A stretch of DNA of 64,000 nt from Zoogloea sp. (GTDB lineage Bacteria > Pseudomonadota > Gammaproteobacteria > Burkholderiales > Rhodocyclaceae). The translations under genes and the position numbers were made by a program. The notes under the pieces were generated by a model. That model worked only from the letters and a program-made list of their open reading frames with translations. It searched no databases and was not told where the DNA came from. Below, in pieces: positions 1 to 64,000 of the stretch. The stretch's first letter is position 1, and each line of letters starts with the position of its first letter. The stretch spans positions 744,001 through 808,000 of the forward strand of contig JADJBR010000007.1 of NCBI GenBank assembly GCA_016703645.1. The letters are read 5' to 3'.

Positions 1-1
1 C

Positions 2-232
2 TATCTGGCGGCATTCAAACAGTTCATATCCGGCACGGCCGTGGCCATCGGCATCACGCACATGGACCGGGCACCCGAGCCCGGCCTTGATGCCTACCGC
101 AGTCACCTGATCGCGCTCGGAATCACACCGCTGCCTGCCGTATTCCGTGCCGACGCCCGCAAGCGGGAGGACGTGGCCATGCTGGTCAAGGCGCTCTTGT
201 ATACCCTCAACCCCGGATTGAGCGATGCTTGA
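2..232 (+). CDS. GTP-binding protein, C-terminal fragment
   Basis: This is the last 76 residues of a small GTPase cut by the left window edge. The readable part begins before the GTG at 41 and stays open to base 2, so that GTG is not the true start. A hydrophobic strand followed by ITHMD (about residues 16-20 of the fragment) looks like the G4 guanine-specificity motif (N/TKxD) in the form used by the Srp102/MglA-like GTPases of COG2229. The P-loop and G3 box would lie outside the window. The stop codon overlaps the start of the next gene, which looks like a roadblock protein and so may be its partner. The exact role is unknown; polarity or signalling switches are the usual roles for such pairs. 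The GTPase call is moderately sure, the subfamily less so. Confidence 0.6.
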   Translation, partial: YLAAFKQFISGTAVAIGITHMDRAPEPGLDAYRSHLIALGITPLPAVFRADARKREDVAMLVKALLYTLNPGLSDA

Positions 233-857
233 AATTGTTCCCGGCTCATACCTGACCGTTACCCCTTACGGCGCGTGGCGTGCCGTGTCCCGCAGTGATC
301 CGGGCATGGATCGAGGCATCCTGCTCGGCGTCCTCCAGGAAGCCATGAGTCCCTTGCTGAGCATGGAAGCCCTGCGGGCATGGACCCCGGGAGCGACGCG
401 CGACGAGGCCTTCGAAGTGTTGCTCAAGCTCCAGGAGGAAGCCTGCCTCGAAGCCTGGCCAAGCCCCCGGATGGCGCCCATCGGCACCCTTGAGTCCACC
501 CTTCCGGGCCTTCTGGCTGCCCTCAGCGACACGGGGCAGGCGGTGCTCGCAGACCGGATGGGATTCTGCCTCGCCATCGCCGGCTACCCCAGTGACACCG
601 GCGAGGCCCTCGCCGCCGTCGGTGCGGACATCCTGTCCGTTGCCGAGCGCCAGGCCCAGGCCTTGTCACGCCTGGGAGAACATCTCCTGGATGGCTGGGG
701 CAACGTGGATGCGGCCGGCATCAGCGGCCTGAGCTTCTGGCCGATACATATCGGCCGGACACGCCTTGCCCTCACGGTGAGCGGGCGACCACGCTTCAAC
801 CAGCGCGCCTTCGCAGAGCTCGTATGGGCGCTCTATGTCCGCTACGGCAAAGTCTGA
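225..857 (+). CDS. Roadblock/LC7-like protein, partner of upstream GTPase
   Basis: A 210-residue soluble protein with no signal peptide or membrane segment. Residues about 95-200 have the alternating strand/helix pattern of a roadblock/LC7 domain, including a segment around DTGQAVLADRMGFCLAIAG followed by a helix rich in alanine. The first 90 residues are not recognised. The ATG lies inside the end of the GTPase gene, overlapping its stop, so the two are translationally coupled and probably bind each other as MglA/MglB-type pairs do. The family assignment rests on pattern and neighbourhood; an unrelated hypothetical protein remains possible. Confidence 0.5.
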   Translation: MLEIVPGSYLTVTPYGAWRAVSRSDPGMDRGILLGVLQEAMSPLLSMEALRAWTPGATRDEAFEVLLKLQEEACLEAWPSPRMAPIGTLESTLPGLLAALSDTGQAVLADRMGFCLAIAGYPSDTGEALAAVGADILSVAERQAQALSRLGEHLLDGWGNVDAAGISGLSFWPIHIGRTRLALTVSGRPRFNQRAFAELVWALYVRYGKV

Positions 858-902
858 TTTTGCATGCAACTTCGCGGCCCTGACCAACCCACACCTCCGT
901 GA

Positions 903-922
903 TACAGGCCGTGCGCCCTGTA
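903..922. other. Inverted repeat between converging genes
   Basis: TACAGG and CCTGTA separated by eight bases form a possible 6-bp stem in the short gap between two convergent genes. No T-tract follows on either strand, so it is not a clear intrinsic terminator. The rest of the gap holds nothing recognisable. Confidence 0.3.
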
Positions 923-989
923 CGGGAGCGCATCCCGGAGCAGACTCCGACCGCCGGAGACAAACGTCACACAGGCCCCGAGGCCACCA

Positions 990-2429
990 TCAACGCTGCT
1001 CGCGTCGCTCCCGGAGCTGCTCGGCCAACAGCGCCCGCACTTCCCTCAGCCGCGAATCCACAGCCGAGTGTTCAAAGAAATCCCCATCCTTTGCTGCCTG
1101 GGCCAGGGAGAACTGCTCGGCAGCCGCGGCGTAATTGCCCTGAATGGCATACAGCTCGCCCAGCGAGCGGTGCTGGGCCAAACGCAGACCAAGCACGGAC
1201 TCCGCCCGCGACCGTACTTCCCAGAGGAAGCCATTGTCAGGCGTTGTCAGGATCTCCGCCTTGACCAGCGCCAGCGCCTCCGCAGGACGACCGGCGTCGA
1301 TCAGGGCCGTGGCCTCGCCATAGAGCAAGCGCAGGGACTGGGGAAAGCGCCCCCGCCCCTCACGAAAAGCCCTCGCGGCGCCCGCATGGTCACCCCGTGC
1401 CAACAGAAGATCGGCTTCCAGCCCCTCGATCATTGCCGACGAGGGCGCCAGCTTGCGCAAGGCCACCATCGCGCGTTCCGCCTCGCCCATCCGCCGTGCC
1501 CCGAGATAGGCTCTCACCAGCGCGTAGTGGGCTGCCGCCGATGCCCCCTCCCGCTTCACGCTGGCCTCAAGCTCGCCGAGTAATTCGGGGGAAACCTGTT
1601 TGCCCACCCGCAACTTGGCCCGGACGAGCTGGAAATCGAGGGAGTCGGGCACCTGCCGATAGGGCATCTGCATCACCCGCCCCTCCATTTCGGTGATCCG
1701 GTCGGCAGTCAGCGGGTGGGTGCGGAGATAGGCAGGTGCGCTGTTCTCATAAAGACGGCTGTTCTTCTGCAGGCGCTCGAAGAAGCTGGCCATGCCGCGC
1801 ACATCAAAGCCCGCCGCTGAGAGGTTCTGCACCCCCAGCCGGTCGGCCTCGTTCTCGAAATCCCGTGAATAGGCCAACTGGGAACTGATTCCGGCCGCCT
1901 GCCCTGCCATGATTGCCGCCTGACTGACCTGGGCGCTGGATTTGGCCGCCAGCACTGCCACCAGCAGGGAAGCCAGCATCAGCATACCCGTCCGCCCCTG
2001 CTGCCCGACCATTCGCGCAATGTGGCGCTGGGTGACATGGGCGATCTCGTGGGACAGCACACCCGCCAGCTCGGACTCGGCCTGGGCTGCCAGGATCAGA
2101 CCGGCATGCACACCGATCTTGCCCCCCGGCATGGCAAAGGCGTTGAGCGAGGCGTCGTTGACGCCGAAGAACTCAAAAGACAGCCCGGCACCCGCGCCCG
2201 CCGACACCAGGCGATCGCCCAGGGTATTGAGGTAGTCCTCGATCTCCGCATCGCGCAGATAGGCGGGATCGTGCCAGCGGATATCACGCATGATCTGCAT
2301 CCCGATCTTCTGCTCGGCCAACGGCGACAGATCGACGGACGCGCTGTCTCCGAGATCGGGCAGGCTCTGGGAATAGGTGCGCGGCACCAGGGCCAGGCAC
2401 AGCAAGGTGGCGATCAGACGTTTTTTCAC
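990..2429 (-). CDS. bepA: M48 family periplasmic metalloprotease with TPR repeats (BepA/YfgC-like)
   Basis: A 479-residue exported zinc metalloprotease. The start chosen is GTG at 2429, which gives a clean signal peptide (MKKRLIATLLCLALVPRTYS, roughly 1-21); the upstream extension of the open frame reads into the opposite-strand moaC gene and is not credible. The HEIAH zinc motif is at about residues 127-131 and the third ligand region ENEAD at about 192-196, both typical of M48. Residues about 300-470 are helical repeats of TPR type with alanine-rich pairs. BepA in E. coli degrades or assists stalled outer-membrane proteins such as LptD at the BAM complex, and length and order match that family. 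The gene is divergent from moaC with a short shared upstream region. Confidence 0.88.
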   Translation of the reverse strand: MKKRLIATLLCLALVPRTYSQSLPDLGDSASVDLSPLAEQKIGMQIMRDIRWHDPAYLRDAEIEDYLNTLGDRLVSAGAGAGLSFEFFGVNDASLNAFAMPGGKIGVHAGLILAAQAESELAGVLSHEIAHVTQRHIARMVGQQGRTGMLMLASLLVAVLAAKSSAQVSQAAIMAGQAAGISSQLAYSRDFENEADRLGVQNLSAAGFDVRGMASFFERLQKNSRLYENSAPAYLRTHPLTADRITEMEGRVMQMPYRQVPDSLDFQLVRAKLRVGKQVSPELLGELEASVKREGASAAAHYALVRAYLGARRMGEAERAMVALRKLAPSSAMIEGLEADLLLARGDHAGAARAFREGRGRFPQSLRLLYGEATALIDAGRPAEALALVKAEILTTPDNGFLWEVRSRAESVLGLRLAQHRSLGELYAIQGNYAAAAEQFSLAQAAKDGDFFEHSAVDSRLREVRALLAEQLRERREQR

Positions 2430-2434
2430 GGTGC

Positions 2435-2440
2435 TATGAT
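2435..2440 (+). promoter_or_regulatory. Possible -10 element for moaC
   Basis: TATGAT lies 33 bases before the moaC ATG in the divergent gap with the M48 gene. No good -35 hexamer is visible at 16-18 bases upstream, so this is a weak prediction. Confidence 0.3.
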
Positions 2441-2472
2441 ACGCGACCCCCGCGAACGGTTCCCGCAGCCCC

Positions 2473-2952
2473 ATGACTGACGCCCTCACCCACTTCGACG
2501 CCCACGGCCAGGCCCACATGGTCGATGTCTCGGCAAAGTCCGAGACCCGCCGAGTCGCCCGTGCCGAAGGACGTATCGTGATGCAGCCCGACACCCTCAC
2601 CCGCATCCTGGCGGGCGACAATCGCAAGGGCGACGTCATCGGCATTGCCCGCATTGCGGCCATCCAGGGGGCCAAGCGCACCGCCGACCTGATCCCCCTG
2701 TGCCACCCGATTCCCCTGACCCGCGTCGCAGCCGACTTCACGGCCGAGGGCGACGACACCATCCACTGTACTGTCACAGCCGAAACTGTCGGCCGCACGG
2801 GCGTCGAGATGGAAGCGCTCGCCGCCGTTCAGATCGGCCTGCTCACCATCTACGACATGTGCAAGGCCGTCGATCGCGGCATGACCATGACCGGCATCCG
2901 CCTGCTGGAGAAGGAAGGCGGCAAATCAGGGCACTGGAAAGCGGAGGCCTGA
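2473..2952 (+). CDS. moaC: Cyclic pyranopterin monophosphate synthase
   Basis: MoaC catalyses the second half of the first step of molybdenum cofactor synthesis, turning the MoaA product into cyclic pyranopterin monophosphate in the cytoplasm. The 159-residue length is the family norm. Visible signatures are [20 protein letters not shown], the LCHPIPLT segment, and the C-terminal [10 protein letters not shown] with the catalytic Asp and Lys. It is divergent from the M48 protease and is followed four bases later by soxY, so the three genes moaC-soxY-soxZ may share a transcript. A link between Mo-cofactor supply and sulfur oxidation (sulfite dehydrogenases use Moco) is plausible but inferred. 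Confidence 0.96.
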
Positions 2953-2956
2953 CCCC

Positions 2957-3421
2957 ATGCAACGACGTGACTTCCTGCAAGCCTTTGGTAGCGCCACGGC
3001 GCTCGCCCCCCTGGTCGTCGCCGGCCTCCTCAGCCCGACACGCGCTTTGGCGGTAAGCTTCAACCGCGCGGCCTTCGAGGCCAGGACGGCCGCGGATGCC
3101 CTGCGCCTGATCGGCGCTGCCGGCGCCGAAACCAGCCGCGACATCCAGCTCAAGGCACCAGAGGTGGCCGAGAACGGTGCCGCCGTCCCCATCGAGGTTG
3201 CCAGCAGCATCCCGGGCACGACACGGCTCTCTATTCTCATCGAGAAAAACCCCCTGCCCCTGGCCCTGCAATTCAATTTCGCAGCAGAAGCCACCGCCCG
3301 CTTCCAGGCCAAGCTGCGCATGGCGGAGAGCTCCCGCCTGCGCGTGGTGGCAACCGCGGGTGGCAAGCACTACACCGTGTTCCGCGAGGTGAAGGTCACT
3401 GTCGGCGGCTGCGGCGACTAA
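2957..3421 (+). CDS. soxY: Thiosulfate oxidation carrier protein SoxY
   Basis: SoxY is the periplasmic carrier whose C-terminal cysteine holds the sulfur substrate during Sox thiosulfate oxidation, working as a dimer with SoxZ. The protein has 154 residues, a twin-arginine-like leader (MQRRDFLQAFG then a hydrophobic stretch to about residue 32), and ends in VGGCGD. The usual tail is GGCGG; here the last residue is Asp, an uncommon variant, with the substrate-binding Cys retained at the third position from the end. It sits four bases after moaC and 14 bases before soxZ. No soxXABCD genes are in the window, so this is an isolated SoxYZ unit. Confidence 0.93.
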   Translation: MQRRDFLQAFGSATALAPLVVAGLLSPTRALAVSFNRAAFEARTAADALRLIGAAGAETSRDIQLKAPEVAENGAAVPIEVASSIPGTTRLSILIEKNPLPLALQFNFAAEATARFQAKLRMAESSRLRVVATAGGKHYTVFREVKVTVGGCGD

Positions 3422-3435
3422 AGGAAGCACACCCC

Positions 3436-3753
3436 ATGTCCGAACCCATCAAGATCCGCGCCACCGTCAAAGGGACCGAGGGCGAAGTCCGCGTACTCAT
3501 GCCCCACCCCATGGAGAGCGGGCAGCGGCGTGACCCGGCCGGGCAGGCCCTGCCGGCACACTTCATCACGTCCATCACCCTCAGTCTCAACGGCCGCCCC
3601 GTCATTGAGGGCGCACTGGGCACCGCAGTCTCCACCAACCCGCTGTTTGCCTTCCAGTTGCAGGGCGTCAAGGCCGGCGACAAGGTCAGCATTGCCTGGC
3701 TCGACAACAAGGGACAAAAGGGCAACGCCGAAGGGGCGTTCGCGGCGGGTTAA
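3436..3753 (+). CDS. soxZ: Thiosulfate oxidation carrier complex protein SoxZ
   Basis: A 105-residue immunoglobulin-like protein that pairs with SoxY and positions the swinging cysteine arm. Conserved landmarks include the start MSEPIKIRA, the MPHPMESG segment, PAHFI, and the late WxDNKG turn. There is no signal peptide, as expected, since SoxZ is co-exported with SoxY through the Tat pathway. A good ribosome site (AAGGAAG) precedes the ATG. The length is normal for the family. Confidence 0.95.
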   Translation: MSEPIKIRATVKGTEGEVRVLMPHPMESGQRRDPAGQALPAHFITSITLSLNGRPVIEGALGTAVSTNPLFAFQLQGVKAGDKVSIAWLDNKGQKGNAEGAFAAG

Positions 3754-3819
3754 GCAGGCCCCTGACAGCGCCCGTGGCGATGTAATGCGGGCGCGCAAGA
3801 CAGGGGCGCGCCACGGGGC

Positions 3820-3825
3820 TAGAAT
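3820..3825 (+). promoter_or_regulatory. Possible -10 element upstream of the CYTH-CHAD gene
   Basis: TAGAAT lies 60 bases before the chosen ATG in the gap after soxZ. No clear -35 element is seen. Confidence 0.3.
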
Positions 3826-3835
3826 CGGACGCAAT

Positions 3836-3854
3836 CACCGCCTTCCCGGCGGTG
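3836..3854 (+). other. Hairpin in the leader of the CYTH-CHAD gene
   Basis: CACCGCC and GGCGGTG flank a five-base loop, giving a perfect 7-bp GC-rich stem between the possible -10 and the start codon. No run of T follows, so it is not a terminator. It could stabilise the leader or limit translation. Confidence 0.4.
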
Positions 3855-3884
3855 GTCATGTCTCCACTTCCGCCGACGGCCCCC

Positions 3885-5390
3885 ATGAGCCACGAAATCG
3901 AACTCAAGCTCACCCTCCCGCAAAAGTCCCTCGCTGCCCTGCGCCGCCACCCGCTGATAGCGGACGCCCCTCGTGAAGGGCGCACCTGCACCCTCGAAAA
4001 CACCTATTTCGACACCCCGGAACTCGAACTGCGCGAACGCCGCATGGCCGTGCGCACCCGCAAGGCAGGCAGCCGATGGCTGCAAACCGTGAAATGCGCC
4101 GCCGAATCCACCGGCGGCCTGTCCTCACGCCCTGAATGGGAACAGCCCTTTGCCAATGGCAGCTTCGACTTCTCGGCCATTGACCGGGACGACGTGCGCA
4201 GCCGTCTCGAAAGCCTGCTGCCCCGCCTGGTGCCCGTTTTCACCACCCGTTTCAAGCGCGAGACCTGCGTTCTCTCCCCCCGCGAGGGTGTGCGCGTGCT
4301 GGCCATGATCGACAACGGCAGCATTGAGGCCAACGGCCAGTCACGCCCCCTGTGCGAATTGGAGCTCGAGCTTGTTGAAGGCGACCCCCGGGAGCTTTAT
4401 GCACTCGCGCTCCAGCTCGCCGAAAACCTGCCCCTCACCCCCGAGAACGTCAGCAAGGCCGAACGCGGCTACCGGCTGTTCTCCAACCACGCCCTGCGCC
4501 CCGCCAAGGCCCGCCCGTCGCGCCTGAGCGCCGAGCAGTCCCCGGTGGACGCCTTCCGCATCATCGGTTTCGACTGCCTGTCCCTGTGGCAAGCCAACGA
4601 ATCGGGCGCCCGGGAAAGCGACGATCCGGAATTCATCCACCAACTGCGTGTTGCCCTGCGCCGTCTGCGCTCGGCCCTGCGCCTGTTCGGCCCGGCCCTG
4701 CCGGCCGAGTTCGTGGAACGCTGGTCTGACGGGCTCAAGGAGGCCGCCGATGGACTCGGCGCCGCCCGGGACCTGGACGTGATGCTGGCCGAAGTGCTCA
4801 GCCCGGTGGCCGAATCCGGCCTCGCCGATGAAGCCACCCAACGCCTCATTGCCATGGCTGTCGACCGTCGCGACCGGGAAAAGACCGCCGCACGCGAGCA
4901 GCTACTGGCCGCCAGCCATGGTCGCCAGATGCTGGCCCTCGCCTCCGACCTCTACGCCCTGCAGAGCGACTCACTGGTCAAGTCCGCCAACCTCACCACC
5001 TTCGCCCGCCTCCAGCTCACCCAGCTACGCAAGCGCGCCCGCAAGCGCTATGGCGCGGCCGCCGACCTGCACCCCGACAAGCTCCACGAACTGCGCGTGT
5101 CCCTGAAGCGCCTCCGCTACGGCATCGAGTTTCTGCTGCCCCTGCTCCCCGAGAAAGCCACCGTGCGCTTCGCCAATGACATTGCCGACATCCAGGAGAC
5201 CCTCGGCTACCTCAATGACGAAGCGGTTGCCCGCACCCGTCTCAAGGCTTGGGCCGGAAAAGACCCGGAACTTCGCAGCGGCGCAGCCTTCGTCGCAGGC
5301 TGGCACGCCCCGCGGATAGCCCGCCTGCGCAGGAACATCCTGCCCGCACTTGAGCCGATCCTGTGGGGCAAGGCACCATGGCGGCGCTGA
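3885..5390 (+). CDS. Inorganic triphosphatase, CYTH-CHAD domain protein (YgiF-like)
   Basis: A 501-residue cytoplasmic protein with two domains. Residues about 1-200 form a CYTH triphosphate tunnel with the ExExK signature at residues 4-8 (EIELK) and alternating charged strands. Residues about 220-500 form a CHAD helical domain with conserved His/Arg-rich helices (IHQLRVALRRLR and later LHELRVSLKRLRYG), which in known members binds polyphosphate. E. coli YgiF hydrolyses tripolyphosphate. The ATG at 3885 is chosen over the upstream GTG at 3852 because family proteins begin right before the EIELK strand. It is followed by sixA, a frequent pairing. Confidence 0.9.
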   Translation: MSHEIELKLTLPQKSLAALRRHPLIADAPREGRTCTLENTYFDTPELELRERRMAVRTRKAGSRWLQTVKCAAESTGGLSSRPEWEQPFANGSFDFSAIDRDDVRSRLESLLPRLVPVFTTRFKRETCVLSPREGVRVLAMIDNGSIEANGQSRPLCELELELVEGDPRELYALALQLAENLPLTPENVSKAERGYRLFSNHALRPAKARPSRLSAEQSPVDAFRIIGFDCLSLWQANESGARESDDPEFIHQLRVALRRLRSALRLFGPALPAEFVERWSDGLKEAADGLGAARDLDVMLAEVLSPVAESGLADEATQRLIAMAVDRRDREKTAAREQLLAASHGRQMLALASDLYALQSDSLVKSANLTTFARLQLTQLRKRARKRYGAAADLHPDKLHELRVSLKRLRYGIEFLLPLLPEKATVRFANDIADIQETLGYLNDEAVARTRLKAWAGKDPELRSGAAFVAGWHAPRIARLRRNILPALEPILWGKAPWRR

Positions 5391-5464
5391 TGGATTCATC
5401 GGCCGGTAACATGCCGGCCTCAGACTCCCGGCCTCTTGATAAAAAGAACGAGGGGAGAAAGACA

Positions 5465-5917
5465 ATGGACCTACTGCTATGGCGCCACGCCGAAGCCGTG
5501 GACGGAATACCCGACAACACACGGGAACTGACAGAAAGGGGCTTGCGCCAGGCCCACAAGGTGGCGGAGTGGCTGGACAGCCGCCGACCCAAGAAACTCA
5601 GGGTACTCGTCAGCCCCACCACCCGCACCCGCCAGACGGCCAGCGCCTTCACCCAGAGCTTTGAAGTCGTACCCGCACTCGCCCCTGGAAACGACATCGC
5701 CGATATCCTCGGCGCCTGTGGTTGGCCTGACGGCGGCGGCGCGGTCCTCATCGTCGGCCATCAGCCCGAACTCGGCCGCCTCGCCTCCCTCCTCCTCTCC
5801 GGCCAGGAAGCCGACTGGACCATCAAGAAGGGCGCCCTGTGGTGGTTCTCCAACCGCGTCCGCGACGACGAAACCCAGACCGTGCTGCGGGCGGTGATGC
5901 CGGCTGATTTGGTTTAA
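5465..5917 (+). CDS. sixA: Phosphohistidine phosphatase SixA
   Basis: A 150-residue histidine phosphatase. The catalytic RHG-type motif appears as LLLWRHAEA near the N-terminus (His about residue 7), with supporting arginine in SPTTRTRQTA and the second catalytic His in VGHQPELGRLA. SixA dephosphorylates phosphohistidine on proteins such as the ArcB HPt domain or the nitrogen PTS protein NPr. The start at 5465 is preceded by a strong ribosome site (GAGGGGAGA) and places the motif at the very start, as in the family; the open frame continues upstream into the CYTH-CHAD gene without support. Confidence 0.9.
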   Translation: MDLLLWRHAEAVDGIPDNTRELTERGLRQAHKVAEWLDSRRPKKLRVLVSPTTRTRQTASAFTQSFEVVPALAPGNDIADILGACGWPDGGGAVLIVGHQPELGRLASLLLSGQEADWTIKKGALWWFSNRVRDDETQTVLRAVMPADLV

Positions 5918-6022
5918 AAGGGCTCGGGCACTCGCCGCGCTGACCACGCCCGGAAACGCTCGGCGTGAGCAAGACCCCGTGAGCGCTCGCCCAATCCCTG
6001 CCGTCGAATCGCTATTCGCACA

Positions 6023-9000
6023 TCAAACCCGCATCGCCCGATGCACTGCCGCAGTGCTGACCAAAAAATGGGGCAACAGGACAGGAAGAGCGTGGCCTCC
6101 AAGGCGTGAGTAAGCCCGCTTGCGTATCGGTTCGCCATCTGCGAACCGCATTGTGCCCACGCGCGGAGCCCACGCCTCGTCGTCAAGCAAGCTGCCGTTT
6201 GACGGGGCCTGTTTCGGCGGCTCCGGCAAAATCTCTGGTGGCCTGTCGGGGATTTCACTGTAGTCCGTTCCGGCACGGGGTCGCAACGATCTCGGCTCTT
6301 TCGGATCAAGCGAACCTTGGGGCACAGGCAGGGGCTTTCCGGGCTCCCGCTCGGCTGCGCTGGCCTTGCTCAGCGCCGCCGCCACCTCCTCGACACTGCC
6401 TTCCTGGCGGCGGACATCCGGCAGAATGTCGCCCATCGAGCGGATGGCAAAACGCCCCTGCGCATTGGTGGTGAGGGTGACGGCTCTGGCCACGATCCCC
6501 GGCCTACCCTCCAGGTTCGGCGCCAGATCCCGCAGGAAGCTGACGTATTGTTCGAGCGTCGGCCGATAGTGCCCGCTCTGGTTGGTGATTTCCACCAGCC
6601 GCCCCTGAGTGTCGAGCACGAACTCCCCTGCCATCGATACCGGCTCGCCCGCCAGGAAGCTGGAGTGATGGAACTTTCCAGCCCACGGTTCACCCGCATA
6701 GATACGCCCCTCGGCATCGACAACAAATATCGCCTTGCCACCGATGATCGGCGGTTCGCCCTGCCGATCACCCCGAACAAAGACCAGACGTCCACTTCTG
6801 TCCATGGCCACTTCAGCGTCGGCCCGCTCTTCCACGGTCAGATACTTCACTACCGAGTTCTTCCAGTTGCCCAGGGCCGTGCCGGCCGGATCGGTTTCCG
6901 CCATGTTGCGCTGAAACCAGTTCTCAAAGCCATCGACGTCTTCGCCAATATGCTGGGGCATCAGACGAGCCATCGGACGCCCTTGCCGATCCAGGGGTGC
7001 AGGGGCCAAGGTCTCCGACAGGCGGGTGAGCAATACCGCCTGATCGCTACGGTCGGTCATGGACTCGACACGCTGGATCGTGGCGTCGGTCAGGCGCCTG
7101 TCGTCCTCGGCGAAACCGACACGGGAAAAGCGGCTTATCTGCTGCCGGATGTGCGCGGGCGAATCAGGCATGCCCCGCGCCCAGTCGTAGTCAGGCAGAT
7201 GGCGCGGACGGCCTTCATCGCCGGAGTCGTCCGTGTCCGACATACTCGGTGATCTGGAGGCTCGCGGCGAACCTAGCCCATCCGAATAAGCATCACTCTC
7301 CCCGCCGCTGCGATCACGCGACGGGTCCGGATCGGCATAGCCGTCCGCCGCACGCACCACGCGTGCGCCTGTCGGCCCCGTGCGCCTGCCGGTCAAAGCC
7401 CCGACGTCTTCGCCCTCGCTCTCGCTGCCGGACAGGGAAGTGCTCCGCGACCGACGCAACTCAGGTACTTCCGCGTAGCCATTACCCGAAGACTTGTTGC
7501 GTATCACGGCGCCCTCGCCCCCAGGCACGTCTCCTCCCAAGGCCGGGTTCGACCCTCTGCGGCCATCAACTGAACGCAGGGAAAGGGGGTGTTCGCCATC
7601 AGAATCGCTTCCTGGCCGCGACTCCCGCCATCCGCGGCGAATATCAGGCACCTCTGCATAAGCCGAATTGGACGGCTTCCTCCGGACCTCCGCGCTCCCC
7701 TCCGCCAAACCCGTTGGCGCCGGAGCCAGCGGCTCGGTGCGGGCACCACCCCGACGCAGCGGGATTTCCTCCTCCTCACGGGGACGCGCCTTCGCGGGCC
7801 GCCCACCGCGATAACCGTCCGGCAAGGCCTTGTCTTCCCGCACACTTTCATAGACGTTCGAGGCCGGACGGGGCTGCCGCGCACGGGCTGGTGCCCGGAC
7901 TTCCGCCATGATATCGAGCACGTTTCTGACCCGTGCCGTAACCTCGGTCATGTCACCGGTGGCATGCGCCACCGTACCGTAGATATCGGTTCCGTCACCG
8001 GAGACCATCTGGCCCCGCTCATTGGTCGAAATATCCACGTGCTTGGCGGCAAAGCGCGGCGCCACGCCATGGACATTGACCAAGGTACTCACAAAGGCGA
8101 CGTACTGTTCGGTGGTCGGCCGATAGTGACCGCTCTTGTTGGTCATCTCGGTAATGACACCATTGCGGTTCAGGACGAGCTCGCCAGCCATGGAGACGGG
8201 CTCACCCGCCAGGAAGGAAGAATGATGGAAGGCGCCGACCTCCATTGCGCCGGCGTACATCCTTCCGTCCCCGTCCACGACGAACATCAGCGGCCCTCTG
8301 CCGTCCGGAGAGCGGCCTGCCCGCACCCCGTTCGCATAGACGAGCTTACCCGAGCGATCCACCTTGACCTCGTAAGCGCCGCGCTCGTCGGGCGTCAGAT
8401 ACTTCACCGACCGTGCCTGCCAGCCCTCCGGCCGCGCACTGCCCGGCGCCGAGGTCTTCTCGATATTGCGCTTGTACCAGCTATCGAAGCCAGGCAGATC
8501 CTCTCCGATGTACTGGGGCATGATCGGTGTCATCGGCACGCCATTCTTGTCCCGGGGCTGTGTTTCCATGGAACGGGAGAGCCGCCCGAGCAAAGCGGCG
8601 CGGGCTTCCCCGTCGGCCAAGCGGTCGATCCGGTCGATGTTGTCCCTTGCCATTTCCCGGTCTTCCGCACCAAATCCATTGCGCTGATGGCTTCGGCTCT
8701 TTTCGATCAGTGCGGCGGGCAGGGTGTCGCCAGCCGGAGCACCGTCATCGCGTGACGGCGCCCGGGGTCGAGCGCCTGTCGCTTCGTCGCCCAAACCGAC
8801 AGCCGCATTGCCCTGGGCCCGGGGAATGGGCACCGAAGCCTCAGCGCCTTCGCGAATGCCGACGTATGCGTCTTCGTTGCCCACCGCGGGGATGGCGCGA
8901 TGCTGGCCGACAAAGGCACGCATCGGTGGGCGATTTGAAGCGCCCTCCGCCGCCTGGCCCAGGACGTTAGGCGCGTTGCCATAGCTGTCCGCCGCGGGCT

Positions 9001-12000
9001 GCCGATCATCGCCAGGAGCGACCTGCACTTCCGATGCCGGTCGGATGCGGGATACCCCCTGCGACGCGGCGCGACTGCGCTCGAGATGCTCGCCTGCTTC
9101 GATGGCAGGTGCTGCGCGGTGGGCGTCCAGCAGATTGCGTGTGCGGTCGATAGACGAGTCGAAGCGGCCATTGATCGCATTGGTAGTAACCTGCACGTGA
9201 TAGGCGCCAACCCCTTCGAGATCCATGCCAGTGCCTGCAAGACGCTTCAGAAAGGCGTTGAACGCTGCCTCGCTGGGCCGATAGTGTCCACTCTGGCTGC
9301 TGATCTCGCTCAGTTTGCCATTGCGGAAAAGCAGCTCCCCGGCCATGGAAACGGGCTCCCCTCCGAGCAGACTACTATGGTGAATCACCTCGGGCCTGGA
9401 TTCGGTCGCATAGAGATTGCCATTGCGATCCACCACGAAGATCAGATGCCGATCCCCCAGGCTATTCCCGTTCGCATCGAGCAGGCGCCCGTCGGACATC
9501 ACCAGGCGGTTACGCATTCGATCTTCAGGGGAATCGAAATAGGAAATTGCCTTCCGCTCGTCCGGCTCCCGGCCCCTATCCTTGATGGCCTGCTTCAACC
9601 AGTTGTCCAGCCCGGGAACGTTCTCCCCCACGTACTTCGGCTGCAGGGGAATGATGTGATTGCCCTCATCATCTACACGGGGTCCGGCCAACGACTCCTG
9701 CAGACGCAGCATCAGATCACGAGCCACAGCGAGCTGCCGTCCACCCTCCCCCTCCGCCTGCTCCGCATACCGGGTGATGGATGCCACGTTGCTGCGGATG
9801 ACCGCGCGGTCCTTGTCCTCGCCGCTGTTGTCGTTACGGGCACGCAGGACGGGCTCCAATTCCGCGCCGATTTCGGCAGCCGATTTGCCGCTATCCAACG
9901 CTCGACGGTGCGCGGCTGATTGCTCACTGTGCCGAACGGCCGCGGCGACCATTTCTTCCGGATCGATGCGTGGGGCAGGCCGCGGCTGCAACGCGACCTC
10001 ATCCCCCATGGGCTGTCTTGCGAGGGGCGCGGCCACCCCTTCCCGATCATTCCCATCCGGAATGCGCGGGGGATTGCCCTCGGCGGGCGCCTCCGGTATC
10101 GACCTCACTGCCACGGCATTGCCTATCACCGTCGGGCGAAGGCGCCCCGCATCGTTGGCGTAAGTGTCTGCCACCGGATTGTGGGGAACACCGCGGTCCA
10201 TCGCATCGGATGCGGGGCGCCGCGGCACCCCATCGCCATCGGCAACAGGTGGGCGACCGATTGGCGCGTTTCCATAGTTTCCGTCCACTTGATTGCGCGG
10301 GTTGACGGGAGGCTCCTGCCGGACGCTGCCGGGAGCATTGCCGTAATCGGACCCGGGTTGCCGGGCCGGCATCGCCCCCGAATCGGCCATCGGCCCTTGC
10401 GGCCGTGCGCCCTGCGGATCCGCAACAGCGTCGCGACGCCTCGCATCCAGCGACGCGCTCAGCGGCGACGGCCGGTCGACTGACGGTTCCCCCATGCCCC
10501 GAAGCGGCAGAGCCGGTTCACTGAGACTACGAACAGGCGGGGACGGCATGTCCGGCGCACTGCGCCGCCCCAGCCCTTCGCCCTCGCCCACCCGAGGGGC
10601 ATTGGGGCGTGCCGGTAGCCCGTTGGAATCGCGCGCACCCGGAAGATCAACAGACGCCATACCGCGAACTTGCGGCGCGCCGCGCGGTGCAGCAACGCGG
10701 CCACCGCCATCATCGGCGATGGCGCGGTCTTCCACCCTGCGGCGGGACGGGCGAACGGGTGCCTCGCCTGGGGCGCCACGGCCCGGCGCCGCCGAATCAC
10801 CGGGCGCGGCACGCCGGGCGGGGGTACGGACGTTGGCCGAGTAAGTTCCTCCCTTGCCCTCATCCGAGCCCGCAATGCTGGACACGGTGCCCGCAACGCG
10901 GAACTGCTGATGGGACTCCTTGCTTCGTGTCTCGACCGCGCTGCTGATGGTGCTACCGACCGTCTTGAAGTCAGTCCCCTGGTTGGCCGCACCGACCAGC
11001 GTGGTATTGCCCCCGACACTGACATCCAGACCACCGCTGCCACCCGAGAAGCCGCTGGCCCGACCCACGGAGAGATTATCCTTCTTCGTCACCTCTCCGC
11101 TGGTGAAGGCACCCGTAGTGCCGACCTGATTGAGAGCCTGACCGCCCTTATCCTGCACCTTGTCGAAACTGCCCTGGCCTGCATTGCGCCCCTTCTTGGG
11201 CGCTTCAGTCTGTGCCATGCCCGCGTAGGCCGTCACCTTGGTCTTGTCCACCCGCTCCCTATCAACGCGGCTCTCCACCTTGAGATCGCCACCGATATCG
11301 GCTTTGACTCCGCCCCCGGCTTCCACGTTGGCACCAGCCAACGTGGCATTGCCTTTGACGTTCAAGGTGGTCCGCCCGGATGTGGTGATCGAGGCGTTGC
11401 TGTTCCTTTCGATGTCCTGCTTGCTGATATCGACCTTGACCTGGGCATCTGCACCGAAGGAGTTGCCGGAGCTGCCAGCCTGACCACCAGTATTGGCCAT
11501 CTGAGCGCCGCCCCCCTTGGAACCGCCCACATTGACAATGCCCGATACCCTCGATGAATCCTCCTTGACGGTACGACGCGCCGACTCGATGGTCAGATTG
11601 CCGCCCACAGTGACGTCAGCGGTGGCTGCCTTGACCTCGCTACCCTGCAGGCGTGCATCCCCCCCCGATTTGAGAGTGAAGGTGCCGCCGGCATTGACTC
11701 TCCCGCCAGTCTCCGTGCGCTCGCGGTAGTCGGTGCGGCCCCTGTCGAAATCGGCAGATACGTTGGCGCCCATGCTCTTGTTGCCGCCGGAAGCCCCATA
11801 CGAAACATCGACGCTGCCGCCACCGCCATCGATGCGCCCTGTCTTCTCCCGGGTGCTGACGGCCGCCTGATAGTCGATCTTGCCCTTGGCGTCGAGACCG
11901 ACATCGCCCTTGGCACCTATATTGGTGCCCTGCAAGGTCATGTCGCGTCCGGCAACGAGATCAACGTTGCCGCTGCCCGACTTGATGTTGCCGGCGATAC

Positions 12001-15000
12001 CCGTGGTCTGCCGATCCCGGCTCTCCTCCTCCCGTCCGTGTGCCCCCACGCCCACCGACCCGCTGGTCCCGACCAGGGAGACGGCAACCGACACGCGGGC
12101 ATCCCCCGACTGGGTTGCACTGCGGGTGTCGCTGCTGTCCTGGGCTTGCAGGAGCTTCAGATCTCCCCCCGCGGTCAGGCCGACACCCTTCTCGCCGGAC
12201 ACGTTCGTACCCTCCAGGGTGAGATCCTTGTCCGTGCGGATACGCACTGCACCGCCACCCTTGATGTTGCCGACCACGGCCTTCGACCGGGTGCTGCTCG
12301 ACTGGGTACTGCTGCCGGAACTGTTGGCGTTGAAAGTGGCCTGGGCAGAAAGATTGACGCCGCCGGTGGCTGTCGACGAGGTCTGGGTGTCGCCATGCGC
12401 CGAGGCGCTGGTATTGGCAGCCGCCCTGCTTTCGTAAGCGGCGGCATCGATGACGACATTCTGCTGCGCATCGTAGCGGGAACCTTCGTCACTGGCCGTA
12501 TTGCGCGCCTTCACAACGATGTTGCCACCCGCCCGCAGATCGGTGACCACCGCATTGCTCTGCGCTGTCGTGTCGGTGGACTGGGTCACATCCACCTTTA
12601 CTCGTAGCTGCGCCTCCGGGGTGCCGATGTTGACCTGCTTGCTCCTGCCATCGACGGCATCGGAGATGCTTTGCCCGGAACCATTGGCACTCAGTCCCGC
12701 CTGCTGGCGCAGGTCGTAATCCGTGCGCGCGGTGGTGGTCGCATACTCGTTGTGCGCGGCCTTGTTGATGATGTCCTCGGCTTCGAGAACAATGTCACCC
12801 GCGGCGCGGATCTTCGTACCTTCGTTCGTCAGCGTGCGCCCGGCCGAAATGCTGACCCCGCCATCGCTCGAGAGCGAGCTGGTCCGCGCCTCGCGACTGC
12901 TGACAGTGGTTTCCTCGATCTGCCCCTTCTCCCGCAACCCGATATGCACCCCGTCGGCATTGACATCCGTGGCAATCCCCTGGCGATGGAGTTCGTCGCG
13001 GCGGGTGTCACTGCGCTGATCGTAGTAAGCCGTGACATTCACATCCCGGGCACTGTCGATGACCGTGCCATCCTTGCCGGATCGGAGATCGGAGCCGATC
13101 ACGTTGACATCACCGGCACCCGTCGTCACCACGACCCCCTTGCCGGAGACCCTGGAACCGTAGCCCGTGGTCTCCCGGACCTCTCGGCTGCTCTTCTGCT
13201 CCTCTGCGCCGGTGACGGTGGCAATGGTCCGGCTTCTTCCGTCTGCACCGCCTTCGCTTCCGACGCCATTGAGGCTTTCCGCCGAGCGCTGCGTGCTCTT
13301 CAATTCCAGCACCCCGATGTTCACGTTGCCGCGCTCGGAACGAAGTAGTGTGGTGCCCTCGTCGCTGCGCACGCTGGCACCCACGATGTTGACGTCACCA
13401 CCACCACGCACAACGATGTTGCCCCGGGCGCTGACCGTCTGCTCCAGTGCAGTCTGGCCTGTTCGGGCACTGAAGTTCTCGCTGCCGTTGCGCCCAAAAG
13501 TGCGGCGATTCTCGAGGACCAGCGATTCAAGGTTCACCTTGCCGGCGGCATCGAGCGCCAGATCGCCACCCGAGTCGAGGCGCCCGCCTTGGCTGGAGAT
13601 GTCTTTTCCGGCCTTGGCATACAGCAGTTTCGCCGCGGTAATGGCGGCGATCTCCCCGATCTCGGTACGGCCGTTGTCAGCATCGCCGCGATACGCGGTG
13701 AGGGTGCGATTGACGACGTTCCCCCGTGCATCAAGAACAACCGTGCTGCCGGAGATACGCCCGCTGATGTTCTCGATATCCCCGCGGCTCTTGAGATTGA
13801 CCAGACCGCCCGCGCTGATCGATGCCCCCGCATTCCTGATGGTGCCCGCATCGATGTTGATGCCGTTGCCGGAGACGACCTGGGCGCCACTGCCAATGCT
13901 CTGGCGCGTGGCATCGCTGAGATAGACCACCGGGACCAGTACCTTCTGGCCTTGAACTTCCGACTCCACCATCCAGACGATGTCTTCCTTGAGCGCAGCG
14001 ACTTGCTCGCTGGTCAGCGCCTTGCCGTAGGTCAGCTTGAAATCCTTGGCTGCATCGGCCGCATTGGTGAACAGCAACTGCGCCATATCGTAGCTGTCGT
14101 AGGCGCTGGCAAGCAGGCTGGCACCGGTCTGGGCAAGGATCTGCTGCTGGATCAGATAGTTTTCGTAGTTGGCATCCGCCAAGCGCTTGACCAGGGTTTC
14201 GGGGTCAAGGCCAAGCTTGCCAGCCAAAAAATCTGAGCCAAGCGTGGGCGCCTCAAGCCCGAATACCGGATTCGTCTCCACCAGGTAGCGACTCCGGGAG
14301 TTTTGAACCGGGACAAACTGCCCGTTCTGAGTCGTGGGCAGGATCACCGTCGCTCCGTTCACGGTGATTGATGTGCTGCCATTGATGGTGACTACGGGCG
14401 AGGACTTGGCGCCAGGGCCCGCAACCTGAAGCGCGGCGGGAGGAAGGGCCGTGCCAGGAGCCGTTGCGCTGCCGATATTGCTGAAGCTGTTGCCATTGAA
14501 GGTGAAGCTGTTTCCCGCAAAGGCAACCGCCCTCAAGCTGTTGGCGGCAGGCAGAGTGGTCGTGGAATCGAGAGTGGTCGACTCGTTAAGACCGGACGAG
14601 GCGATGTCGTACTGCTCAATGGACTTCGGAGTACAACCTGGATCGTTGATCTTCTCGCCCGACGGGCCGAAAGTGAAGCAGGACAGCTTGTCAGTACTGA
14701 GGCGCTTGAAGGTCTTCCGGGTAAGGTCCAGGGACTGATTGGTGAACTGGTTGGCGGTAATGTTTGCATCCCGCGAGGCTGCCAGGCTACCGCCGATATT
14801 GTTCACATTGCCCTGGGTACGAATCACCAGATCGCGCCCTGCAAAGACATTCGGTGCCAGGGGCGTAAAGTCGAAGTGCTCGTCCTGGGTGAAATACTGG
14901 ATGACATCCTGGTACGCCCGGGTCGAAACGGCAACGGTCCATACGTAGTAGTCCTCGCTCGTTCCCGATTTCGTGTAGCTGATCTTGGCGCCAGAGTCGC

Positions 15001-18000
15001 TCGTGTTGCCATAGTCGCCCCGCGTGGAACCGAAATAGGGACTTGCCGCGCCAAAGGAGGTGGGCGGTGCACTCATGCGGTTGTTGAAGTCGCCGTAAAG
15101 ACTCAGGAAGATGTCGTCGGTTTGGGACGACATTTCACCAAAGTTGTCCATCCGGGCAAGCGCTGTTCCGGCAATCCGGCCCACGGCGCGGATGGCAGCA
15201 CGCTGGCGGCCTTGATTTGCCGTCAGCCCCGGATCAACACCATTGACGACATAGCCGTAGCTGAAGAAGAGATTCAGGCCGAAGATGTCGCCGAGATTGA
15301 GCAGGGTGGGTGCGGCCGGCACGATGGGTGTATCACCCGCCTTGCTGGTCAGGAATAGGGAACCTCCGGTGCCGATGCCGGCACCTTCATGGTTGATGAG
15401 CCGCCCCGCCGATATCTCCGCCAGACTGCGCCCGGAATAAATCAGCCCATGGTTCTCGAGACTGTCCGCAGCCAGATCAAGCTTTCCGTTACCCCCCACA
15501 GCGTCATAGCTCAGGATGCGACCACCCGACTGATTCACCAGGTTCTGGGCGGAAAGGCTCGACAGGTGAGAGCTGACGTCCTGAACCAGCCCAAAGTTCG
15601 TGAGATCCCGCAGGACCAGGGAAAAATCACCCCCGAGGACTTGGCCGGTGGCTTGATTGAGGATATCGGCGGGCTGCGCCACCGATCCCAGGACCAGGGC
15701 ACTCACCCCGCCCAAGATTCCACTGTTGTCGACGCTGATGGGCAAGCCCGCACTGGACGACAGGGTGGTACGGCCTCCCGCGAAAAGGGTTCCCGCATTG
15801 TTGAGGTAACTGCGGGTTTCTATCTGGCCCTGGTGGAAAATGCCGGTCGCCGGCCCGAAACTCAGGGCCATGTCGGTACCGGATTGCACGGAGGCCTCCT
15901 GCTCCACCAGTAAGGGCCGGGGGGTACTTAGGGACAGGGCGTGACCGCTGTAAAGATCGACATTGCCAAGCTTTATCCAGTCCTGACTTTGCACGGAGAC
16001 GATGCCGCTGCCCAGCGCCCCGTAGATGCCAACCCGGTTGGCCGTCGACTGCCCGTTGGCCTGTTGCCCCAGGGAGATCATCGCCGCCGAGAGTGACAGA
16101 TCACCGTCGGCGACATATTGCCCTCCACCCAGGTGGAGATCGCCGCCTACCACGACGCTCAAAGTGCCGCCCGCGGTGCGGGTGGCCCACTCCCGGGTCA
16201 CGACCGTCGGTGGCGCGCACAGGCCGAAGTTGGGATCGCAGGTGCTCGTCTGGACGCTGACGAAATCACCGTTGTCGCTCAGGGCCGGTGCTGCGATGCG
16301 CAGATTGCGCCCAGCCTGAAGGCTGCCCACGCCCAGCACGGTCGGCGACATGAAATTGAAGTCGAGGTCACGGGCTGCACCGATCATTGGTGCCTCTACG
16401 GCGCCCGTAGCCCATCGCTGGGTGAGGCTGGTCAGCTGGGGAAAGTAGAGATCGCCCCTGGTGTGGATTTGTCCTTCGTTGACCACTGTCGGCACATTCA
16501 TTACCGTGCCGCCGGTGCTCGACGTCGTTCCCATGATGAAGGCATCCCTGCCCAGATTGCTCAACCGGTTAGCGACGATGTTGAAGCTGCTGCCCCCCTG
16601 CAGCACGCCGCCATCCCGGTTGACCACCTCGTTGGCGACGACGCTCACCGTCTCGCCGGCCATCAAACCCTGGTTGACGAGATCCAGGTTCCCGCCACCA
16701 GAGGCCACACTCAAACTGCCTCCGCTGATGATCGCCGCACCCGCGCGATTGGTGATACCCCCTGCGCTGGCGGAACGGAGCCCGACACCACCCTTTGCCT
16801 GGATCGTACCGGCATTGTCCACGGCGGAGGCAAAGCGCAAGCGCACGTCGCCATCGGTCACGACGGCACCCTGCGCGCCAAGGGCAATGTGCTCCCCCGC
16901 AAGATTGATCGCTCCCCTTGCCGACAGAGCACTGCCGCCGAGGCCAAGCACCCCGGAAGCGGTCATGTCGAGCATGGCCGCGGCGTCAGACGCATAGAAG
17001 GACGCCCCCCGCGAATCGAGGGTGTCAGCCAACAGTGAAAAGCTGCCACCGCCCCATACAGCCCGATCAAAGGTGGCTGAACCGGCCACCGTCACTGACG
17101 TCGCACCCGTTGCGAAGCGGGCGTCCGAAGCGCTGCCAATGTCCTCCAGGCTTCCGGCTTGGATGGCGAGCGCACCGCCCGCCGCCACGTTCCCTTTGCC
17201 TAAGAACACGCCGCCCGGCGTAACAATCTGGAGATCCCGCCCGGCATAGACCCACTTGGCGCTGGAATTCTGGTCAATGGCGATCTGCCCGCCGCTCAGG
17301 CGGATATCGCGGGCTGCGCTTGCCTGACCCGACACTTCGATCCTGCCGGACGCGGCGATCCTCAAGTCGTCTCCACTGGCACCGAGGTCACCGGCCGTGC
17401 GCACGCCGGTTCCTTGCTCCGTAGCGACGAGTCCGATCCGGTCCGCATAGATGCCCCCGAGCCTGCCAGTATCGATGACGAAGCCGGGTGCGGGGCCTGC
17501 CCCCGCGAGCGCCTGGGCACTGCGCGTAAGGTAGTCGAAGCGCTCCGCCCCACCGACGATCCCTAGATTGCCGAAGACCGCCCCGGACCCGGCACTCCCG
17601 GACGCAGCCGGACGGCCGACATTGATCTGCCCGTCCACCGCCACTGTGCGGGCAAGAATGTCGAAAGTGGATTGCCCGGTCGCGTCGAGCCCCCGCCCAC
17701 CGATCGTCACATCTCCACCCAGTACGGTAAAGCCATTCAGGCCGCCGCCCATCCAATCCGGCGTGCCAGCGACGATGCTGACCCGCGGCGTGTTCAGAAA
17801 TCCGCAACCGCTGCAGGTGATCCCGTTCGGATTGGCGATGACGACCTCGGCCGCCGGCCCGAGCACCTCGGTATAGCCGTTTAGCTGGGAGCGGTTGGAA
17901 GACACGACCTCATTCAGAATCAGGCCGGCGGCACTCCCGCCCAACTGACGGTTGGCAACGACCCCGCCCCCCAGAAGGGACACGGCATCGATCCTGCTGT

Positions 18001-19774
18001 TGTTGAGCACCAGGCCATTGCCATCAACGTTGAAATCCAGGAAGCGGTTGTGCGACACGCCTGCGCCGTTGGGCGCAGCAATATTGACAACCTTTGTTCC
18101 ATTGCCCGATAGGCTGATGCTCCCATCCCCGGTCGCCAGCGTGAGTTGAGCCGCCGTTGTACCGTGGTTGATCAGACTCAGCGCATCAATGGTCAGCGGG
18201 CTACCCGAAAGGCTCCCGTCATTGCGGACGCTGGCCAACTTGCCGCCAGCGGCGCCAATGCCCAGCGCGCCCTTGCTGACAAGCGCACCACTCTCCCGAT
18301 TGAGCAGAGTGGCCGCCGGGGAGGCCCCCATCAGGCGGAGAGGACCGTTGGCATGGATCAGCCCCGCGTTGTCGAGATTGCTGCCGAAGTCGGCCTGCAG
18401 TGTCTTGCCCGCGGCGATCACGCCTCTTTCGCCTAACATCAGACTCGCACCACCAATGCCCACATTGCCGTTGCCATAAACCTGGCTGTCGCGCAGCCAC
18501 AGGGCGCCACTCGATTGCAGCACCAGGCTCCCGGCCGCATCGTCGGCCTGGAAAGTTGCACCGTTCGCCTCGATGGAATTCGCCGAAAACTTCAGACTGG
18601 CGCCTCCCCACAGCGCATCGGCGAAAGCCATCGCTCCAGTCGTCTGCGCATCGACACCGGCCGCACCGACCCTCTGCCCGTCTGCCGTGCCCGTGTCCAG
18701 CAGCCTGAAAGCACGCAGCACAAGGTTTCCACGGGCATCCAGGCTTCCTCCGCCTAGCTGGACGTCACCCGAAGCCGTCAAGGCGATGTCGCGCCCGGCA
18801 TGCAACCACTTGCTGCTGTCGGCCAGGTCGATCATCAGGCTGCCGCCATTTGCGACGAGGTCTCGCTGGGCACTAAGGCCCGCACTCAATTCAATCCGGC
18901 CAGCGGCCGTGATGGTGAGGTCGGACCCGAGGGCCGCCATGTTGCCGGCAACGCGCACACCTGCCCCCTGCGCGTTGGCGATCAGGCGAATGCGATCGGC
19001 GTAGATGCCCCCCAATACGCTGCTGTCAATGAGAAATTCCGACGCACCAACTTGGCCGCTGCTGTTGACCGGCACCCCGGCGGTCCGTGACGCATATTCG
19101 AAATTCTGCTGACCGCCGACGATCAGCAGATCACCGACAGTACCCGTGGACGCATCACCGACGTTGATCTGGCCGTCAATGCGCACGCGCCGGGCAAGGA
19201 TGTCGAACGCAGTCTGACGCGAGGCGTCGAGCCCCTTTCCAGAAATCAGAATGTCGCCATCCCGAACGCTGAAGCCGACCAGCGCTCCACCAGCGGAGAA
19301 TCCCGGCGTTCCGGTACTGAGGGTGACGCGGGGGGTATTCACGAAGCCGCAGCCGTTACAGGTGATGCCGTTCGGATTGGCGACAACCACGTCGGCGGCC
19401 GCGCCAAGCACTTCCGTGTAACCGCTCAGTTGGGAGCGGCCGACACCGACAACCTCGTTGACGATCAGGTTCGCCATCCCGCCGCCCAGATTGGCATTGC
19501 CCGCGACAGTGCCACCCAGCCGGGCAGCACTATCGCGCTGCGCATTGTTCAGGATCAGCCCCGCGGACCCGACGTTGAATTGCTGGTACTGGTTGTGGGA
19601 AACACCCGCCGCATTGGGTGCGGCGATATTGACCACTGTCGTCCCCGCAGTCGACTGACCGGTCGTGGTGCGGCCATTGACCGGCGCGATCTGCGCCAGG
19701 CTCTGGAGCGGTATCAGGACAGCGAGGACGCAGGCGGTGATGCGGCGGGACAGGGAAAGGTCTGAACTGATCAT
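6023..19774 (-). CDS. Giant two-partner secretion exoprotein (TpsA, filamentous haemagglutinin-like) with three C-terminal IQM-like repeats
   Basis: A 4583-residue secreted protein in one unbroken frame. A signal peptide (about 1-28, ending SLAQ) leads into a TPS secretion domain with NPNGITCNGCGF near residue 135. A second TPS domain with NPNGITCSGCGF lies near residue 650, so the first ~516-residue module is tandemly duplicated. Long beta-helix repeats follow (residues about 1100-3000), rich in G-N-D turns. From about residue 3050 the protein becomes proline-, serine- and charge-rich, with three ~245-residue repeats of an IQM-like domain (motifs HHSSFLAGEPVSMAGE and SGHYRPT) separated by disordered linkers. 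These linkers hold evenly spaced tyrosine motifs and acidic serine clusters. There are five RGD tripeptides. No CdiA VENN motif or downstream immunity gene is present. It is exported by TpsB, whose gene lies directly upstream. It probably acts at the cell surface as an adhesin or effector; the activity is unknown. Confidence 0.93.
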   Translation of the reverse strand: MISSDLSLSRRITACVLAVLIPLQSLAQIAPVNGRTTTGQSTAGTTVVNIAAPNAAGVSHNQYQQFNVGSAGLILNNAQRDSAARLGGTVAGNANLGGGMANLIVNEVVGVGRSQLSGYTEVLGAAADVVVANPNGITCNGCGFVNTPRVTLSTGTPGFSAGGALVGFSVRDGDILISGKGLDASRQTAFDILARRVRIDGQINVGDASTGTVGDLLIVGGQQNFEYASRTAGVPVNSSGQVGASEFLIDSSVLGGIYADRIRLIANAQGAGVRVAGNMAALGSDLTITAAGRIELSAGLSAQRDLVANGGSLMIDLADSSKWLHAGRDIALTASGDVQLGGGSLDARGNLVLRAFRLLDTGTADGQRVGAAGVDAQTTGAMAFADALWGGASLKFSANSIEANGATFQADDAAGSLVLQSSGALWLRDSQVYGNGNVGIGGASLMLGERGVIAAGKTLQADFGSNLDNAGLIHANGPLRLMGASPAATLLNRESGALVSKGALGIGAAGGKLASVRNDGSLSGSPLTIDALSLINHGTTAAQLTLATGDGSISLSGNGTKVVNIAAPNGAGVSHNRFLDFNVDGNGLVLNNSRIDAVSLLGGGVVANRQLGGSAAGLILNEVVSSNRSQLNGYTEVLGPAAEVVIANPNGITCSGCGFLNTPRVSIVAGTPDWMGGGLNGFTVLGGDVTIGGRGLDATGQSTFDILARTVAVDGQINVGRPAASGSAGSGAVFGNLGIVGGAERFDYLTRSAQALAGAGPAPGFVIDTGRLGGIYADRIGLVATEQGTGVRTAGDLGASGDDLRIAASGRIEVSGQASAARDIRLSGGQIAIDQNSSAKWVYAGRDLQIVTPGGVFLGKGNVAAGGALAIQAGSLEDIGSASDARFATGATSVTVAGSATFDRAVWGGGSFSLLADTLDSRGASFYASDAAAMLDMTASGVLGLGGSALSARGAINLAGEHIALGAQGAVVTDGDVRLRFASAVDNAGTIQAKGGVGLRSASAGGITNRAGAAIISGGSLSVASGGGNLDLVNQGLMAGETVSVVANEVVNRDGGVLQGGSSFNIVANRLSNLGRDAFIMGTTSSTGGTVMNVPTVVNEGQIHTRGDLYFPQLTSLTQRWATGAVEAPMIGAARDLDFNFMSPTVLGVGSLQAGRNLRIAAPALSDNGDFVSVQTSTCDPNFGLCAPPTVVTREWATRTAGGTLSVVVGGDLHLGGGQYVADGDLSLSAAMISLGQQANGQSTANRVGIYGALGSGIVSVQSQDWIKLGNVDLYSGHALSLSTPRPLLVEQEASVQSGTDMALSFGPATGIFHQGQIETRSYLNNAGTLFAGGRTTLSSSAGLPISVDNSGILGGVSALVLGSVAQPADILNQATGQVLGGDFSLVLRDLTNFGLVQDVSSHLSSLSAQNLVNQSGGRILSYDAVGGNGKLDLAADSLENHGLIYSGRSLAEISAGRLINHEGAGIGTGGSLFLTSKAGDTPIVPAAPTLLNLGDIFGLNLFFSYGYVVNGVDPGLTANQGRQRAAIRAVGRIAGTALARMDNFGEMSSQTDDIFLSLYGDFNNRMSAPPTSFGAASPYFGSTRGDYGNTSDSGAKISYTKSGTSEDYYVWTVAVSTRAYQDVIQYFTQDEHFDFTPLAPNVFAGRDLVIRTQGNVNNIGGSLAASRDANITANQFTNQSLDLTRKTFKRLSTDKLSCFTFGPSGEKINDPGCTPKSIEQYDIASSGLNESTTLDSTTTLPAANSLRAVAFAGNSFTFNGNSFSNIGSATAPGTALPPAALQVAGPGAKSSPVVTINGSTSITVNGATVILPTTQNGQFVPVQNSRSRYLVETNPVFGLEAPTLGSDFLAGKLGLDPETLVKRLADANYENYLIQQQILAQTGASLLASAYDSYDMAQLLFTNAADAAKDFKLTYGKALTSEQVAALKEDIVWMVESEVQGQKVLVPVVYLSDATRQSIGSGAQVVSGNGINIDAGTIRNAGASISAGGLVNLKSRGDIENISGRISGSTVVLDARGNVVNRTLTAYRGDADNGRTEIGEIAAITAAKLLYAKAGKDISSQGGRLDSGGDLALDAAGKVNLESLVLENRRTFGRNGSENFSARTGQTALEQTVSARGNIVVRGGGDVNIVGASVRSDEGTTLLRSERGNVNIGVLELKSTQRSAESLNGVGSEGGADGRSRTIATVTGAEEQKSSREVRETTGYGSRVSGKGVVVTTGAGDVNVIGSDLRSGKDGTVIDSARDVNVTAYYDQRSDTRRDELHRQGIATDVNADGVHIGLREKGQIEETTVSSREARTSSLSSDGGVSISAGRTLTNEGTKIRAAGDIVLEAEDIINKAAHNEYATTTARTDYDLRQQAGLSANGSGQSISDAVDGRSKQVNIGTPEAQLRVKVDVTQSTDTTAQSNAVVTDLRAGGNIVVKARNTASDEGSRYDAQQNVVIDAAAYESRAAANTSASAHGDTQTSSTATGGVNLSAQATFNANSSGSSTQSSSTRSKAVVGNIKGGGAVRIRTDKDLTLEGTNVSGEKGVGLTAGGDLKLLQAQDSSDTRSATQSGDARVSVAVSLVGTSGSVGVGAHGREEESRDRQTTGIAGNIKSGSGNVDLVAGRDMTLQGTNIGAKGDVGLDAKGKIDYQAAVSTREKTGRIDGGGGSVDVSYGASGGNKSMGANVSADFDRGRTDYRERTETGGRVNAGGTFTLKSGGDARLQGSEVKAATADVTVGGNLTIESARRTVKEDSSRVSGIVNVGGSKGGGAQMANTGGQAGSSGNSFGADAQVKVDISKQDIERNSNASITTSGRTTLNVKGNATLAGANVEAGGGVKADIGGDLKVESRVDRERVDKTKVTAYAGMAQTEAPKKGRNAGQGSFDKVQDKGGQALNQVGTTGAFTSGEVTKKDNLSVGRASGFSGGSGGLDVSVGGNTTLVGAANQGTDFKTVGSTISSAVETRSKESHQQFRVAGTVSSIAGSDEGKGGTYSANVRTPARRAAPGDSAAPGRGAPGEAPVRPSRRRVEDRAIADDGGGRVAAPRGAPQVRGMASVDLPGARDSNGLPARPNAPRVGEGEGLGRRSAPDMPSPPVRSLSEPALPLRGMGEPSVDRPSPLSASLDARRRDAVADPQGARPQGPMADSGAMPARQPGSDYGNAPGSVRQEPPVNPRNQVDGNYGNAPIGRPPVADGDGVPRRPASDAMDRGVPHNPVADTYANDAGRLRPTVIGNAVAVRSIPEAPAEGNPPRIPDGNDREGVAAPLARQPMGDEVALQPRPAPRIDPEEMVAAAVRHSEQSAAHRRALDSGKSAAEIGAELEPVLRARNDNSGEDKDRAVIRSNVASITRYAEQAEGEGGRQLAVARDLMLRLQESLAGPRVDDEGNHIIPLQPKYVGENVPGLDNWLKQAIKDRGREPDERKAISYFDSPEDRMRNRLVMSDGRLLDANGNSLGDRHLIFVVDRNGNLYATESRPEVIHHSSLLGGEPVSMAGELLFRNGKLSEISSQSGHYRPSEAAFNAFLKRLAGTGMDLEGVGAYHVQVTTNAINGRFDSSIDRTRNLLDAHRAAPAIEAGEHLERSRAASQGVSRIRPASEVQVAPGDDRQPAADSYGNAPNVLGQAAEGASNRPPMRAFVGQHRAIPAVGNEDAYVGIREGAEASVPIPRAQGNAAVGLGDEATGARPRAPSRDDGAPAGDTLPAALIEKSRSHQRNGFGAEDREMARDNIDRIDRLADGEARAALLGRLSRSMETQPRDKNGVPMTPIMPQYIGEDLPGFDSWYKRNIEKTSAPGSARPEGWQARSVKYLTPDERGAYEVKVDRSGKLVYANGVRAGRSPDGRGPLMFVVDGDGRMYAGAMEVGAFHHSSFLAGEPVSMAGELVLNRNGVITEMTNKSGHYRPTTEQYVAFVSTLVNVHGVAPRFAAKHVDISTNERGQMVSGDGTDIYGTVAHATGDMTEVTARVRNVLDIMAEVRAPARARQPRPASNVYESVREDKALPDGYRGGRPAKARPREEEEIPLRRGGARTEPLAPAPTGLAEGSAEVRRKPSNSAYAEVPDIRRGWRESRPGSDSDGEHPLSLRSVDGRRGSNPALGGDVPGGEGAVIRNKSSGNGYAEVPELRRSRSTSLSGSESEGEDVGALTGRRTGPTGARVVRAADGYADPDPSRDRSGGESDAYSDGLGSPRASRSPSMSDTDDSGDEGRPRHLPDYDWARGMPDSPAHIRQQISRFSRVGFAEDDRRLTDATIQRVESMTDRSDQAVLLTRLSETLAPAPLDRQGRPMARLMPQHIGEDVDGFENWFQRNMAETDPAGTALGNWKNSVVKYLTVEERADAEVAMDRSGRLVFVRGDRQGEPPIIGGKAIFVVDAEGRIYAGEPWAGKFHHSSFLAGEPVSMAGEFVLDTQGRLVEITNQSGHYRPTLEQYVSFLRDLAPNLEGRPGIVARAVTLTTNAQGRFAIRSMGDILPDVRRQEGSVEEVAAALSKASAAEREPGKPLPVPQGSLDPKEPRSLRPRAGTDYSEIPDRPPEILPEPPKQAPSNGSLLDDEAWAPRVGTMRFADGEPIRKRAYSRLGGHALPVLLPHFLVSTAAVHRAMRV
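6365..7134 (-). repeat. IQM-like domain repeat C of TpsA
   Basis: Third copy: GFAEDDRRLTDAT, MPQHIGEDVDGFENW, VKYLTVEERADAEV, IFVVDAEGRIYAG, FHHSSFLAGEPVSMAGE, SGHYRPTLEQYVSF. Copies B and C are the closest pair. One RGD tripeptide (VRGDRQ) lies inside this copy. Confidence 0.78.
7905..8694 (-). repeat. IQM-like domain repeat B of TpsA
   Basis: Second copy: GFGAEDREMARDN lead-in, MPQYIGEDLPGFDSW, VKYLTPDERGAYEV, LMFVVDGDGRMYAG, FHHSSFLAGEPVSMAGE, SGHYRPTTEQYVAF. It aligns end to end with repeats A and C. Confidence 0.78.
9116..9845 (-). repeat. IQM-like domain repeat A of TpsA
   Basis: First of three ~245-residue domains. Ordered landmarks are a helical lead-in, PQ/PKYVGE near PGLDNW, LIFVVDRNGNLYA, HHSSLLGGEPVSMAGEL, then SGHYRPSEAAFNAF. 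It is the most diverged of the three copies. Confidence 0.75.
16550..18099 (-). repeat. TPS module copy 2 in tpsA
   Basis: Second copy, with VVNIAAPNGAGVSHN, NPNGITCSGCGF, LGGIYADRI, KWVYAGRD and AVWGGGSF in the same order and spacing. Protein similarity is clear but the DNA has diverged, so the duplication is not recent. Confidence 0.8.
18100..19648 (-). repeat. TPS module copy 1 in tpsA
   Basis: First copy of a ~516-residue module: TPS domain beginning VVNIAAPNAAGVSHN, then NPNGITCNGCGF, LGGIYADRI, KWLHAGRD and ALWGGASL. Each landmark recurs about 1548 bases later in copy 2 at a constant offset. Confidence 0.8.
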
Positions 19775-19798
19775 TGCGGCTTCCAGTACGGGCGACCG

Positions 19799-21539
19799 TC
19801 AAAAGGGCAGGACCAGCCTGACCGAGAACAGATGGTCTTTGGAGGACGTCTTGTCGTCGGACTTGAGGTAGCCTCTCGAAAAAAAGGTCTGGAGGCTGGC
19901 CGCCCCCAGCGTCGCGGAGCAGCCCAAGGTCATGCCCCACGCGCGTCCACCGGGCACACTGTGTTTATTGATGACAGAGCCGAAATCGAGGCCCACATGT
20001 GGCCTGAATGAAACCGGCATCGCCCCCAGACGCCCCGTCATCGGAAGACCGATCTCGTTACGCCAGTAGTAGCCACTGTCGCCGGCCAGGCTGGCGCGCG
20101 TGAAACCCCGCACGGCGTAGGGCCCGGTCACCAGAATCTGCTCACCGGGGAACAGCACTTCAGCCGCATGCTGCGCGTTGAGCGAGCTGGACCAATTGAA
20201 ATCGCGCCCACCCAGCCGGTCGCTGCCAAACACACCCAGGCCAAACTTGAACTTGGTGAACTCCGCGCGAGGAGCCGAGTCGGCGCTGTGCGCCGGATCC
20301 GACATTCCTCCAAGCACCGGCACGCCTCGGGAGACGCCGGCATCAAGGCTGATCAGCCGGCCGTCGCTGACCCGGCTCAGGTTAACGTCCAGGTCCAGAA
20401 CACTTAGGACGCGACTGCTGGTGGCAATCAGCAGATCAGCGATGTAATTATGATTCTCCTTGCGTGCCAGCGTGGCCGACACGGTGAGCTTGTCGGATTG
20501 ATCCCGATATGCAACCCGATCCAGCCTGAACAGGGCCGTCTGACTGTCTCCCTTGCTGACAAAGGATGTCACCTGCCCTCGCACCAGGGTTCGATAGGAA
20601 AAGTCGGTGTAACTCAGGGTTCCCAGCCAGTACCCATAGGGCACGGACACACTGAAGCCGTCGGAGCGACTCATCTTGCTGCCGCGATCTTCTCCGATGC
20701 TTTGCCTGTGGGACAGACTCAGACCGTCATTGATGCCGACCAGATCGTCAAGACCGAGGCTGACTGATCCCTGGTAACGACCGGTCGCCTCGGACCCGCT
20801 ATTGTCGAGGGAGGCGTATCCCGACCAGCGCTTCCTCGCCTCGTTGTTGACCACCACGATCGAATCGCCCGGGGAACTACCCGGGCGGATGTCGATCCGT
20901 GCCGAATTAGAAGAAAGCCGATTGATCTGGTCGATGCCCTGCTCGAAATCCCGCAGGTTCAAGATGGCCCCCGGTCAGCCCCGGAAACGCCGTAGCCGCG
21001 GAAGCGCTGCCCGGAGGCTGGACATCGATCCTTGCAACCAGCCCTTCCAGGACCACTATCCTCAGCACACCCTCGGCAACATCCTGGGGTGGAACGTACG
21101 CCCGGGTGGTAATGTAGCCCCGAGCGGCATACAGATTGGTGAGCTTGGCAAGAACGCCATTGATCATCGTGGACGTGACGCACTTGCCGACGACCGCTTG
21201 GCGCACGTCGGCAAGCTCGGCTTCCGAGAGACGGGTTGCGCCTGTCAACATCAACGAACCTACGTCCACGCAGCGGGAGTCCCTTTGGTCCTCGTCCCCG
21301 GAGGGAGGAATCAACATCGGCGCTTCGCCGCCGGGACGCTGGCGTTTCAACGCCTCGCTCCCGCGGCGCTGACGTTCGTATTGTTCCTGCTCGCGCAGTA
21401 TCCGGGCTCCCTCCTGGATCGCCTGGTTGACGTCGCCCGGCAGTGGCACCTGAGCTTGTCCGGCCAACGGCATGGCCAGCACAGACGTGACAAGACATGC
21501 ACCGCATACCACCTTGACATGTTGCGATGATTCAGTCAT
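19799..21539 (-). pseudogene. TpsB outer-membrane transporter (FhaC/ShlB/HecB family), interrupted by a one-base frameshift
   Basis: TpsB is an Omp85-type beta-barrel that exports its TpsA partner. The N-terminal part (start ATG 21539, ribosome site AGGAAG, signal peptide to about residue 31) carries the POTRA region with CVDVGSLMLTGATRLSE and ends in the wrong frame after PGLTGG. The remaining POTRA2 and barrel continue in the next frame from about 20968, with the VRGF motif (AVRGFTRASLAGDSGYYWRN) and a terminal phenylalanine (RLVLPF). Removing one C from the C5 run at 20968-20972 joins the two into one 579-residue protein of normal family length. As read, the gene is broken. A sequencing error, a slippery tract and a true mutation all remain possible. 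It is the first gene of the tpsB-tpsA operon, and tpsA starts 24 bases after its stop. Confidence 0.88.
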
Positions 21540-21674
21540 GAGGGCTTCCTGATTGGGTCCGATGCTAAGCGGCGGCAAGACAGACCCTCGCCTGAGGGAG
21601 CCCGCGGTGAATGTCCGTCCGGACGAAATGCCGGAGAATCCAAGGCGATGCTAGTCGCACGGCACTGCACCCCA

Positions 21675-21696
21675 CAACCGTACCGTAGTACAGTTG
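21675..21696. promoter_or_regulatory. 22-bp palindrome between tpsB and the LuxR-type regulator
   Basis: CAAC-n-GTAC-nnnn-GTAC-n-GTTG is an almost perfect dyad in the 191-bp divergent gap between the transporter gene and the response regulator. Size and symmetry fit an operator for a dimeric LuxR/NarL-type protein, so the adjacent regulator is the natural candidate. The binding partner is inferred. Confidence 0.55.
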
Positions 21697-21730
21697 TATG
21701 CCGTCTACCTGGGCGGGAGAATCACTGCCA

Positions 21731-22339
21731 ATGACAAACTGCTCGCTGCTGTTCATCGACGACCACCCGCTTTTCCGCCAAGGTCTGGTCTTTGCGCTTG
21801 GTGCAGCAATCCCGGATATGGCGATTCGTGATGTCGGATCGCTGGAAGAAGCACTGGGCGTACTTGATCGTCACGAGATCGATCTTGTCCTGTCGGATTA
21901 CCGCCTCGAGATGGGTGATGGCATTGACGCCATTCGACGGATCAGGCTGAAGTTTCCGAGCATTGCCTGCGGCATCCTGTGCGCGGACATCACCCCGCAG
22001 CTCTCCCGGCAGGCCCGTGAATGCGGTGCCGTGGCTTTGCTGTCAAAGAACCGGGATGTACCGTCTCTCGTTGAAGCAATCACTATCGTCTTTGACGGGG
22101 GCTGTGTTTTCGATGATCTTCCAGACCACCTCCACCTTGGCGATGTCCGGCTCTCGGATCGACGATTGGAGATCCTCCGCCTCGCAGCCTATGGAAACTC
22201 GAACAAAGAAATCGCCCGGCAACTGAACGTCACAGAGCGCACAATCAAGGATCACTGGTCGCAAATACTGGCCCAGCTATCGGCATCCAACCGGACTCAA
22301 GCCGTTTCCCTGGCCCTGCAATACGGACTGATCGAGTAA
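21731..22339 (+). CDS. LuxR/NarL-family response regulator
   Basis: A 202-residue two-domain regulator. The receiver (1-120) has the acidic pair DD at 10-11, the phosphoacceptor Asp at residue 56 (LVLSDYRLEMGDG) and the conserved Lys in LLSKNRD. The C-terminal LuxR helix-turn-helix (about 135-198) shows LRLAAYGNSNKEIARQLNVT and ERTIKDHW. The ATG at 21731 is used because it starts right before the first strand and has GGGAG upstream. The next gene, a hybrid kinase, starts one base after its stop, so the two are co-expressed. It lies divergent from tpsBA across a palindromic site and probably controls that locus. Confidence 0.88.
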   Translation: MTNCSLLFIDDHPLFRQGLVFALGAAIPDMAIRDVGSLEEALGVLDRHEIDLVLSDYRLEMGDGIDAIRRIRLKFPSIACGILCADITPQLSRQARECGAVALLSKNRDVPSLVEAITIVFDGGCVFDDLPDHLHLGDVRLSDRRLEILRLAAYGNSNKEIARQLNVTERTIKDHWSQILAQLSASNRTQAVSLALQYGLIE

Positions 22340-22340
22340 A

Positions 22341-24086
22341 GTGCCCAGAACACAGACCATCGGCGAGCAGCTGGTCCGCAGCGACGCGCTGCACGACTAC
22401 TTTCGCCAGGGGCCTGCTACGGCACTGATGGTCAGCATTGTCTCCACGATGGTGTCACTGCGTCTTTGGGCAATTGCTCCCCACGATGAGGTGGGCCTGT
22501 GGGTCGGCTCACTGATCGGGCTGCAGATCGTCCGCCTTTTACTCAGCCTCGGATTTCGACGCCGCGAGAGATCGCCGGAGGAGACCCGCAACTGGGGCAT
22601 TGCCGCCACGGTCCTGTCGGTATGCCTGGGTTTGGTCCTCAGCCTGGGGGCGATCTGGTTCAGTCGTGACTCATCTGTTCCGGACCAGATATTCATTCTG
22701 TTCGTATTGGGCGGCTTCTCCGCCGGAAGTCTGACCATCAACGCCTTCCACCCACCGGCAATGTATGCCTTCATCACCCTGAGCATCGGGCCCTATGCCG
22801 TCTATCAGTTCAATCAGGCTACCCCGGTGGCCCTCTACACTGCCAGCGGTCTGATCATCTACATAGTGTATATGTCGATTGCCGGAAGCCAGCAAGCCAG
22901 GACTATCCAGACCAGCATCCGGCTGCGCCACGAAAACTGGGAACTCGTCAGCCAGCTTCAACGCCAGGCGATCGCGCTAAACGAGGCAAATACCGAAAAG
23001 ACGAGGTTCTTTGCCGCAGCCAGCCACGATCTGCGCCAGCCGCTGCATGCCTTGGGCCTCTATGCTTCCTTACTGCGCCAGCAGATGTTACCCGTATTGA
23101 GCCAGGGTCTGGCGGCACGCATTTCAAGTTGTGTTGACAGCCTTGACGAGTTGTTCGCGACGATTCTCGACGTCTCCCACGCCGAATCCACCGACCATCA
23201 ACCCGTCGTTACTTCCGTCAAGGCACAGAGCGTGATCGACAGGATTCTCGTCCAGAACTCGCCGGCAGCGGAGGCCAAGGGCCTTGCCCTGCGCAACGTC
23301 CGCAGCAGTCTGGCCCTGCGCTGCAATCGGGCCGTACTAGAGCGGATCCTCAGCAACCTCGTTTCCAATGCCATCCGCAACACGCACACGGGTGGAATCG
23401 TCATCGGCATGCGCCGACACGGCAAGCATGCGCAGATCCGGGTGATCGATACCGGGGTCGGAATTCCGACGGATAAACTGAACCGCATCTTCGACGAGTT
23501 CTACCAAGTGGAGCGTACCTCCAATGGTCGGAGCCAGGGACTGGGGCTGGGGTTATCCATCGTCAAACGCCTCTGCGACACCATGGCATACCGCCTCACC
23601 GTCATATCCAAACCCGGTATCGGTAGCTGCTTTTCCATCGACATTCCCATCGCCACGCTGCAGGACCGAATGGACGACGGGCAGAGGCAAGCGGCGACCG
23701 CCCCCGTGCCGGAAATCGGTGGCAGCGTGCTTCTGGTTGACGATGACCCAGCCATCCGCGATGCGATGGAGCTGGTATTCGACGACTGGAACGTTGAGGC
23801 CACCTTCTTCAGCACAGCCGAAGAAGGCCTGGATGCCATCGCCGAAACCCCCGGGCGCTGGCAGCATTTCATTCTGGATTACCGCTTGGGAGACGGCATG
23901 AATGGTCTGCAACTGGCCGTGGCACTCCTAGAGCGTGCCGTCAGACCGGAGAGCATCATGCTCCTTACCGGCGAATTGGAAGGACCTCACCTTGCCGAGG
24001 CAAGGAAACTCGGCCTCACGGTGCTGCAGAAGCCCATCAAGGCCTTGCGGCTGCGGGCCTTCTTGAGCGCTCATCCCGAAGCATAG
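22341..24086 (+). CDS. Hybrid sensor histidine kinase with C-terminal receiver
   Basis: A 581-residue membrane sensor starting at GTG. Residues about 25-195 form six or so membrane helices with no large periplasmic domain, so it probably senses a membrane or cytoplasmic signal. HisKA contains the phospho-accepting His at 229 (AAASHDLRQPLHALGLY); the ATPase domain shows N (NLVSNAI), IDTGVGIP and GLGLGLSIV. A receiver domain begins near residue 465 (LLVDDDPAIRD), with Asp 513 (FILDYRLGDG) and Lys in LQKPI. It probably phosphorylates the preceding LuxR-type regulator. The gene ends at a strong bidirectional terminator. Confidence 0.92.
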   Translation: MPRTQTIGEQLVRSDALHDYFRQGPATALMVSIVSTMVSLRLWAIAPHDEVGLWVGSLIGLQIVRLLLSLGFRRRERSPEETRNWGIAATVLSVCLGLVLSLGAIWFSRDSSVPDQIFILFVLGGFSAGSLTINAFHPPAMYAFITLSIGPYAVYQFNQATPVALYTASGLIIYIVYMSIAGSQQARTIQTSIRLRHENWELVSQLQRQAIALNEANTEKTRFFAAASHDLRQPLHALGLYASLLRQQMLPVLSQGLAARISSCVDSLDELFATILDVSHAESTDHQPVVTSVKAQSVIDRILVQNSPAAEAKGLALRNVRSSLALRCNRAVLERILSNLVSNAIRNTHTGGIVIGMRRHGKHAQIRVIDTGVGIPTDKLNRIFDEFYQVERTSNGRSQGLGLGLSIVKRLCDTMAYRLTVISKPGIGSCFSIDIPIATLQDRMDDGQRQAATAPVPEIGGSVLLVDDDPAIRDAMELVFDDWNVEATFFSTAEEGLDAIAETPGRWQHFILDYRLGDGMNGLQLAVALLERAVRPESIMLLTGELEGPHLAEARKLGLTVLQKPIKALRLRAFLSAHPEA

Positions 24087-24116
24087 GGCACATACGAACG
24101 CCCGCTACACCACCGG

Positions 24117-24153
24117 AAAACGGCCTGCAAGCACCGCCTGCAGGCCGTTTTTT
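24117..24153. terminator. Bidirectional intrinsic terminator between the hybrid kinase and pntB
   Basis: AACGGCCTGCA and TGCAGGCCGTT form a perfect 11-bp stem with a nine-base loop, followed by six T on the plus strand and preceded by four A (T on the minus strand). It sits in the gap between two converging genes and can stop transcription from both sides. Confidence 0.88.
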
Positions 24154-24178
24154 CCGTTTCAGGGCAGCATCCGGAGAA

Positions 24179-25555
24179 TCAGACGGACAGCGCCTTGACG
24201 TGCTGGATCACCTCGCCGATGGCCTGCTGGGCTGAGCCGTAGAGCAGACGGGTGTTGTCCTTGTAGAACAGGGCGTTCTCGATACCCGAGTAGCCGGTGC
24301 CCTTGCCGCGCTTCACCACGATGACGTTCTGGGCCATGTCCGCATTGAGAATGGGCATGCCGTAGATCGGGCTGGACTTGTCCGTGCGGGCAGAGGGGTT
24401 CACCACGTCGTTGGCACCGATCACCAGGGCCACGTCGGCCTGGGCAAAGTCGCCGTTGATCTCTTCCAAGTCGAAGATCTTGTCATAGGGCACCCCGGCC
24501 TCGGCCAGCAGCACGTTCATGTGGCCCGGCATACGCCCCGCCACCGGGTGGATCGCAAACACCACCTCGACGCCCGCCTCTTCCAGCAGCTCGGTCATCT
24601 CCCACACCTTGTGCTGGGCGCCGGCCACCGCCATGCCGTAGCCCGGCACGATGATGACCTTGCTGGCGTAGCGCATCAAGGCTGCCGCATCCATGGCGCC
24701 GATCTCCTTCTGCTCGCCTTCCACAGCCTCGCCACCGCTGGCCGCACCCGTCATGGGCGTGAACAGAATGTTGCTGATCGGCCGGTTCATGGCCTTAGCC
24801 ATCAACTGGGTCAACAACGTACCGGCCGCACCAACCACGATGCCGGCGATGATCAACGCCGGGATGCCCATCACGAAACCTTCGAAGCCGACCGCCAGCC
24901 CCGTGAAGGCATTGAACAGGGAGATCACCACCGGCATGTCGGCCCCGCCGATGGGCAGGGTGATGATGACACCGAGCAGCAACGCGAGCACGAAGAAGGC
25001 ACCCACCAGCAGCGGGTCAATCGCAGGCGCGATCACGATGGCACCACCAACGGCCACCGTCACCAGTGCCAGCACGATGTTCACCGCGTTCTGGGCAGGC
25101 AGCCGGAAGGCCTTCTTCATGACCCCCTGAAGCTTGGCCCAGGCCACCACCGAACCCGAGAAGGACACGGCACCGATCAGCGCACCCAGGGTGGCCAGGA
25201 GGGTGACCACGGTGCCATGCATTTCGCCACGGGCGAATTCGACCGCGGCAATCGCGGCAGCCGCACCGCCACCCATGCCGTTGTAGATGGCCACCATCTG
25301 CGGCATGTCGGTCATGGCGACCTTCTTGCCGGAAATCCACGCCACGGCACCACCCAGGGCAATGGCAATGACCATCAGGGCGAAGTTGTTCATGCCCGGG
25401 GTGAGGAAGGTGACGACGGTGGCCAGCACCATGCCGACACCGGCCCACACGATGCCCTTGCGTGCCGAAACCGGCGAACTCATGCCCTTCAGGCCGAGAA
25501 TGAACAGGATCGCGGCGACGAAGTAGCTCGCGTCAATCAACCACTTGATCGCCAT
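24179..25555 (-). CDS. pntB: NAD(P) transhydrogenase subunit beta
   Basis: PntB carries the NADP(H)-binding domain and most of the proton channel of the proton-translocating transhydrogenase in the inner membrane, which makes NADPH from NADH. The 458-residue protein has about eight to nine membrane helices in residues 1-260. The soluble dIII domain has VIIVPGYGMAVAGAQHKV, HPVAGRMPGHMNVLLAEA, GANDVVNP and VVKRGKGTGYSGIEN. Its ATG overlaps the stop of pntAB, so the two are translationally coupled. The operon order pntAA-pntAB-pntB is the split-alpha form found in many proteobacteria. Confidence 0.97.
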   Translation of the reverse strand: MAIKWLIDASYFVAAILFILGLKGMSSPVSARKGIVWAGVGMVLATVVTFLTPGMNNFALMVIAIALGGAVAWISGKKVAMTDMPQMVAIYNGMGGGAAAAIAAVEFARGEMHGTVVTLLATLGALIGAVSFSGSVVAWAKLQGVMKKAFRLPAQNAVNIVLALVTVAVGGAIVIAPAIDPLLVGAFFVLALLLGVIITLPIGGADMPVVISLFNAFTGLAVGFEGFVMGIPALIIAGIVVGAAGTLLTQLMAKAMNRPISNILFTPMTGAASGGEAVEGEQKEIGAMDAAALMRYASKVIIVPGYGMAVAGAQHKVWEMTELLEEAGVEVVFAIHPVAGRMPGHMNVLLAEAGVPYDKIFDLEEINGDFAQADVALVIGANDVVNPSARTDKSSPIYGMPILNADMAQNVIVVKRGKGTGYSGIENALFYKDNTRLLYGSAQQAIGEVIQHVKALSV

Positions 25556-25839
25556 TACTTCTTCTCCTTTGCCTTGAACATGGCCAACATGCGTTCGGTC
25601 ACCACGTAGCCGCCCGCCGCATTGGCCGCCCCGAGCAGCACGGCGACAAAGCCGATGGCCTGCTCAAGCGGGGTTTCGGCCTGGCCGAGGGCGATCATGC
25701 CGCCCACCAGTACCACGCCGTGTACAAAGTTGGAGCCCGACATCAAGGGCGTGTGCAGGATCACCGGCACACGGGAGATGACTTCATAGCCGGTAAAGGC
25801 CGCCAACATGAAGATGTAGAGTGCAAGCATTCCATCCAT
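25555..25839 (-). CDS. pntAB: NAD(P) transhydrogenase subunit alpha, part 2 (membrane part)
   Basis: A 94-residue membrane protein with three helices, equal to the C-terminal membrane part of the E. coli PntA subunit. Typical features are the short lead, GYEVISRVPVILHTPLMSG, then NFVHGVVLVGGM and a last helix with GAANAAGGYVVT, ending in a lysine-rich tail. A strong ribosome site (AAGGAGGG) precedes the ATG. It lies 12 bases after pntAA and overlaps the start of pntB. Confidence 0.95.
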   Translation of the reverse strand: MDGMLALYIFMLAAFTGYEVISRVPVILHTPLMSGSNFVHGVVLVGGMIALGQAETPLEQAIGFVAVLLGAANAAGGYVVTERMLAMFKAKEKK

Positions 25840-25851
25840 GGGAAGCCCTCC

Positions 25852-26976
<1,125 letters not shown>

Positions 26977-27128
26977 GGAAGCTCCTAAGGGTAGTTGGAA
27001 TTTTGATATCGTCGCGAGAGGGTTTCGGCGACAAGACACCTTGGCTGGCACATCTCCGGCAAACTCCCCGGATACACCACCCGGTTCATGAATAAAATCC
27101 AATATCTCTTCCGAACAGCGCGAAAAAG

Positions 27129-28211
27129 ATGCGAAAGTCTAGCAAAAAACGAACCCGCTTCCTCCGAAAATTGGGATTGCCACCCGGTTCGTTGGTGCAT
27201 GTCGGCGAGATCAAGACCGTCAAGCCGAGTATCACCTTGATTGAATACGATGCCCGCGCCGTGACCGAAACGCACTTCGACTCCCTGGAAGCGTCCCGCC
27301 TTCACCAGCCAACCCGGGAAAAGCTGTGGCTCAACGTCCACGGCCTCCACGACCCCACCGTGATGGCCGAGATCGGACGGCGTTTCAAGCTGCACCCCCT
27401 GATCCAGGAGGACATCCTCAATACACAGCAGCGTCCCAAGAGCGACGAATTCTCCGACTACATCTACATTGTTGCCCGCAGCTTCGACTTTGACACCGAA
27501 AACCGCAGCCTCAACTCCGACCAGGTCAGTGTCGTCCTCGGCCGAAATTTCGTGCTGACCTTCCAGGAGCGCGCCACCGGCAACTTCGAAGCCATCCGTG
27601 AACGCCTGCGCGCCGAAAACGGTGCCATGCGCAGCCATGGCTGCGACTACCTGGCCTATGCGCTCCTCGACACGCTCGTCGACCGCTACTTCGTGATGCT
27701 CGACCACCTGACCGACCAGGCCGAGGATCTGGAAGAACGGGCCCTGAGCAACCCCAACCCTTCCCTGCTCGCCGAAATCAACCGGGTCAAGCACGAGGCC
27801 CTGCTCCTGCGCCGGGCCCTGTGGCCCCTGCGCGAAGTACTCAACAGCCTGTCCCGGGCCGACAACGGCTTCTTCACGCCGGACACCCGCCTCTATCTGC
27901 GCGACATCTACGACCACACCGTCCACGTGCTCGAATCCCTGGAGTCGGTGCGTGATCTGCTGGCCGATCTCCTCGACATCTACCTTTCCAGCGTCAGCAA
28001 CCGCCTCAATACCGAAGTTCGCATCCTCACCGTGCTCACCACCCTGTTCATGCCTGCCACGCTGATTGCCGGCATCTTCGGCATGAACTTCCGTCAGATG
28101 CCCCTGCTCGACGAGCATGACGGTTTCAGGATGGCTTTGGGAATGATGGTCGGCGCGGCAACCGTGATGGCCGCCGCATTCTGGCGCAGAAACTGGCTGA
28201 AGACTCGCTAA
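27129..28211 (+). CDS. corA: Magnesium/cobalt transporter CorA
   Basis: A 360-residue divalent cation channel of the inner membrane that works as a pentamer. The large cytoplasmic N-terminal domain (1-295) is followed by two membrane helices near the C-terminus, with the selectivity signature GMN at residues 318-320 (IFGMNFRQMP). A very basic N-terminus (RKSSKKRTRFLRK) is a modest oddity. The gene is divergent from pntAA and its last four bases overlap the end of the opposite-strand PP2C gene. Confidence 0.95.
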   Translation: MRKSSKKRTRFLRKLGLPPGSLVHVGEIKTVKPSITLIEYDARAVTETHFDSLEASRLHQPTREKLWLNVHGLHDPTVMAEIGRRFKLHPLIQEDILNTQQRPKSDEFSDYIYIVARSFDFDTENRSLNSDQVSVVLGRNFVLTFQERATGNFEAIRERLRAENGAMRSHGCDYLAYALLDTLVDRYFVMLDHLTDQAEDLEERALSNPNPSLLAEINRVKHEALLLRRALWPLREVLNSLSRADNGFFTPDTRLYLRDIYDHTVHVLESLESVRDLLADLLDIYLSSVSNRLNTEVRILTVLTTLFMPATLIAGIFGMNFRQMPLLDEHDGFRMALGMMVGAATVMAAAFWRRNWLKTR

Positions 28212-29047
28212 CCGCCCATGCCCGCGTAGTCGGTGCGGGGGCGGTTGGGTACTTCCACCAGCTTGACGATGGCCAGCGAAATATTGTCCCCGCCCCCCCG
28301 GGCACGCTGGCGAGCCAGCTCGATCAATGTTGACGCGGCGTCTCGCGGGGATTGGCTGGCGAGGATGGAGCCCGCCTCTTCCTCACCAATGTAAGCCCAC
28401 AAGCCATCCGAACACAGCAGAAAGGCATCTCCCCCCACCAGCGGCGACACATGCCCCACGTCCACCCGGGGCTCCCGCTCGGAACCCAGGCAGGACAGCA
28501 GCACATTGCGGTTGGGGTGGCGCAGGGCGCCCTCGGAATCAAGACGCCCCTTGCGCACCAGTTCCTCCACCAGCGAATGATCGGAACTGCGCGACACCAA
28601 CGCCCCCGAGCGGAAATGGTAGAAGCGGGAATCGCCGCAATGCGCCCAATCCGCCCGATCAGGCTGCATCATGAAGACGACCGCCGTGCTGTGAGGATCC
28701 TGTTCGCTGGTGAAACGCGTCAGCTTGATGACGATATGGGCCTCGTCAATGATGCTGCGCAGCAGATCGGGGGCGCTCTCGGACGCCGGCGCGAAAGATT
28801 CGAAGTTCTGGCGGGCCTTCAGGATGACCTGCTCGGCCGCCATGGCCCCACCGGAATGCCCCCCCATGCCGTCGGCCAGCACCGCCATCAGGGTACCCTT
28901 GCGGCTTGGATGGGCAAAAACGGCAGCACGGTCCTGCTGCTCCGTCCGGTCACCGGTGTGCTTGGCGACACAGGCTTCTGCCTGATAGCGCTTCTTGGCG
29001 CTTGTGGTTTCAGGATCGGACAGGGATGAAAAGCTCGGATTCAGCAT
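28208..29047 (-). CDS. PP2C-family protein serine/threonine phosphatase
   Basis: A 279-residue metal-dependent phosphatase (PPM). Motifs in order are GDRTEQQDRAAV, VLADGMGGHSGG (metal-binding Asp), HSTAVVF, HCGDSRFYHFR, LLCSDGLW and GGGDNISLAI. A single catalytic domain fills the protein with no membrane segment, as in Stp1/PrpC and type VI secretion-associated members. No partner Ser/Thr kinase is in the window, so its substrate is unknown. It ends by overlapping corA tail to tail. Confidence 0.93.
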   Translation of the reverse strand: MLNPSFSSLSDPETTSAKKRYQAEACVAKHTGDRTEQQDRAAVFAHPSRKGTLMAVLADGMGGHSGGAMAAEQVILKARQNFESFAPASESAPDLLRSIIDEAHIVIKLTRFTSEQDPHSTAVVFMMQPDRADWAHCGDSRFYHFRSGALVSRSSDHSLVEELVRKGRLDSEGALRHPNRNVLLSCLGSEREPRVDVGHVSPLVGGDAFLLCSDGLWAYIGEEEAGSILASQSPRDAASTLIELARQRARGGGDNISLAIVKLVEVPNRPRTDYAGMGG

Positions 29048-29277
29048 GATCTACCGCAGACCGGCAAAAAACTGACGTTCGCTCTGGACGCAGGCCTTCC
29101 ACCCGACTGGACTCCAGGACACCGGGGCGGACTTTCTGGGATGACAAGCAATTTCTGGCATTCGGGCGATAGGGCGATCAAGCTGTTCAACGCAAACACT
29201 CTGGCTATCTAACATGGCAAGAATGTTCCAGCAGTTTAACTGTTAATTTCTTTCAAACGGAGGACACCCTTTACCTT
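29048..29277. other. Intergenic gap between PP2C gene and glcF
   Basis: About 230 bases with no credible gene. They must hold the PP2C promoter and the end of the glc transcript. An AT-rich palindrome TTAACTGTTAA is at 29236-29246; its role is unknown. No intrinsic terminator is evident. Confidence 0.35.
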
Positions 29278-30526
29278 TTAGGTTCTCTTCGTGATTTTTT
29301 CATCGATCAGCTCGATCCAATGTTGAACGGGTAGGCTCGAGCCGGCTCCCAAATGCTCGATGCAACCGATGTTGGCCGAGACAATCCGCTCGGGGCGGCC
29401 CGCCTCCAGGGCAGACAGCTTGTTGGCCCGCAGCTGCAGGGACAAAGGATGGCTGCAGCAGCGAATAGGTGCCGGCCGATCCGCAGCAAAGATGTGCATC
29501 GGCAACGGGCGTGAGCGTATAGCCGGCGGCGCCCAGAATACCCTCCACGACACCGCGGACCTTCTGGCCATGCTGCAGGCTGCAAGGCGCGTGAAAGGCG
29601 ATCTTCCCGACCGACCGGGGGGCGCCGCAGCGGGCCAGGATGTCCTGCAGTGCCGCCGCCTCGGCAGCCAAGACCTCGGCCGGGTCGCGGGCCATGGATG
29701 CCACGCGGGCAGCCTTCCCGGCGTACGCCGGGTCGTCCCGGAGCATGTGGCCATAGTCCTTCACCTGCACGCCACAGCCCGAGGCCGTCACAAGGATGGC
29801 CTCCACATGCCCCGACGCAATGTCCGGCCACCAGGCATCGATGTTGCGGCGGGCATCGTCCCGGCCACCGTCCTGATCATGGAGGTGAAAGCGGACGGCG
29901 CCGCAACAGCCCGCCGCAGCCGGCTCCATCAGCGAGATACCGAGCGCATCAAGCACCCGGGCCGTGGCCGCGTTGATCGAAGGGCGCATGGAAGGCTGCA
30001 CGCAGCCGGCCAGGGCAATCATCCGGCGGGCGTGGCGGGGGGGCGGCCAGTGCCCCGCTGGCGGCGCATCCGGCACCTTTCCTGCCAGCATGCGGGGCAA
30101 CAAAGGCTTGAACAGACGTCCCATTCCCATCGCCGCACCAAACAGCCCGCTGCTCGGCACAAGCCCCTTGAGGGCCTCGCGGAACAAGCGGTCAGCCCCC
30201 CTGCGCGGCACCTGCCGCTCCACTTCGTGACGGCCGATATCAGCCAGACGTCCGTACTCCACACCCGATGGGCAGGTGGATTCGCAGGCGCGGCATGTGA
30301 GGCAGCGATCCAGATGCAGGCGCGTCTTCTCTGTCGCGGGAGTGCCCTCAAGAACCTGCTTGATCAGGTAGATGCGTCCCCGCGGGCCGTCCAGCTCGTC
30401 ACCAAGCAACTGGTAGGTAGGACACGTGGCGGTGCAGAAGCCGCAATGCACGCACTTGCGCAGGATCTCCTCGGCCTCGCGGCCTTCAGGTGTCTCACGG
30501 ATGAAATCGGCAAGATGCGTCTGCAT
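29278..30526 (-). pseudogene. glcF: Glycolate oxidase iron-sulfur subunit GlcF, frameshifted near the 3' end
   Basis: GlcF carries electrons from GlcDE to the membrane quinone pool. The N-terminal part has two 4Fe-4S ferredoxin motifs (CVHCGFCTATCPTY and CLTCRACESTCPSG) and the first CCG domain (GCVQPSMRP, GCCG); the second CCG domain reads HAPCSLQHGQ and LCCGSAGTYSLLQP. Just after that point the frame is lost: the conserved tail QLRANKLSAL, SANIGCIEHL and HWIELID continues in another frame to a stop at 29278. One extra base around 29439-29450 explains it. Repaired, the protein would have about 415 residues, close to E. coli GlcF (407). As read, the last ~70 residues, including an expected Cys ligand, are replaced. 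The start at ATG 30526 is two bases after glcE. Confidence 0.87.
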
Positions 30527-30528
30527 GC

Positions 30529-31617
30529 CTAGAGCCCTTCGTACAGGCGGCCAGGGTTGAAGACCCCCGCCGGATCGAACGCGTTCTTGAGATTGCGCTG
30601 CAGCGCCAGCATGGGCGCCGTCAACGGATGGAACACGGCGCCCTCGCGCACGCCGTTGCGGAACAGGGTGGCGTGCCCCCCCAGGGCAGCCACCCGTGCC
30701 CGTATAACGTCGGGCAACAGGCCGGAGCGCAGCCAGCGCTGAGCCCCACCCCACTCCACGAGCTGGGCACCATCCAACTCGATGGCGAGGGCGTCACTGG
30801 GCAGAGACAGGCGCCACAGAGGCGGCTGGGACGACGAGGGCTGCGCGCCAGCAAAGAAGGTATCCGTGTGCTCGCGCAGCGCACGCCAACGCACCTCGGC
30901 GACGGCGTCGGGAATGTGCTCACCGCCAAGCCGTCCGATAGCCGCCTCCACCGCCGCGGCCGCACCGGAGAGCCGCAGTTCAAGGATCCCGTCGCACCAG
31001 ACGCTGGCCGAGATCGGCAGGGGCCGCCCACCCCACACGTTGAGCTGGTGCAGGGCGGCCGCTTCGCCCATCTCGAAGCGCAGGCTGGCCTCTGCCACCG
31101 GTTTTGGAAGAACCTTGAGGGACACATCGACGATCAGACCGAGGGTGCCAAGACTGCCAGCAAGCACCCGGGATACGTCGTAGCCGGCCACGTTCTTCAT
31201 GACCTCGCCGCCGAAGCGCAACACCTCGCCTCGCCCGTCAATCATGCGGACACCGAGGATGAAATCGCGCACACCGCCCACAGCAGCCCGCCGCGGCCCG
31301 GCCAGACCGGCGGCAACGCAACCCCCTATCGTGGCCCCGGGCCCGAAATGGGGTGGTTCGAAAGCCAGCATCTGGCCTTGGGCCGCCAGCGCCGCCTCCA
31401 ATTCAACCAGTGGCGTCCCGGCGCGCACCGTGACCACCAATTCGCTTGGTTCATAGTTGATGATGCCGCAGCAGGCCCGGGTATCGAGGCGTTCTCCCCG
31501 CTCCGGCCGGCCATAGAAGCGCTTGGTCCCGCCACCGCGCAGGCACAGGGCCTGACCGCAAGCCGCAGCCTCCCGGACACACTCACTCCACTGCCGAATC
31601 AGATCGTCCACGCTCAT
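30529..31617 (-). CDS. glcE: Glycolate oxidase FAD-binding subunit GlcE
   Basis: A 362-residue FAD-binding protein of the PCMH/VAO fold, partner of GlcD in glycolate oxidase. It is shorter than GlcD and lacks much of its cap domain. Visible are LCLRGGGTKRFYG, the FAD-contact segment PPHFGPGATIGGCVAAGLAG, DGRGEVLRFGGEVMKNVAGYD and the C-terminal DPAGVFNPGRLY. The ATG at 31617 fits the usual N-terminus; upstream extension would run through the small membrane ORF. The next gene, glcF, starts two bases after the stop. Confidence 0.93.
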   Translation of the reverse strand: MSVDDLIRQWSECVREAAACGQALCLRGGGTKRFYGRPERGERLDTRACCGIINYEPSELVVTVRAGTPLVELEAALAAQGQMLAFEPPHFGPGATIGGCVAAGLAGPRRAAVGGVRDFILGVRMIDGRGEVLRFGGEVMKNVAGYDVSRVLAGSLGTLGLIVDVSLKVLPKPVAEASLRFEMGEAAALHQLNVWGGRPLPISASVWCDGILELRLSGAAAAVEAAIGRLGGEHIPDAVAEVRWRALREHTDTFFAGAQPSSSQPPLWRLSLPSDALAIELDGAQLVEWGGAQRWLRSGLLPDVIRARVAALGGHATLFRNGVREGAVFHPLTAPMLALQRNLKNAFDPAGVFNPGRLYEGL

Positions 31618-31762
31618 CCGCCTCTTGCCTGCTGGCTGCCCGCTCTTCTTCCCTACGTCGCTGCACCAGCCGACCGGCCGTGCGCAGCCCCATCCAGGTG
31701 CCCACCAGGGACAACACCGGCACCGCAACAAACAGGAACTGCAGCCATCCTTCGGAAATCAC
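31583..31762 (-). CDS. Small single-pass membrane protein in the glc operon
   Basis: A 59-residue ORF between glcD and glcE that starts with GTG at 31762 after AAGGGG. It has one clear hydrophobic helix (LQFLFVAVPVLSLVGTWMGL) followed by an arginine- and glutamate-rich cytoplasmic tail. Its 3' end overlaps the glcE start by 35 bases in another frame. It is not recognised as a named family. Position suggests a membrane anchor or accessory for the glycolate oxidase complex, but this is inference. A GTG six bases upstream is an alternative start. Confidence 0.5.
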   Translation of the reverse strand: MISEGWLQFLFVAVPVLSLVGTWMGLRTAGRLVQRRREEERAASRQEADERGRSDSAVE

Positions 31763-31778
31763 ATCCACCCCTTGATCG

Positions 31779-33293
31779 TCAGAAACGCGGCAGATCCGGG
31801 TGCGCCACCGGCTGACCAGCCCCCATCCGCTCACGGCCGTACTCCGCGCACCGGTTGAGGGTCGGGATGGCCTTGCCCGGATTGAGCAGTCCGCCCGGAT
31901 CAAACGCCGCCTTGACCCGGTGGAAGGCGGCAATCTCCGGCGTGGCAAACTGGCTGCACATCTGATTGATCTTCTCGATGCCAACCCCGTGCTCGCCCGT
32001 GATGGTGCCGCCCAACGCGACCGACAGCTCCAGGATCTCGGCACCAAAAGCCTCAGCCGTATGCTGGTCACCGGGTTTGTTCGCGTCGAAAAGGATGAGC
32101 GGATGCAAGTTGCCATCGCCGGCATGAAAGACGTTGATGCAGCGCATGGCGTACTTCGTCTCCATCGCCTGGATGGCCTGCAGCATTTCACCGAGACGCT
32201 TTCGGGGGATGGTCCCGTCCATGCAGTAGTAGTCCGGAGAGATCCGCCCCGCCGCGGGAAAGGCCGCCTTGCGCCCGGCCCAGAAACGCAGGCGCTCGGC
32301 CTCGTCCCGGGACACGCGGATCTCAGTGGCTCCGCTCTGCTCCAGCAGGGCACGCACCCGCCCGACTTCTTCGGCCACCTCCTCGGGCGTGCCATCGGAC
32401 TCACAAAGAAGTATGGCCTTGGCGTCGAGGGGGTAGCCCGCATGCACGAACTCCTCCACTGCAGCGGTGGCGGGCTGGTCCATCATCTCCAGCCCGGCCG
32501 GAATGATGCCGGCGGCGATGATCCGGGCCACGGCATCTCCGGCCTTGACCACGTCGTCAAAGGCTGCCAGCACGCACTGGGCTAGCTGGGGCTTGGGGGT
32601 GAGCTTGACCGTGACCTCGGTCACCACCGCGAGCATTCCTTCGGACCCCGTGACCAAAGGCAGCAGGTCGTAACCCGGTGCATCCAGCCCCAGGCTGCCA
32701 AACTCGACGATGTCACCGTGGATGGTCACGCCCCGCACCTTGAGCAGGTTGTGGATGGTCAGGCCGTACTTGAGGCAATGCACCCCACCGGAGTTCTCGG
32801 CCACGTTGCCGCCGATGGTGCAGGCGATCTGGGACGAAGGATCGGGGGCGTAATACAAGCCATGGGGCGCAGCAGCCTCCGAGATAGCCAGGTTGCGCAC
32901 CCCCGGCTGCACCACCGCCCGCCGTGCGTGGGCATCTATGGCGATGATCCTGTTCAAACGCGCGAGGGACAACACCACGCCGAAACGGTGGGGCTGGGCG
33001 CCCCCGGAAAGACCGGTCCCTGCGCCCCGCGCCACCACCGGCACCCCCTGCCCCGCACAGATTTTCAGGATGTCCACCACCTGCGCCTCGGTGTCCGGCA
33101 GCACCACGACCAGCGGCAACTGGCGGAGGGCTGCCATGCCGTCACACTCATAGGGGCGCAGGTCTTCCGGGTCGTGGAGCACGTGGGCCGCTGGCAGCAC
33201 CCCCAGCAGAGCCTGCACCAGGCGCCGCACGTCCACCCGGGAGAAATCTTCCTCTGTCCGGCCGAAACCGGGCATACCAGACTGCTCGCCCAT
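31779..33293 (-). CDS. glcD: Glycolate oxidase FAD-linked subunit GlcD
   Basis: A 504-residue FAD-linked oxidase that converts glycolate to glyoxylate. The FAD domain shows PVVARGAGTGLSGGAQP, PDPSSQIACTIGGNVAENSG and GYDLLPLVTGSEGMLAVVTE; the C-terminal cap shows NVFHAGDGNLHP, TITGEHGVGIEK and DPGGLLNPGKAIP. The ATG at 33293 directly follows an in-frame GTG at 33296; AAGGAG upstream could serve either. It is preceded 23 bases upstream by a GntR-type regulator on the same strand. Confidence 0.96.
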   Translation of the reverse strand: MGEQSGMPGFGRTEEDFSRVDVRRLVQALLGVLPAAHVLHDPEDLRPYECDGMAALRQLPLVVVLPDTEAQVVDILKICAGQGVPVVARGAGTGLSGGAQPHRFGVVLSLARLNRIIAIDAHARRAVVQPGVRNLAISEAAAPHGLYYAPDPSSQIACTIGGNVAENSGGVHCLKYGLTIHNLLKVRGVTIHGDIVEFGSLGLDAPGYDLLPLVTGSEGMLAVVTEVTVKLTPKPQLAQCVLAAFDDVVKAGDAVARIIAAGIIPAGLEMMDQPATAAVEEFVHAGYPLDAKAILLCESDGTPEEVAEEVGRVRALLEQSGATEIRVSRDEAERLRFWAGRKAAFPAAGRISPDYYCMDGTIPRKRLGEMLQAIQAMETKYAMRCINVFHAGDGNLHPLILFDANKPGDQHTAEAFGAEILELSVALGGTITGEHGVGIEKINQMCSQFATPEIAAFHRVKAAFDPGGLLNPGKAIPTLNRCAEYGRERMGAGQPVAHPDLPRF

Positions 33294-33316
33294 CACAGCG
33301 TCTCCTTGTCCATATC

Positions 33317-34054
33317 CTATCCCCGCGCCCCGGGGGGTGTGGCCAGAACCACCCCCAGGCGCCGCGCAGCCTGGAGGAGATGCTGCCGGGCCGCCCGCCG
33401 CGCGGCAGCAGGGTCTCCAGCCACGATGGCCACATGCAAAGCCCGATGTTCGTCCTGGGCGGCTCCGGCCAACCCTCGGACAATCCCTTCCCGGCTCCAG
33501 GTCGGCGCCCTGGACGCGGAAAACTCGTGACTGACGAAGGCCACGAAGCGACCGATCAGGGGGTTTCCGCTGGCCAATGCAATGGCGCAGTGAAAATCAT
33601 CATCCGCACGAACGCCGTCGGCGCTGAGGGCGACCGCCTCATCCATACGTGCAAGGGCTGCCTCAATGGCCTCGACATCGGCAGGCGTCCTCCGCAAGGC
33701 CGCCCGCTCGGCAGCGGCCACCTCGATGATGAGGCGCAACTCGAAAATGTCCTCGATCTGATGGGCCTCGCCAAGCACACCAGCGGCCATCCGGAACACC
33801 CCCGCCCCAAGGCACCGGGCAACATAGACGCCCGACCCCTGCCGGCTTGTCACCAGGCCGTCCGCCTTAAGACGGGCGACGGCCTCGCGTACCACCGCGC
33901 GGCTGACGGCGAGCTGCTCGGCCAAACGCGCCTCGGCGGGAAGCTTCTCGCCGGGGGCGAACTCACCGCTACGAATGCGCTTCTCCAGCACCTCGGCCAC
34001 CTCCTCGGAAAGGCGATGGGGACGTGAGATGCGTGGGAGGGGAGCCGCGTCCAT
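33317..34054 (-). CDS. glcC: GntR-family (FadR subgroup) transcriptional regulator, GlcC-like
   Basis: A 245-residue regulator. Residues about 10-80 form the winged helix (LPAEARLAEQLAVSRAVVREA and RQGSGVYVA), residues about 95-230 an FCD ligand domain with the metal/ligand motif (FELRLIIE, DDFHCAIALASGNP, EHRALHVAI). It heads the glc operon and in this subgroup typically binds glycolate, lactate or a related small acid. A perfect match to the FadR-subgroup operator TNGTNNNACNA lies 9-19 bases before its start, so autoregulation is likely. The ATG at 34054 is preferred over the longer frame; no strong ribosome site is visible. LldR or PdhR-like functions are alternatives. Confidence 0.85.
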   Translation of the reverse strand: MDAAPLPRISRPHRLSEEVAEVLEKRIRSGEFAPGEKLPAEARLAEQLAVSRAVVREAVARLKADGLVTSRQGSGVYVARCLGAGVFRMAAGVLGEAHQIEDIFELRLIIEVAAAERAALRRTPADVEAIEAALARMDEAVALSADGVRADDDFHCAIALASGNPLIGRFVAFVSHEFSASRAPTWSREGIVRGLAGAAQDEHRALHVAIVAGDPAAARRAARQHLLQAARRLGVVLATPPGARG

Positions 34055-34062
34055 TGGTCTAC

Positions 34063-34073
34063 TTGTCTGACAA
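34063..34073. promoter_or_regulatory. FadR-subgroup operator upstream of glcC
   Basis: TTGTCTGACAA (TTGTCAGACAA on the coding strand) matches the known FadR-subgroup consensus TNGTNNNACNA and is an almost perfect dyad. It lies just before the regulator start codon, so bound protein would block its own operon. Confidence 0.7.
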
Positions 34074-34265
34074 CTTCCAGGCAGTCTAGAAGACCCCGCC
34101 GCGGAAGGCAAAGCCCTTTGCGCTGTACCGCCACATCGCGGTGTCGGGCCGGCGATCAGGCCCTATCCGGGATGTAGATCAGCGACGGAGCGGGCAGGCA
34201 GACGGAGGGAGGGCGTGCACGTACCACACACGGCAGATGAAGCTCGGCGCACAGTCTTGGCGCCA
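34074..34265. other. Gap upstream of glcC and downstream of hyi
   Basis: About 190 bases with no credible gene; nothing else recognised. It likely contains the glc promoter, read on the minus strand. Confidence 0.35.
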
Positions 34266-35035
34266 TCACCTGCCCATCCACCCCAAGGACGCTTCAGTGA
34301 GCCCCGTTGGCGCGTACTCCGCGCCCACCCAACCCGGATAGCCTATTGCATCCAGATGGTCGAACAGGAAAGGGAAATGGATCTCGCCGGTGCCGGGCTG
34401 ATGACGCCCGGGATTGTCGGCGAACTGGACGTGCCCGATCCGCGGTAGATGCCTGGCCAGGGTAAGGGCCAGTTCGCCCTCCATCACCTGGGCATGAAAG
34501 ATGTCGTACTGCAGGCGCAGGTTGGGACGATCCGCTTCATCCAGGATGGCAAGGGCCGCTACGCTACGGTCCACCAGAAAGCGGGGCGTGTCGCGGCTGT
34601 TGAGAGGTTCGAGCAACACCTGCCGGTCAACCCGCTGGAAGCTGTCGGCAGCAAAACGCAGATTGCCGATCAGGGTGTCCCGCAGGACAGCCTCGGAAAT
34701 GCCGTCCGGACGCAGGCCGGCAAGGCAGTTGACCCGCTGGCACCCCAGCGCGTCGGCCCACCGGGCCGCCTTCTCCACCCCGTAGCGAAACTCGGCGACC
34801 CGTTCGGGTAGGCAGGCAATCCCCGCTCACCTGCCGCCCAGTTGCCCGCGGGAAAGTTGAACAGCACCACCTCCACACCGGCCTGCTGCGCCGCATCGGC
34901 CACCTCGTCCGCCGGGAAGTCATAGGGAAAATGGAACTCCACACCCTTGAATCCGCACGCGGCGGCGGCGGCAAATCGATCAAGGAAGGGGCGGTCGAGA
35001 AACAGGAAGGACAGGTTGGCGGAGAAGCGGGGCAT
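34266..35035 (-). pseudogene. hyi: Hydroxypyruvate isomerase, frameshifted
   Basis: Hyi interconverts hydroxypyruvate and tartronate semialdehyde, next to glycolate/glyoxylate metabolism. The N-terminal ~75 residues (MPRFSANLSFLFLDRPFLDR, GVEFHFPYDFPADEV, LFNFPAGNW) match the TIM-barrel family. The frame is lost after GLPAY at the GGG at 34806-34808; adding one base restores ERVAEFRYGVEKAARWADAL, NCLAG, LLEPLN, QYDIFHAQVMEG, HVQFADNPGRHQPGTGE and the C-terminus. Repaired length is 256 residues, matching the usual 258. The start is ATG 35035. It is transcribed towards the glc operon and probably serves the same pathway. As read it is non-functional. Confidence 0.87.
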
Positions 35036-35334
35036 CAATGGAACCCGTAGAGCGGATGGATATGCTCCAATCTTACCGCCCGGACCGCTGCATGGGCAGC
35101 GTCAGGCCTGTCGGGCGAGCCCGATCGTCAATACATCAAGGGCGATCCAGGAGGCCCGGCCTCCCAACGACGCCCCACACGCGATCCACGCCGGGATAAA
35201 TCCGGACAAACGTGGTCCGATTCGCCCTTGGTACACGGGGTCGACCTCACGCTCGGCAGCCTCCGGGGGCCAAACCCTGCCGCTCCATGGGTTATCATGC
35301 GCGACTTGATCAAAAAACAAAGCACACCCCACCA
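35036..35334. other. Divergent intergenic region hyi/pcnB
   Basis: About 300 bases between divergent genes; no credible coding frame. A -10-like TATCAT is at 35293-35298, 36 bases before the pcnB ATG, without a clear -35 partner. Confidence 0.35.
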
Positions 35335-36678
35335 ATGATCCGCAAACTGCTGCGCCGTGTATTCCGCCGCGCCGCACCCGCCAACACCCCTCCCGAACCC
35401 GCAGTGATTCCGGTGGCCCGCCATGGCGTACGCCGGGACCAGATTTCACCTGCCGCCAACAAGGTCTGCACCACGCTGCAGGAAGCCGGCCACAAGGCCT
35501 TCGTGGTCGGTGGCGCCGTTCGTGACATCATTGTCGGCCAGACCCCGAAGGATTTCGACGTCGCCACCAGCGCCACGCCCGAAGAGGTCCGCGCCCTCTT
35601 CCGCCGCTCGCGCATCATCGGCCGGCGCTTCAAGATCGTGCATGTGATGAGTGGTGCCGAGACCATCGAGGTCTCCACCTTCCGCGCCATGCAGGACGCC
35701 GAAGCCACCGAAACCGACGAGCACGGCCGCGTGCTGCGTGACAACGTGTTCGGCTCCATGGCCGAAGACGCCACCCGCCGCGACTTCACGGTCAACGCCC
35801 TGTACTACAACCCCACCGACGAAACCGTCATCGATTACCACCACGGTGTCGCCGACCTGCAGCAGAAGACCCTGCGCATGATCGGTGACCCCCGGGTGCG
35901 CTACCGCGAAGACCCGGTGCGCATGCTGCGCGCGGCGCGTCTCGGAGCCAAGCTCGGCTTGTCCATTGATCCGGCGGCCCGCGGGCCGATCCGCGAGATG
36001 GCCGAGCTCCTTGAGAATGTGCCCCCGGCACGGCTCTTCGACGAGATGCTCAAGCTGCTGATGTCGGGTCACGCGGTGAAATGCCTGCGCCAGCTACGTG
36101 AAGAAGGCCTGCACCATGGCCTGCTCCCCCTGCTTGACGTGATCCTCGAACAACCCATGGGCGAGCGCTTCGTCTGGCTGTCCCTCGAGAACACCGACGA
36201 GCGTGTGCGTCAGGGCAAGCCCGTGTCCCCCGGATTCCTCTTCGCCACCCTGCTGTGGCATGAAGTGCTTGCCGACTGGGAGGCCCGCAAGGCTAACGGC
36301 GAACATTCACAGCCGGCCCTGTTCGAGGCCATGGATTCCGTGCTCGACCGGCAGTCCGGCAAGCTCGCCATCACCCGCCGCATCGCCGGGGACATCAAGG
36401 AGATCTGGGCCCTGCAGCCGCGCTTCGAGAAGCGGGCGGGCAAGACCCCCTATCGCCTGCTGGAACAGCCCCGCTACCGCGCGGGCTGGGACTTCCTGCG
36501 TCTCCGTGCCCAATCCGGCGAGCTGCCGATGGAACTGCCCGATTGGTGGGAAGCGTTTGCCGACGCCCATCCGGAGGCCCGCGAAGGCATGCTGGTGCCG
36601 GACAAGAGCGGTACGGTCAGGAAGCGCCGCCGCCGACGCAAGCCCGCCGGAGCAGCCACAGCCCCCGTTGGCGAATGA
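35335..36678 (+). CDS. pcnB: Poly(A) polymerase I
   Basis: PcnB adds 3' poly(A) tails that mark RNA for decay. The 447-residue protein has the class II nucleotidyltransferase core: KAFVVGGAVRDIIVGQTPKDFDVAT (metal-binding DxD in DFD), the RRDFTVNALYYNP motif and RYREDPVRMLRAARLGAKLG, then a helical RNA-binding body. A basic C-terminal tail (RKRRRRRKP) is typical of PcnB and helps separate it from CCA-adding enzymes. The ATG at 35335 begins MIRKLLRRVF as expected. Its stop overlaps the folK start (ATGA), and the gene order pcnB-folK is conserved. Confidence 0.96.
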   Translation: MIRKLLRRVFRRAAPANTPPEPAVIPVARHGVRRDQISPAANKVCTTLQEAGHKAFVVGGAVRDIIVGQTPKDFDVATSATPEEVRALFRRSRIIGRRFKIVHVMSGAETIEVSTFRAMQDAEATETDEHGRVLRDNVFGSMAEDATRRDFTVNALYYNPTDETVIDYHHGVADLQQKTLRMIGDPRVRYREDPVRMLRAARLGAKLGLSIDPAARGPIREMAELLENVPPARLFDEMLKLLMSGHAVKCLRQLREEGLHHGLLPLLDVILEQPMGERFVWLSLENTDERVRQGKPVSPGFLFATLLWHEVLADWEARKANGEHSQPALFEAMDSVLDRQSGKLAITRRIAGDIKEIWALQPRFEKRAGKTPYRLLEQPRYRAGWDFLRLRAQSGELPMELPDWWEAFADAHPEAREGMLVPDKSGTVRKRRRRRKPAGAATAPVGE

Positions 36679-37178
36679 CCGCCGGATCTTCCTGCGCGCG
36701 CGCCTTTGTGGCGCTGGGCGCGAACATCGGCGAACCCGTGAAGCACCTGCGGGCCGCAGTGGTCGACCTGGCTGCGCTGCCCGGCACCCGGGTGGTGGCA
36801 CGCTCGTCCCTCTACCGAAGCGCCCCGGTCGGGCTCCTCAATCAGCCCGACTTCATCAATGCCGTGGTTGCCGTCGACACACTGCTCGCGCCCCTCGAAT
36901 TGCTGCACCAGTTGCTGGCCATCGAGGCGCGTCACGGCCGTGTGCGGAGCATACCCAACGCCCCTCGCACCCTCGATCTCGACCTGCTGCTCCACGGCAA
37001 CGCGGTGCTGTACGGCAGTGAGCTGACCCTGCCCCACCCGCGCCTGCACCAGCGCGCCTTCGTACTGCGGCCCTTGCTGGAGATCGACGCAGAGCTGGTC
37101 CTGCCCGGTCTCGGCCCCGCCCGGGATCATCTCCCCTCCGTCGCCGACCAGGACATTTCCCTCTTCGAGCCGCTGTAA
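36675..37178 (+). CDS. folK: 2-amino-4-hydroxy-6-hydroxymethyldihydropteridine pyrophosphokinase
   Basis: HPPK transfers pyrophosphate from ATP to the pterin in folate synthesis. The 167-residue protein carries FVALGANIGEPVKHLRAA, SSLYRSAPVGLLNQPDFINAV, the signature RTLDLDLLL with the metal-binding aspartates, and LPHPRLHQRAFVLRPLLEI. Four-base overlaps with pcnB upstream, and a shared base with the next gene, indicate one operon. Confidence 0.96.
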   Translation: MTAGSSCARAFVALGANIGEPVKHLRAAVVDLAALPGTRVVARSSLYRSAPVGLLNQPDFINAVVAVDTLLAPLELLHQLLAIEARHGRVRSIPNAPRTLDLDLLLHGNAVLYGSELTLPHPRLHQRAFVLRPLLEIDAELVLPGLGPARDHLPSVADQDISLFEPL

Positions 37179-37519
37179 TGCCGATCTGGGTCCAGACCGC
37201 CCTGCTGCTGGCGGCATCCAACGTGTTCATGACCTTCGCGTGGTACGGGCACCTGAAAAACCTGTCCACCTCGCCCTGGTACATCGCGGCCCTGGTGTCA
37301 TGGGGCATCGCCCTGTTCGAGTACTTGCTGCAGGTGCCGGCAAACCGTATCGGCGCCCAGGAACTCGATCTGGCCCAGCTCAAGATCATGCAGGAGGCCA
37401 TCACCCTTGTGGTGTTCGTGCCCTTCGCCGTGCTCTACATGCAGCAACCTCTGAAGCTTGACTATCTGTGGGCTGCCCTGTGTATCCTAGGCGCCGTTTA
37501 CTTCATCTTCCGCGCCTGA
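37178..37519 (+). CDS. DUF486 family membrane protein
   Basis: A 113-residue inner-membrane protein with four helices, of the DUF486 group related to small drug/metabolite transporters. Landmarks are TFAWYGHLKNL, SWGIALFEYLLQVPANRIG and ILGAVYFIFR. Its ATG shares a base with the folK stop. Function is not known for the family; the conserved place between folK and the kinase gene suggests only co-regulation. Confidence 0.85.
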   Translation: MPIWVQTALLLAASNVFMTFAWYGHLKNLSTSPWYIAALVSWGIALFEYLLQVPANRIGAQELDLAQLKIMQEAITLVVFVPFAVLYMQQPLKLDYLWAALCILGAVYFIFRA

Positions 37520-37535
37520 AAGGCGGAGTCACCCC

Positions 37536-38168
37536 ATGCTCGACAAAGCGCGCTACATCGTCGTGGAAGGCCCCATCGGTGCGGGCAAGACCACCCTTGC
37601 CCGGCGCCTGGCCGAGCGCCTCAACGGCGACACCCTGCTCGAGAACCCGGCGGCCAACCCCTTTCTCGGGCGCTTCTACCAGAACATGGAGCGCTGGGGG
37701 TTGCCTACCCAGATTGCCTTCCTGTTCCAGCGCAGCGAACAACTGGCCGCTTGCCCCCACGACCCGCATCGGCGCCTGGTCTCCGACTTCCTGATCGACA
37801 AGGATCCGCTGTTTGCCGAGCTGAATCTGGCCGAGGACGAACTGAAGCTCTACCGCCAGCTTTACGAGCGCCTGAAGCCCAGCGTGCGCAAACCCGATCT
37901 CGTGATCTACCTGCAGGCCCAGCCCGACATTCTCATTGATCGCGTGCGCAAGCGTGGCGTCGAATCGGAGCGCAAGATCAGCGAACCTTATCTCCAGCGG
38001 GTCGCCGAACGCTACGCCACCTTTTTCCACCACTATGATGCAGCGCCCCTCTTCATCGTCAATGCCGAGTCTCTCAACCCGGTGGACAAGGAAGAAGACT
38101 TCGAGCTGCTCTTTTCCCGGCTTCACGCCATGCGCAGCTATCGGGAGTTTTTCGGCTACGCCGGCTGA
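37536..38168 (+). CDS. Deoxynucleoside kinase family protein
   Basis: A 210-residue P-loop kinase that phosphorylates deoxynucleosides for salvage. The Walker A loop is VVEGPIGAGKTTLARRLA; the lid and substrate segments include LPTQIAFLFQRSEQL, LVSDFLIDKD (DRS-like position), YLQAQPDILIDRVRKRG and SEPYLQRV. Substrate preference (dA, dG or dC) cannot be read from sequence. It is the last gene of the pcnB operon and is followed by panB after 160 bases. Confidence 0.9.
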   Translation: MLDKARYIVVEGPIGAGKTTLARRLAERLNGDTLLENPAANPFLGRFYQNMERWGLPTQIAFLFQRSEQLAACPHDPHRRLVSDFLIDKDPLFAELNLAEDELKLYRQLYERLKPSVRKPDLVIYLQAQPDILIDRVRKRGVESERKISEPYLQRVAERYATFFHHYDAAPLFIVNAESLNPVDKEEDFELLFSRLHAMRSYREFFGYAG

Positions 38169-38329
38169 GAGCGCATCAATAAATCTGCCGCGCTGCCCGA
38201 TTTCCCCACAAGGGCCAAGGGGGATCCGCAGGCCCGCCGCCACCCGGAAGCCTTTCCGTTTCCGCCGTCGAAGTCCCCTTGTGCCACGCACAGGAATGGG
38301 GTTAACTGCCGCCGCGAGGAGGAACAGCA

Positions 38330-39983
<1,654 letters not shown>

Positions 39984-40136
39984 AATTGGCGCCCATGCGC
40001 CGAAAGGCCATGGGCTCAGTCCTGAAGAAATTCCGGCCAGTGGCTCGAGTTCCCTCGGAGACGCACCGGTTTAAACGGGCACGGTGCGCATCGCAAGCGC
40101 GAACGCGGGCCGTGCCATCCCTTTGTTCAGGAACGC

Positions 40137-40613
40137 TCAGACGGAGGGGTGAAAGCTCGCAGCGACCATCAGATCCCCGCCGCGAGCATGGCGCTCGATC
40201 TGACCGAAGTGCTCGGCAAGCGCCATGCACTGACGGATGTCTTCAAGCAGATATTCACTGCTCACGCACAGGCTTGTCTCACTGACCTCCGCACCGGAGG
40301 CGCAGGCAGCCCGGATCGCCCGAACGACGCTGGGGTAGACCGGATCGCGCGACAACAGGGCCGCCAGACGCACCCGAACATGGGGAGCGAGGGTCGATTT
40401 CTTCGGATAGCGCGCAAGCCGCAGGCAAGCCTGCAGTGCGCTTTCGCGGACCTTGCGGTGGTGTCCCTGGGACTGCTCGCGCCCCATTCGCTCAATGGAC
40501 GCCTGCCAGTCGGCCGGAATCCGCCTGCGTTCCACAGCGCGCTCCCGCCACGCTTGCCAGACAATCATCCCGACGGCCAGAAGGCCGAGCGCAGCAAACA
40601 GATAGGCATCCAT
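40137..40613 (-). CDS. Hypothetical single-pass membrane protein
   Basis: A 158-residue protein starting at ATG 40613 with an N-terminal membrane helix (AYLFAALGLLAVGMIVWQAW) and a charged helical cytoplasmic part rich in Arg and Glu. The family is not recognised. It lies 148 bases from the two orphan regulators downstream on its 5' side and converges with panC. The 150-base gap after panC shows no clear terminator. Confidence 0.6.
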   Translation of the reverse strand: MDAYLFAALGLLAVGMIVWQAWRERAVERRRIPADWQASIERMGREQSQGHHRKVRESALQACLRLARYPKKSTLAPHVRVRLAALLSRDPVYPSVVRAIRAACASGAEVSETSLCVSSEYLLEDIRQCMALAEHFGQIERHARGGDLMVAASFHPSV

Positions 40614-40761
40614 GATCGGGCTCCCTGCAACAAACTTTGATGCCCGAAGCTTAGAAGGCAAGAGGAGCGCCCTATGCTGACTAAGTCACGCACACGGGCA
40701 AATCTGATCACCGCCATGGGGAAAATCGCAGACTGTGCGGAATCAATCACGCACCGGAAGA

Positions 40762-41550
40762 TCACGAAGCCCGAACAGCATCCCCGAGTCGCCCCTTGCC
40801 CGCCGGTGTGCGCTCTCCCGGACGGGCAAGGCCCGACCCATTCGATGGGTGTCCGACCTTCCAGTCTTCGACAACCCGCTCAAGACGATAGCCGTTGCCA
40901 TAGGCGGCGCTAAGACGGAACCCGACCTCGGGTCGCAGACCGAGCTTTCTGCGGATCCGGCTGATGTGGGTGTCCACGGTCCGGGATACGGCGAGTAGCG
41001 CGCTTCCCCAGACCGCTTCGAGAAGATGCCCGCGGGACAGGGTGCGTCCCAGATTCCGGAAGAGGAACACCGCCAGCTCGAACTCCTTCTCGGTCAGCGC
41101 CACCGGGACACCGTCCACAAGAAGCACCTTGGCGGACGTATCGAAGCGATATGGCGGCATGTCCAGAACATTCAGGCGGCAATAGTGACCGGGATTGCGG
41201 CGGCGCATCACTGCGCCGGCACGGGCGACGAGTTCGCGCATGCCTACGGGTCCGGTGATGAAGTCATCCGCGCCACTACCAAGGATGTCGGCGAGTTCGC
41301 TCTCACTGTTGCTGCAGTTGAAAAAAATCACCGAGCTGTGAATGCCGGAACCACCCCGCAGATCCTGCAGAACCTGGCGAGCCCCCCGGGCCCCCCACTC
41401 CAGCAGAAACAGGTCAAAACTCTCCCGTGCGGCCTGAAGAATCAGGGTACGGGAATCCTGGTATCGATGAACATGATGCCCCTCTGCCTCCAGGGCGCTC
41501 ACGAGCGCTTCAATCCGCCCAAACTCGGCGTGCAGCAGGGCGAGACGCAT
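40762..41550 (-). CDS. OmpR-type winged-helix regulator with degenerate receiver
   Basis: A 262-residue protein. The receiver-like domain (1-115) lacks the usual acidic pair (LLHAEF instead of an E/D-D), has Glu where the phosphoacceptor Asp should be (LFLLEWGARG), and has FITGPVG where the conserved Lys-Pro is expected. It is therefore probably not activated by phosphorylation. The C-terminal winged helix (about 135-235) is intact: LTEKEFELAVFLFRN, RTLSRGHLLEAVWG, SRTVDTHISRIRRKLG and a YGNGYRLE wing. A strong ribosome site (GGAGGT) precedes the ATG. No histidine kinase is adjacent. A 25-residue Gly/Arg-rich tail follows the wing. Confidence 0.85.
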   Translation of the reverse strand: MRLALLHAEFGRIEALVSALEAEGHHVHRYQDSRTLILQAARESFDLFLLEWGARGARQVLQDLRGGSGIHSSVIFFNCSNSESELADILGSGADDFITGPVGMRELVARAGAVMRRRNPGHYCRLNVLDMPPYRFDTSAKVLLVDGVPVALTEKEFELAVFLFRNLGRTLSRGHLLEAVWGSALLAVSRTVDTHISRIRRKLGLRPEVGFRLSAAYGNGYRLERVVEDWKVGHPSNGSGLARPGERTPAGKGRLGDAVRAS

Positions 41551-41646
41551 TCGGAATTACCTCCGCAAGGATATGCATGGAATGATGTCGAACGAATAGC
41601 CTAATCATCCCAGGCCTTAAAGGAAAATGCTGACCAATCCTGACAA

Positions 41647-42345
41647 CTACATGAGGCGAACATAGCCGTCAAAGCGGTAGCCGTGACCATAGCTCGACAC
41701 CAGGGGTAAGCGGAGCCCGCACTTCTTCACCACTTTGGCCCGAAGGCGGCTTACCAGTGCCTCCAGCCTTGCCTCCGTATAGCCCGGCGCCGCTTCCGCC
41801 AACCCGGCCACCAGGGAAATCCGGTCCACCCGCCGATCGGGATGGGAAAAAAGGGTCAGCAGCAGGCGATGTTCCAGGGGATTGGCGACAATGCACCTTC
41901 CGTTCGGTGCTCGCAGCATGAGCTGCCGGTTGTCGAGCATCCACGGACTCGGAACCAGGACGGGGAGTGGATTGGGGGCAGGAGAGTGCAGGCAGCGATG
42001 CACGCTGATCAAGGTGGCTTCCAGCTCATCGGGATCGACCGGTGCCCGGAGGCAGGCATCCGCGCCACCGCGGAGGGCGGCAATGCGCAAGGCCTTGTCC
42101 TCCTTGCCTACGCACACGATGACACCGCAGCCCATGTAGCAACGAAGACGCTGTCCGAAGTCCAGACCATCACCGTCCGGCAGATGCGCGTCGACCACCA
42201 GCAGCCCGAACGCCTCGAACACGAGCGCCTCGGCTTGAACGAGCGACGTCGCCCAACGAACCCGGAAGCCGGACCGGCCGAGATGCTCGGCCAGCCTTTC
42301 ACAGACCGACCGGTCGTTCTTCACCACGAGTACAGACTGATCCAT
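41647..42345 (-). CDS. OmpR-type response regulator, orphan, atypical receiver
   Basis: A 232-residue regulator beginning MDQSVLVVKNDRSV. The receiver keeps the phosphoacceptor Asp (LLVVDAHLPDGDGLDF) but the conserved Lys is replaced by Ala (LRAPVDPDEL) and the first acidic patch is KND. The C-terminal winged helix (about 130-230) has ANPLEHRLLLTLFSHPD and ends with a YGHGYRFDGY wing. It lies upstream of the degenerate regulator on the same strand with a 96-base gap. No kinase is nearby. The longer open frame upstream to 42612 is not supported. Confidence 0.82.
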   Translation of the reverse strand: MDQSVLVVKNDRSVCERLAEHLGRSGFRVRWATSLVQAEALVFEAFGLLVVDAHLPDGDGLDFGQRLRCYMGCGVIVCVGKEDKALRIAALRGGADACLRAPVDPDELEATLISVHRCLHSPAPNPLPVLVPSPWMLDNRQLMLRAPNGRCIVANPLEHRLLLTLFSHPDRRVDRISLVAGLAEAAPGYTEARLEALVSRLRAKVVKKCGLRLPLVSSYGHGYRFDGYVRLM

Positions 42346-42870
42346 AAACCCGCCACCACCTGCCATGAGTCTCTTCAACAAACAACGCGCCTGCAGCCCC
42401 GGCCGCACCGCCAATGGGCATGGGCCAAAGGCCTCCAAGCAAGGCATTCGCCAGGCACGACGGGATGGTAGGTGATGTGGAGTACCTAAAACGGGCACTG
42501 ACAAATGATTGCAATTACCCGGCGGATCAGTCCGGACTCGGCCCTGATGAACACAGGGTGGCGAGCGGCTCGCGTTCGTCCCGAGAAGTGCGCCATACAA
42601 AGCCCTGGGCAAGCATCGTCGGGGGCGAAGCGGGGTCGAGCCGTCGATTCATGGCCATGCGCCCGGAAGCAAGCGCAAACAAATCGTCAGACCGGGAGCC
42701 CGGCATGCCCATGCCCTCATCGCGATGAACCCGACCGGCCTGCCTGCAGGCAAAAAAGCCCCGCATCCCCTTGCGCTCGCGCCAACTTGCATCCAAGCTA
42801 TGTAACTTGAGCAGCCGGAGCCTTGAGGCCCTCCGGCCCATCGCCAACAACAATGAGGAGGGTAGAGACA
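42346..42870. other. Gene-free stretch between regulator and CBS gene
   Basis: About 525 bases between divergent genes. Short frames on both strands look random in composition and match nothing known. It should hold promoters for both neighbours. A GC hairpin followed by A6 near 42755 (GCCTGCAGGC then AAAAAA) has no T-tract in the useful direction. Confidence 0.35.
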
Positions 42871-43314
42871 ATGGCAGCAACGGTTGAGCAGATTCTTCAG
42901 AACAAGGGCGGCTCCACCCATTCGGTCACCCCCACGACCACCGTACTCGAAGCACTCAAACTGATGGCCGAATTCAACGTGAGTGCCGTGCTGGTCACTG
43001 AAGGCGAGCGTCTGGTCGGTATCTTCACGGAGCGTGACTACGCCCGCAAAGTCGTCCTCAAGGGCCTGGCCTCCAAAGACACCCGGGTTGGTGACCTGAT
43101 GACCCAGAACGTTCTGACCGTCGCCCCCAGCCATACCATTGATGACTGCATGGCCATCATGACCAACAATCACATCCGCCACCTGCCGGTGGTTGCCCAG
43201 GGCAAGCTGGCTGGCATCGTGAGTATTGGAGATGCGGTGAAGTCGGTGATGCAGCAGCAGCAGGCCACCATTGACCAGCTATCCAGCTACATCGCAGGGG
43301 GCATGACCACCTGA
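42871..43314 (+). CDS. CBS domain-containing protein
   Basis: A 147-residue soluble protein made of two CBS motifs (about 8-65 and 75-135): VTPTTTVLEALKLMAEFNVSA then VGIFTERDYARKVVL, and VAPSHTIDDCMAIMTNNHIRH then AGIVSIGDAV. Such stand-alone pairs bind adenosyl ligands and often act as energy or redox sensors. Start ATG 42871 follows a strong GAGGAGGG site. An intrinsic terminator lies just after the stop. The regulated partner is unknown. Confidence 0.9.
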   Translation: MAATVEQILQNKGGSTHSVTPTTTVLEALKLMAEFNVSAVLVTEGERLVGIFTERDYARKVVLKGLASKDTRVGDLMTQNVLTVAPSHTIDDCMAIMTNNHIRHLPVVAQGKLAGIVSIGDAVKSVMQQQQATIDQLSSYIAGGMTT

Positions 43315-43323
43315 CGCAGTGCA

Positions 43324-43348
43324 GCGGCGTTTCCGCGCCGCACTTTTT
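43324..43348 (+). terminator. Intrinsic terminator after the CBS gene
   Basis: GCGGCG and CGCCGC form a 6-bp all-GC stem with a six-base loop, followed by AC and five T. It lies ten bases after the CBS stop codon. Confidence 0.6.
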
Positions 43349-43407
43349 GCGCCTGTCCAGGCTCAGATACGCAGCAAGCTGGCGGAGGCCTCGGTTTGAG
43401 GCTCCGC

Positions 43408-44793
43408 TCATCCCCCCGATGACGCGATCGTGGGCGGAAACGTCAGCACCACCGCCAATCCCTCGCCGCCCCCCGGACGCGGCAGCCCCTGGCCGAAATC
43501 CAGGCGAGCCCCCAGAATGGTCACAATCCGGGCCACGATCGACAACCCGAGACCACAGCCTCCGGCATCTGCCTCGGCCCCCCGCGCGAAACGGGTGAGC
43601 ATCGTGTCCCGCAGAACCGGATCAATACCCGGCCCGTTGTCCGACACCACCAGACGCCGCCCGACAGCATCCACCAGGACGTGCACCTCGCCGCCCAACG
43701 GGGTGTAGCGCAGCGCGTTGTCCACCAGATTGCGTACCAGCACTTCCAGCCACCAGTGATTGCCTGTCACCGGCATGGCACCCCGGTCATCCAGGGACAG
43801 GCTCTGTTCCCTGCGCAAGGCCTGGGGTGCGAGGGTTGAGCAGACACTACGGGTGAGTTCGGCGAGATCCACCCACTCTCCGTCGGGGAGCGTCGCGTCC
43901 GGATCAAGGCGCGCCAGGGTGAGAAGCTGTTCGACCAGATGGGTCATGCGCTCAACGCCCGACAAGACCTGCTCCAGGGCATGTTGACGGGCACCGCTTT
44001 CGATGGAGCGGCATGCCACTTGGGCCTGGATCCGCAGCGCGGCAAGAGGGGTGCGCAACTCGTGGGCCGCATCGGCGGTGAAGCGACGCTCATTGTCGAG
44101 CGCTTCGGCCAGGCGTACCACCAGCGCGTCAAGGGATCCCACCAGCGGTGCGATCTCGGCGGGTAGCGGGCCGTCGATACGGACCGGTGCGAGATGTCGC
44201 GCATCCAGCCCCCCCACTGCACGGGCCACCGTATCCACTGGACGCAGGGCGCGCCCCACCACAACCCAGATCCCGATGGCGATCAAGGGGAGGCCGATCA
44301 GGATGGGAAGCAGCAGATGCAGTGCGATTTCGCCGGCCAGACGATAGCGGGTGGCATGCTGCTGACCCACGATCACCCGATATCGACCATGGTCGTGGTC
44401 CACGGTGTAAAAGCGCCACAGCGCCCCCTGCTGCTCATGCTCGTCAAAGCCCGCTTCCCGGGTTGCCGGTACGTCCGTCATCTCGGCCGAGCGCACCAGC
44501 AGGTGCCACCCAGAGCCGGTCTCGTCCCGCTGCCATGCCTGGAAAGCAACCGGTAGCTGATAGTCATGCTGGTGCTCGGCCATTTCATGGGCCACCTGCC
44601 CCGGTCCTCCCGCCGCCACAATGGCCAGCAGGGTCTCGGCCACCTGCACCATCTGGGCGTCAAAGAGTTCGTCCGCCTCGCCATGGGCGGTCCGAAAAGC
44701 GACGGCAGCGGACAGACTCCAGAGCAGCGCCACCACCGCGATCAACAGGCCCACCAGGCGTCGCCGCAAGGAATAGATCTGACGCCCGCTCAC
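43408..44793 (-). CDS. Two-component sensor histidine kinase (QseC/PmrB-like)
   Basis: A 461-residue inner-membrane kinase starting with GTG. Two membrane helices (about 10-32 and 158-180) flank a periplasmic sensor of some 125 residues. A HAMP linker follows, then the H-box FTADAAHELRTPLAALRIQAQ, N box (VRNLVDNALRYTP), DNGPGIDP and GCGLGLSIVARI. The gene overlaps the upstream regulator gene by four bases. Given the adjacent efflux operon, the likely signal is a metal ion such as copper or silver; this is inferred. Confidence 0.93.
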   Translation of the reverse strand: MSGRQIYSLRRRLVGLLIAVVALLWSLSAAVAFRTAHGEADELFDAQMVQVAETLLAIVAAGGPGQVAHEMAEHQHDYQLPVAFQAWQRDETGSGWHLLVRSAEMTDVPATREAGFDEHEQQGALWRFYTVDHDHGRYRVIVGQQHATRYRLAGEIALHLLLPILIGLPLIAIGIWVVVGRALRPVDTVARAVGGLDARHLAPVRIDGPLPAEIAPLVGSLDALVVRLAEALDNERRFTADAAHELRTPLAALRIQAQVACRSIESGARQHALEQVLSGVERMTHLVEQLLTLARLDPDATLPDGEWVDLAELTRSVCSTLAPQALRREQSLSLDDRGAMPVTGNHWWLEVLVRNLVDNALRYTPLGGEVHVLVDAVGRRLVVSDNGPGIDPVLRDTMLTRFARGAEADAGGCGLGLSIVARIVTILGARLDFGQGLPRPGGGEGLAVVLTFPPTIASSGG

Positions 44794-45455
44794 CGAGGCA
44801 CCTCATCCACCATGTAGCCGACCCCCCTGACAGTACGGATCAAGTCAGGACCGAGCTTGCGGCGCAGGTGGTGAACATGTACCTCGAGGGCGTTGCTCTC
44901 CAGGGCTTCGCCCCAGGCATAAAGCTGCTCCTCCAGCGCACGCCGGGTCAGCACCCGACCCGCCGCATCAAGCAGCACATTCAACAGATCAAACTCCCGG
45001 CTGGTCAGACTGACGGCTTCCCCGTGCTGGATCACAGTACGAGCTGCCGGATCAAGGACAAGGTCACCATGGCGCAGACAGGCGTCGGCCCGTCCGCTGG
45101 CACGTCGCACCAGGGCGCGCAGGCGTGCAGCCAGTTCATCGAGATCAAAGGGCTTTACCAGATAGTCATCCGCCCCCAGGTCAAGACCCCGCACCTTGTC
45201 GGCGATCTCATCTCGCGCGGTGAGAATCATCACCGGCACCCCATTGCCGGCACGCCGCAACTCGGCCAGCACCGACAAGCCATCACGTCGCGGCAGCCCC
45301 AGGTCCAGCAGCACGGCGGCGAAAGCCTCGCCGGCCAATGCCGCCAGGGCCGACTCGCCATCCCTCACCCAGTCCACGGTGAAACCCGCAGCACCCAGCC
45401 CCGCCTGGACACCATCGCCCAGCATTCGGTCATCCTCAACCAGCAAGACCCGCAT
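44790..45455 (-). CDS. OmpR-family response regulator (QseB/PmrA-like)
   Basis: A 221-residue regulator with a canonical receiver (LLVEDDRMLGDG, phosphoacceptor in VLLDLGLPRRDG, Lys in YLVKPFDLDEL) and an OmpR winged helix (LTSREFDLLNVLLDAAGRVLTR, VHHLRRKLG, RTVRGVGYM). A strong GGAGGAGAGGG site precedes the ATG. It is divergent from the RND efflux operon and two direct-repeat boxes of PmrA/QseB type lie between them, so it most likely controls that operon and perhaps itself. Confidence 0.94.
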   Translation of the reverse strand: MRVLLVEDDRMLGDGVQAGLGAAGFTVDWVRDGESALAALAGEAFAAVLLDLGLPRRDGLSVLAELRRAGNGVPVMILTARDEIADKVRGLDLGADDYLVKPFDLDELAARLRALVRRASGRADACLRHGDLVLDPAARTVIQHGEAVSLTSREFDLLNVLLDAAGRVLTRRALEEQLYAWGEALESNALEVHVHHLRRKLGPDLIRTVRGVGYMVDEVPR

Positions 45456-45514
45456 CCCTCTCCTCCTCCGGCCACCCCCACTGCGGGCGCGTCACAGCAT
45501 GCTCCTCCCGGTGT

Positions 45515-45531
45515 CTTAATCAAAGCTTAAG
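45515..45531. promoter_or_regulatory. PmrA/QseB-like box 1
   Basis: CTTAAT, five bases, CTTAAG: a perfect fit to the 6-5-6 direct-repeat pattern YTTAAK-N5-YTTAAK bound by PmrA/QseB-type regulators. It is 60 bases before the regulator gene start, in the divergent gap. Confidence 0.7.
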
Positions 45532-45557
45532 CCCAAGCGCAGTCGTTGGCGGGCGGA

Positions 45558-45574
45558 CTTAAGCTTGCCTTAAG
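45558..45574. promoter_or_regulatory. PmrA/QseB-like box 2
   Basis: CTTAAG, five bases, CTTAAG: a second perfect 6-5-6 direct repeat 43 bases (about four helical turns) from box 1 and 46 bases before the adaptor gene ATG. It is placed to activate the efflux operon. Confidence 0.72.
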
Positions 45575-45619
45575 AAGACCCCTTCAGGATGGCGCAACAC
45601 ACCTCTCGCCACGCCCATC

Positions 45620-46711
45620 ATGCCTGCCGGCCTCCGCATCACAGCCCTTCTCACCGCCCTGCTGTCGTCGGGCGTGCTCCCTGCCTCTGCGCTGCCCCCT
45701 GACTTCGTCGCCATGAGTGCGGCGCAAAGTGCAGCCCTGGGTATTGCCACGCGGGCCCCCGAGACCGGCGGCGGGGTAGCTGCCGCCGGCTTGCCGGCGA
45801 CGGTCGGCATACCCAACGGGCAACAACGGGTGATCTCTGCGCCCCTCGCAGGCGTCATCGAAGGTCTTGAAACCGCCCCCGGACTGGACGTGGTCAAGGG
45901 CCAGGTGATGGTCCGCATGGCCAGCCCCCAGGCCCTGGAGCTCCAGCGTGACCGCATCCAGGCGGACGCCCAGGCCACGCTCGCGCGCCAAAGCCTGCAG
46001 CGGGACGAGCAGCTCTTCCGGGAGGGCCTGATCGCCGAATCGCGTCTCCAGGCCAGCCGTTCGAATGCGACCCAGGCGGCGGCCCAGGCGGCCGAACGCC
46101 GCCTGGAACTCACCCTTGCCCAGCATAGCGGTGGTCGCAGCCTGAGTCTGACCGCACCCATTGCAGGCAGCGTTCTGGAACAGCACGTCAGCGTCGGCCA
46201 ACGGGTAGAGCAGGCTGCACCGCTTTACCACATCGCCCGTCTCGATCCGCTGGCAGTGGATATTCAGGCGCCCCTCGCCGTGGCAGCCCAAGTGCGCGTG
46301 GGCACCCGGCTGCGCGTTACGGCCGCAGACGCCAGCGGCGAACTGGTGGCCATAGGCAGGGCCGCCACACCCGGCAATCAGAGCGTGCTGCTGCGCGGTC
46401 TCATCACCCGGGGCGCTCGCAATCTTCGACCCGGGCAAGCGATCGTGGTGGATCTGGACCTACCGTCCGGCGGACCGGCAGACAAGGGTCAGCGCATCCC
46501 GGCGACCGCCCTGTTCCACCACCAGGACCGCCAGTGGGTGTTCGTTGCCGGCAAGGAAGGCAGCCTCGCCGGCTACCGGGCCACGCCGATCGTCGCCACC
46601 GGACGGAACGGCGACGAAGCCATCGTCTCCGGCCTCCCCGGCAATGTCCTCATCGTGACCCGCGGCGTGGCTGCCCTCAAGGCCAACTGGCTGGGGATCG
46701 GAAAAGAGTAG
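45620..46711 (+). CDS. Heavy-metal RND efflux periplasmic adaptor (CusB/CzcB family)
   Basis: A 363-residue membrane-fusion protein that bridges the inner-membrane pump and the outer-membrane channel. It has a signal peptide (about 1-25), a barrel-sandwich segment (VISAPLAGVIEGLETAPGL, matched later by LTAPIAGSVLEQHVSVGQRV), a coiled-coil hairpin (about 105-160, rich in Gln, Ala and Arg) and beta-barrel domains to the end. No metal-binding N-terminal extension is seen. The start at 45620 has little ribosome-site support but gives a clean leader. The pump gene starts four bases after the stop. Confidence 0.9.
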   Translation: MPAGLRITALLTALLSSGVLPASALPPDFVAMSAAQSAALGIATRAPETGGGVAAAGLPATVGIPNGQQRVISAPLAGVIEGLETAPGLDVVKGQVMVRMASPQALELQRDRIQADAQATLARQSLQRDEQLFREGLIAESRLQASRSNATQAAAQAAERRLELTLAQHSGGRSLSLTAPIAGSVLEQHVSVGQRVEQAAPLYHIARLDPLAVDIQAPLAVAAQVRVGTRLRVTAADASGELVAIGRAATPGNQSVLLRGLITRGARNLRPGQAIVVDLDLPSGGPADKGQRIPATALFHHQDRQWVFVAGKEGSLAGYRATPIVATGRNGDEAIVSGLPGNVLIVTRGVAALKANWLGIGKE

Positions 46712-46715
46712 GCCC

Positions 46716-49700
46716 ATGCTTGCCCGACTGATCGAATTCTCCCTCACCCGACGCCTGCTGATCCTGGTAGCCACCCTGCTGCTCATCGGTGGCGGCACGC
46801 TGGCCTGGAAAGATCTTCCGGTGGACGCTTTCCCCGACGTTTCCACTACCCAGGTAAAGCTCATCATCAAGGCCCCCGGCATGACCCCCGAGGAAGTTGA
46901 GGCACGCATCACCGTCCCCATCGAACAGGAGATGCTGGGGATTCCCCACCAACGCCTCCTGAGGTCCACCTCCAAGTATGCCCTGGCCGACATCACCCTC
47001 GACTTCGAGGACGGTACGGACATCTACTGGGCTCGCCAACAGGTGGGTGAACGGCTCGCTGGCGTCATGGGCAATCTGCCGGCAGGCGCCAGCGGAGGCC
47101 TCGCACCAATTACCACGCCACTGGGCGAAATGTTCATGTTCACCATCGAGGGCCCGCTGTCCCTTGAGGAAAAGCGCAGTTTGCTCGACTGGACTATCCG
47201 GCCCGCATTGCGCACGGTTGCCGGCGTGGCCGACGTCAATAGCCTGGGCGGCGAGGTACGCAGTTTCGAGATCATCCCCGACCCGGCGGCCCTCGCTGCC
47301 CGCGGTCTGACTCTGGGTCAGCTCCAGCTCGCCCTGGAGAGCAACAACCGCAATGACGGGGCCGGGCGGCTGACGGAGGGTGAGGAAACCCTGCTGGTAC
47401 GTGCCGAGGGCGCCATCCAGACCCTCGACGACGTACGCGCCATTGTTCTTCGCAGCGATGCCGGACGGGTGGTCCGGATTGGCGACCTGGCCGATGTACG
47501 GACAGGCGCGCTGACCCGCTACGGGGCCGTCACCCGCAACGGCGCCGGCGAGGCCGTGCAAGGCCTGGTTCTGGGACTGAGGGGTGCCAACGCGGGCAAG
47601 GTTGTGGAAGGCATCAAGACGCGTCTGACCGAGCTGGGCCCATCACTGCCGGAAGGGGTGCGTATCGAGGTCTTCTACGACCGCAGCGAACTGGTCGGCC
47701 GAGCGATACACACCGTCTCCAAAGCCCTGGTGGAAGCCATCGTGCTGGTACTGATACTGCTCCTGGCCTTCCTCGGCAACCTTCGGGCCGCGATGGTTGT
47801 GGCGCTGATGCTGCCCCTGGCCGCGCTGGCCACCTTCATTGCAATGCGCGGTATCGGACTGTCGGCCAATCTGATGAGTCTTGGTGGCCTCGCCATCGCC
47901 ATAGGCATGTTGGTGGATGCCGCGGTGGTTGTGGTTGAGAATATTGAAAGCCGGCTTTCCGAAAAGGGTGCCCGGGCCGGCCAGCCCCTCCTCCACGTAA
48001 TCTTCCGTGCCACTCGGGAGGTGGCCGCCCCCGTGGCGTCGGGCATCCTGATCATCGTGATCGTCTTTCTGCCGCTGCTGACGCTTGAGGGGCTTGAGGG
48101 CAAGCTCTTCAGCCCGGTTGCCCTGACCATCGTGTTCGCCCTTTCCGCATCCCTTCTGCTCTCCCTGACAGTGGTTCCGGTGCTGGCGTCCTTCGTACTC
48201 AAGCGTGGTGATGCCCACGAACCCTGGCTGGTCCGCAACCTGCAAGCGGCATACGCCCCGCTGCTCCGCATGGCCCTGGCCCGCAGCCGGCTGATGGCCG
48301 GCATTGCGCTTGCCGCGCTGGTCGCCGCGGCCGGGGCCTACACGACGCTCGGCAAGACCTTCATGCCCACCATGGACGAAGGCGACATCATCATGCAGCT
48401 GGAAAAGTTGCCTTCCATCAGCCTGAACCAGACCATCGCCACCGACCTCCGTGTGCAGCAGGCGATCCTGAAGGCGGTACCCGAAGTGAAGGCCATCGTC
48501 GCCCGATCAGGTTCCGACGAGCTGGGGCTGGACCCGATGGGGCTGAACCAGACAGACACTTTCATGGTGCTCAAGCCGCGGGATGAATGGCGCCAGCCCG
48601 ACAAGGACTGGCTGACCGACCAGCTACGTCAGGTGATGGGCGATTTCCCCGGTATCGCCCTGACCTTCACCCAGCCCATCGACATGCGCGTCTCCGAGAT
48701 GTTGACGGGCGTGCGCGGCGATCTCGCCATCAAGCTCTATGGCCCCGACCTGCGCACGCTCAACCGCCTTGCCGGCGAGATCGAGGACGTTGTCAAGAGC
48801 ATACCCGGCGCTGAAGACACCCTCACGCTTCGCAACGACGGGGTTCAGTACCTGAAGATTCGGGTCGATCGGCTGGCCGCCGGACGTTTCGGGCTGAATG
48901 TCGAGGATATTCAGAATACCCTGCGCAGCCTGCTGGAAGGCCGCATTGCGGGCAATGTCATCGAGACCTCACGCCGGACACCGCTGTTGATCCGCGGCCC
49001 GGCCGCCCTCCAGCAGGATCCTGACGCCTTCGCGGCGCTGCGCATCACCACACCGGAAGGTCAAAGTCTGCCCTTGTCCAGCATCGCATCGATCGAGCGG
49101 GTGGACGGCCCCGTCAAGGTGGACAGGGAGAACGCCCAGCGCTACTCGGTGATCCAATCCAACGTCCGTGATCGTGATCTTGTCGGCTTCGTGAACGAAG
49201 CCCGCGCAGCCGTATCGGCCCGCGTCGCCTTGCCGCCCGGCTACCGGCTCGCCTGGGGAGGACAGTTCGAGAACCAGCAACGGGCTGCAAGCCGCCTGGG
49301 CTTCGTGGTCCCGATAGCCCTGGGCCTGATCTTTGTCTTGCTCTTCTCCACCTTTGGATCGGTTCGTCAGGCCCTGTTGATCCTGGCCATGGTGCCCTTT
49401 GCCTTGGTCGGGGGCGTCTTTGCCCTGGCCCTGTCCGGCGAGTACCTGTCTGTACCCGCCTCGGTGGGCTTCATCGCACTATTGGGCATTGCGGTGCTCA
49501 ATGGCGTGGTGATGGTGAGCTGCTTCAACCAGCTTCTGGCCCGTGGCATGCCGATTGGAGAGGTGGTGATGGAAGGCGCCAGAAGGCGTCTACGGCCGGT
49601 GCTGATGACCGCGAGCATCGCTGCCCTTGGCCTGGTGCCCCTGCTCTTCGCGACCGGCCCGGGCTCCGAGGTGCAGCGCCCTCTGGCCATCGTGGTGATT

Positions 49701-49802
49701 GGTGGTCTGGTCAGCGCCACGACCCTGACCTTGCTGATTCTCCCCCTTCTCTACCGACGCTTCGGCGTCACCCCCATGCCCAGCCCGGTGCAAGCAACAT
49801 GA
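46716..49802 (+). CDS. Heavy-metal RND efflux pump, CusA/CzcA family
   Basis: A 1028-residue proton-driven inner-membrane pump with 12 predicted helices and two large periplasmic loops. Landmarks are VDAFPDVSTTQVKLIIKAPG near the N-terminus, helix 4 with GGLAIAIGMLVDAAVVVVEN (Asp relay), and FMPTMDEGD. Sequence in helix 4 is closer to CusA than to CzcA. Two methionines fall near positions of the CusA periplasmic Met triad (in LDPMGLNQ and VSEMLTGVRG), while the third aligned site reads Gln with a Met next to it; copper/silver is thus plausible but not proven. It is co-transcribed with the adaptor and overlaps the DUF3240 gene by four bases. Confidence 0.93.
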   Translation: MLARLIEFSLTRRLLILVATLLLIGGGTLAWKDLPVDAFPDVSTTQVKLIIKAPGMTPEEVEARITVPIEQEMLGIPHQRLLRSTSKYALADITLDFEDGTDIYWARQQVGERLAGVMGNLPAGASGGLAPITTPLGEMFMFTIEGPLSLEEKRSLLDWTIRPALRTVAGVADVNSLGGEVRSFEIIPDPAALAARGLTLGQLQLALESNNRNDGAGRLTEGEETLLVRAEGAIQTLDDVRAIVLRSDAGRVVRIGDLADVRTGALTRYGAVTRNGAGEAVQGLVLGLRGANAGKVVEGIKTRLTELGPSLPEGVRIEVFYDRSELVGRAIHTVSKALVEAIVLVLILLLAFLGNLRAAMVVALMLPLAALATFIAMRGIGLSANLMSLGGLAIAIGMLVDAAVVVVENIESRLSEKGARAGQPLLHVIFRATREVAAPVASGILIIVIVFLPLLTLEGLEGKLFSPVALTIVFALSASLLLSLTVVPVLASFVLKRGDAHEPWLVRNLQAAYAPLLRMALARSRLMAGIALAALVAAAGAYTTLGKTFMPTMDEGDIIMQLEKLPSISLNQTIATDLRVQQAILKAVPEVKAIVARSGSDELGLDPMGLNQTDTFMVLKPRDEWRQPDKDWLTDQLRQVMGDFPGIALTFTQPIDMRVSEMLTGVRGDLAIKLYGPDLRTLNRLAGEIEDVVKSIPGAEDTLTLRNDGVQYLKIRVDRLAAGRFGLNVEDIQNTLRSLLEGRIAGNVIETSRRTPLLIRGPAALQQDPDAFAALRITTPEGQSLPLSSIASIERVDGPVKVDRENAQRYSVIQSNVRDRDLVGFVNEARAAVSARVALPPGYRLAWGGQFENQQRAASRLGFVVPIALGLIFVLLFSTFGSVRQALLILAMVPFALVGGVFALALSGEYLSVPASVGFIALLGIAVLNGVVMVSCFNQLLARGMPIGEVVMEGARRRLRPVLMTASIAALGLVPLLFATGPGSEVQRPLAIVVIGGLVSATTLTLLILPLLYRRFGVTPMPSPVQAT

Positions 49803-50122
49803 ATCCCGCTGCCGAAGCCCACGTCGTACTGACTCTCGTGATCCCCCCCGATCTGGAAGAAGCCCTGCTCGAAACCCTGCTTGATCACCCGGACCTGGCC
49901 CCTGGATTCACTTCCCAGCAGCTAGAGGGCCAAGGCCAGCAGGTCACCTTCATGGGCGCGGCAGAGCACGTCCGCGGCCGGGCGGCATGCTGCCGGGTGG
50001 ATCTGGTCATACCCCGGGCTGACGCCGACCGGTTGCTCGACATCCTGCGTCGGGAGTTTGCCTCTCCCCGCGTGTTCTTCTGGATGGTGCCCGCCCTGAC
50101 CAGCGGGAGGCTGTCATCATGA
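49799..50122 (+). CDS. DUF3240 family protein
   Basis: A 107-residue soluble protein of the DUF3240 family, which is often encoded next to Cus/Czc-type pumps. The fold is predicted to be PII-like, with segments VVLTLVIPPDLEEALLETLLDHP, RVDLVIPRADADRLLDIL and a tail with FFWMVP. No signal peptide. Overlapping ATGA junctions with the pump gene before it and the channel gene after it show a tightly coupled operon. A regulatory role on efflux is possible; the function is not established. Confidence 0.8.
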   Translation: MNPAAEAHVVLTLVIPPDLEEALLETLLDHPDLAPGFTSQQLEGQGQQVTFMGAAEHVRGRAACCRVDLVIPRADADRLLDILRREFASPRVFFWMVPALTSGRLSS

Positions 50123-51388
50123 ACGGCCTTGTCGTCCTGTCGATTGCACTCCTTTCGGCCCTGATGCCCACCAGCGCACTGCCGGCGACGGCCCCCGACC
50201 TGCCGCCCGAGGTACAGGTGTTCGCCGCCTTGCGCAGCAACCCGGCGGTCAGTGCCGCCGACGAGCACATCGAAGCCCAGGAAGCCCGCGCACGCCGCCT
50301 GGGCGCCGGCCCCTACGAATGGACGCTGGGCCTGGGCGAACAGAACCGACGGGTTCGCAGTACCGCCGAAGGCCGCTACACCGAGTGGGATGTGGGCCTG
50401 GAGCGGACAGTGCGTCTACCCGGCAAACGCGACCTGGATCAGCAATTGGGTGCCGCCGGGATCGCCACCGCCCGCGTGGGCCGCGGCGAGGCCCTCCACG
50501 AGGCGGGCAGAAGCCTGCTGGCCATGTGGTTCGACTGGCTGCGGGAAGAATCCGCCGTCGCAGTGGCGCCATCAACGGGACAACCTGATGCAGCAGGCCC
50601 GCGTCTTGGGGCGCCGCGTCGAACTGGGGGATGCCCCGCGCCTCGAACGGCTGCAGGCTGACGCAGCCCTCGCCCAGGCTGCGGCCCAGCTATCACAGGC
50701 CGAAGGAAGGTCCCGGGTTGCCGCCGAACGGTTGCGCCGTCACCATCCGCTCATTGCCTTGCCTGTCGCGGTTCCAGAGATGCCCCCCGATGCAGTTGAG
50801 GGGCGGGCGGACGAATGGATCGAAACCATCGTCCAGCACAACCACGAGCTTGGCGTGGCCCGGGCCGAAAGCGCCCGTGCCCGGATCATCGCCAGCCGCA
50901 GCGACGCCGAGCGCCTGCCCGACCCCAGTTTCGGCATCCGCCTGAGCCGGGAGCGGAGCGGCGAGGAGCGCCTGCTTGGGATCAGTCTCAGCGTCCCCCT
51001 GCCCGGTGAGGGTCGCCGTGCCGACAGTGACGCGGCCCTTGCCGACGCCCGCGCCAGCACGCACCGGGAGGCGGGCGTACAACGCCGCGTCGAAGCCGAA
51101 GCGGCGGCCCTGTTCAGGCATGCTGTCGCCGCGCGGTCCGCCTGGCTCGGCCAGCGGATCGCCGTGGAAGCCCTGGCCCGCAGCGCCGACCTGACCGAGC
51201 GCGCCTGGCAACTGGGTGAAGGCCGACTTGCCGAGACCCTCGCGGCCCGTCGTCTTGCCCATGAGGCACAGCTCGCCGCCCAGAGTGCGCGGCTCGACGC
51301 CCGGGAGGCGTATTGGCGACTGATGCTTGATGCCCATCGGCTGTGGGCCCTGGACGAAGATGCGCACCCCGGACATCACCCGCCTTGA
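50119..51388 (+). pseudogene. TolC/CusC-family outer-membrane channel, frameshifted
   Basis: The outer-membrane member of the efflux operon. The first part (signal peptide about 1-25, then VQVFAALRSNPAVSAADEHI, GPYEWTLGL and VGLERTVRLPGKRDLD) is normal for the family. The frame is lost around 50555-50570; the second part continues as WRHQRDNLMQQARVLGRRV, LGDAPRLERLQADAALAQ and DARASTHREAGVQRRVEAEAA to a stop at 51388. Skipping one base joins the halves into a 422-residue protein of normal size. As read, the channel is not made, which would leave the pump without its own exit duct. Long coiled helices are as expected. Confidence 0.85.
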
Positions 51389-51428
51389 AACCTCGCCCTC
51401 CAAAGCGAAGGCCTTCCGGCAGGGTAGA

Positions 51429-51998
51429 ATGGCGTCTGTCATACCTGCCCATTTACCTGTGCCCGACACCCTGCCCCCCATCATCGACGTTGAAGCCTCC
51501 GGCTTCGGCGCCGCCAGCTACCCCATCGAAGTCGGTCTGGTGCTCCCCGACGGCACCAGCTACTGCACGCTGATCCGCCCGGAAGCCCGCTGGACCCACT
51601 GGGACGAAAGTGCCGAAAAAGTTCATCGGGTCAGTCGGGAAACCTTGCTCAAGACCGGACGCACAGCTGCCGAAGCAGCCCGGGATGTCAATGCCCACTT
51701 GCGTGGCATGACCGTTTACTGCGACTCCTGGTACCACGACTTCACCTGGCTGAGCCGCCTTTTCGATGCAGCGGAGTGCTCCCAGGCCTTCCGCCTTGAA
51801 GACATCCGGACCCTGCTCAACGAAGCCCAGGCCGAGCACTGGTACGTGACCCGCTTGGAGGTGGAGGCGGACCTTTGCCTGCCCCGACATCGGGCCAGCA
51901 ACGATGCCCGAATCCTGCAAGCGACCCTGGATCGGGTGCGGACCGTCTGGGGCAACCCTGTTCCGCACCCGGGCAAAGCTCAGAAAGCCATGCGGTAA
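51429..51998 (+). CDS. DEDDh 3'-5' exonuclease family protein
   Basis: A 189-residue RNase H-like nuclease. The DnaQ-type acidic motifs are visible: PIIDVEASGFG (Exo I, D-x-E), CDSWYHDFTWL (Exo II) and HRASNDARIL (Exo III, His four residues before Asp), giving DEDDh. Substrate is unknown; similar small proteins are stand-alone exonucleases. A TAGAAT -10-like element at 51424-51429 overlaps this ATG, so the in-frame GTG at 51459 may be the real start, yielding MPDTLPPIID. The 3' end overlaps the opposite-strand gene. Confidence 0.78.
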   Translation: MASVIPAHLPVPDTLPPIIDVEASGFGAASYPIEVGLVLPDGTSYCTLIRPEARWTHWDESAEKVHRVSRETLLKTGRTAAEAARDVNAHLRGMTVYCDSWYHDFTWLSRLFDAAECSQAFRLEDIRTLLNEAQAEHWYVTRLEVEADLCLPRHRASNDARILQATLDRVRTVWGNPVPHPGKAQKAMR

Positions 51999-52333
51999 CT
52001 CACTCCTGACGGGCCCAGGAGCCAGTTGCCGGTACGTACGCCCACATAGGCTCCTGCGGCATTCCAGGCCATGTCCTTCCACGAAAAACGGTTGCAGTCC
52101 CGCGTCGCGTCATAGAGCTCCTTGGCCACACCGGGAACCAGGGCGAGCCCGAAGGCCGTCCAGGTATCGTCCGAAAGACGCGATGTACCGATGCCCACGG
52201 CCATCGAAACACCAAAATGCGCGGCCTTGTCACTACCGGTCCAGTTATCGTCGTGGGCACTGCAGGCCATGACGGAGCCACTCAGGGTGGTCAGCAGCAC
52301 AGCGGCCGGGACCAGGAATCTCAGGGTTTTCAA
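51980..52333 (-). CDS. YfiM-like small exported protein
   Basis: A 117-residue protein with a signal peptide (MKTLRFLVPAAVLLTTLSGS, cleavage near ACSA; the Cys could make it a lipoprotein). The mature part has WTGSDKAAHFGVSMAVGIG, VAKELYDA and SWKDMAWNAAGAYVG, a pattern seen in the YfiM family. The start is TTG at 52333, supported by GAGGTG five bases upstream and lack of another start. Function is unknown. Confidence 0.7.
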   Translation of the reverse strand: MKTLRFLVPAAVLLTTLSGSVMACSAHDDNWTGSDKAAHFGVSMAVGIGTSRLSDDTWTAFGLALVPGVAKELYDATRDCNRFSWKDMAWNAAGAYVGVRTGNWLLGPSGVSYRMAF

Positions 52334-52455
52334 GAATCACCTCATTGTTGAAAAGTGTGCCGTCCGCATCATACGGAAGATGCTGGGCATCCTGACTGCA
52401 TTTGCCGCCGGCACATGTCAGAATCTTGCGAAACGACACAGCGGGAGTGCAGCTC

Positions 52456-53145
52456 ATGCATGAAGTTCGGATCTGGGATCTACCCCTGCGGCTCTTCCAT
52501 TGGCTGCTCGCCCTTGCCGTCACAGGCGCCATGATCAGCGGCCAGATCGGGGGCAATCTGATGATTTGGCACGGCCGACTGGGCGTGTTTGTCGCAGGCC
52601 TGCTGGGATTTCGTCTTGCCTGGGGCCTGGTGGGCAGCACCAACGCCCGGTTTGCCAGCTTCGTGCGTGGCCCCTCGGCCATTCACGCCTACCTGCGCGG
52701 CCAGTGGCACGGGCTCGGCCACAACCCGCTCGGCGCCCTATCCGTGCTCGGCATGCTGACAGCCCTCGGCCTGCAAACCCTTGGTGGACTGTTCGGCAAT
52801 GATGACATCGCCTTTCAAGGCCCGCTCTATCCCCTGATCTCGAAAGAGACCAGCGACTGGGTCACCGGCCTGCACCGCAAGGGCTTCTGGTTGATCTTGC
52901 TGCTGGTCGCAACCCATCTGGCCGCCATCGTGTTCTATCTGCGGGTGCGCGGAGACAATCTGATCCGCCCGATGATCACCGGCCGCAGGCATGTCGCCCA
53001 CCCGGACGCAGCCTCGCCCGCCCATGGCGGTGGCGCCGTGGCACTGATCTTCGCGCTGACGGTGGGGGTGGCTGCGGCCTATGGGGCAAGTGGCGCTTGG
53101 CAAGCGCCGCCCCCGCCCGCGCCGGCCGCAGCCCCGGCCTGGTAA
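52456..53145 (+). CDS. Cytochrome b561 family protein
   Basis: A 229-residue membrane diheme cytochrome. Four helices carry the heme ligands: RLFHWLLALAV, IWHGRLGVFVAG, GLHRKGFWLILL and VATHLAAIVFY. A C-terminal extra helix (VALIFALTVGVAAAYG) and a Pro/Ala tail follow. Such proteins often pass electrons from quinol to a soluble cytochrome c, and the next gene (opposite strand) encodes cytochrome c'. The ATG at 52456 fits the family N-terminus (MHEVRIWDLPLRL). Confidence 0.9.
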   Translation: MHEVRIWDLPLRLFHWLLALAVTGAMISGQIGGNLMIWHGRLGVFVAGLLGFRLAWGLVGSTNARFASFVRGPSAIHAYLRGQWHGLGHNPLGALSVLGMLTALGLQTLGGLFGNDDIAFQGPLYPLISKETSDWVTGLHRKGFWLILLLVATHLAAIVFYLRVRGDNLIRPMITGRRHVAHPDAASPAHGGGAVALIFALTVGVAAAYGASGAWQAPPPPAPAAAPAW

Positions 53146-53189
53146 GTCGCAACCCGCACGGGCCTGCTGCAACTCGACCGGGCTTAGGC

Positions 53190-53657
53190 TTATTCGTCCT
53201 TGCGGAACTTGTCGTGACAGGCCTTGCAGGACTCGCCGGTCTTGCCGAACTGCACCTTGATGGCCCCCGCGTCCCCCGTGGCCGCCACCTTCTGCAGCTC
53301 ATTGGCTTCCTTGACGAAGGCCACGGCCAGCTTCCGGACTTCATCCTGCTGCTGGAAGAACTCGGGCTTCACACGGGTCTTCTGGTTTCCCGCATCCTTG
53401 TCGGTCCCCGCACCGTACAGGGCGCCCATACCCGAATTGGCAGTGGCAGCGATCACCGTGGCGGCGGCCAGCACCTGATCCTTGTTGAAGCTGGAAGGAT
53501 TGTCGATGGTCTGCGCCTTGATCTTGCCCATGTTCCAGGACATGAAGGCATAGCCGGCCTTGCGGAACTTGATCTGGTCCTCCGGTTTCATCTGGGCACT
53601 GGCCCCCGTGGCAACGCCCAGAACCAGAGTGGCGAAAAGCACTTGCTTGATCTTCAT
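53190..53657 (-). CDS. cycP: Cytochrome c'
   Basis: A 155-residue periplasmic four-helix cytochrome with a signal peptide (about 1-21, ending ASAQ). The heme c site is near the C-terminus, SCKACHDKFRKD, as in the cytochrome c' family, with the early helix QIKFRKAGYAFMSWNMGKIK. These proteins bind NO and protect against nitrosative stress. It converges with the b561 gene, a common pairing. The GGGAGT ribosome site precedes the ATG. Confidence 0.92.
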   Translation of the reverse strand: MKIKQVLFATLVLGVATGASAQMKPEDQIKFRKAGYAFMSWNMGKIKAQTIDNPSSFNKDQVLAAATVIAATANSGMGALYGAGTDKDAGNQKTRVKPEFFQQQDEVRKLAVAFVKEANELQKVAATGDAGAIKVQFGKTGESCKACHDKFRKDE

Positions 53658-53847
53658 GAACAGACTCCCTGTGTGATTGAGATCGAAAAAACGCTCGCAT
53701 CGGCCGTGCGGCGGACCGGAAGATTATTCCACAACACTGGAAAAACCCTTCCACCGGGATGCCGATAGATTTGACGCTGCTCTCATCCGGGGAACAAATC
53801 GGTGAGTGGCAGGCTCAGACGGCATCCCCTGCCAACCGGAGCCATCC

Positions 53848-54636
53848 ATGCGCCCCACCCCGACCCGCATTGCCCTGATTCTTGCCGCCGCCCTGCCCAC
53901 CCTGCCTGCCATCGCCGCTGACCGGATCGACCGTCAGACGGAGACCGCCATCCCCCGCACCGGGAATCTCTACGGGCTGGGAATCGGCGTACTCCCCGCC
54001 ACTTCCGGCTCCGACGAACTGCGCAGCATGGTCCTGCCCGTGATCCAAGCCAGCTATGCCGACCGCTTCTATATCAACGCCCTGCGGGCCGGCGTATGGC
54101 TGGTGGATTCGGATGACCGCCGCCTGCGCATCGGGCTCGCCGCCGATGCGCGTTTCGGTTGGGAAGCCGATGATGGCCGGCGCACCAAGGGGATGCAGGA
54201 CCGGGACTTCGGGGTGGACGTGGGCCCGGCCCTGCGCTGGCAGACCGACCATGGCACCCTCAATGCCCAGTGGGGCTTCGATGCGGGGTCGGGCAGCAAG
54301 GGTCAGAGCGCTCAACTCCAGTTCGTAAGGGCACTGATCCGCGGTCCGGGGCTGCGCCTCAATGGCCTGGTCGGCATTACGTGGAATGACCGCCGGATGA
54401 ACAACTACTACTACGGCGTGGCCGCCTCGGAAGCCGCCCCCGGACGTCCCGCCTAAACCGCGGGGGCAGGCACCCAGCTTCAGGCCGGAGTCAATGGCGC
54501 GTGGCCAGCAGGCGAGCGCGGCTCGGTGCTGTTCGGCCTGATGGTCACCCGCCTGGGCAATGCGCAGGCCGACAGTCCGATCGTCGAGACGCGCATCCAG
54601 CCGCTGGCCTACGTGGGTTACGGCTGGACCTTCTGA
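53848..54636 (+). pseudogene. MipA/OmpV family outer-membrane protein, interrupted by an in-frame TAA
   Basis: A signal peptide (about 1-24) and beta-strand pattern identify the MipA/OmpV family (YGLGIGVLP, YADRFYINALRAGVWLV, GPALRWQTDHG, NDRRMNNYYYGV). The reading frame meets TAA at 54454-54456 within GRPA-stop-TAGAG, exactly where the family has a tyrosine (RPAYxAGAG). The same frame then runs on for 60 more residues to a typical OMP end, LAYVGYGWTF, at 54636. A single substitution (TAC or TAT to TAA) explains it. The truncated product would lack the final strand and its terminal Phe signal. Confidence 0.82.
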
Positions 54637-54649
54637 CACACCGGGCCGA

Positions 54650-55216
54650 TCAGAGCGGGCGCCGGACCGTCAGGGCGCCGCGGATCTGCCCCTTCTCGTA
54701 GCCGAAGGCCCGATCATGGGGATAGTTGCGGGCAAGCTCGCTCTTGAGCCCGGCTTCGATCTTGTCGGCCGCACCGTGACATTTCAGGCAGACATCGCCC
54801 ACGGGAATGGCGCGAATGTAGCGAAAGACCGGCTTGCCGTTCTCGGTGACGATCTCGCCGGACTCAAGACTCTCAACCTTCTCGCCCGCGGCAGCGCGGA
54901 TGTTGAAGTCGGCAAGCTGACGCGCTTCCCAGACATCCGGCGTACCCCGCTCGGGATTGCGTGTCCTGAGACTGACCCGCGACATCTTCCAACCGGTCTT
55001 CTCGGACTGCTCCTTGAGTAACTGGGGGGCCTGGTCCTTGCAAACCGGGATGGCCTCCACCACACCCCGGGTGGCGACGGTGTCCTGCATCATGGCCACC
55101 ACCTTGGGCAGTACCGGCAGTGCATTCTTGCGGGTATCAAGCTTCAGGGCGTCAATGTCCTGGGCCTGGGCGACACCGGACAGGAGAACAGCAGATAGAA
55201 AGACAGAGCGCAACAT
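54650..55216 (-). CDS. DUF3365 (Tll0287-like) heme-binding protein
   Basis: A 188-residue exported protein with a signal peptide (MLRSVFLSAVLLSGVAQA). The heme c motif CLKCHG lies near residue 150, with KMSRVSLRTRNPERGTPDVW and FRYIRAIPVGD typical of the DUF3365 domain, which has a PAS-like fold. The start at 55216 is preferred because AAGGA lies eight bases before it; ATG 55225 is too close. It may sense or carry electrons in the periplasm. The substrate is unknown. Confidence 0.82.
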   Translation of the reverse strand: MLRSVFLSAVLLSGVAQAQDIDALKLDTRKNALPVLPKVVAMMQDTVATRGVVEAIPVCKDQAPQLLKEQSEKTGWKMSRVSLRTRNPERGTPDVWEARQLADFNIRAAAGEKVESLESGEIVTENGKPVFRYIRAIPVGDVCLKCHGAADKIEAGLKSELARNYPHDRAFGYEKGQIRGALTVRRPL

Positions 55217-55232
55217 GGGAGCCATCCTTAAA

Positions 55233-55246
55233 TTAGATCTTTCTAA
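55233..55246. promoter_or_regulatory. AT-rich palindrome upstream of the DUF3365 gene
   Basis: TTAGA-TCTT-TCTAA is a 14-bp dyad located just upstream of the ribosome site and overlapping a TATATT element on the minus strand. It stands out as a candidate operator in a GC-rich region. The regulator is unknown. Confidence 0.42.
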
Positions 55247-55352
55247 TATACAGGATGTCGAGTGTCGGCCACCACCTCAATTTCATGTCGGAGGACTGCA
55301 ACCAATTGCGCCAGCGGGAGCCCAACAGGAACCCCCACCCCAGGAGCACGCC

Positions 55353-55592
55353 ATGGAATCCCACACCCACAGCATCACCCACCTGTTTGCCCAGCTCGGC
55401 CTGCCCAGCGAGACAAGCGACATCGAAGCATTCATCGAGGCCCACGCCCCCCTGGCCCATGAGCTCAAGCTGGCCGATGCGCCCTTCTGGACAGCAGCCC
55501 AGGCGGGCTTCCTGAAATCGGAACTGGACGAGGACGCCGACTGGAGCGCCGTCATCGATACGCTTGACGCCCGACTACGCCACGGTATCTGA
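55353..55592 (+). CDS. DUF2789 family protein
   Basis: A 79-residue soluble protein matching DUF2789: HLFAQLGLPSETSDIEAFI, DAPFWTAAQAGFLKSEL, DEDADWSAVIDTLDARLR. AGGAG lies seven bases before the ATG. Function is unknown for the family. Confidence 0.85.
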   Translation: MESHTHSITHLFAQLGLPSETSDIEAFIEAHAPLAHELKLADAPFWTAAQAGFLKSELDEDADWSAVIDTLDARLRHGI

Positions 55593-55636
55593 AGCGGGCC
55601 GCCAACTGTCGTGGCTGATGTCGCGGCTGAGGGGCT

Positions 55637-56860
55637 TCAATCGGCCAGCAGGAAGCGCTGGGGATCAAGCCCCCACTTGTCCGGCGCCTCGGCAGAGACG
55701 ATTCGGTCGCCACCGCCGTTGCCAAGCTTGCGCCCCAGGTCGAGCAGTTCCGGCTTGATGTAGCCGTTTGATCGGGTGCTGAAGAACACCCGCAACTTGG
55801 GGGTCAGCAGGCTTCCTTCGTTCTGCTCGATCACCACCCCCAACCGGCCCGACTCCAGCCGAACCAGGCTCCCCACCGGATAGATCCCCACGCAACGCAT
55901 GAAGGCCTGGAGCAATTTCTGGTCGAAGTGGTCCTTGCTCCACTCCCACATCTTGCGCAGCGCCTCCGCCGCAGGCATGCCCTTGTGGTAGCAGCGATCG
56001 GCGGTAATCGCGACGTAGACATCCACGATGGCGGCCATGCGCGCCATGCTGGAAATGGAATCCCCCGCCAGACCATCAGGATAACCCTTGCCATCAAGCC
56101 GCTCATGGTGATGGCGGGTAATGTCCAGCGGAATGGCGCCGATGCCGGGGGTTTCCAGCAGCACCGCGTGGCCATCGCCAGGATGCTGCTTGATCAGATC
56201 GAACTCCGCGTCGGTGAGGCGGCCGGGCTTGTTGAGCACTTCATCGGGCACCTTCATCTTGCCGATGTCGTGGAGCAAACCGCCGATGCCCCCTTGCCGC
56301 AGCTCTTCGCCGTCCAGACCCAGGGAGCGGCCAAAAGCAATCATCAGCGTACACACGCTGACAGAGTGCAGAAAAGTGTAGTCATCCTTGTTCTTGATGC
56401 CGATCAGCCCCATCAGCGCACCGCCGTTGCGAAGCACGGAACCGGTGATGGCCTCCACCACCGGCTCTGCATCGTCAAGGGACACTGCCTTGCCCAGGCG
56501 CACATCGCACATCATGCTGCGGATCACCTTGTGGGCCTGCTCATGAACGCGTTTGGCACGGGCCAGTTCTTCACGCACCGAAACGCGGACTATCGGCTCC
56601 TGGGGCGCCGACAAGGCTTCGAGGATCTCCTGCTCGACAGCGGCCTTAACCTGATCCGCAGCAACGGCCTCCACGTCATCGAGTCCTCGCGTGGTATCGA
56701 TATAGACGTGCGGGATACCCGCCTCAACAATGCGGCGCAGATCGCCCTCACCCTTGAGGACGAACTGAGCACGCCAGAAGGGATGGGACATCCAGTCGCC
56801 GCAGAGTTCGTGGATGAACATGCCCGGTCTCAGCCGGGCCACAGGAATTTTCTTCAGCAT
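55637..56860 (-). CDS. HD-GYP domain cyclic-di-GMP phosphodiesterase
   Basis: A 407-residue cytoplasmic enzyme. The N-terminal ~130 residues form a DUF3391 domain (KKIPVARLRPGMFIHEL). The HD-GYP domain (about 150-330) shows LLHDIGKMKVPDEVLNKPG, IKQHP, HHHERLDGKGYPDGL and MAAIVDVYVAITADR, so all metal ligands and the GYP signature are intact. It hydrolyses c-di-GMP and so favours motility over biofilm. It is divergent from uppP. Confidence 0.94.
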   Translation of the reverse strand: MLKKIPVARLRPGMFIHELCGDWMSHPFWRAQFVLKGEGDLRRIVEAGIPHVYIDTTRGLDDVEAVAADQVKAAVEQEILEALSAPQEPIVRVSVREELARAKRVHEQAHKVIRSMMCDVRLGKAVSLDDAEPVVEAITGSVLRNGGALMGLIGIKNKDDYTFLHSVSVCTLMIAFGRSLGLDGEELRQGGIGGLLHDIGKMKVPDEVLNKPGRLTDAEFDLIKQHPGDGHAVLLETPGIGAIPLDITRHHHERLDGKGYPDGLAGDSISSMARMAAIVDVYVAITADRCYHKGMPAAEALRKMWEWSKDHFDQKLLQAFMRCVGIYPVGSLVRLESGRLGVVIEQNEGSLLTPKLRVFFSTRSNGYIKPELLDLGRKLGNGGGDRIVSAEAPDKWGLDPQRFLLAD

Positions 56861-57005
56861 TGACGGGGTGCCATGGGGTGGCAGGGCTGATGAGTGACAT
56901 CAATCGTTGCGGTCCGAATCTTATCGACCCGGTACGGGCCGGCTTGAGCGGATTTCGGTGGCAGAGTGTGTCATAGGAGCGCAAAGGCATACGATACACA
57001 ACCGC

Positions 57006-57011
57006 TATAAT
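57006..57011 (+). promoter_or_regulatory. -10 element of uppP
   Basis: A perfect TATAAT sits 34 bases upstream of the uppP ATG. No clear -35 hexamer is seen at the usual distance. Confidence 0.5.
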
Positions 57012-57045
57012 GGATGCTCTTTCCGCACTGCACATCCAATAGCTT

Positions 57046-57870
57046 ATGGACATCATCCTGCTCCTGAAGGCGCTGATCCTCGGCGTGGTCGAAGGCCTGA
57101 CCGAATTCCTGCCGATCTCCAGCACCGGGCACCTCATCCTGGCGGGCGATCTGCTCAATTTCAACGATGACCGGGGCAAACTGTTCGAGATCGTCATCCA
57201 GTCCGGCGCGATCCTCGCCGTGGTATGGGAATACCGGGAACGGGTGATCCGCACTTTCTCCGGCCTGGGCCGGCAGCCCGAGGCCAACCGCCTGGTGCTC
57301 AACCTCTTCATCGCCTTCCTGCCCCTGGCCGTTCTCGGCCTGATCTTCGGCAAGGCCATCAAGGCCTCCCTGTTTGCCCCCATCCCGGTGGCCACTGCCT
57401 TCATTCTGGGTGCCTTCGTGATCCTCTGGGCCGAGCGCCGGCAGCACAGCATCCGCATCCACAGCGTGGACGAAATGACCCCGCTGGACGCCCTCAAGAT
57501 GGGTTTCGCCCAGGCCGTGGCCCTGATCCCCGGCACCTCGCGCTCGGGCTCGACCATCATCGGCGGCATGTTGTTCGGCTTCTCGCGCCACGCGGCAACC
57601 GAGTTTTCCTTTTTCCTGGCCATCCCCACCCTGGGCATGGCCACCATCTATCAGCTCTACAAGGAGCGTGCCCTGCTGAGCATGGACGACCTGGGCATGT
57701 GGGTGGTGGGCTTCATCTCCGCCTTCGTCTCGGCCTTCCTGTGTGTGCGCTGGCTGCTGCGCTACATCTCCAACCACGACTTCGTGCCCTTCGCCTGGTA
57801 CCGCATCGCCTTCGGCATCGTGGTGCTCGCCACCTGGCACTTCGGCCTGGTGGAATGGACTGCACACTGA
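57046..57870 (+). CDS. uppP: Undecaprenyl-diphosphatase
   Basis: UppP (BacA) dephosphorylates undecaprenyl diphosphate to recycle the lipid carrier for peptidoglycan. The 274-residue inner-membrane protein has about eight helices and both catalytic signatures: [18 protein letters not shown] (residues about 17-34) and [14 protein letters not shown] (about 163-176). Bacitracin resistance is the known phenotype of overexpression. The next gene starts 16 bases before its stop. Confidence 0.96.
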
Positions 57871-58814
57871 GTGCTGGCACTGACCCGGCCCGGACACCCT
57901 CCGGGCCGTCGGCCCCTGCCCCTCACCTTACCCACCTCACCGACATCCATGACAGCCGGCGGGCGCGCAGCCTGCCCCTCAAGCTCTACCTGCCCGATCG
58001 CCCCGCCCCGGCCGGCCTGATCCTCTTCTCCCATGGGCTGGGGGGCTCCCGCGAAGGCGGGACCGACTGGCTATCCCACTGGGCCGGGCTCGGCTTCGCG
58101 GTGATCGCCGTGCAGCACCCGGGCAGTGACACCAGCCTGCTCCACAACAACTCCCCCCTCGCCCTGCGCAAAGCCTTCCGCGTGGCGATGAATCCTGAAG
58201 AACTCACCCGCCGGGCCGACGATTTGCGCTTTGTCCTCAGCCGTATCGGCCGGGACGGATGCTTCCCCGACGTCATCAACGGGGTGCAGAAAATCGGTCT
58301 GTGCGGGCATTCCTTCGGTGCCGTCACGGTGCAGCTCCTGGCGGGTGAACGCCGCCCCGAACAGAAACCCGGGCCTGCTGACCCCCGCGTGGCGGCAGCC
58401 CTGGCCTTGAGCCCGTCCGCCCGCCATGCCGACAAGGGCCCCGGGCTGACCCATCGCTTCGGGCAGGTCCGACTCCCCTTCCTGAGCATCACCGGCAGCC
58501 GCGACGACGGGATGGGCCTGTCCGACATCACCGCAGCGAATCGCGAACTGCCCTACCGCCACATGCCTGCGGGCGACAAATATTTGCTGGTGTTTGCCGA
58601 CGGCACCCACCTGGACTTTGCCGGACAGGCCAGCCAGGTTGAAGGAACGGTATTCCACATCCGCCGCGAACCCGCGGTTTTCCGCGACAATCTGCTGGCC
58701 GCCAGCAGCGCCTTCTGGCAGGCCCACCTGGCCGACGACGCGGATGCGCGCCGCTGGCTGAGCACCACCCTGCCCGGCCGCCTGCGGCCGGAAGACCGCT
58801 TCGAGACCAAATGA
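57855..58814 (+). CDS. Alpha/beta hydrolase, PAF-acetylhydrolase-like
   Basis: A 319-residue hydrolase. The oxyanion region [14 protein letters not shown] is followed by the nucleophile elbow CGHSFGAVT (Ser), and late acidic and His residues (ITGSRDDG and DGTHLDF) could complete the triad. There is no clear signal peptide. The start ATG 57855 overlaps uppP by 16 bases and is the only in-frame start near the coding boundary. Substrate unknown; platelet-activating-factor acetylhydrolase is the nearest family by motif. Confidence 0.75.
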
Positions 58815-59380
58815 TCATCTACCTTCACGGCTTTCGCTCCGGCCCCGAGTCCTGGAAGGCCCGCAGCCTGCGCGCACGCATGGCCGCCCACGGCCTCGCC
58901 GATGCCTTCTGGTGTGAGCAACTCCCCGTCTCCGCCCGCGACGCCGTGGCCCTCGCCGAAGCGCAGATTGCCCGCTGCACCACCCCGCCCACCGTGGTCG
59001 GCAGCTCCCTGGGCGGCTACTACGCCACCCACCTGGCCGAAAAGCATGGGCTTCGGGCCGTACTGGTCAATCCGGCCGTCATCGCCCCCCTGTCCCTGTC
59101 GGCCTACCTGGGCACCCAGACCCACATGTATACCGGCGAGGCCTTCGATTTCACCCCGACCCACATCGCCGAACTGCAGGCCATCGAGGCCGCGGCCATC
59201 ACCCGGCCCGAACGCTACTGGCTGCTGGTCGAAACCGGTGACGAGGTGCTTGACTACTGCCATGCCGTGGTCCGCTATGCCGGGTGTCGGCAGAGCGTGC
59301 TGGAAGGTGGCGACCACAGCTTCACCCGCTGGGATGACTACCTGGACCCCATCCTCCAGTTTGCCGGACTCCTTCCGTGA
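58811..59380 (+). CDS. YqiA/YcfP family esterase
   Basis: A 189-residue compact alpha/beta hydrolase. [18 protein letters not shown] opens the protein, VVGSSLGGYYATHLAE is the nucleophile elbow, and VETGDEVLDY and GGDHSF supply the acid and His. This matches YqiA, an esterase for short acyl-CoA or esters in E. coli. ATGA overlap with the previous gene and TGA/ATG overlap with the next show one operon. Confidence 0.88.
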   Translation: MIIYLHGFRSGPESWKARSLRARMAAHGLADAFWCEQLPVSARDAVALAEAQIARCTTPPTVVGSSLGGYYATHLAEKHGLRAVLVNPAVIAPLSLSAYLGTQTHMYTGEAFDFTPTHIAELQAIEAAAITRPERYWLLVETGDEVLDYCHAVVRYAGCRQSVLEGGDHSFTRWDDYLDPILQFAGLLP

Positions 59381-60231
59381 TGACAGACAACACCTCCGCG
59401 GGCTTCGATGCCCGCCGCTTCAAGGCCCTGGAACGCACGGGTTTCAACCGCATCGCGGCCCGTTATGCCGATGGCGCGCCGCTCCGGGCCAGCCTGCAGA
59501 CCGCCCTCCTCGACGCGGCGGCACCGGCACCCGGCGAACACATCCTTGACCTGGCCGCCGGTCCCGGCCTGCTCGCCCGTGACGCCGCGCGCCGGGTGCT
59601 GCCCGATGGCTGGGTGCTGGCCAGCGACATTGCCGAGAGCATGCTCGCCGAGGGGCAGCGCCGCGCCGAGCAGGAAGGCCTGCCCGACCTCCTCGCCGCC
59701 GCCTGCGACGCCGAACACCTGGCCTTTGCCGATGGGAGTTTCGATGCCGCGCTGCTCGGGCTAGGCCTGTTCATCTTTCCCGACCCGGGCAAGGCCCTGG
59801 CCGAGCTGCACCGGGTGATCCGGCCGGGCGGACGCATCGCCCTGTCGGTATGGAGCCCTCGGGAGGAAGTGCCCCTGATCGCTCGCGCCCAGGACTGCAT
59901 CGCTCGACTCCTGCCGGCCCCCAAGGTGCCCCGCCCGTCGGTGTTCCGCCTGGGTACCGCAGAGGCACTGGGCGCTTTACTGCAGGCGGCGGGCTTCAGC
60001 CGGATACACCTGGAGCCCCATGCTTTCACCTGTCGTTTTGCCTGTGCCGTGGACTACTGGCAGGCTTTCCTGGATCTGGCCGGCGGTGCAGCGGAGGCCC
60101 TGTCGCGCCTCCCCGAGGCCACCCAGGCCCGGCTGCGCGAGGAGGTGGCCACGGAACTCGCGCCCCACCGGGACGGCGACGGCTATGCCGTGGCCGGCAG
60201 CGTGCTGATCGCCACCGCACAGCGCGGCTGA
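59380..60231 (+). CDS. SAM-dependent methyltransferase
   Basis: A 283-residue class I methyltransferase. Motif I is ILDLAAGPGLLARDAAR, followed by VLASDIAESMLAEG, the AFADGSFDAALLGLGLFIFPD region and RVIRPGGRIALSVWSP. This resembles the UbiE/methyltransf_11 group, but no substrate-specific signature is seen. The ATG overlaps the previous stop; a GTG three bases earlier is an alternative. It ends two bases before the opposite-strand photolyase. Confidence 0.83.
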   Translation: MTDNTSAGFDARRFKALERTGFNRIAARYADGAPLRASLQTALLDAAAPAPGEHILDLAAGPGLLARDAARRVLPDGWVLASDIAESMLAEGQRRAEQEGLPDLLAAACDAEHLAFADGSFDAALLGLGLFIFPDPGKALAELHRVIRPGGRIALSVWSPREEVPLIARAQDCIARLLPAPKVPRPSVFRLGTAEALGALLQAAGFSRIHLEPHAFTCRFACAVDYWQAFLDLAGGAAEALSRLPEATQARLREEVATELAPHRDGDGYAVAGSVLIATAQRG

Positions 60232-60232
60232 A

Positions 60233-61678
60233 TCAGGCCTCCCCGGCCGACTCCGCCGCCGCACCCTTGACCACCGCAAACCGGGCCAGGGTCCGCTCCC
60301 GGGCCTTGGCATGGTCTACCACCGGCGCCGGATAGTCGGTACCGATGACGCAGCCGGCGAGCTTCTGGTCGATGGGTGGCAGGGTCCACGGGGCGTGAAT
60401 GTACTTGTCGGGCACCTTTGCCAGCTCCGGCAGATAACGCCGGATGAAGGTGCCGTCCGGATCGAAGCGCTCCGACTGGGTCACCGGATTGAAGATGCGG
60501 AAGTATGGCTGGGCGTCGCAGCCGGTGGATGCGGCCCACTGCCAGCCGCCATTGTTGGCCGCCAGGTCAAAGTCGTTCAAATGCTCGGCGAAATAGGCCT
60601 CGCCCTCACGCCAGTCGATACCCAGATCCTTGGTCAGGAAGGACGCCACGATCATGCGCAAGCGGTTGTGCATGTAGCCACTGTGGTTGATCTGGCGCAT
60701 GGCCGCATCAACGATGGGATAGCCCGTGCACCCCTCGCACCACGCGGCAAACAGGGCCGGATCCCGATCCCAGGCCACCCGGTCGTACTCGGGGCGGAAG
60801 CTCGCCCCCGCCACCCGCGGGTGATGCCACAGGATTTGAAAGTAGAAGTCCCGCCACACCAGTTCCGACAACCAGGTGTCCGCCCCCTCGCCGCCGGCAT
60901 CCCTGGCAGCCCGGGCCAGTTCACGGATCGACACGGTACCGAAACGCAGGTGCACCGACAGGTAGGACACCCCCTTCACCGCGGGGAAGTCGCGTCTGGC
61001 CTTGTAGCGCCCGATGCGCTTGAGGAAATCCTCGAAGAGCCGACGCCCGGCCATCATGCCCGGCGTGATGCCCAGCTCAGCCAGATTGGTGGGATCAAAC
61101 CCCAGCGTGGCCAGATCCGGCACCCGCTCGCCCTCGGGCGGCGGCGCCAGACGGCTTGCGTACTTGTCCACCGGATAGGACTTGAGATGAAAGTCGGTGA
61201 GGGTCTTCAGCCAGGCACGCTTGTAGGGCGTAAACACGGAGAACGGCCCCCCTCCCTGGGTGAGGATCTCGGCTTTCTCGAAGATCACCTGATCCTTGAA
61301 GTCGGCAAAGCCGATTCCGAGGAGGCGCAGACGCTCGGCGACATCGCTGTCGCGGGCCTGGGCTGCGGGCTCATAGTCCCGGTTCGCAAGCACGGCATCG
61401 ACACCGAGGCCCTGCGCCAGGGTGGGAATGGCGTCCCTGGCGCGAGCATGCCGCACGATCAGTCCTCCGCCCCTCGCACGAAGGGCCGAATCCAGCTCGG
61501 CGACACAACCATGGATGAACTCCACCCGCCGATCGCCACGCCTTGGAAGCGCATCCAGGATATCCGCATCAAAAACAAAGGCGCAGAATACCTGTTGGTA
61601 ATTTTTAAGCGCGTGGTACAAGGCTGCGTGATCGAAGTCGCGCAGGTCGCGACGAAACCAGACAAGGGCGGAGGACAT
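60233..61678 (-). CDS. phrB: Deoxyribodipyrimidine photolyase
   Basis: A 481-residue FAD-dependent enzyme that repairs cyclobutane pyrimidine dimers using blue light. The N-terminal antenna domain begins [20 protein letters not shown]; the FAD domain shows [53 protein letters not shown] and [20 protein letters not shown]. These match CPD class I photolyase. The start ATG 61678 directly precedes the first strand; the longer frame upstream is not needed. Confidence 0.95.
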
Positions 61679-61757
61679 GGACGTCGGAACAGATGAGCGG
61701 GAATCGATGGACGCAAGCATGCCCCAAAAGTTGCCGCTACAATCGGGCACCTCGGCT

Positions 61758-61763
61758 TAAAAT
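61758..61763 (+). promoter_or_regulatory. -10-like element seven bases before the algH start
   Basis: TAAAAT is followed by seven bases and then the GTG. If used as a -10, transcription would begin at or next to the start codon, giving a leaderless mRNA. No ribosome site is seen. A second TACAAT at 61738-61743 is an alternative. Confidence 0.4.
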
Positions 61764-61770
61764 AGCGCCC

Positions 61771-62337
61771 GTGACTACGACGACCATCAACCTGACCGAT
61801 CATTTTCTGATCGCCATGCCCGCCATGGCCGATCCGAATTTTTCGCGCACCCTCACCTACATCGCCGAACACAACGAAAACGGGGCCATGGGGGTCATCG
61901 TCAATCGCCCCACCGACATGCGTCTGGCCACCCTGTTCGAGCGTGTGGACATCCCCCTTGAGCATCACGAGTTTGCCGACCTGCCCGTCTATTTCGGCGG
62001 CCCGGTCCAGTCCGACCGTGGCTTTGTGCTGCACCGCCCGGCAGGCAAGTGGCACTCCACCCTGACCGTCAACGACCGCATCGGTCTGACCAGCTCCCGC
62101 GACGTGCTGCAGTCCCTGGCTTCCGACGGCGAGCCCGGCGAAGTCCTGGTGGCACTCGGCTACGCCGGTTGGTCCGCCGGCCAGCTCGAACACGAACTCG
62201 CCCAGAATGCCTGGCTCACCGTACCTGCCGATCTCTCGATCGTCTTCGACCTGCCCTCCGAAGAGCGGCTGGTGGCCGCCATGCAGCTCCTCGGCGTGGA
62301 TTTCGCCAAGCTCTCGGACGTCGCCGGACACGCCTGA
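61771..62337 (+). CDS. algH: YqgE/AlgH family protein
   Basis: A 188-residue cytoplasmic protein of the UPF0301 family. [54 protein letters not shown] and [16 protein letters not shown] are typical. Biochemical role is unclear; AlgH was linked to alginate regulation in Pseudomonas. The GTG at 61771 fits the family N-terminus. It is followed immediately by ruvX, a conserved pair. Confidence 0.93.
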
Positions 62338-62766
62338 GTGGGAACCGTCCTCGGCTTCGACTTCGGCCTGGCCCGCATCGGCGTGGCAGTGGGCGAAACG
62401 GAAACAGGCCACGCTCACCCCCTTGCGGTGATCGCCGACGAAGCCAATGCCGTGCGCTTCGCGGCCATCGAGCAGCTCCTCGCCGAATGGAAGCCTGCCG
62501 CCCTGGTGGTCGGACTGCCCACACACCTGGATGGCAGCGAACACGCCATGACCGCCCGCTGTCGCCGCTTTGCCAACCAGCTCCACGGCCGCTACGGACT
62601 TCCCGTCACATTGGTGGACGAGCGGCTGTCATCGGTGGAAGCGGAAGAGCGCCTCAGAGACGCCGGTCACCAGAACTGGCGCAAGCAAAAGCCCCGGCTG
62701 GACTCCGCAGCTGCCCAGATCATCCTGCTCCAGTATTTCGAAAGCGCCCGCCATGCACCTTCCTGA
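62338..62766 (+). CDS. ruvX: Holliday junction resolvase-like protein YqgF
   Basis: A 142-residue RNase H-fold nuclease needed for 16S rRNA 5' processing and possibly recombination. Visible are [49 protein letters not shown] and [13 protein letters not shown] with the late Asp. The GTG start directly follows the algH stop (TGA GTG), so translation is coupled. pyrR begins inside its end. Confidence 0.94.
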
Positions 62767-63253
62767 AGCCGAACAGCTCATTGCCACCCTTGCCGAGACG
62801 ATGCGCCCCCGGGTCACTCCCGACACCTGCCTGGTGGGGATTCACACCGGTGGTGTATGGCTGGCGGAACGTCTCCATGCCCTCCTTGGTTTGTCCCAAC
62901 CGCTGGGGAGCATCGACGTGAGCTTCTACAGGGACGACTACTCCGCCAAGGGTCTGCACCCCCAACCCCGCGGCTCGAAGATCCCCTTTGACGTGGAAGC
63001 CGCCCACATCGTCATCGTCGATGACGTGTTGTATACCGGCCGCACCACCCGCGCCGCCCTCAACGAGCTGTTCGACTACGGCCGCCCCACCCGGGTGGAT
63101 CTGGCCGTACTGATAGACCGTGGCGGCCGTGAGCTCCCCATTGCCGCGAGCTTCTGCGCCCTGACCCTGCCCACGCCACTGCCGGCGGGGCAAAACCTCC
63201 AACTTGAGCGCGACGACTCCGGCGCCCTCTCCATGAGGCTGATCCATGCGTAA
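62753..63253 (+). CDS. pyrR: Bifunctional PyrR: pyr operon regulator and uracil phosphoribosyltransferase
   Basis: A 166-residue phosphoribosyltransferase. The PRPP-binding loop [20 protein letters not shown] is clear, with [13 protein letters not shown] and [10 protein letters not shown] upstream. In Firmicutes PyrR is an RNA-binding attenuator; in proteobacteria it mainly seems to be an enzyme or regulator of unknown mode. The ATG at 62753 lies within the ruvX end, and the stop overlaps the pyrB start. Confidence 0.93.
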
Positions 63254-64000
63254 TCCCCAACTCAACAAGCACGGTGAACTGCAGCACCTCTTGACCCTCG
63301 ACGGCCTGCCCCGTGGCATCATCACCCAGATCCTCGACACTGCCGCCCCCTTCACCGAAGTGGCCGAGCGGGAAGTCAAGAAACTCCCCCTGCTCCGCGG
63401 CAAAAGCGTCTTCAACCTGTTCTTCGAGAACAGCACCCGCACCCGCACCACCTTCGAGATTGCCGCCAAGCGCCTGTCAGCCGACGTGATCAACCTCAAC
63501 GTCGCCACCTCATCCACGAAGAAGGGCGAAACCCTGCTCGACACCGTGGACAACCTGTGTGCCATGCATGCCGACATGTTCGTGGTGCGCCACGAGTCCA
63601 GCGGCGCCCCGCATCTGATCGCCCAGCATCTGCAGAACACCGGTCGCGACCATATCCACGTGGTGAATGCCGGCGACGGGCGCCACGCCCACCCCACGCA
63701 GGGGCTGCTGGACATGTACACCATCCGGCACTACAAGAAGGAATTCCACAACCTCACCGTCGCCATCGTCGGCGACGTGCTCCACTCCCGTGTGGCGCGC
63801 TCCCAGATCGCCGCACTGACCACCCTGGGTGTGCCCGAGGTACGCGTCATCGGCCCCCGCACCCTGCTGCCCACCGACGTGGAGAAGATGGGCGTGCGCT
63901 ATTGCGCCACCATGGAAGAAGGCCTCAAGGGCGTTGACGTGGTGATGATGCTGCGCCTCCAGAACGAACGCATGAACGGTGCCCTGCTCCCCAGCCCCCA
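63246..64000 (+). CDS. pyrB: Aspartate carbamoyltransferase, catalytic subunit (partial)
   Basis: The first 251 residues of PyrB, cut by the right window edge. It catalyses carbamoyl phosphate plus aspartate to N-carbamoyl aspartate in pyrimidine synthesis. The carbamoyl-phosphate loop is [19 protein letters not shown], followed by [24 protein letters not shown] and [16 protein letters not shown]. The ATG at 63246 overlaps the pyrR stop, so the genes are coupled. The remaining ~65 residues lie outside the window. Confidence 0.96.

Follow-up and report, generated by a model that had tools for sequence, protein, structure and literature searches.

The window analysed here, a stretch of 64,000 nucleotides from a Zoogloea sp. 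contig, carries on its minus strand a two-partner secretion (TPS) locus encoding a giant exoprotein, TpsA, and its partner TpsB (Table 1). Only TPS and FilH-repeat domains of TpsA scored above the cut-off in a Pfam scan, the N-terminal TPS domain being recognised in two stretches (PF05860, E 7.9e-85). The TpsB gene adjoining TpsA reads in two overlapping frames, so that export of the window's TpsA is not assured. A real frame change and a sequencing or assembly error are indistinguishable here. At a second TPS locus in the same genome, TpsB is encoded in one unbroken frame (573 aa).

Table 1. Features of the TPS locus, with the evidence for each; E values of the independent profile refer to a single-sequence database
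Feature	Positions	Strand	Evidence
TpsA, FHA-type exoprotein, 4583 aa	6023..19774	minus	single open frame; Pfam TPS 2 stretches, Fil_haemagg_2 5 stretches
TpsA first TPS secretion domain	18887..19693	minus	PF05860
TpsA second TPS secretion domain, duplication	17333..18139	minus	PF05860
TpsB N-terminal part: POTRA_2, another frame	20907..21578	minus	Pfam
TpsB C-terminal part: end of POTRA_3 and ShlB barrel, own frame	19799..20962	minus	Pfam
Repeat A with N-terminal extension	9095..9967	minus	alignment of repeats
EDA39C domain A, residues 3370-3531, His 3466 and 3497	9182..9667	minus	independent profile envelope, E 1.2e-33
Linker A-B, residues 3546-3699, YGNAP and YVGI tyrosines	8678..9139	minus	tyrosine listing
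Repeat B with N-terminal extension	7880..8737	minus	alignment of repeats
EDA39C domain B, residues 3746-3918, His 3851 and 3883	8021..8539	minus	independent profile envelope, E 3.2e-34; AlphaFold pLDDT 80.8
Linker B-C, residues 3931-4214, low complexity; YESV, YAEVP, YAEVP, YADP	7133..7984	minus	tyrosine listing, motif search, flank test
Repeat C with N-terminal extension	6335..7189	minus	alignment of repeats
EDA39C domain C, residues 4285-4437, His 4370 and 4402	6464..6922	minus	independent profile envelope, E 3.3e-32

Mutual alignment showed that one domain occurs near the C-terminus of TpsA in three copies, which have diverged. Identity to A over the long repeat is 37% for B and 30% for C, and identity to B within the core is 38% for A and 51% for C. 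Each repeat contains one FVVD block (TpsA residues 3446, 3831 and 4350), one HHSS[FL]L block (3465, 3850 and 4369) and one SGHYRP block (3495, 3881 and 4400). An independent profile, built from 98 relatives with the window's rows and a close relative, L087, excluded, matched all three repeats. Two further TpsA stretches scored E 0.061 and 0.4 with the same profile; among the controls, the best of 200 shuffles reached E 0.053 and reversed TpsA E 1.0. At the DNA level, a degenerate pattern for FHHSSFLAG, searched across the window, picked up copies B and C, with 0 expected from shuffles, and missed copy A, in which 3 of the 9 residues differ. The three tandem repeats and their core blocks had been described in a first-pass annotation of the window, and the alignment, the independent profile and the motif positions bear that description out; the location given there (6365-9845) was about right, the aligned repeats with their N-terminal extensions spanning 6335-9967. 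In a profile search against Pfam, proposed there as a check, and against NCBIfam, no model scored above the cut-off for the repeats, and a profile search against the PDB gave no clear fold match (best E 1.1, unrelated).

A name for the domain comes from the work of Zhang et al. (2012), who described Tox-EDA39C as a domain of polymorphic toxins that also lies at the C-terminus of the plant protein EDA39, from which it takes its name (PMC3482391). They gave its signature as "H, Sx[HS]Y", with two conserved histidines, predicted from sequence that it is a metal-independent RNase, suggested that eukaryotes might have obtained it from bacterial endosymbionts, and listed Imm-SuFu as its partner in their table (PMC3482391). 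Both histidines occur in 100 of the 100 rows of our alignment, repeats A-C included, and the combination of H and SxHY fits the published signature; the SGHY block had been left out of the patterns used to retrieve relatives. The AlphaFold models have an alpha+beta fold, with pLDDT values of 80.8 for repeat B and 95.0 for a Nocardia member. We are therefore confident that the TpsA repeats belong to the EDA39C family. EDA39 is AT4G33050 (PMC9795773), which is in turn IQM1, reported to bind calmodulin and to act as a partner of catalase (PMC9795235), and plant literature terms the IQM family plant-specific (PMC9853202). The likeness to plant IQM proteins that had been noticed at first pass thus finds support in these published identities; the analysis gave no indication of calmodulin binding, and no IQ motif, strict or relaxed, occurs across the 4583 residues of TpsA. 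The description of the domain as eukaryote-like has to be turned round. Since EDA39C has been named in print as a domain of bacterial polymorphic toxins, it is better called a bacterial toxin domain shared with plants, widespread in bacterial toxins and with eukaryotes as possible recipients (PMC3482391).

L087, which is 94% identical to TpsA over 1278 residues, has the same three domains. Relative to it, dN/dS is 0.02, 0.10 and 0.13 for A, B and C, whereas the linkers reach 0.36 and 0.56. The domains are thus under strong purifying constraint and evolve more slowly than the linkers. A tree groups A, B and C with the corresponding L087 domains in a single clade (support 0.984), which points to duplication within the gene. 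The canonical EPIYA-type motif (EP[IVL]Y[AG]) is absent from TpsA, and other tyrosine-centred repeats are present.

Relatives of the domain were collected at 78 loci in one genome scan. In 84 of 96 complete frames the domain ends no more than 10 residues before the C-terminus, and the proteins often include parts of type VII, type VI, Rhs or eCIS systems. When 76 N-terminal stretches of at most 380 aa were scanned, the matches included WXG100_2 (17), T7SS_signal (3), PAAR and WXG100 (2 each), and RHS, TcdB_toxin_midN, eCIS_core and TssD (1 each). The relatives are C-terminal payloads of polymorphic toxins that use several secretion types. The tandem, non-terminal placement in TpsA is unlike that in most other EDA39C carriers. 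Downstream of EDA39C genes, 55 of 90 open reading frames fall into one of two uncharacterised families, I and II (45 and 10 members), which we propose as putative immunity proteins of EDA39C toxins. Two further downstream open reading frames from the window's own order, left out when the family II profile was built, match it at E 5e-7 and 1.9e-6. A second TPS exoprotein, G152, from the same family of bacteria, has one EDA39C copy near its end, followed by 91 residues; its TpsB frame is unbroken, and the stretch of its locus examined contains neither immunity-like family.

Profile searches likewise found neither family I nor family II in the window or in its genome, while in control genomes the two profiles matched at E <= 1.2e-22 (3 of 3 for each); SUFU was also not found in this genome. 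Downstream of TpsA, whose stop lies at 6023, a His_Phos_1 frame (5363-5917, plus strand) is convergent with it and ends 105 bases away. A 156-aa minus-strand frame (5477-5947) that follows TpsA is mostly antisense to the His_Phos_1 gene and has no match to Pfam, family I or family II. TpsA thus has no directly downstream immunity gene of family I, family II or SUFU. Of the first-pass statement that there is neither a CDI-type toxin nor an immunity gene, the second half holds for the families defined here, but the first does not, as each of the three repeats is a domain of toxin type.

The explanation towards which we lean is that TpsA is a TPS exoprotein with three tandem EDA39C putative effector domains and no recognised immunity, probably directed against non-kin cells, a role for which IbpA and LspA2 are precedents. 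The C-terminal third of this two-partner-secretion exoprotein would comprise three Tox-EDA39C domains on disordered-looking linkers; the domains would serve as effectors, probably metal-independent and of RNase type, and the filament would present or deliver them to non-kin cells, most likely eukaryotic. If the targets are non-kin, no immunity protein would be needed, and the presence of the domain without the protective-type genes that often accompany it suggests that the target may be cells of another kind. We recognised no element that would deliver the domains into eukaryotic cells. Whether TpsA is an active effector aimed at such cells seems to us about an even call.

TpsA might instead be an antibacterial CDI-like exoprotein, with an immunity protein that is unlinked or of an unmodelled family. 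TPS and FilH repeats are indeed the scaffold of CdiA, and EDA39C in other bacteria behaves as a classical polymorphic toxin, its gene followed by that of a partner; furthermore, 27 of 84 EDA39C loci have neither family I nor family II, so that other partners may exist. We nevertheless judge this reading unlikely, because the next recognisable gene, His_Phos_1, faces TpsA, the 156-aa frame is mostly antisense to that gene and matches neither Pfam nor family I or II, and families I, II and SUFU were not found in the genome. The protein also lacks a VENN string, its only Pfam domains at the cut-off are TPS and FilH repeats, and its three copies, none at the extreme end, depart from the CdiA-CT plan.

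We have similar doubts that the repeats are adhesin binding modules that are no longer enzymes, comparable to plant IQM proteins, which are studied as interaction partners. Their internal, repeated placement resembles that of adhesin modules, and we know of no enzyme activity for them. IQM1, as a calmodulin-binding partner of catalase, offers a parallel (PMC9795235). All three copies nonetheless retain the invariant residues, the two histidines among them, and the linkers change faster than the domains. An effector role, also preferred to plain adhesion at first pass, therefore remains the likelier. That the locus is decaying and TpsA is not exported would fit the two TpsB frames but is highly improbable, given a TpsA open over 4583 codons, domains under purifying selection, a frame change that may be a sequencing or assembly error, and the unbroken TpsB at the second TPS locus.

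A wider but speculative proposal, which we would not expect to hold in full, is that TpsA and G152 represent an unrecognised environmental class of TPS effectors for eukaryotic cells, with immunity-free RNase-type EDA39C domains joined by disordered linkers whose repeated tyrosine motifs host kinases might read, and that families I and II are the main EDA39C immunity partners. Such a class would resemble IbpA and LspA2, the enzyme being another one. With its three EDA39C domains and without a recognised immunity gene, the TPS giant is a candidate bridge between interbacterial toxins and eukaryote-directed effectors. The two putative immunity families would allow the toxin claim to be tested by simple toxin neutralisation, and the tie between IQM and EDA39C makes an RNase-like two-histidine active site in IQM proteins a directly testable question.

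Among known systems, Tox-EDA39C shares with the TpsA repeats the two histidines, SxHY and an alpha+beta fold; the domain also occurs in plant EDA39/IQM1, and its secretion contexts overlap those found here, T5SS included. TpsA differs in its three tandem copies, none at the extreme C-terminus, and in having no recognised immunity gene; and whereas the partner in the Tox-EDA39C paper is Imm-SuFu, the neighbours found here are two other families. Plant IQM proteins, related to the repeats through EDA39, are intracellular, in contrast to TpsA, a secreted bacterial filament without an IQ motif. CdiA, like TpsA, has a TPS domain, FilH repeats and a toxin-type domain in its C-terminal part; TpsA, unlike CdiA, has no VENN string, no single terminal toxin and no recognised downstream immunity gene. 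Haemophilus ducreyi LspA1 and LspA2 are also TpsA giants (PMC3593179, PMC5422565), and in LspA2, which is tyrosine-phosphorylated in host cells, a segment of 319 residues occurs three times in tandem at the C-terminus (PMC3593179). The LspA segment carries EPVYA motifs, whereas TpsA lacks canonical EPIYA and repeats a folded domain instead. In IbpA of Histophilus somni, direct repeats sit near the C-terminus. This FhaB homologue is, like TpsA, FHA-type, with a cytotoxic motif in each direct repeat (PMC4747540, PMC5486823, PMC3339403), and its two Fic-bearing repeats act on host Rho GTPases (PMC5486823, PMC4747540); its secretion determinants were described as unknown as of PMC3339403. The repeated domains of IbpA are two Fic AMPylation domains (DR1/Fic and DR2/Fic), and those of TpsA are three copies of EDA39C.

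The three repeats that the first-pass annotation placed near the C-terminus of TpsA are present. They emerged both from alignment of the copies and from an independent profile, built on 98 relatives after removal of the window's own rows and those of its close relative L087 (see the table); the best of 200 shuffles reached E 0.053 and reversed TpsA E 1.0. Each repeat consists of a core domain of about 150-170 residues and an N-terminal extension common to A, B and C, and the triple repeat is a real, well-kept feature. By Pfam, TpsA has two secretion domains of the TPS type and haemagglutinin repeats in five stretches; no Pfam model rose above its cut-off for A, B or C. One TPS secretion domain per exoprotein is usual, and the TpsA of G152, a genome of the same family, has a single one versus the two found here.

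Features of the TpsA locus
Feature	Position	Remark
TpsA	window 6023-19774, minus	single open frame, 4583 codons
TPS secretion domain, complete	window 17333-18139	TpsA N-terminal region
TPS secretion domain, complete	window 18887-19693	TpsA N-terminal region
EDA39C domain A	TpsA residues 3370-3531	independent profile E 1.2e-33
EDA39C domain B	TpsA residues 3746-3918	independent profile E 3.2e-34
EDA39C domain C	TpsA residues 4285-4437	independent profile E 3.3e-32
TpsB	window 19799-21578	overlapping frames, one with POTRA_2 and one with POTRA_3/ShlB
His_Phos_1 gene	window 5363-5917, plus	convergent, 105 bases from TpsA
156-aa frame	window 5477-5947, minus	mostly antisense to His_Phos_1 gene
LuxR-type response regulator and hybrid sensor kinase	window 21698-24086	divergent, directly upstream of TpsB

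The repeats agree with the published signature of Tox-EDA39C, described as an alpha+beta domain with the signature 'H, Sx[HS]Y' and two conserved histidines, and predicted to be a metal-independent, RNase A-like RNase (Zhang et al. 2012, PMC3482391). The domain is reported there from T2SS, T5SS, T6SS and T7SS toxins and from the C-terminus of plant EDA39. Because EDA39 is AT4G33050 (PMC9795773), which is also IQM1 (PMC9795235), the IQM likeness is an already known relation viewed from the opposite side. What is new in TpsA is how this known toxin domain is arranged. The IQM literature calls that family plant-specific (PMC9853202); our literature search found the term EDA39C in PMC3482391 alone, and no paper joining the IQM/calmodulin-binding theme with polymorphic toxins and bacterial homologs. 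Over 100 aligned domains the two histidines never vary, nor do the serine following the first, the tyrosine following the second and five other positions. Conservation of the HHSS block is inflated, because that block and the FVxD block, but not the SGHY block, served to retrieve the relatives. A structural match to the EDA39C model was also seen in BFVD entry G8DGH9, an unnamed viral protein of 351 aa (E 1.1e-4).

A single scan across a collection covering 84,980 species of bacteria and archaea yielded 238 candidates, 131 of them relatives; the best 80 were retained and represent 78 distinct loci. Where a frame reaches its stop within the locus, the domain lies within 10 residues of the C-terminus in 84 of 96 cases, 11-50 residues away in 8 and farther in 4. 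Among 76 N-terminal stretches (at most 380 aa each, some frames extending beyond their locus), matches were to WXG100_2 (17), T7SS_signal (3), PAAR (2) and WXG100 (2), with one each to RHS, TcdB_toxin_midN, eCIS_core, TssD and others. These architectures are of polymorphic-toxin and effector type. Four further relatives came from plasmid records, including a Nocardia protein preceded by two WXG100 genes and one from Eleftheria terrae with the domain at its C-terminal end. A Pseudanabaena protein (L088:5152-6411) carries two EDA39C domains and, as judged by eye, an eCIS-type N-terminus.

Within its own family and order the domain is sporadic: the 296 genomes searched in the family yielded 2 carriers (three chance matches removed) and the 399 in the order yielded 5 (E <= 1e-8), the window's own genome included in both counts. 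In G152, which belongs to a different genus, the TpsA frame spans 3403 codons and carries a single EDA39C domain close to its end; the TpsB frame there is unbroken (557 aa). L087 is a 3838-base contig, 94% identical to TpsA residues 3220-4497, with the same three domains; its label, a Verrucomicrobiota MAG, is probably a binning error. Between TpsA and L087, dN/dS (Nei-Gojobori; one sequence pair, small counts) is 0.02, 0.10 and 0.13 for A, B and C, and 0.36 and 0.56 for the linkers. The tree unites A, B and C with their L087 counterparts in a single clade (support 0.984), in which B groups with C (0.902). Clade and domain/linker ratios together point to the uptake of one domain, its duplication, and the retention of every copy.

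The 876 residues between the domains hold 16 Y, 3 F and 3 W, with tyrosine foremost; TpsA residues 1-2960 hold 48 Y, 75 F and 11 W. The linker tyrosines occur in recurring contexts (YGNAP three times, YAEVP twice, YESV, YSEI) whose mutual likeness was equalled in 0 of 300 shuffles. The same test on L, S, D, G, R and E in these linkers gave no such effect, R coming nearest (31/300). In G152 the tyrosine effect is weaker (6/300) and arginine also shows one. No canonical EPIYA motif occurs in TpsA, and the repeated contexts may serve only as a lead towards host tyrosine kinases.

Directly downstream of EDA39C domains, the chosen ORF belonged to family I in 45 of 90 cases and to family II in 10; where the domain stands at the very end of its frame, 52 of 79 were followed by one or the other. 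Neither family has a consistent Pfam match, and the published partner is Imm-SuFu (PMC3482391). From their position, small size and phyletic spread, both are putative immunity proteins, and these two candidate families are a more general find than the TpsA arrangement. In 14 cases, Nocardia ORFs such as L023, L024, L027, L028 and L030, the family I domain is fused to another EDA39C domain. G390, which belongs to the window's order, has two small ORFs (L097:1950-2336 and L101:1950-2306) that each follow an EDA39C frame; they had no part in the family II profile and match it at E 5e-7 and 1.9e-6 (for a database size of 100). Since 27 of 84 loci have neither family (L006, among the loci counted, lies inside L014), other partner families may exist.

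The earlier statement that no immunity gene is present was borne out for families I, II and SUFU by profile searches of the window's genome. Families I and II had no match in the window and a single chance match (E 0.42) in that genome; the extended family II profile and SUFU were likewise not found there, and both families are absent at the G152 locus and in L087. The family I and family II profiles were each positive in 3 of 3 control genomes, which had contributed rows to the profiles. The next recognizable gene past TpsA is His_Phos_1, and the 156-aa frame matched neither Pfam nor families I and II. The split in TpsB may be a real change or a sequencing error. A second TPS locus, on contig C10 of the same genome (~11.5-16 kb), has an unbroken TpsB frame of 573 aa together with two frames that bear TPS domains (2855 and 681 aa). 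The regulator and kinase upstream of TpsB are possibly a control pair resembling BvgAS.

TpsA combines a secretion-type scaffold and three conserved toxin-type domains with no recognized immunity. Most likely it would be exported by a TpsB and displayed as a filament, and its C-terminal EDA39C domains would then act on non-kin cells. For Ntox43, Zhang et al. took the lack of immunity genes as a pointer to eukaryotic hosts (PMC3482391), and since TpsA has no recognized immunity, this argument applies to it also. Two precedents show giants of the FHA type carrying repeated segments that act on host cells: IbpA carries two Fic repeats (PMC5486823, PMC4747540), whereas those of TpsA are three and of the EDA39C type, and LspA2 has three tandem segments (PMC3593179), the same number as in TpsA.
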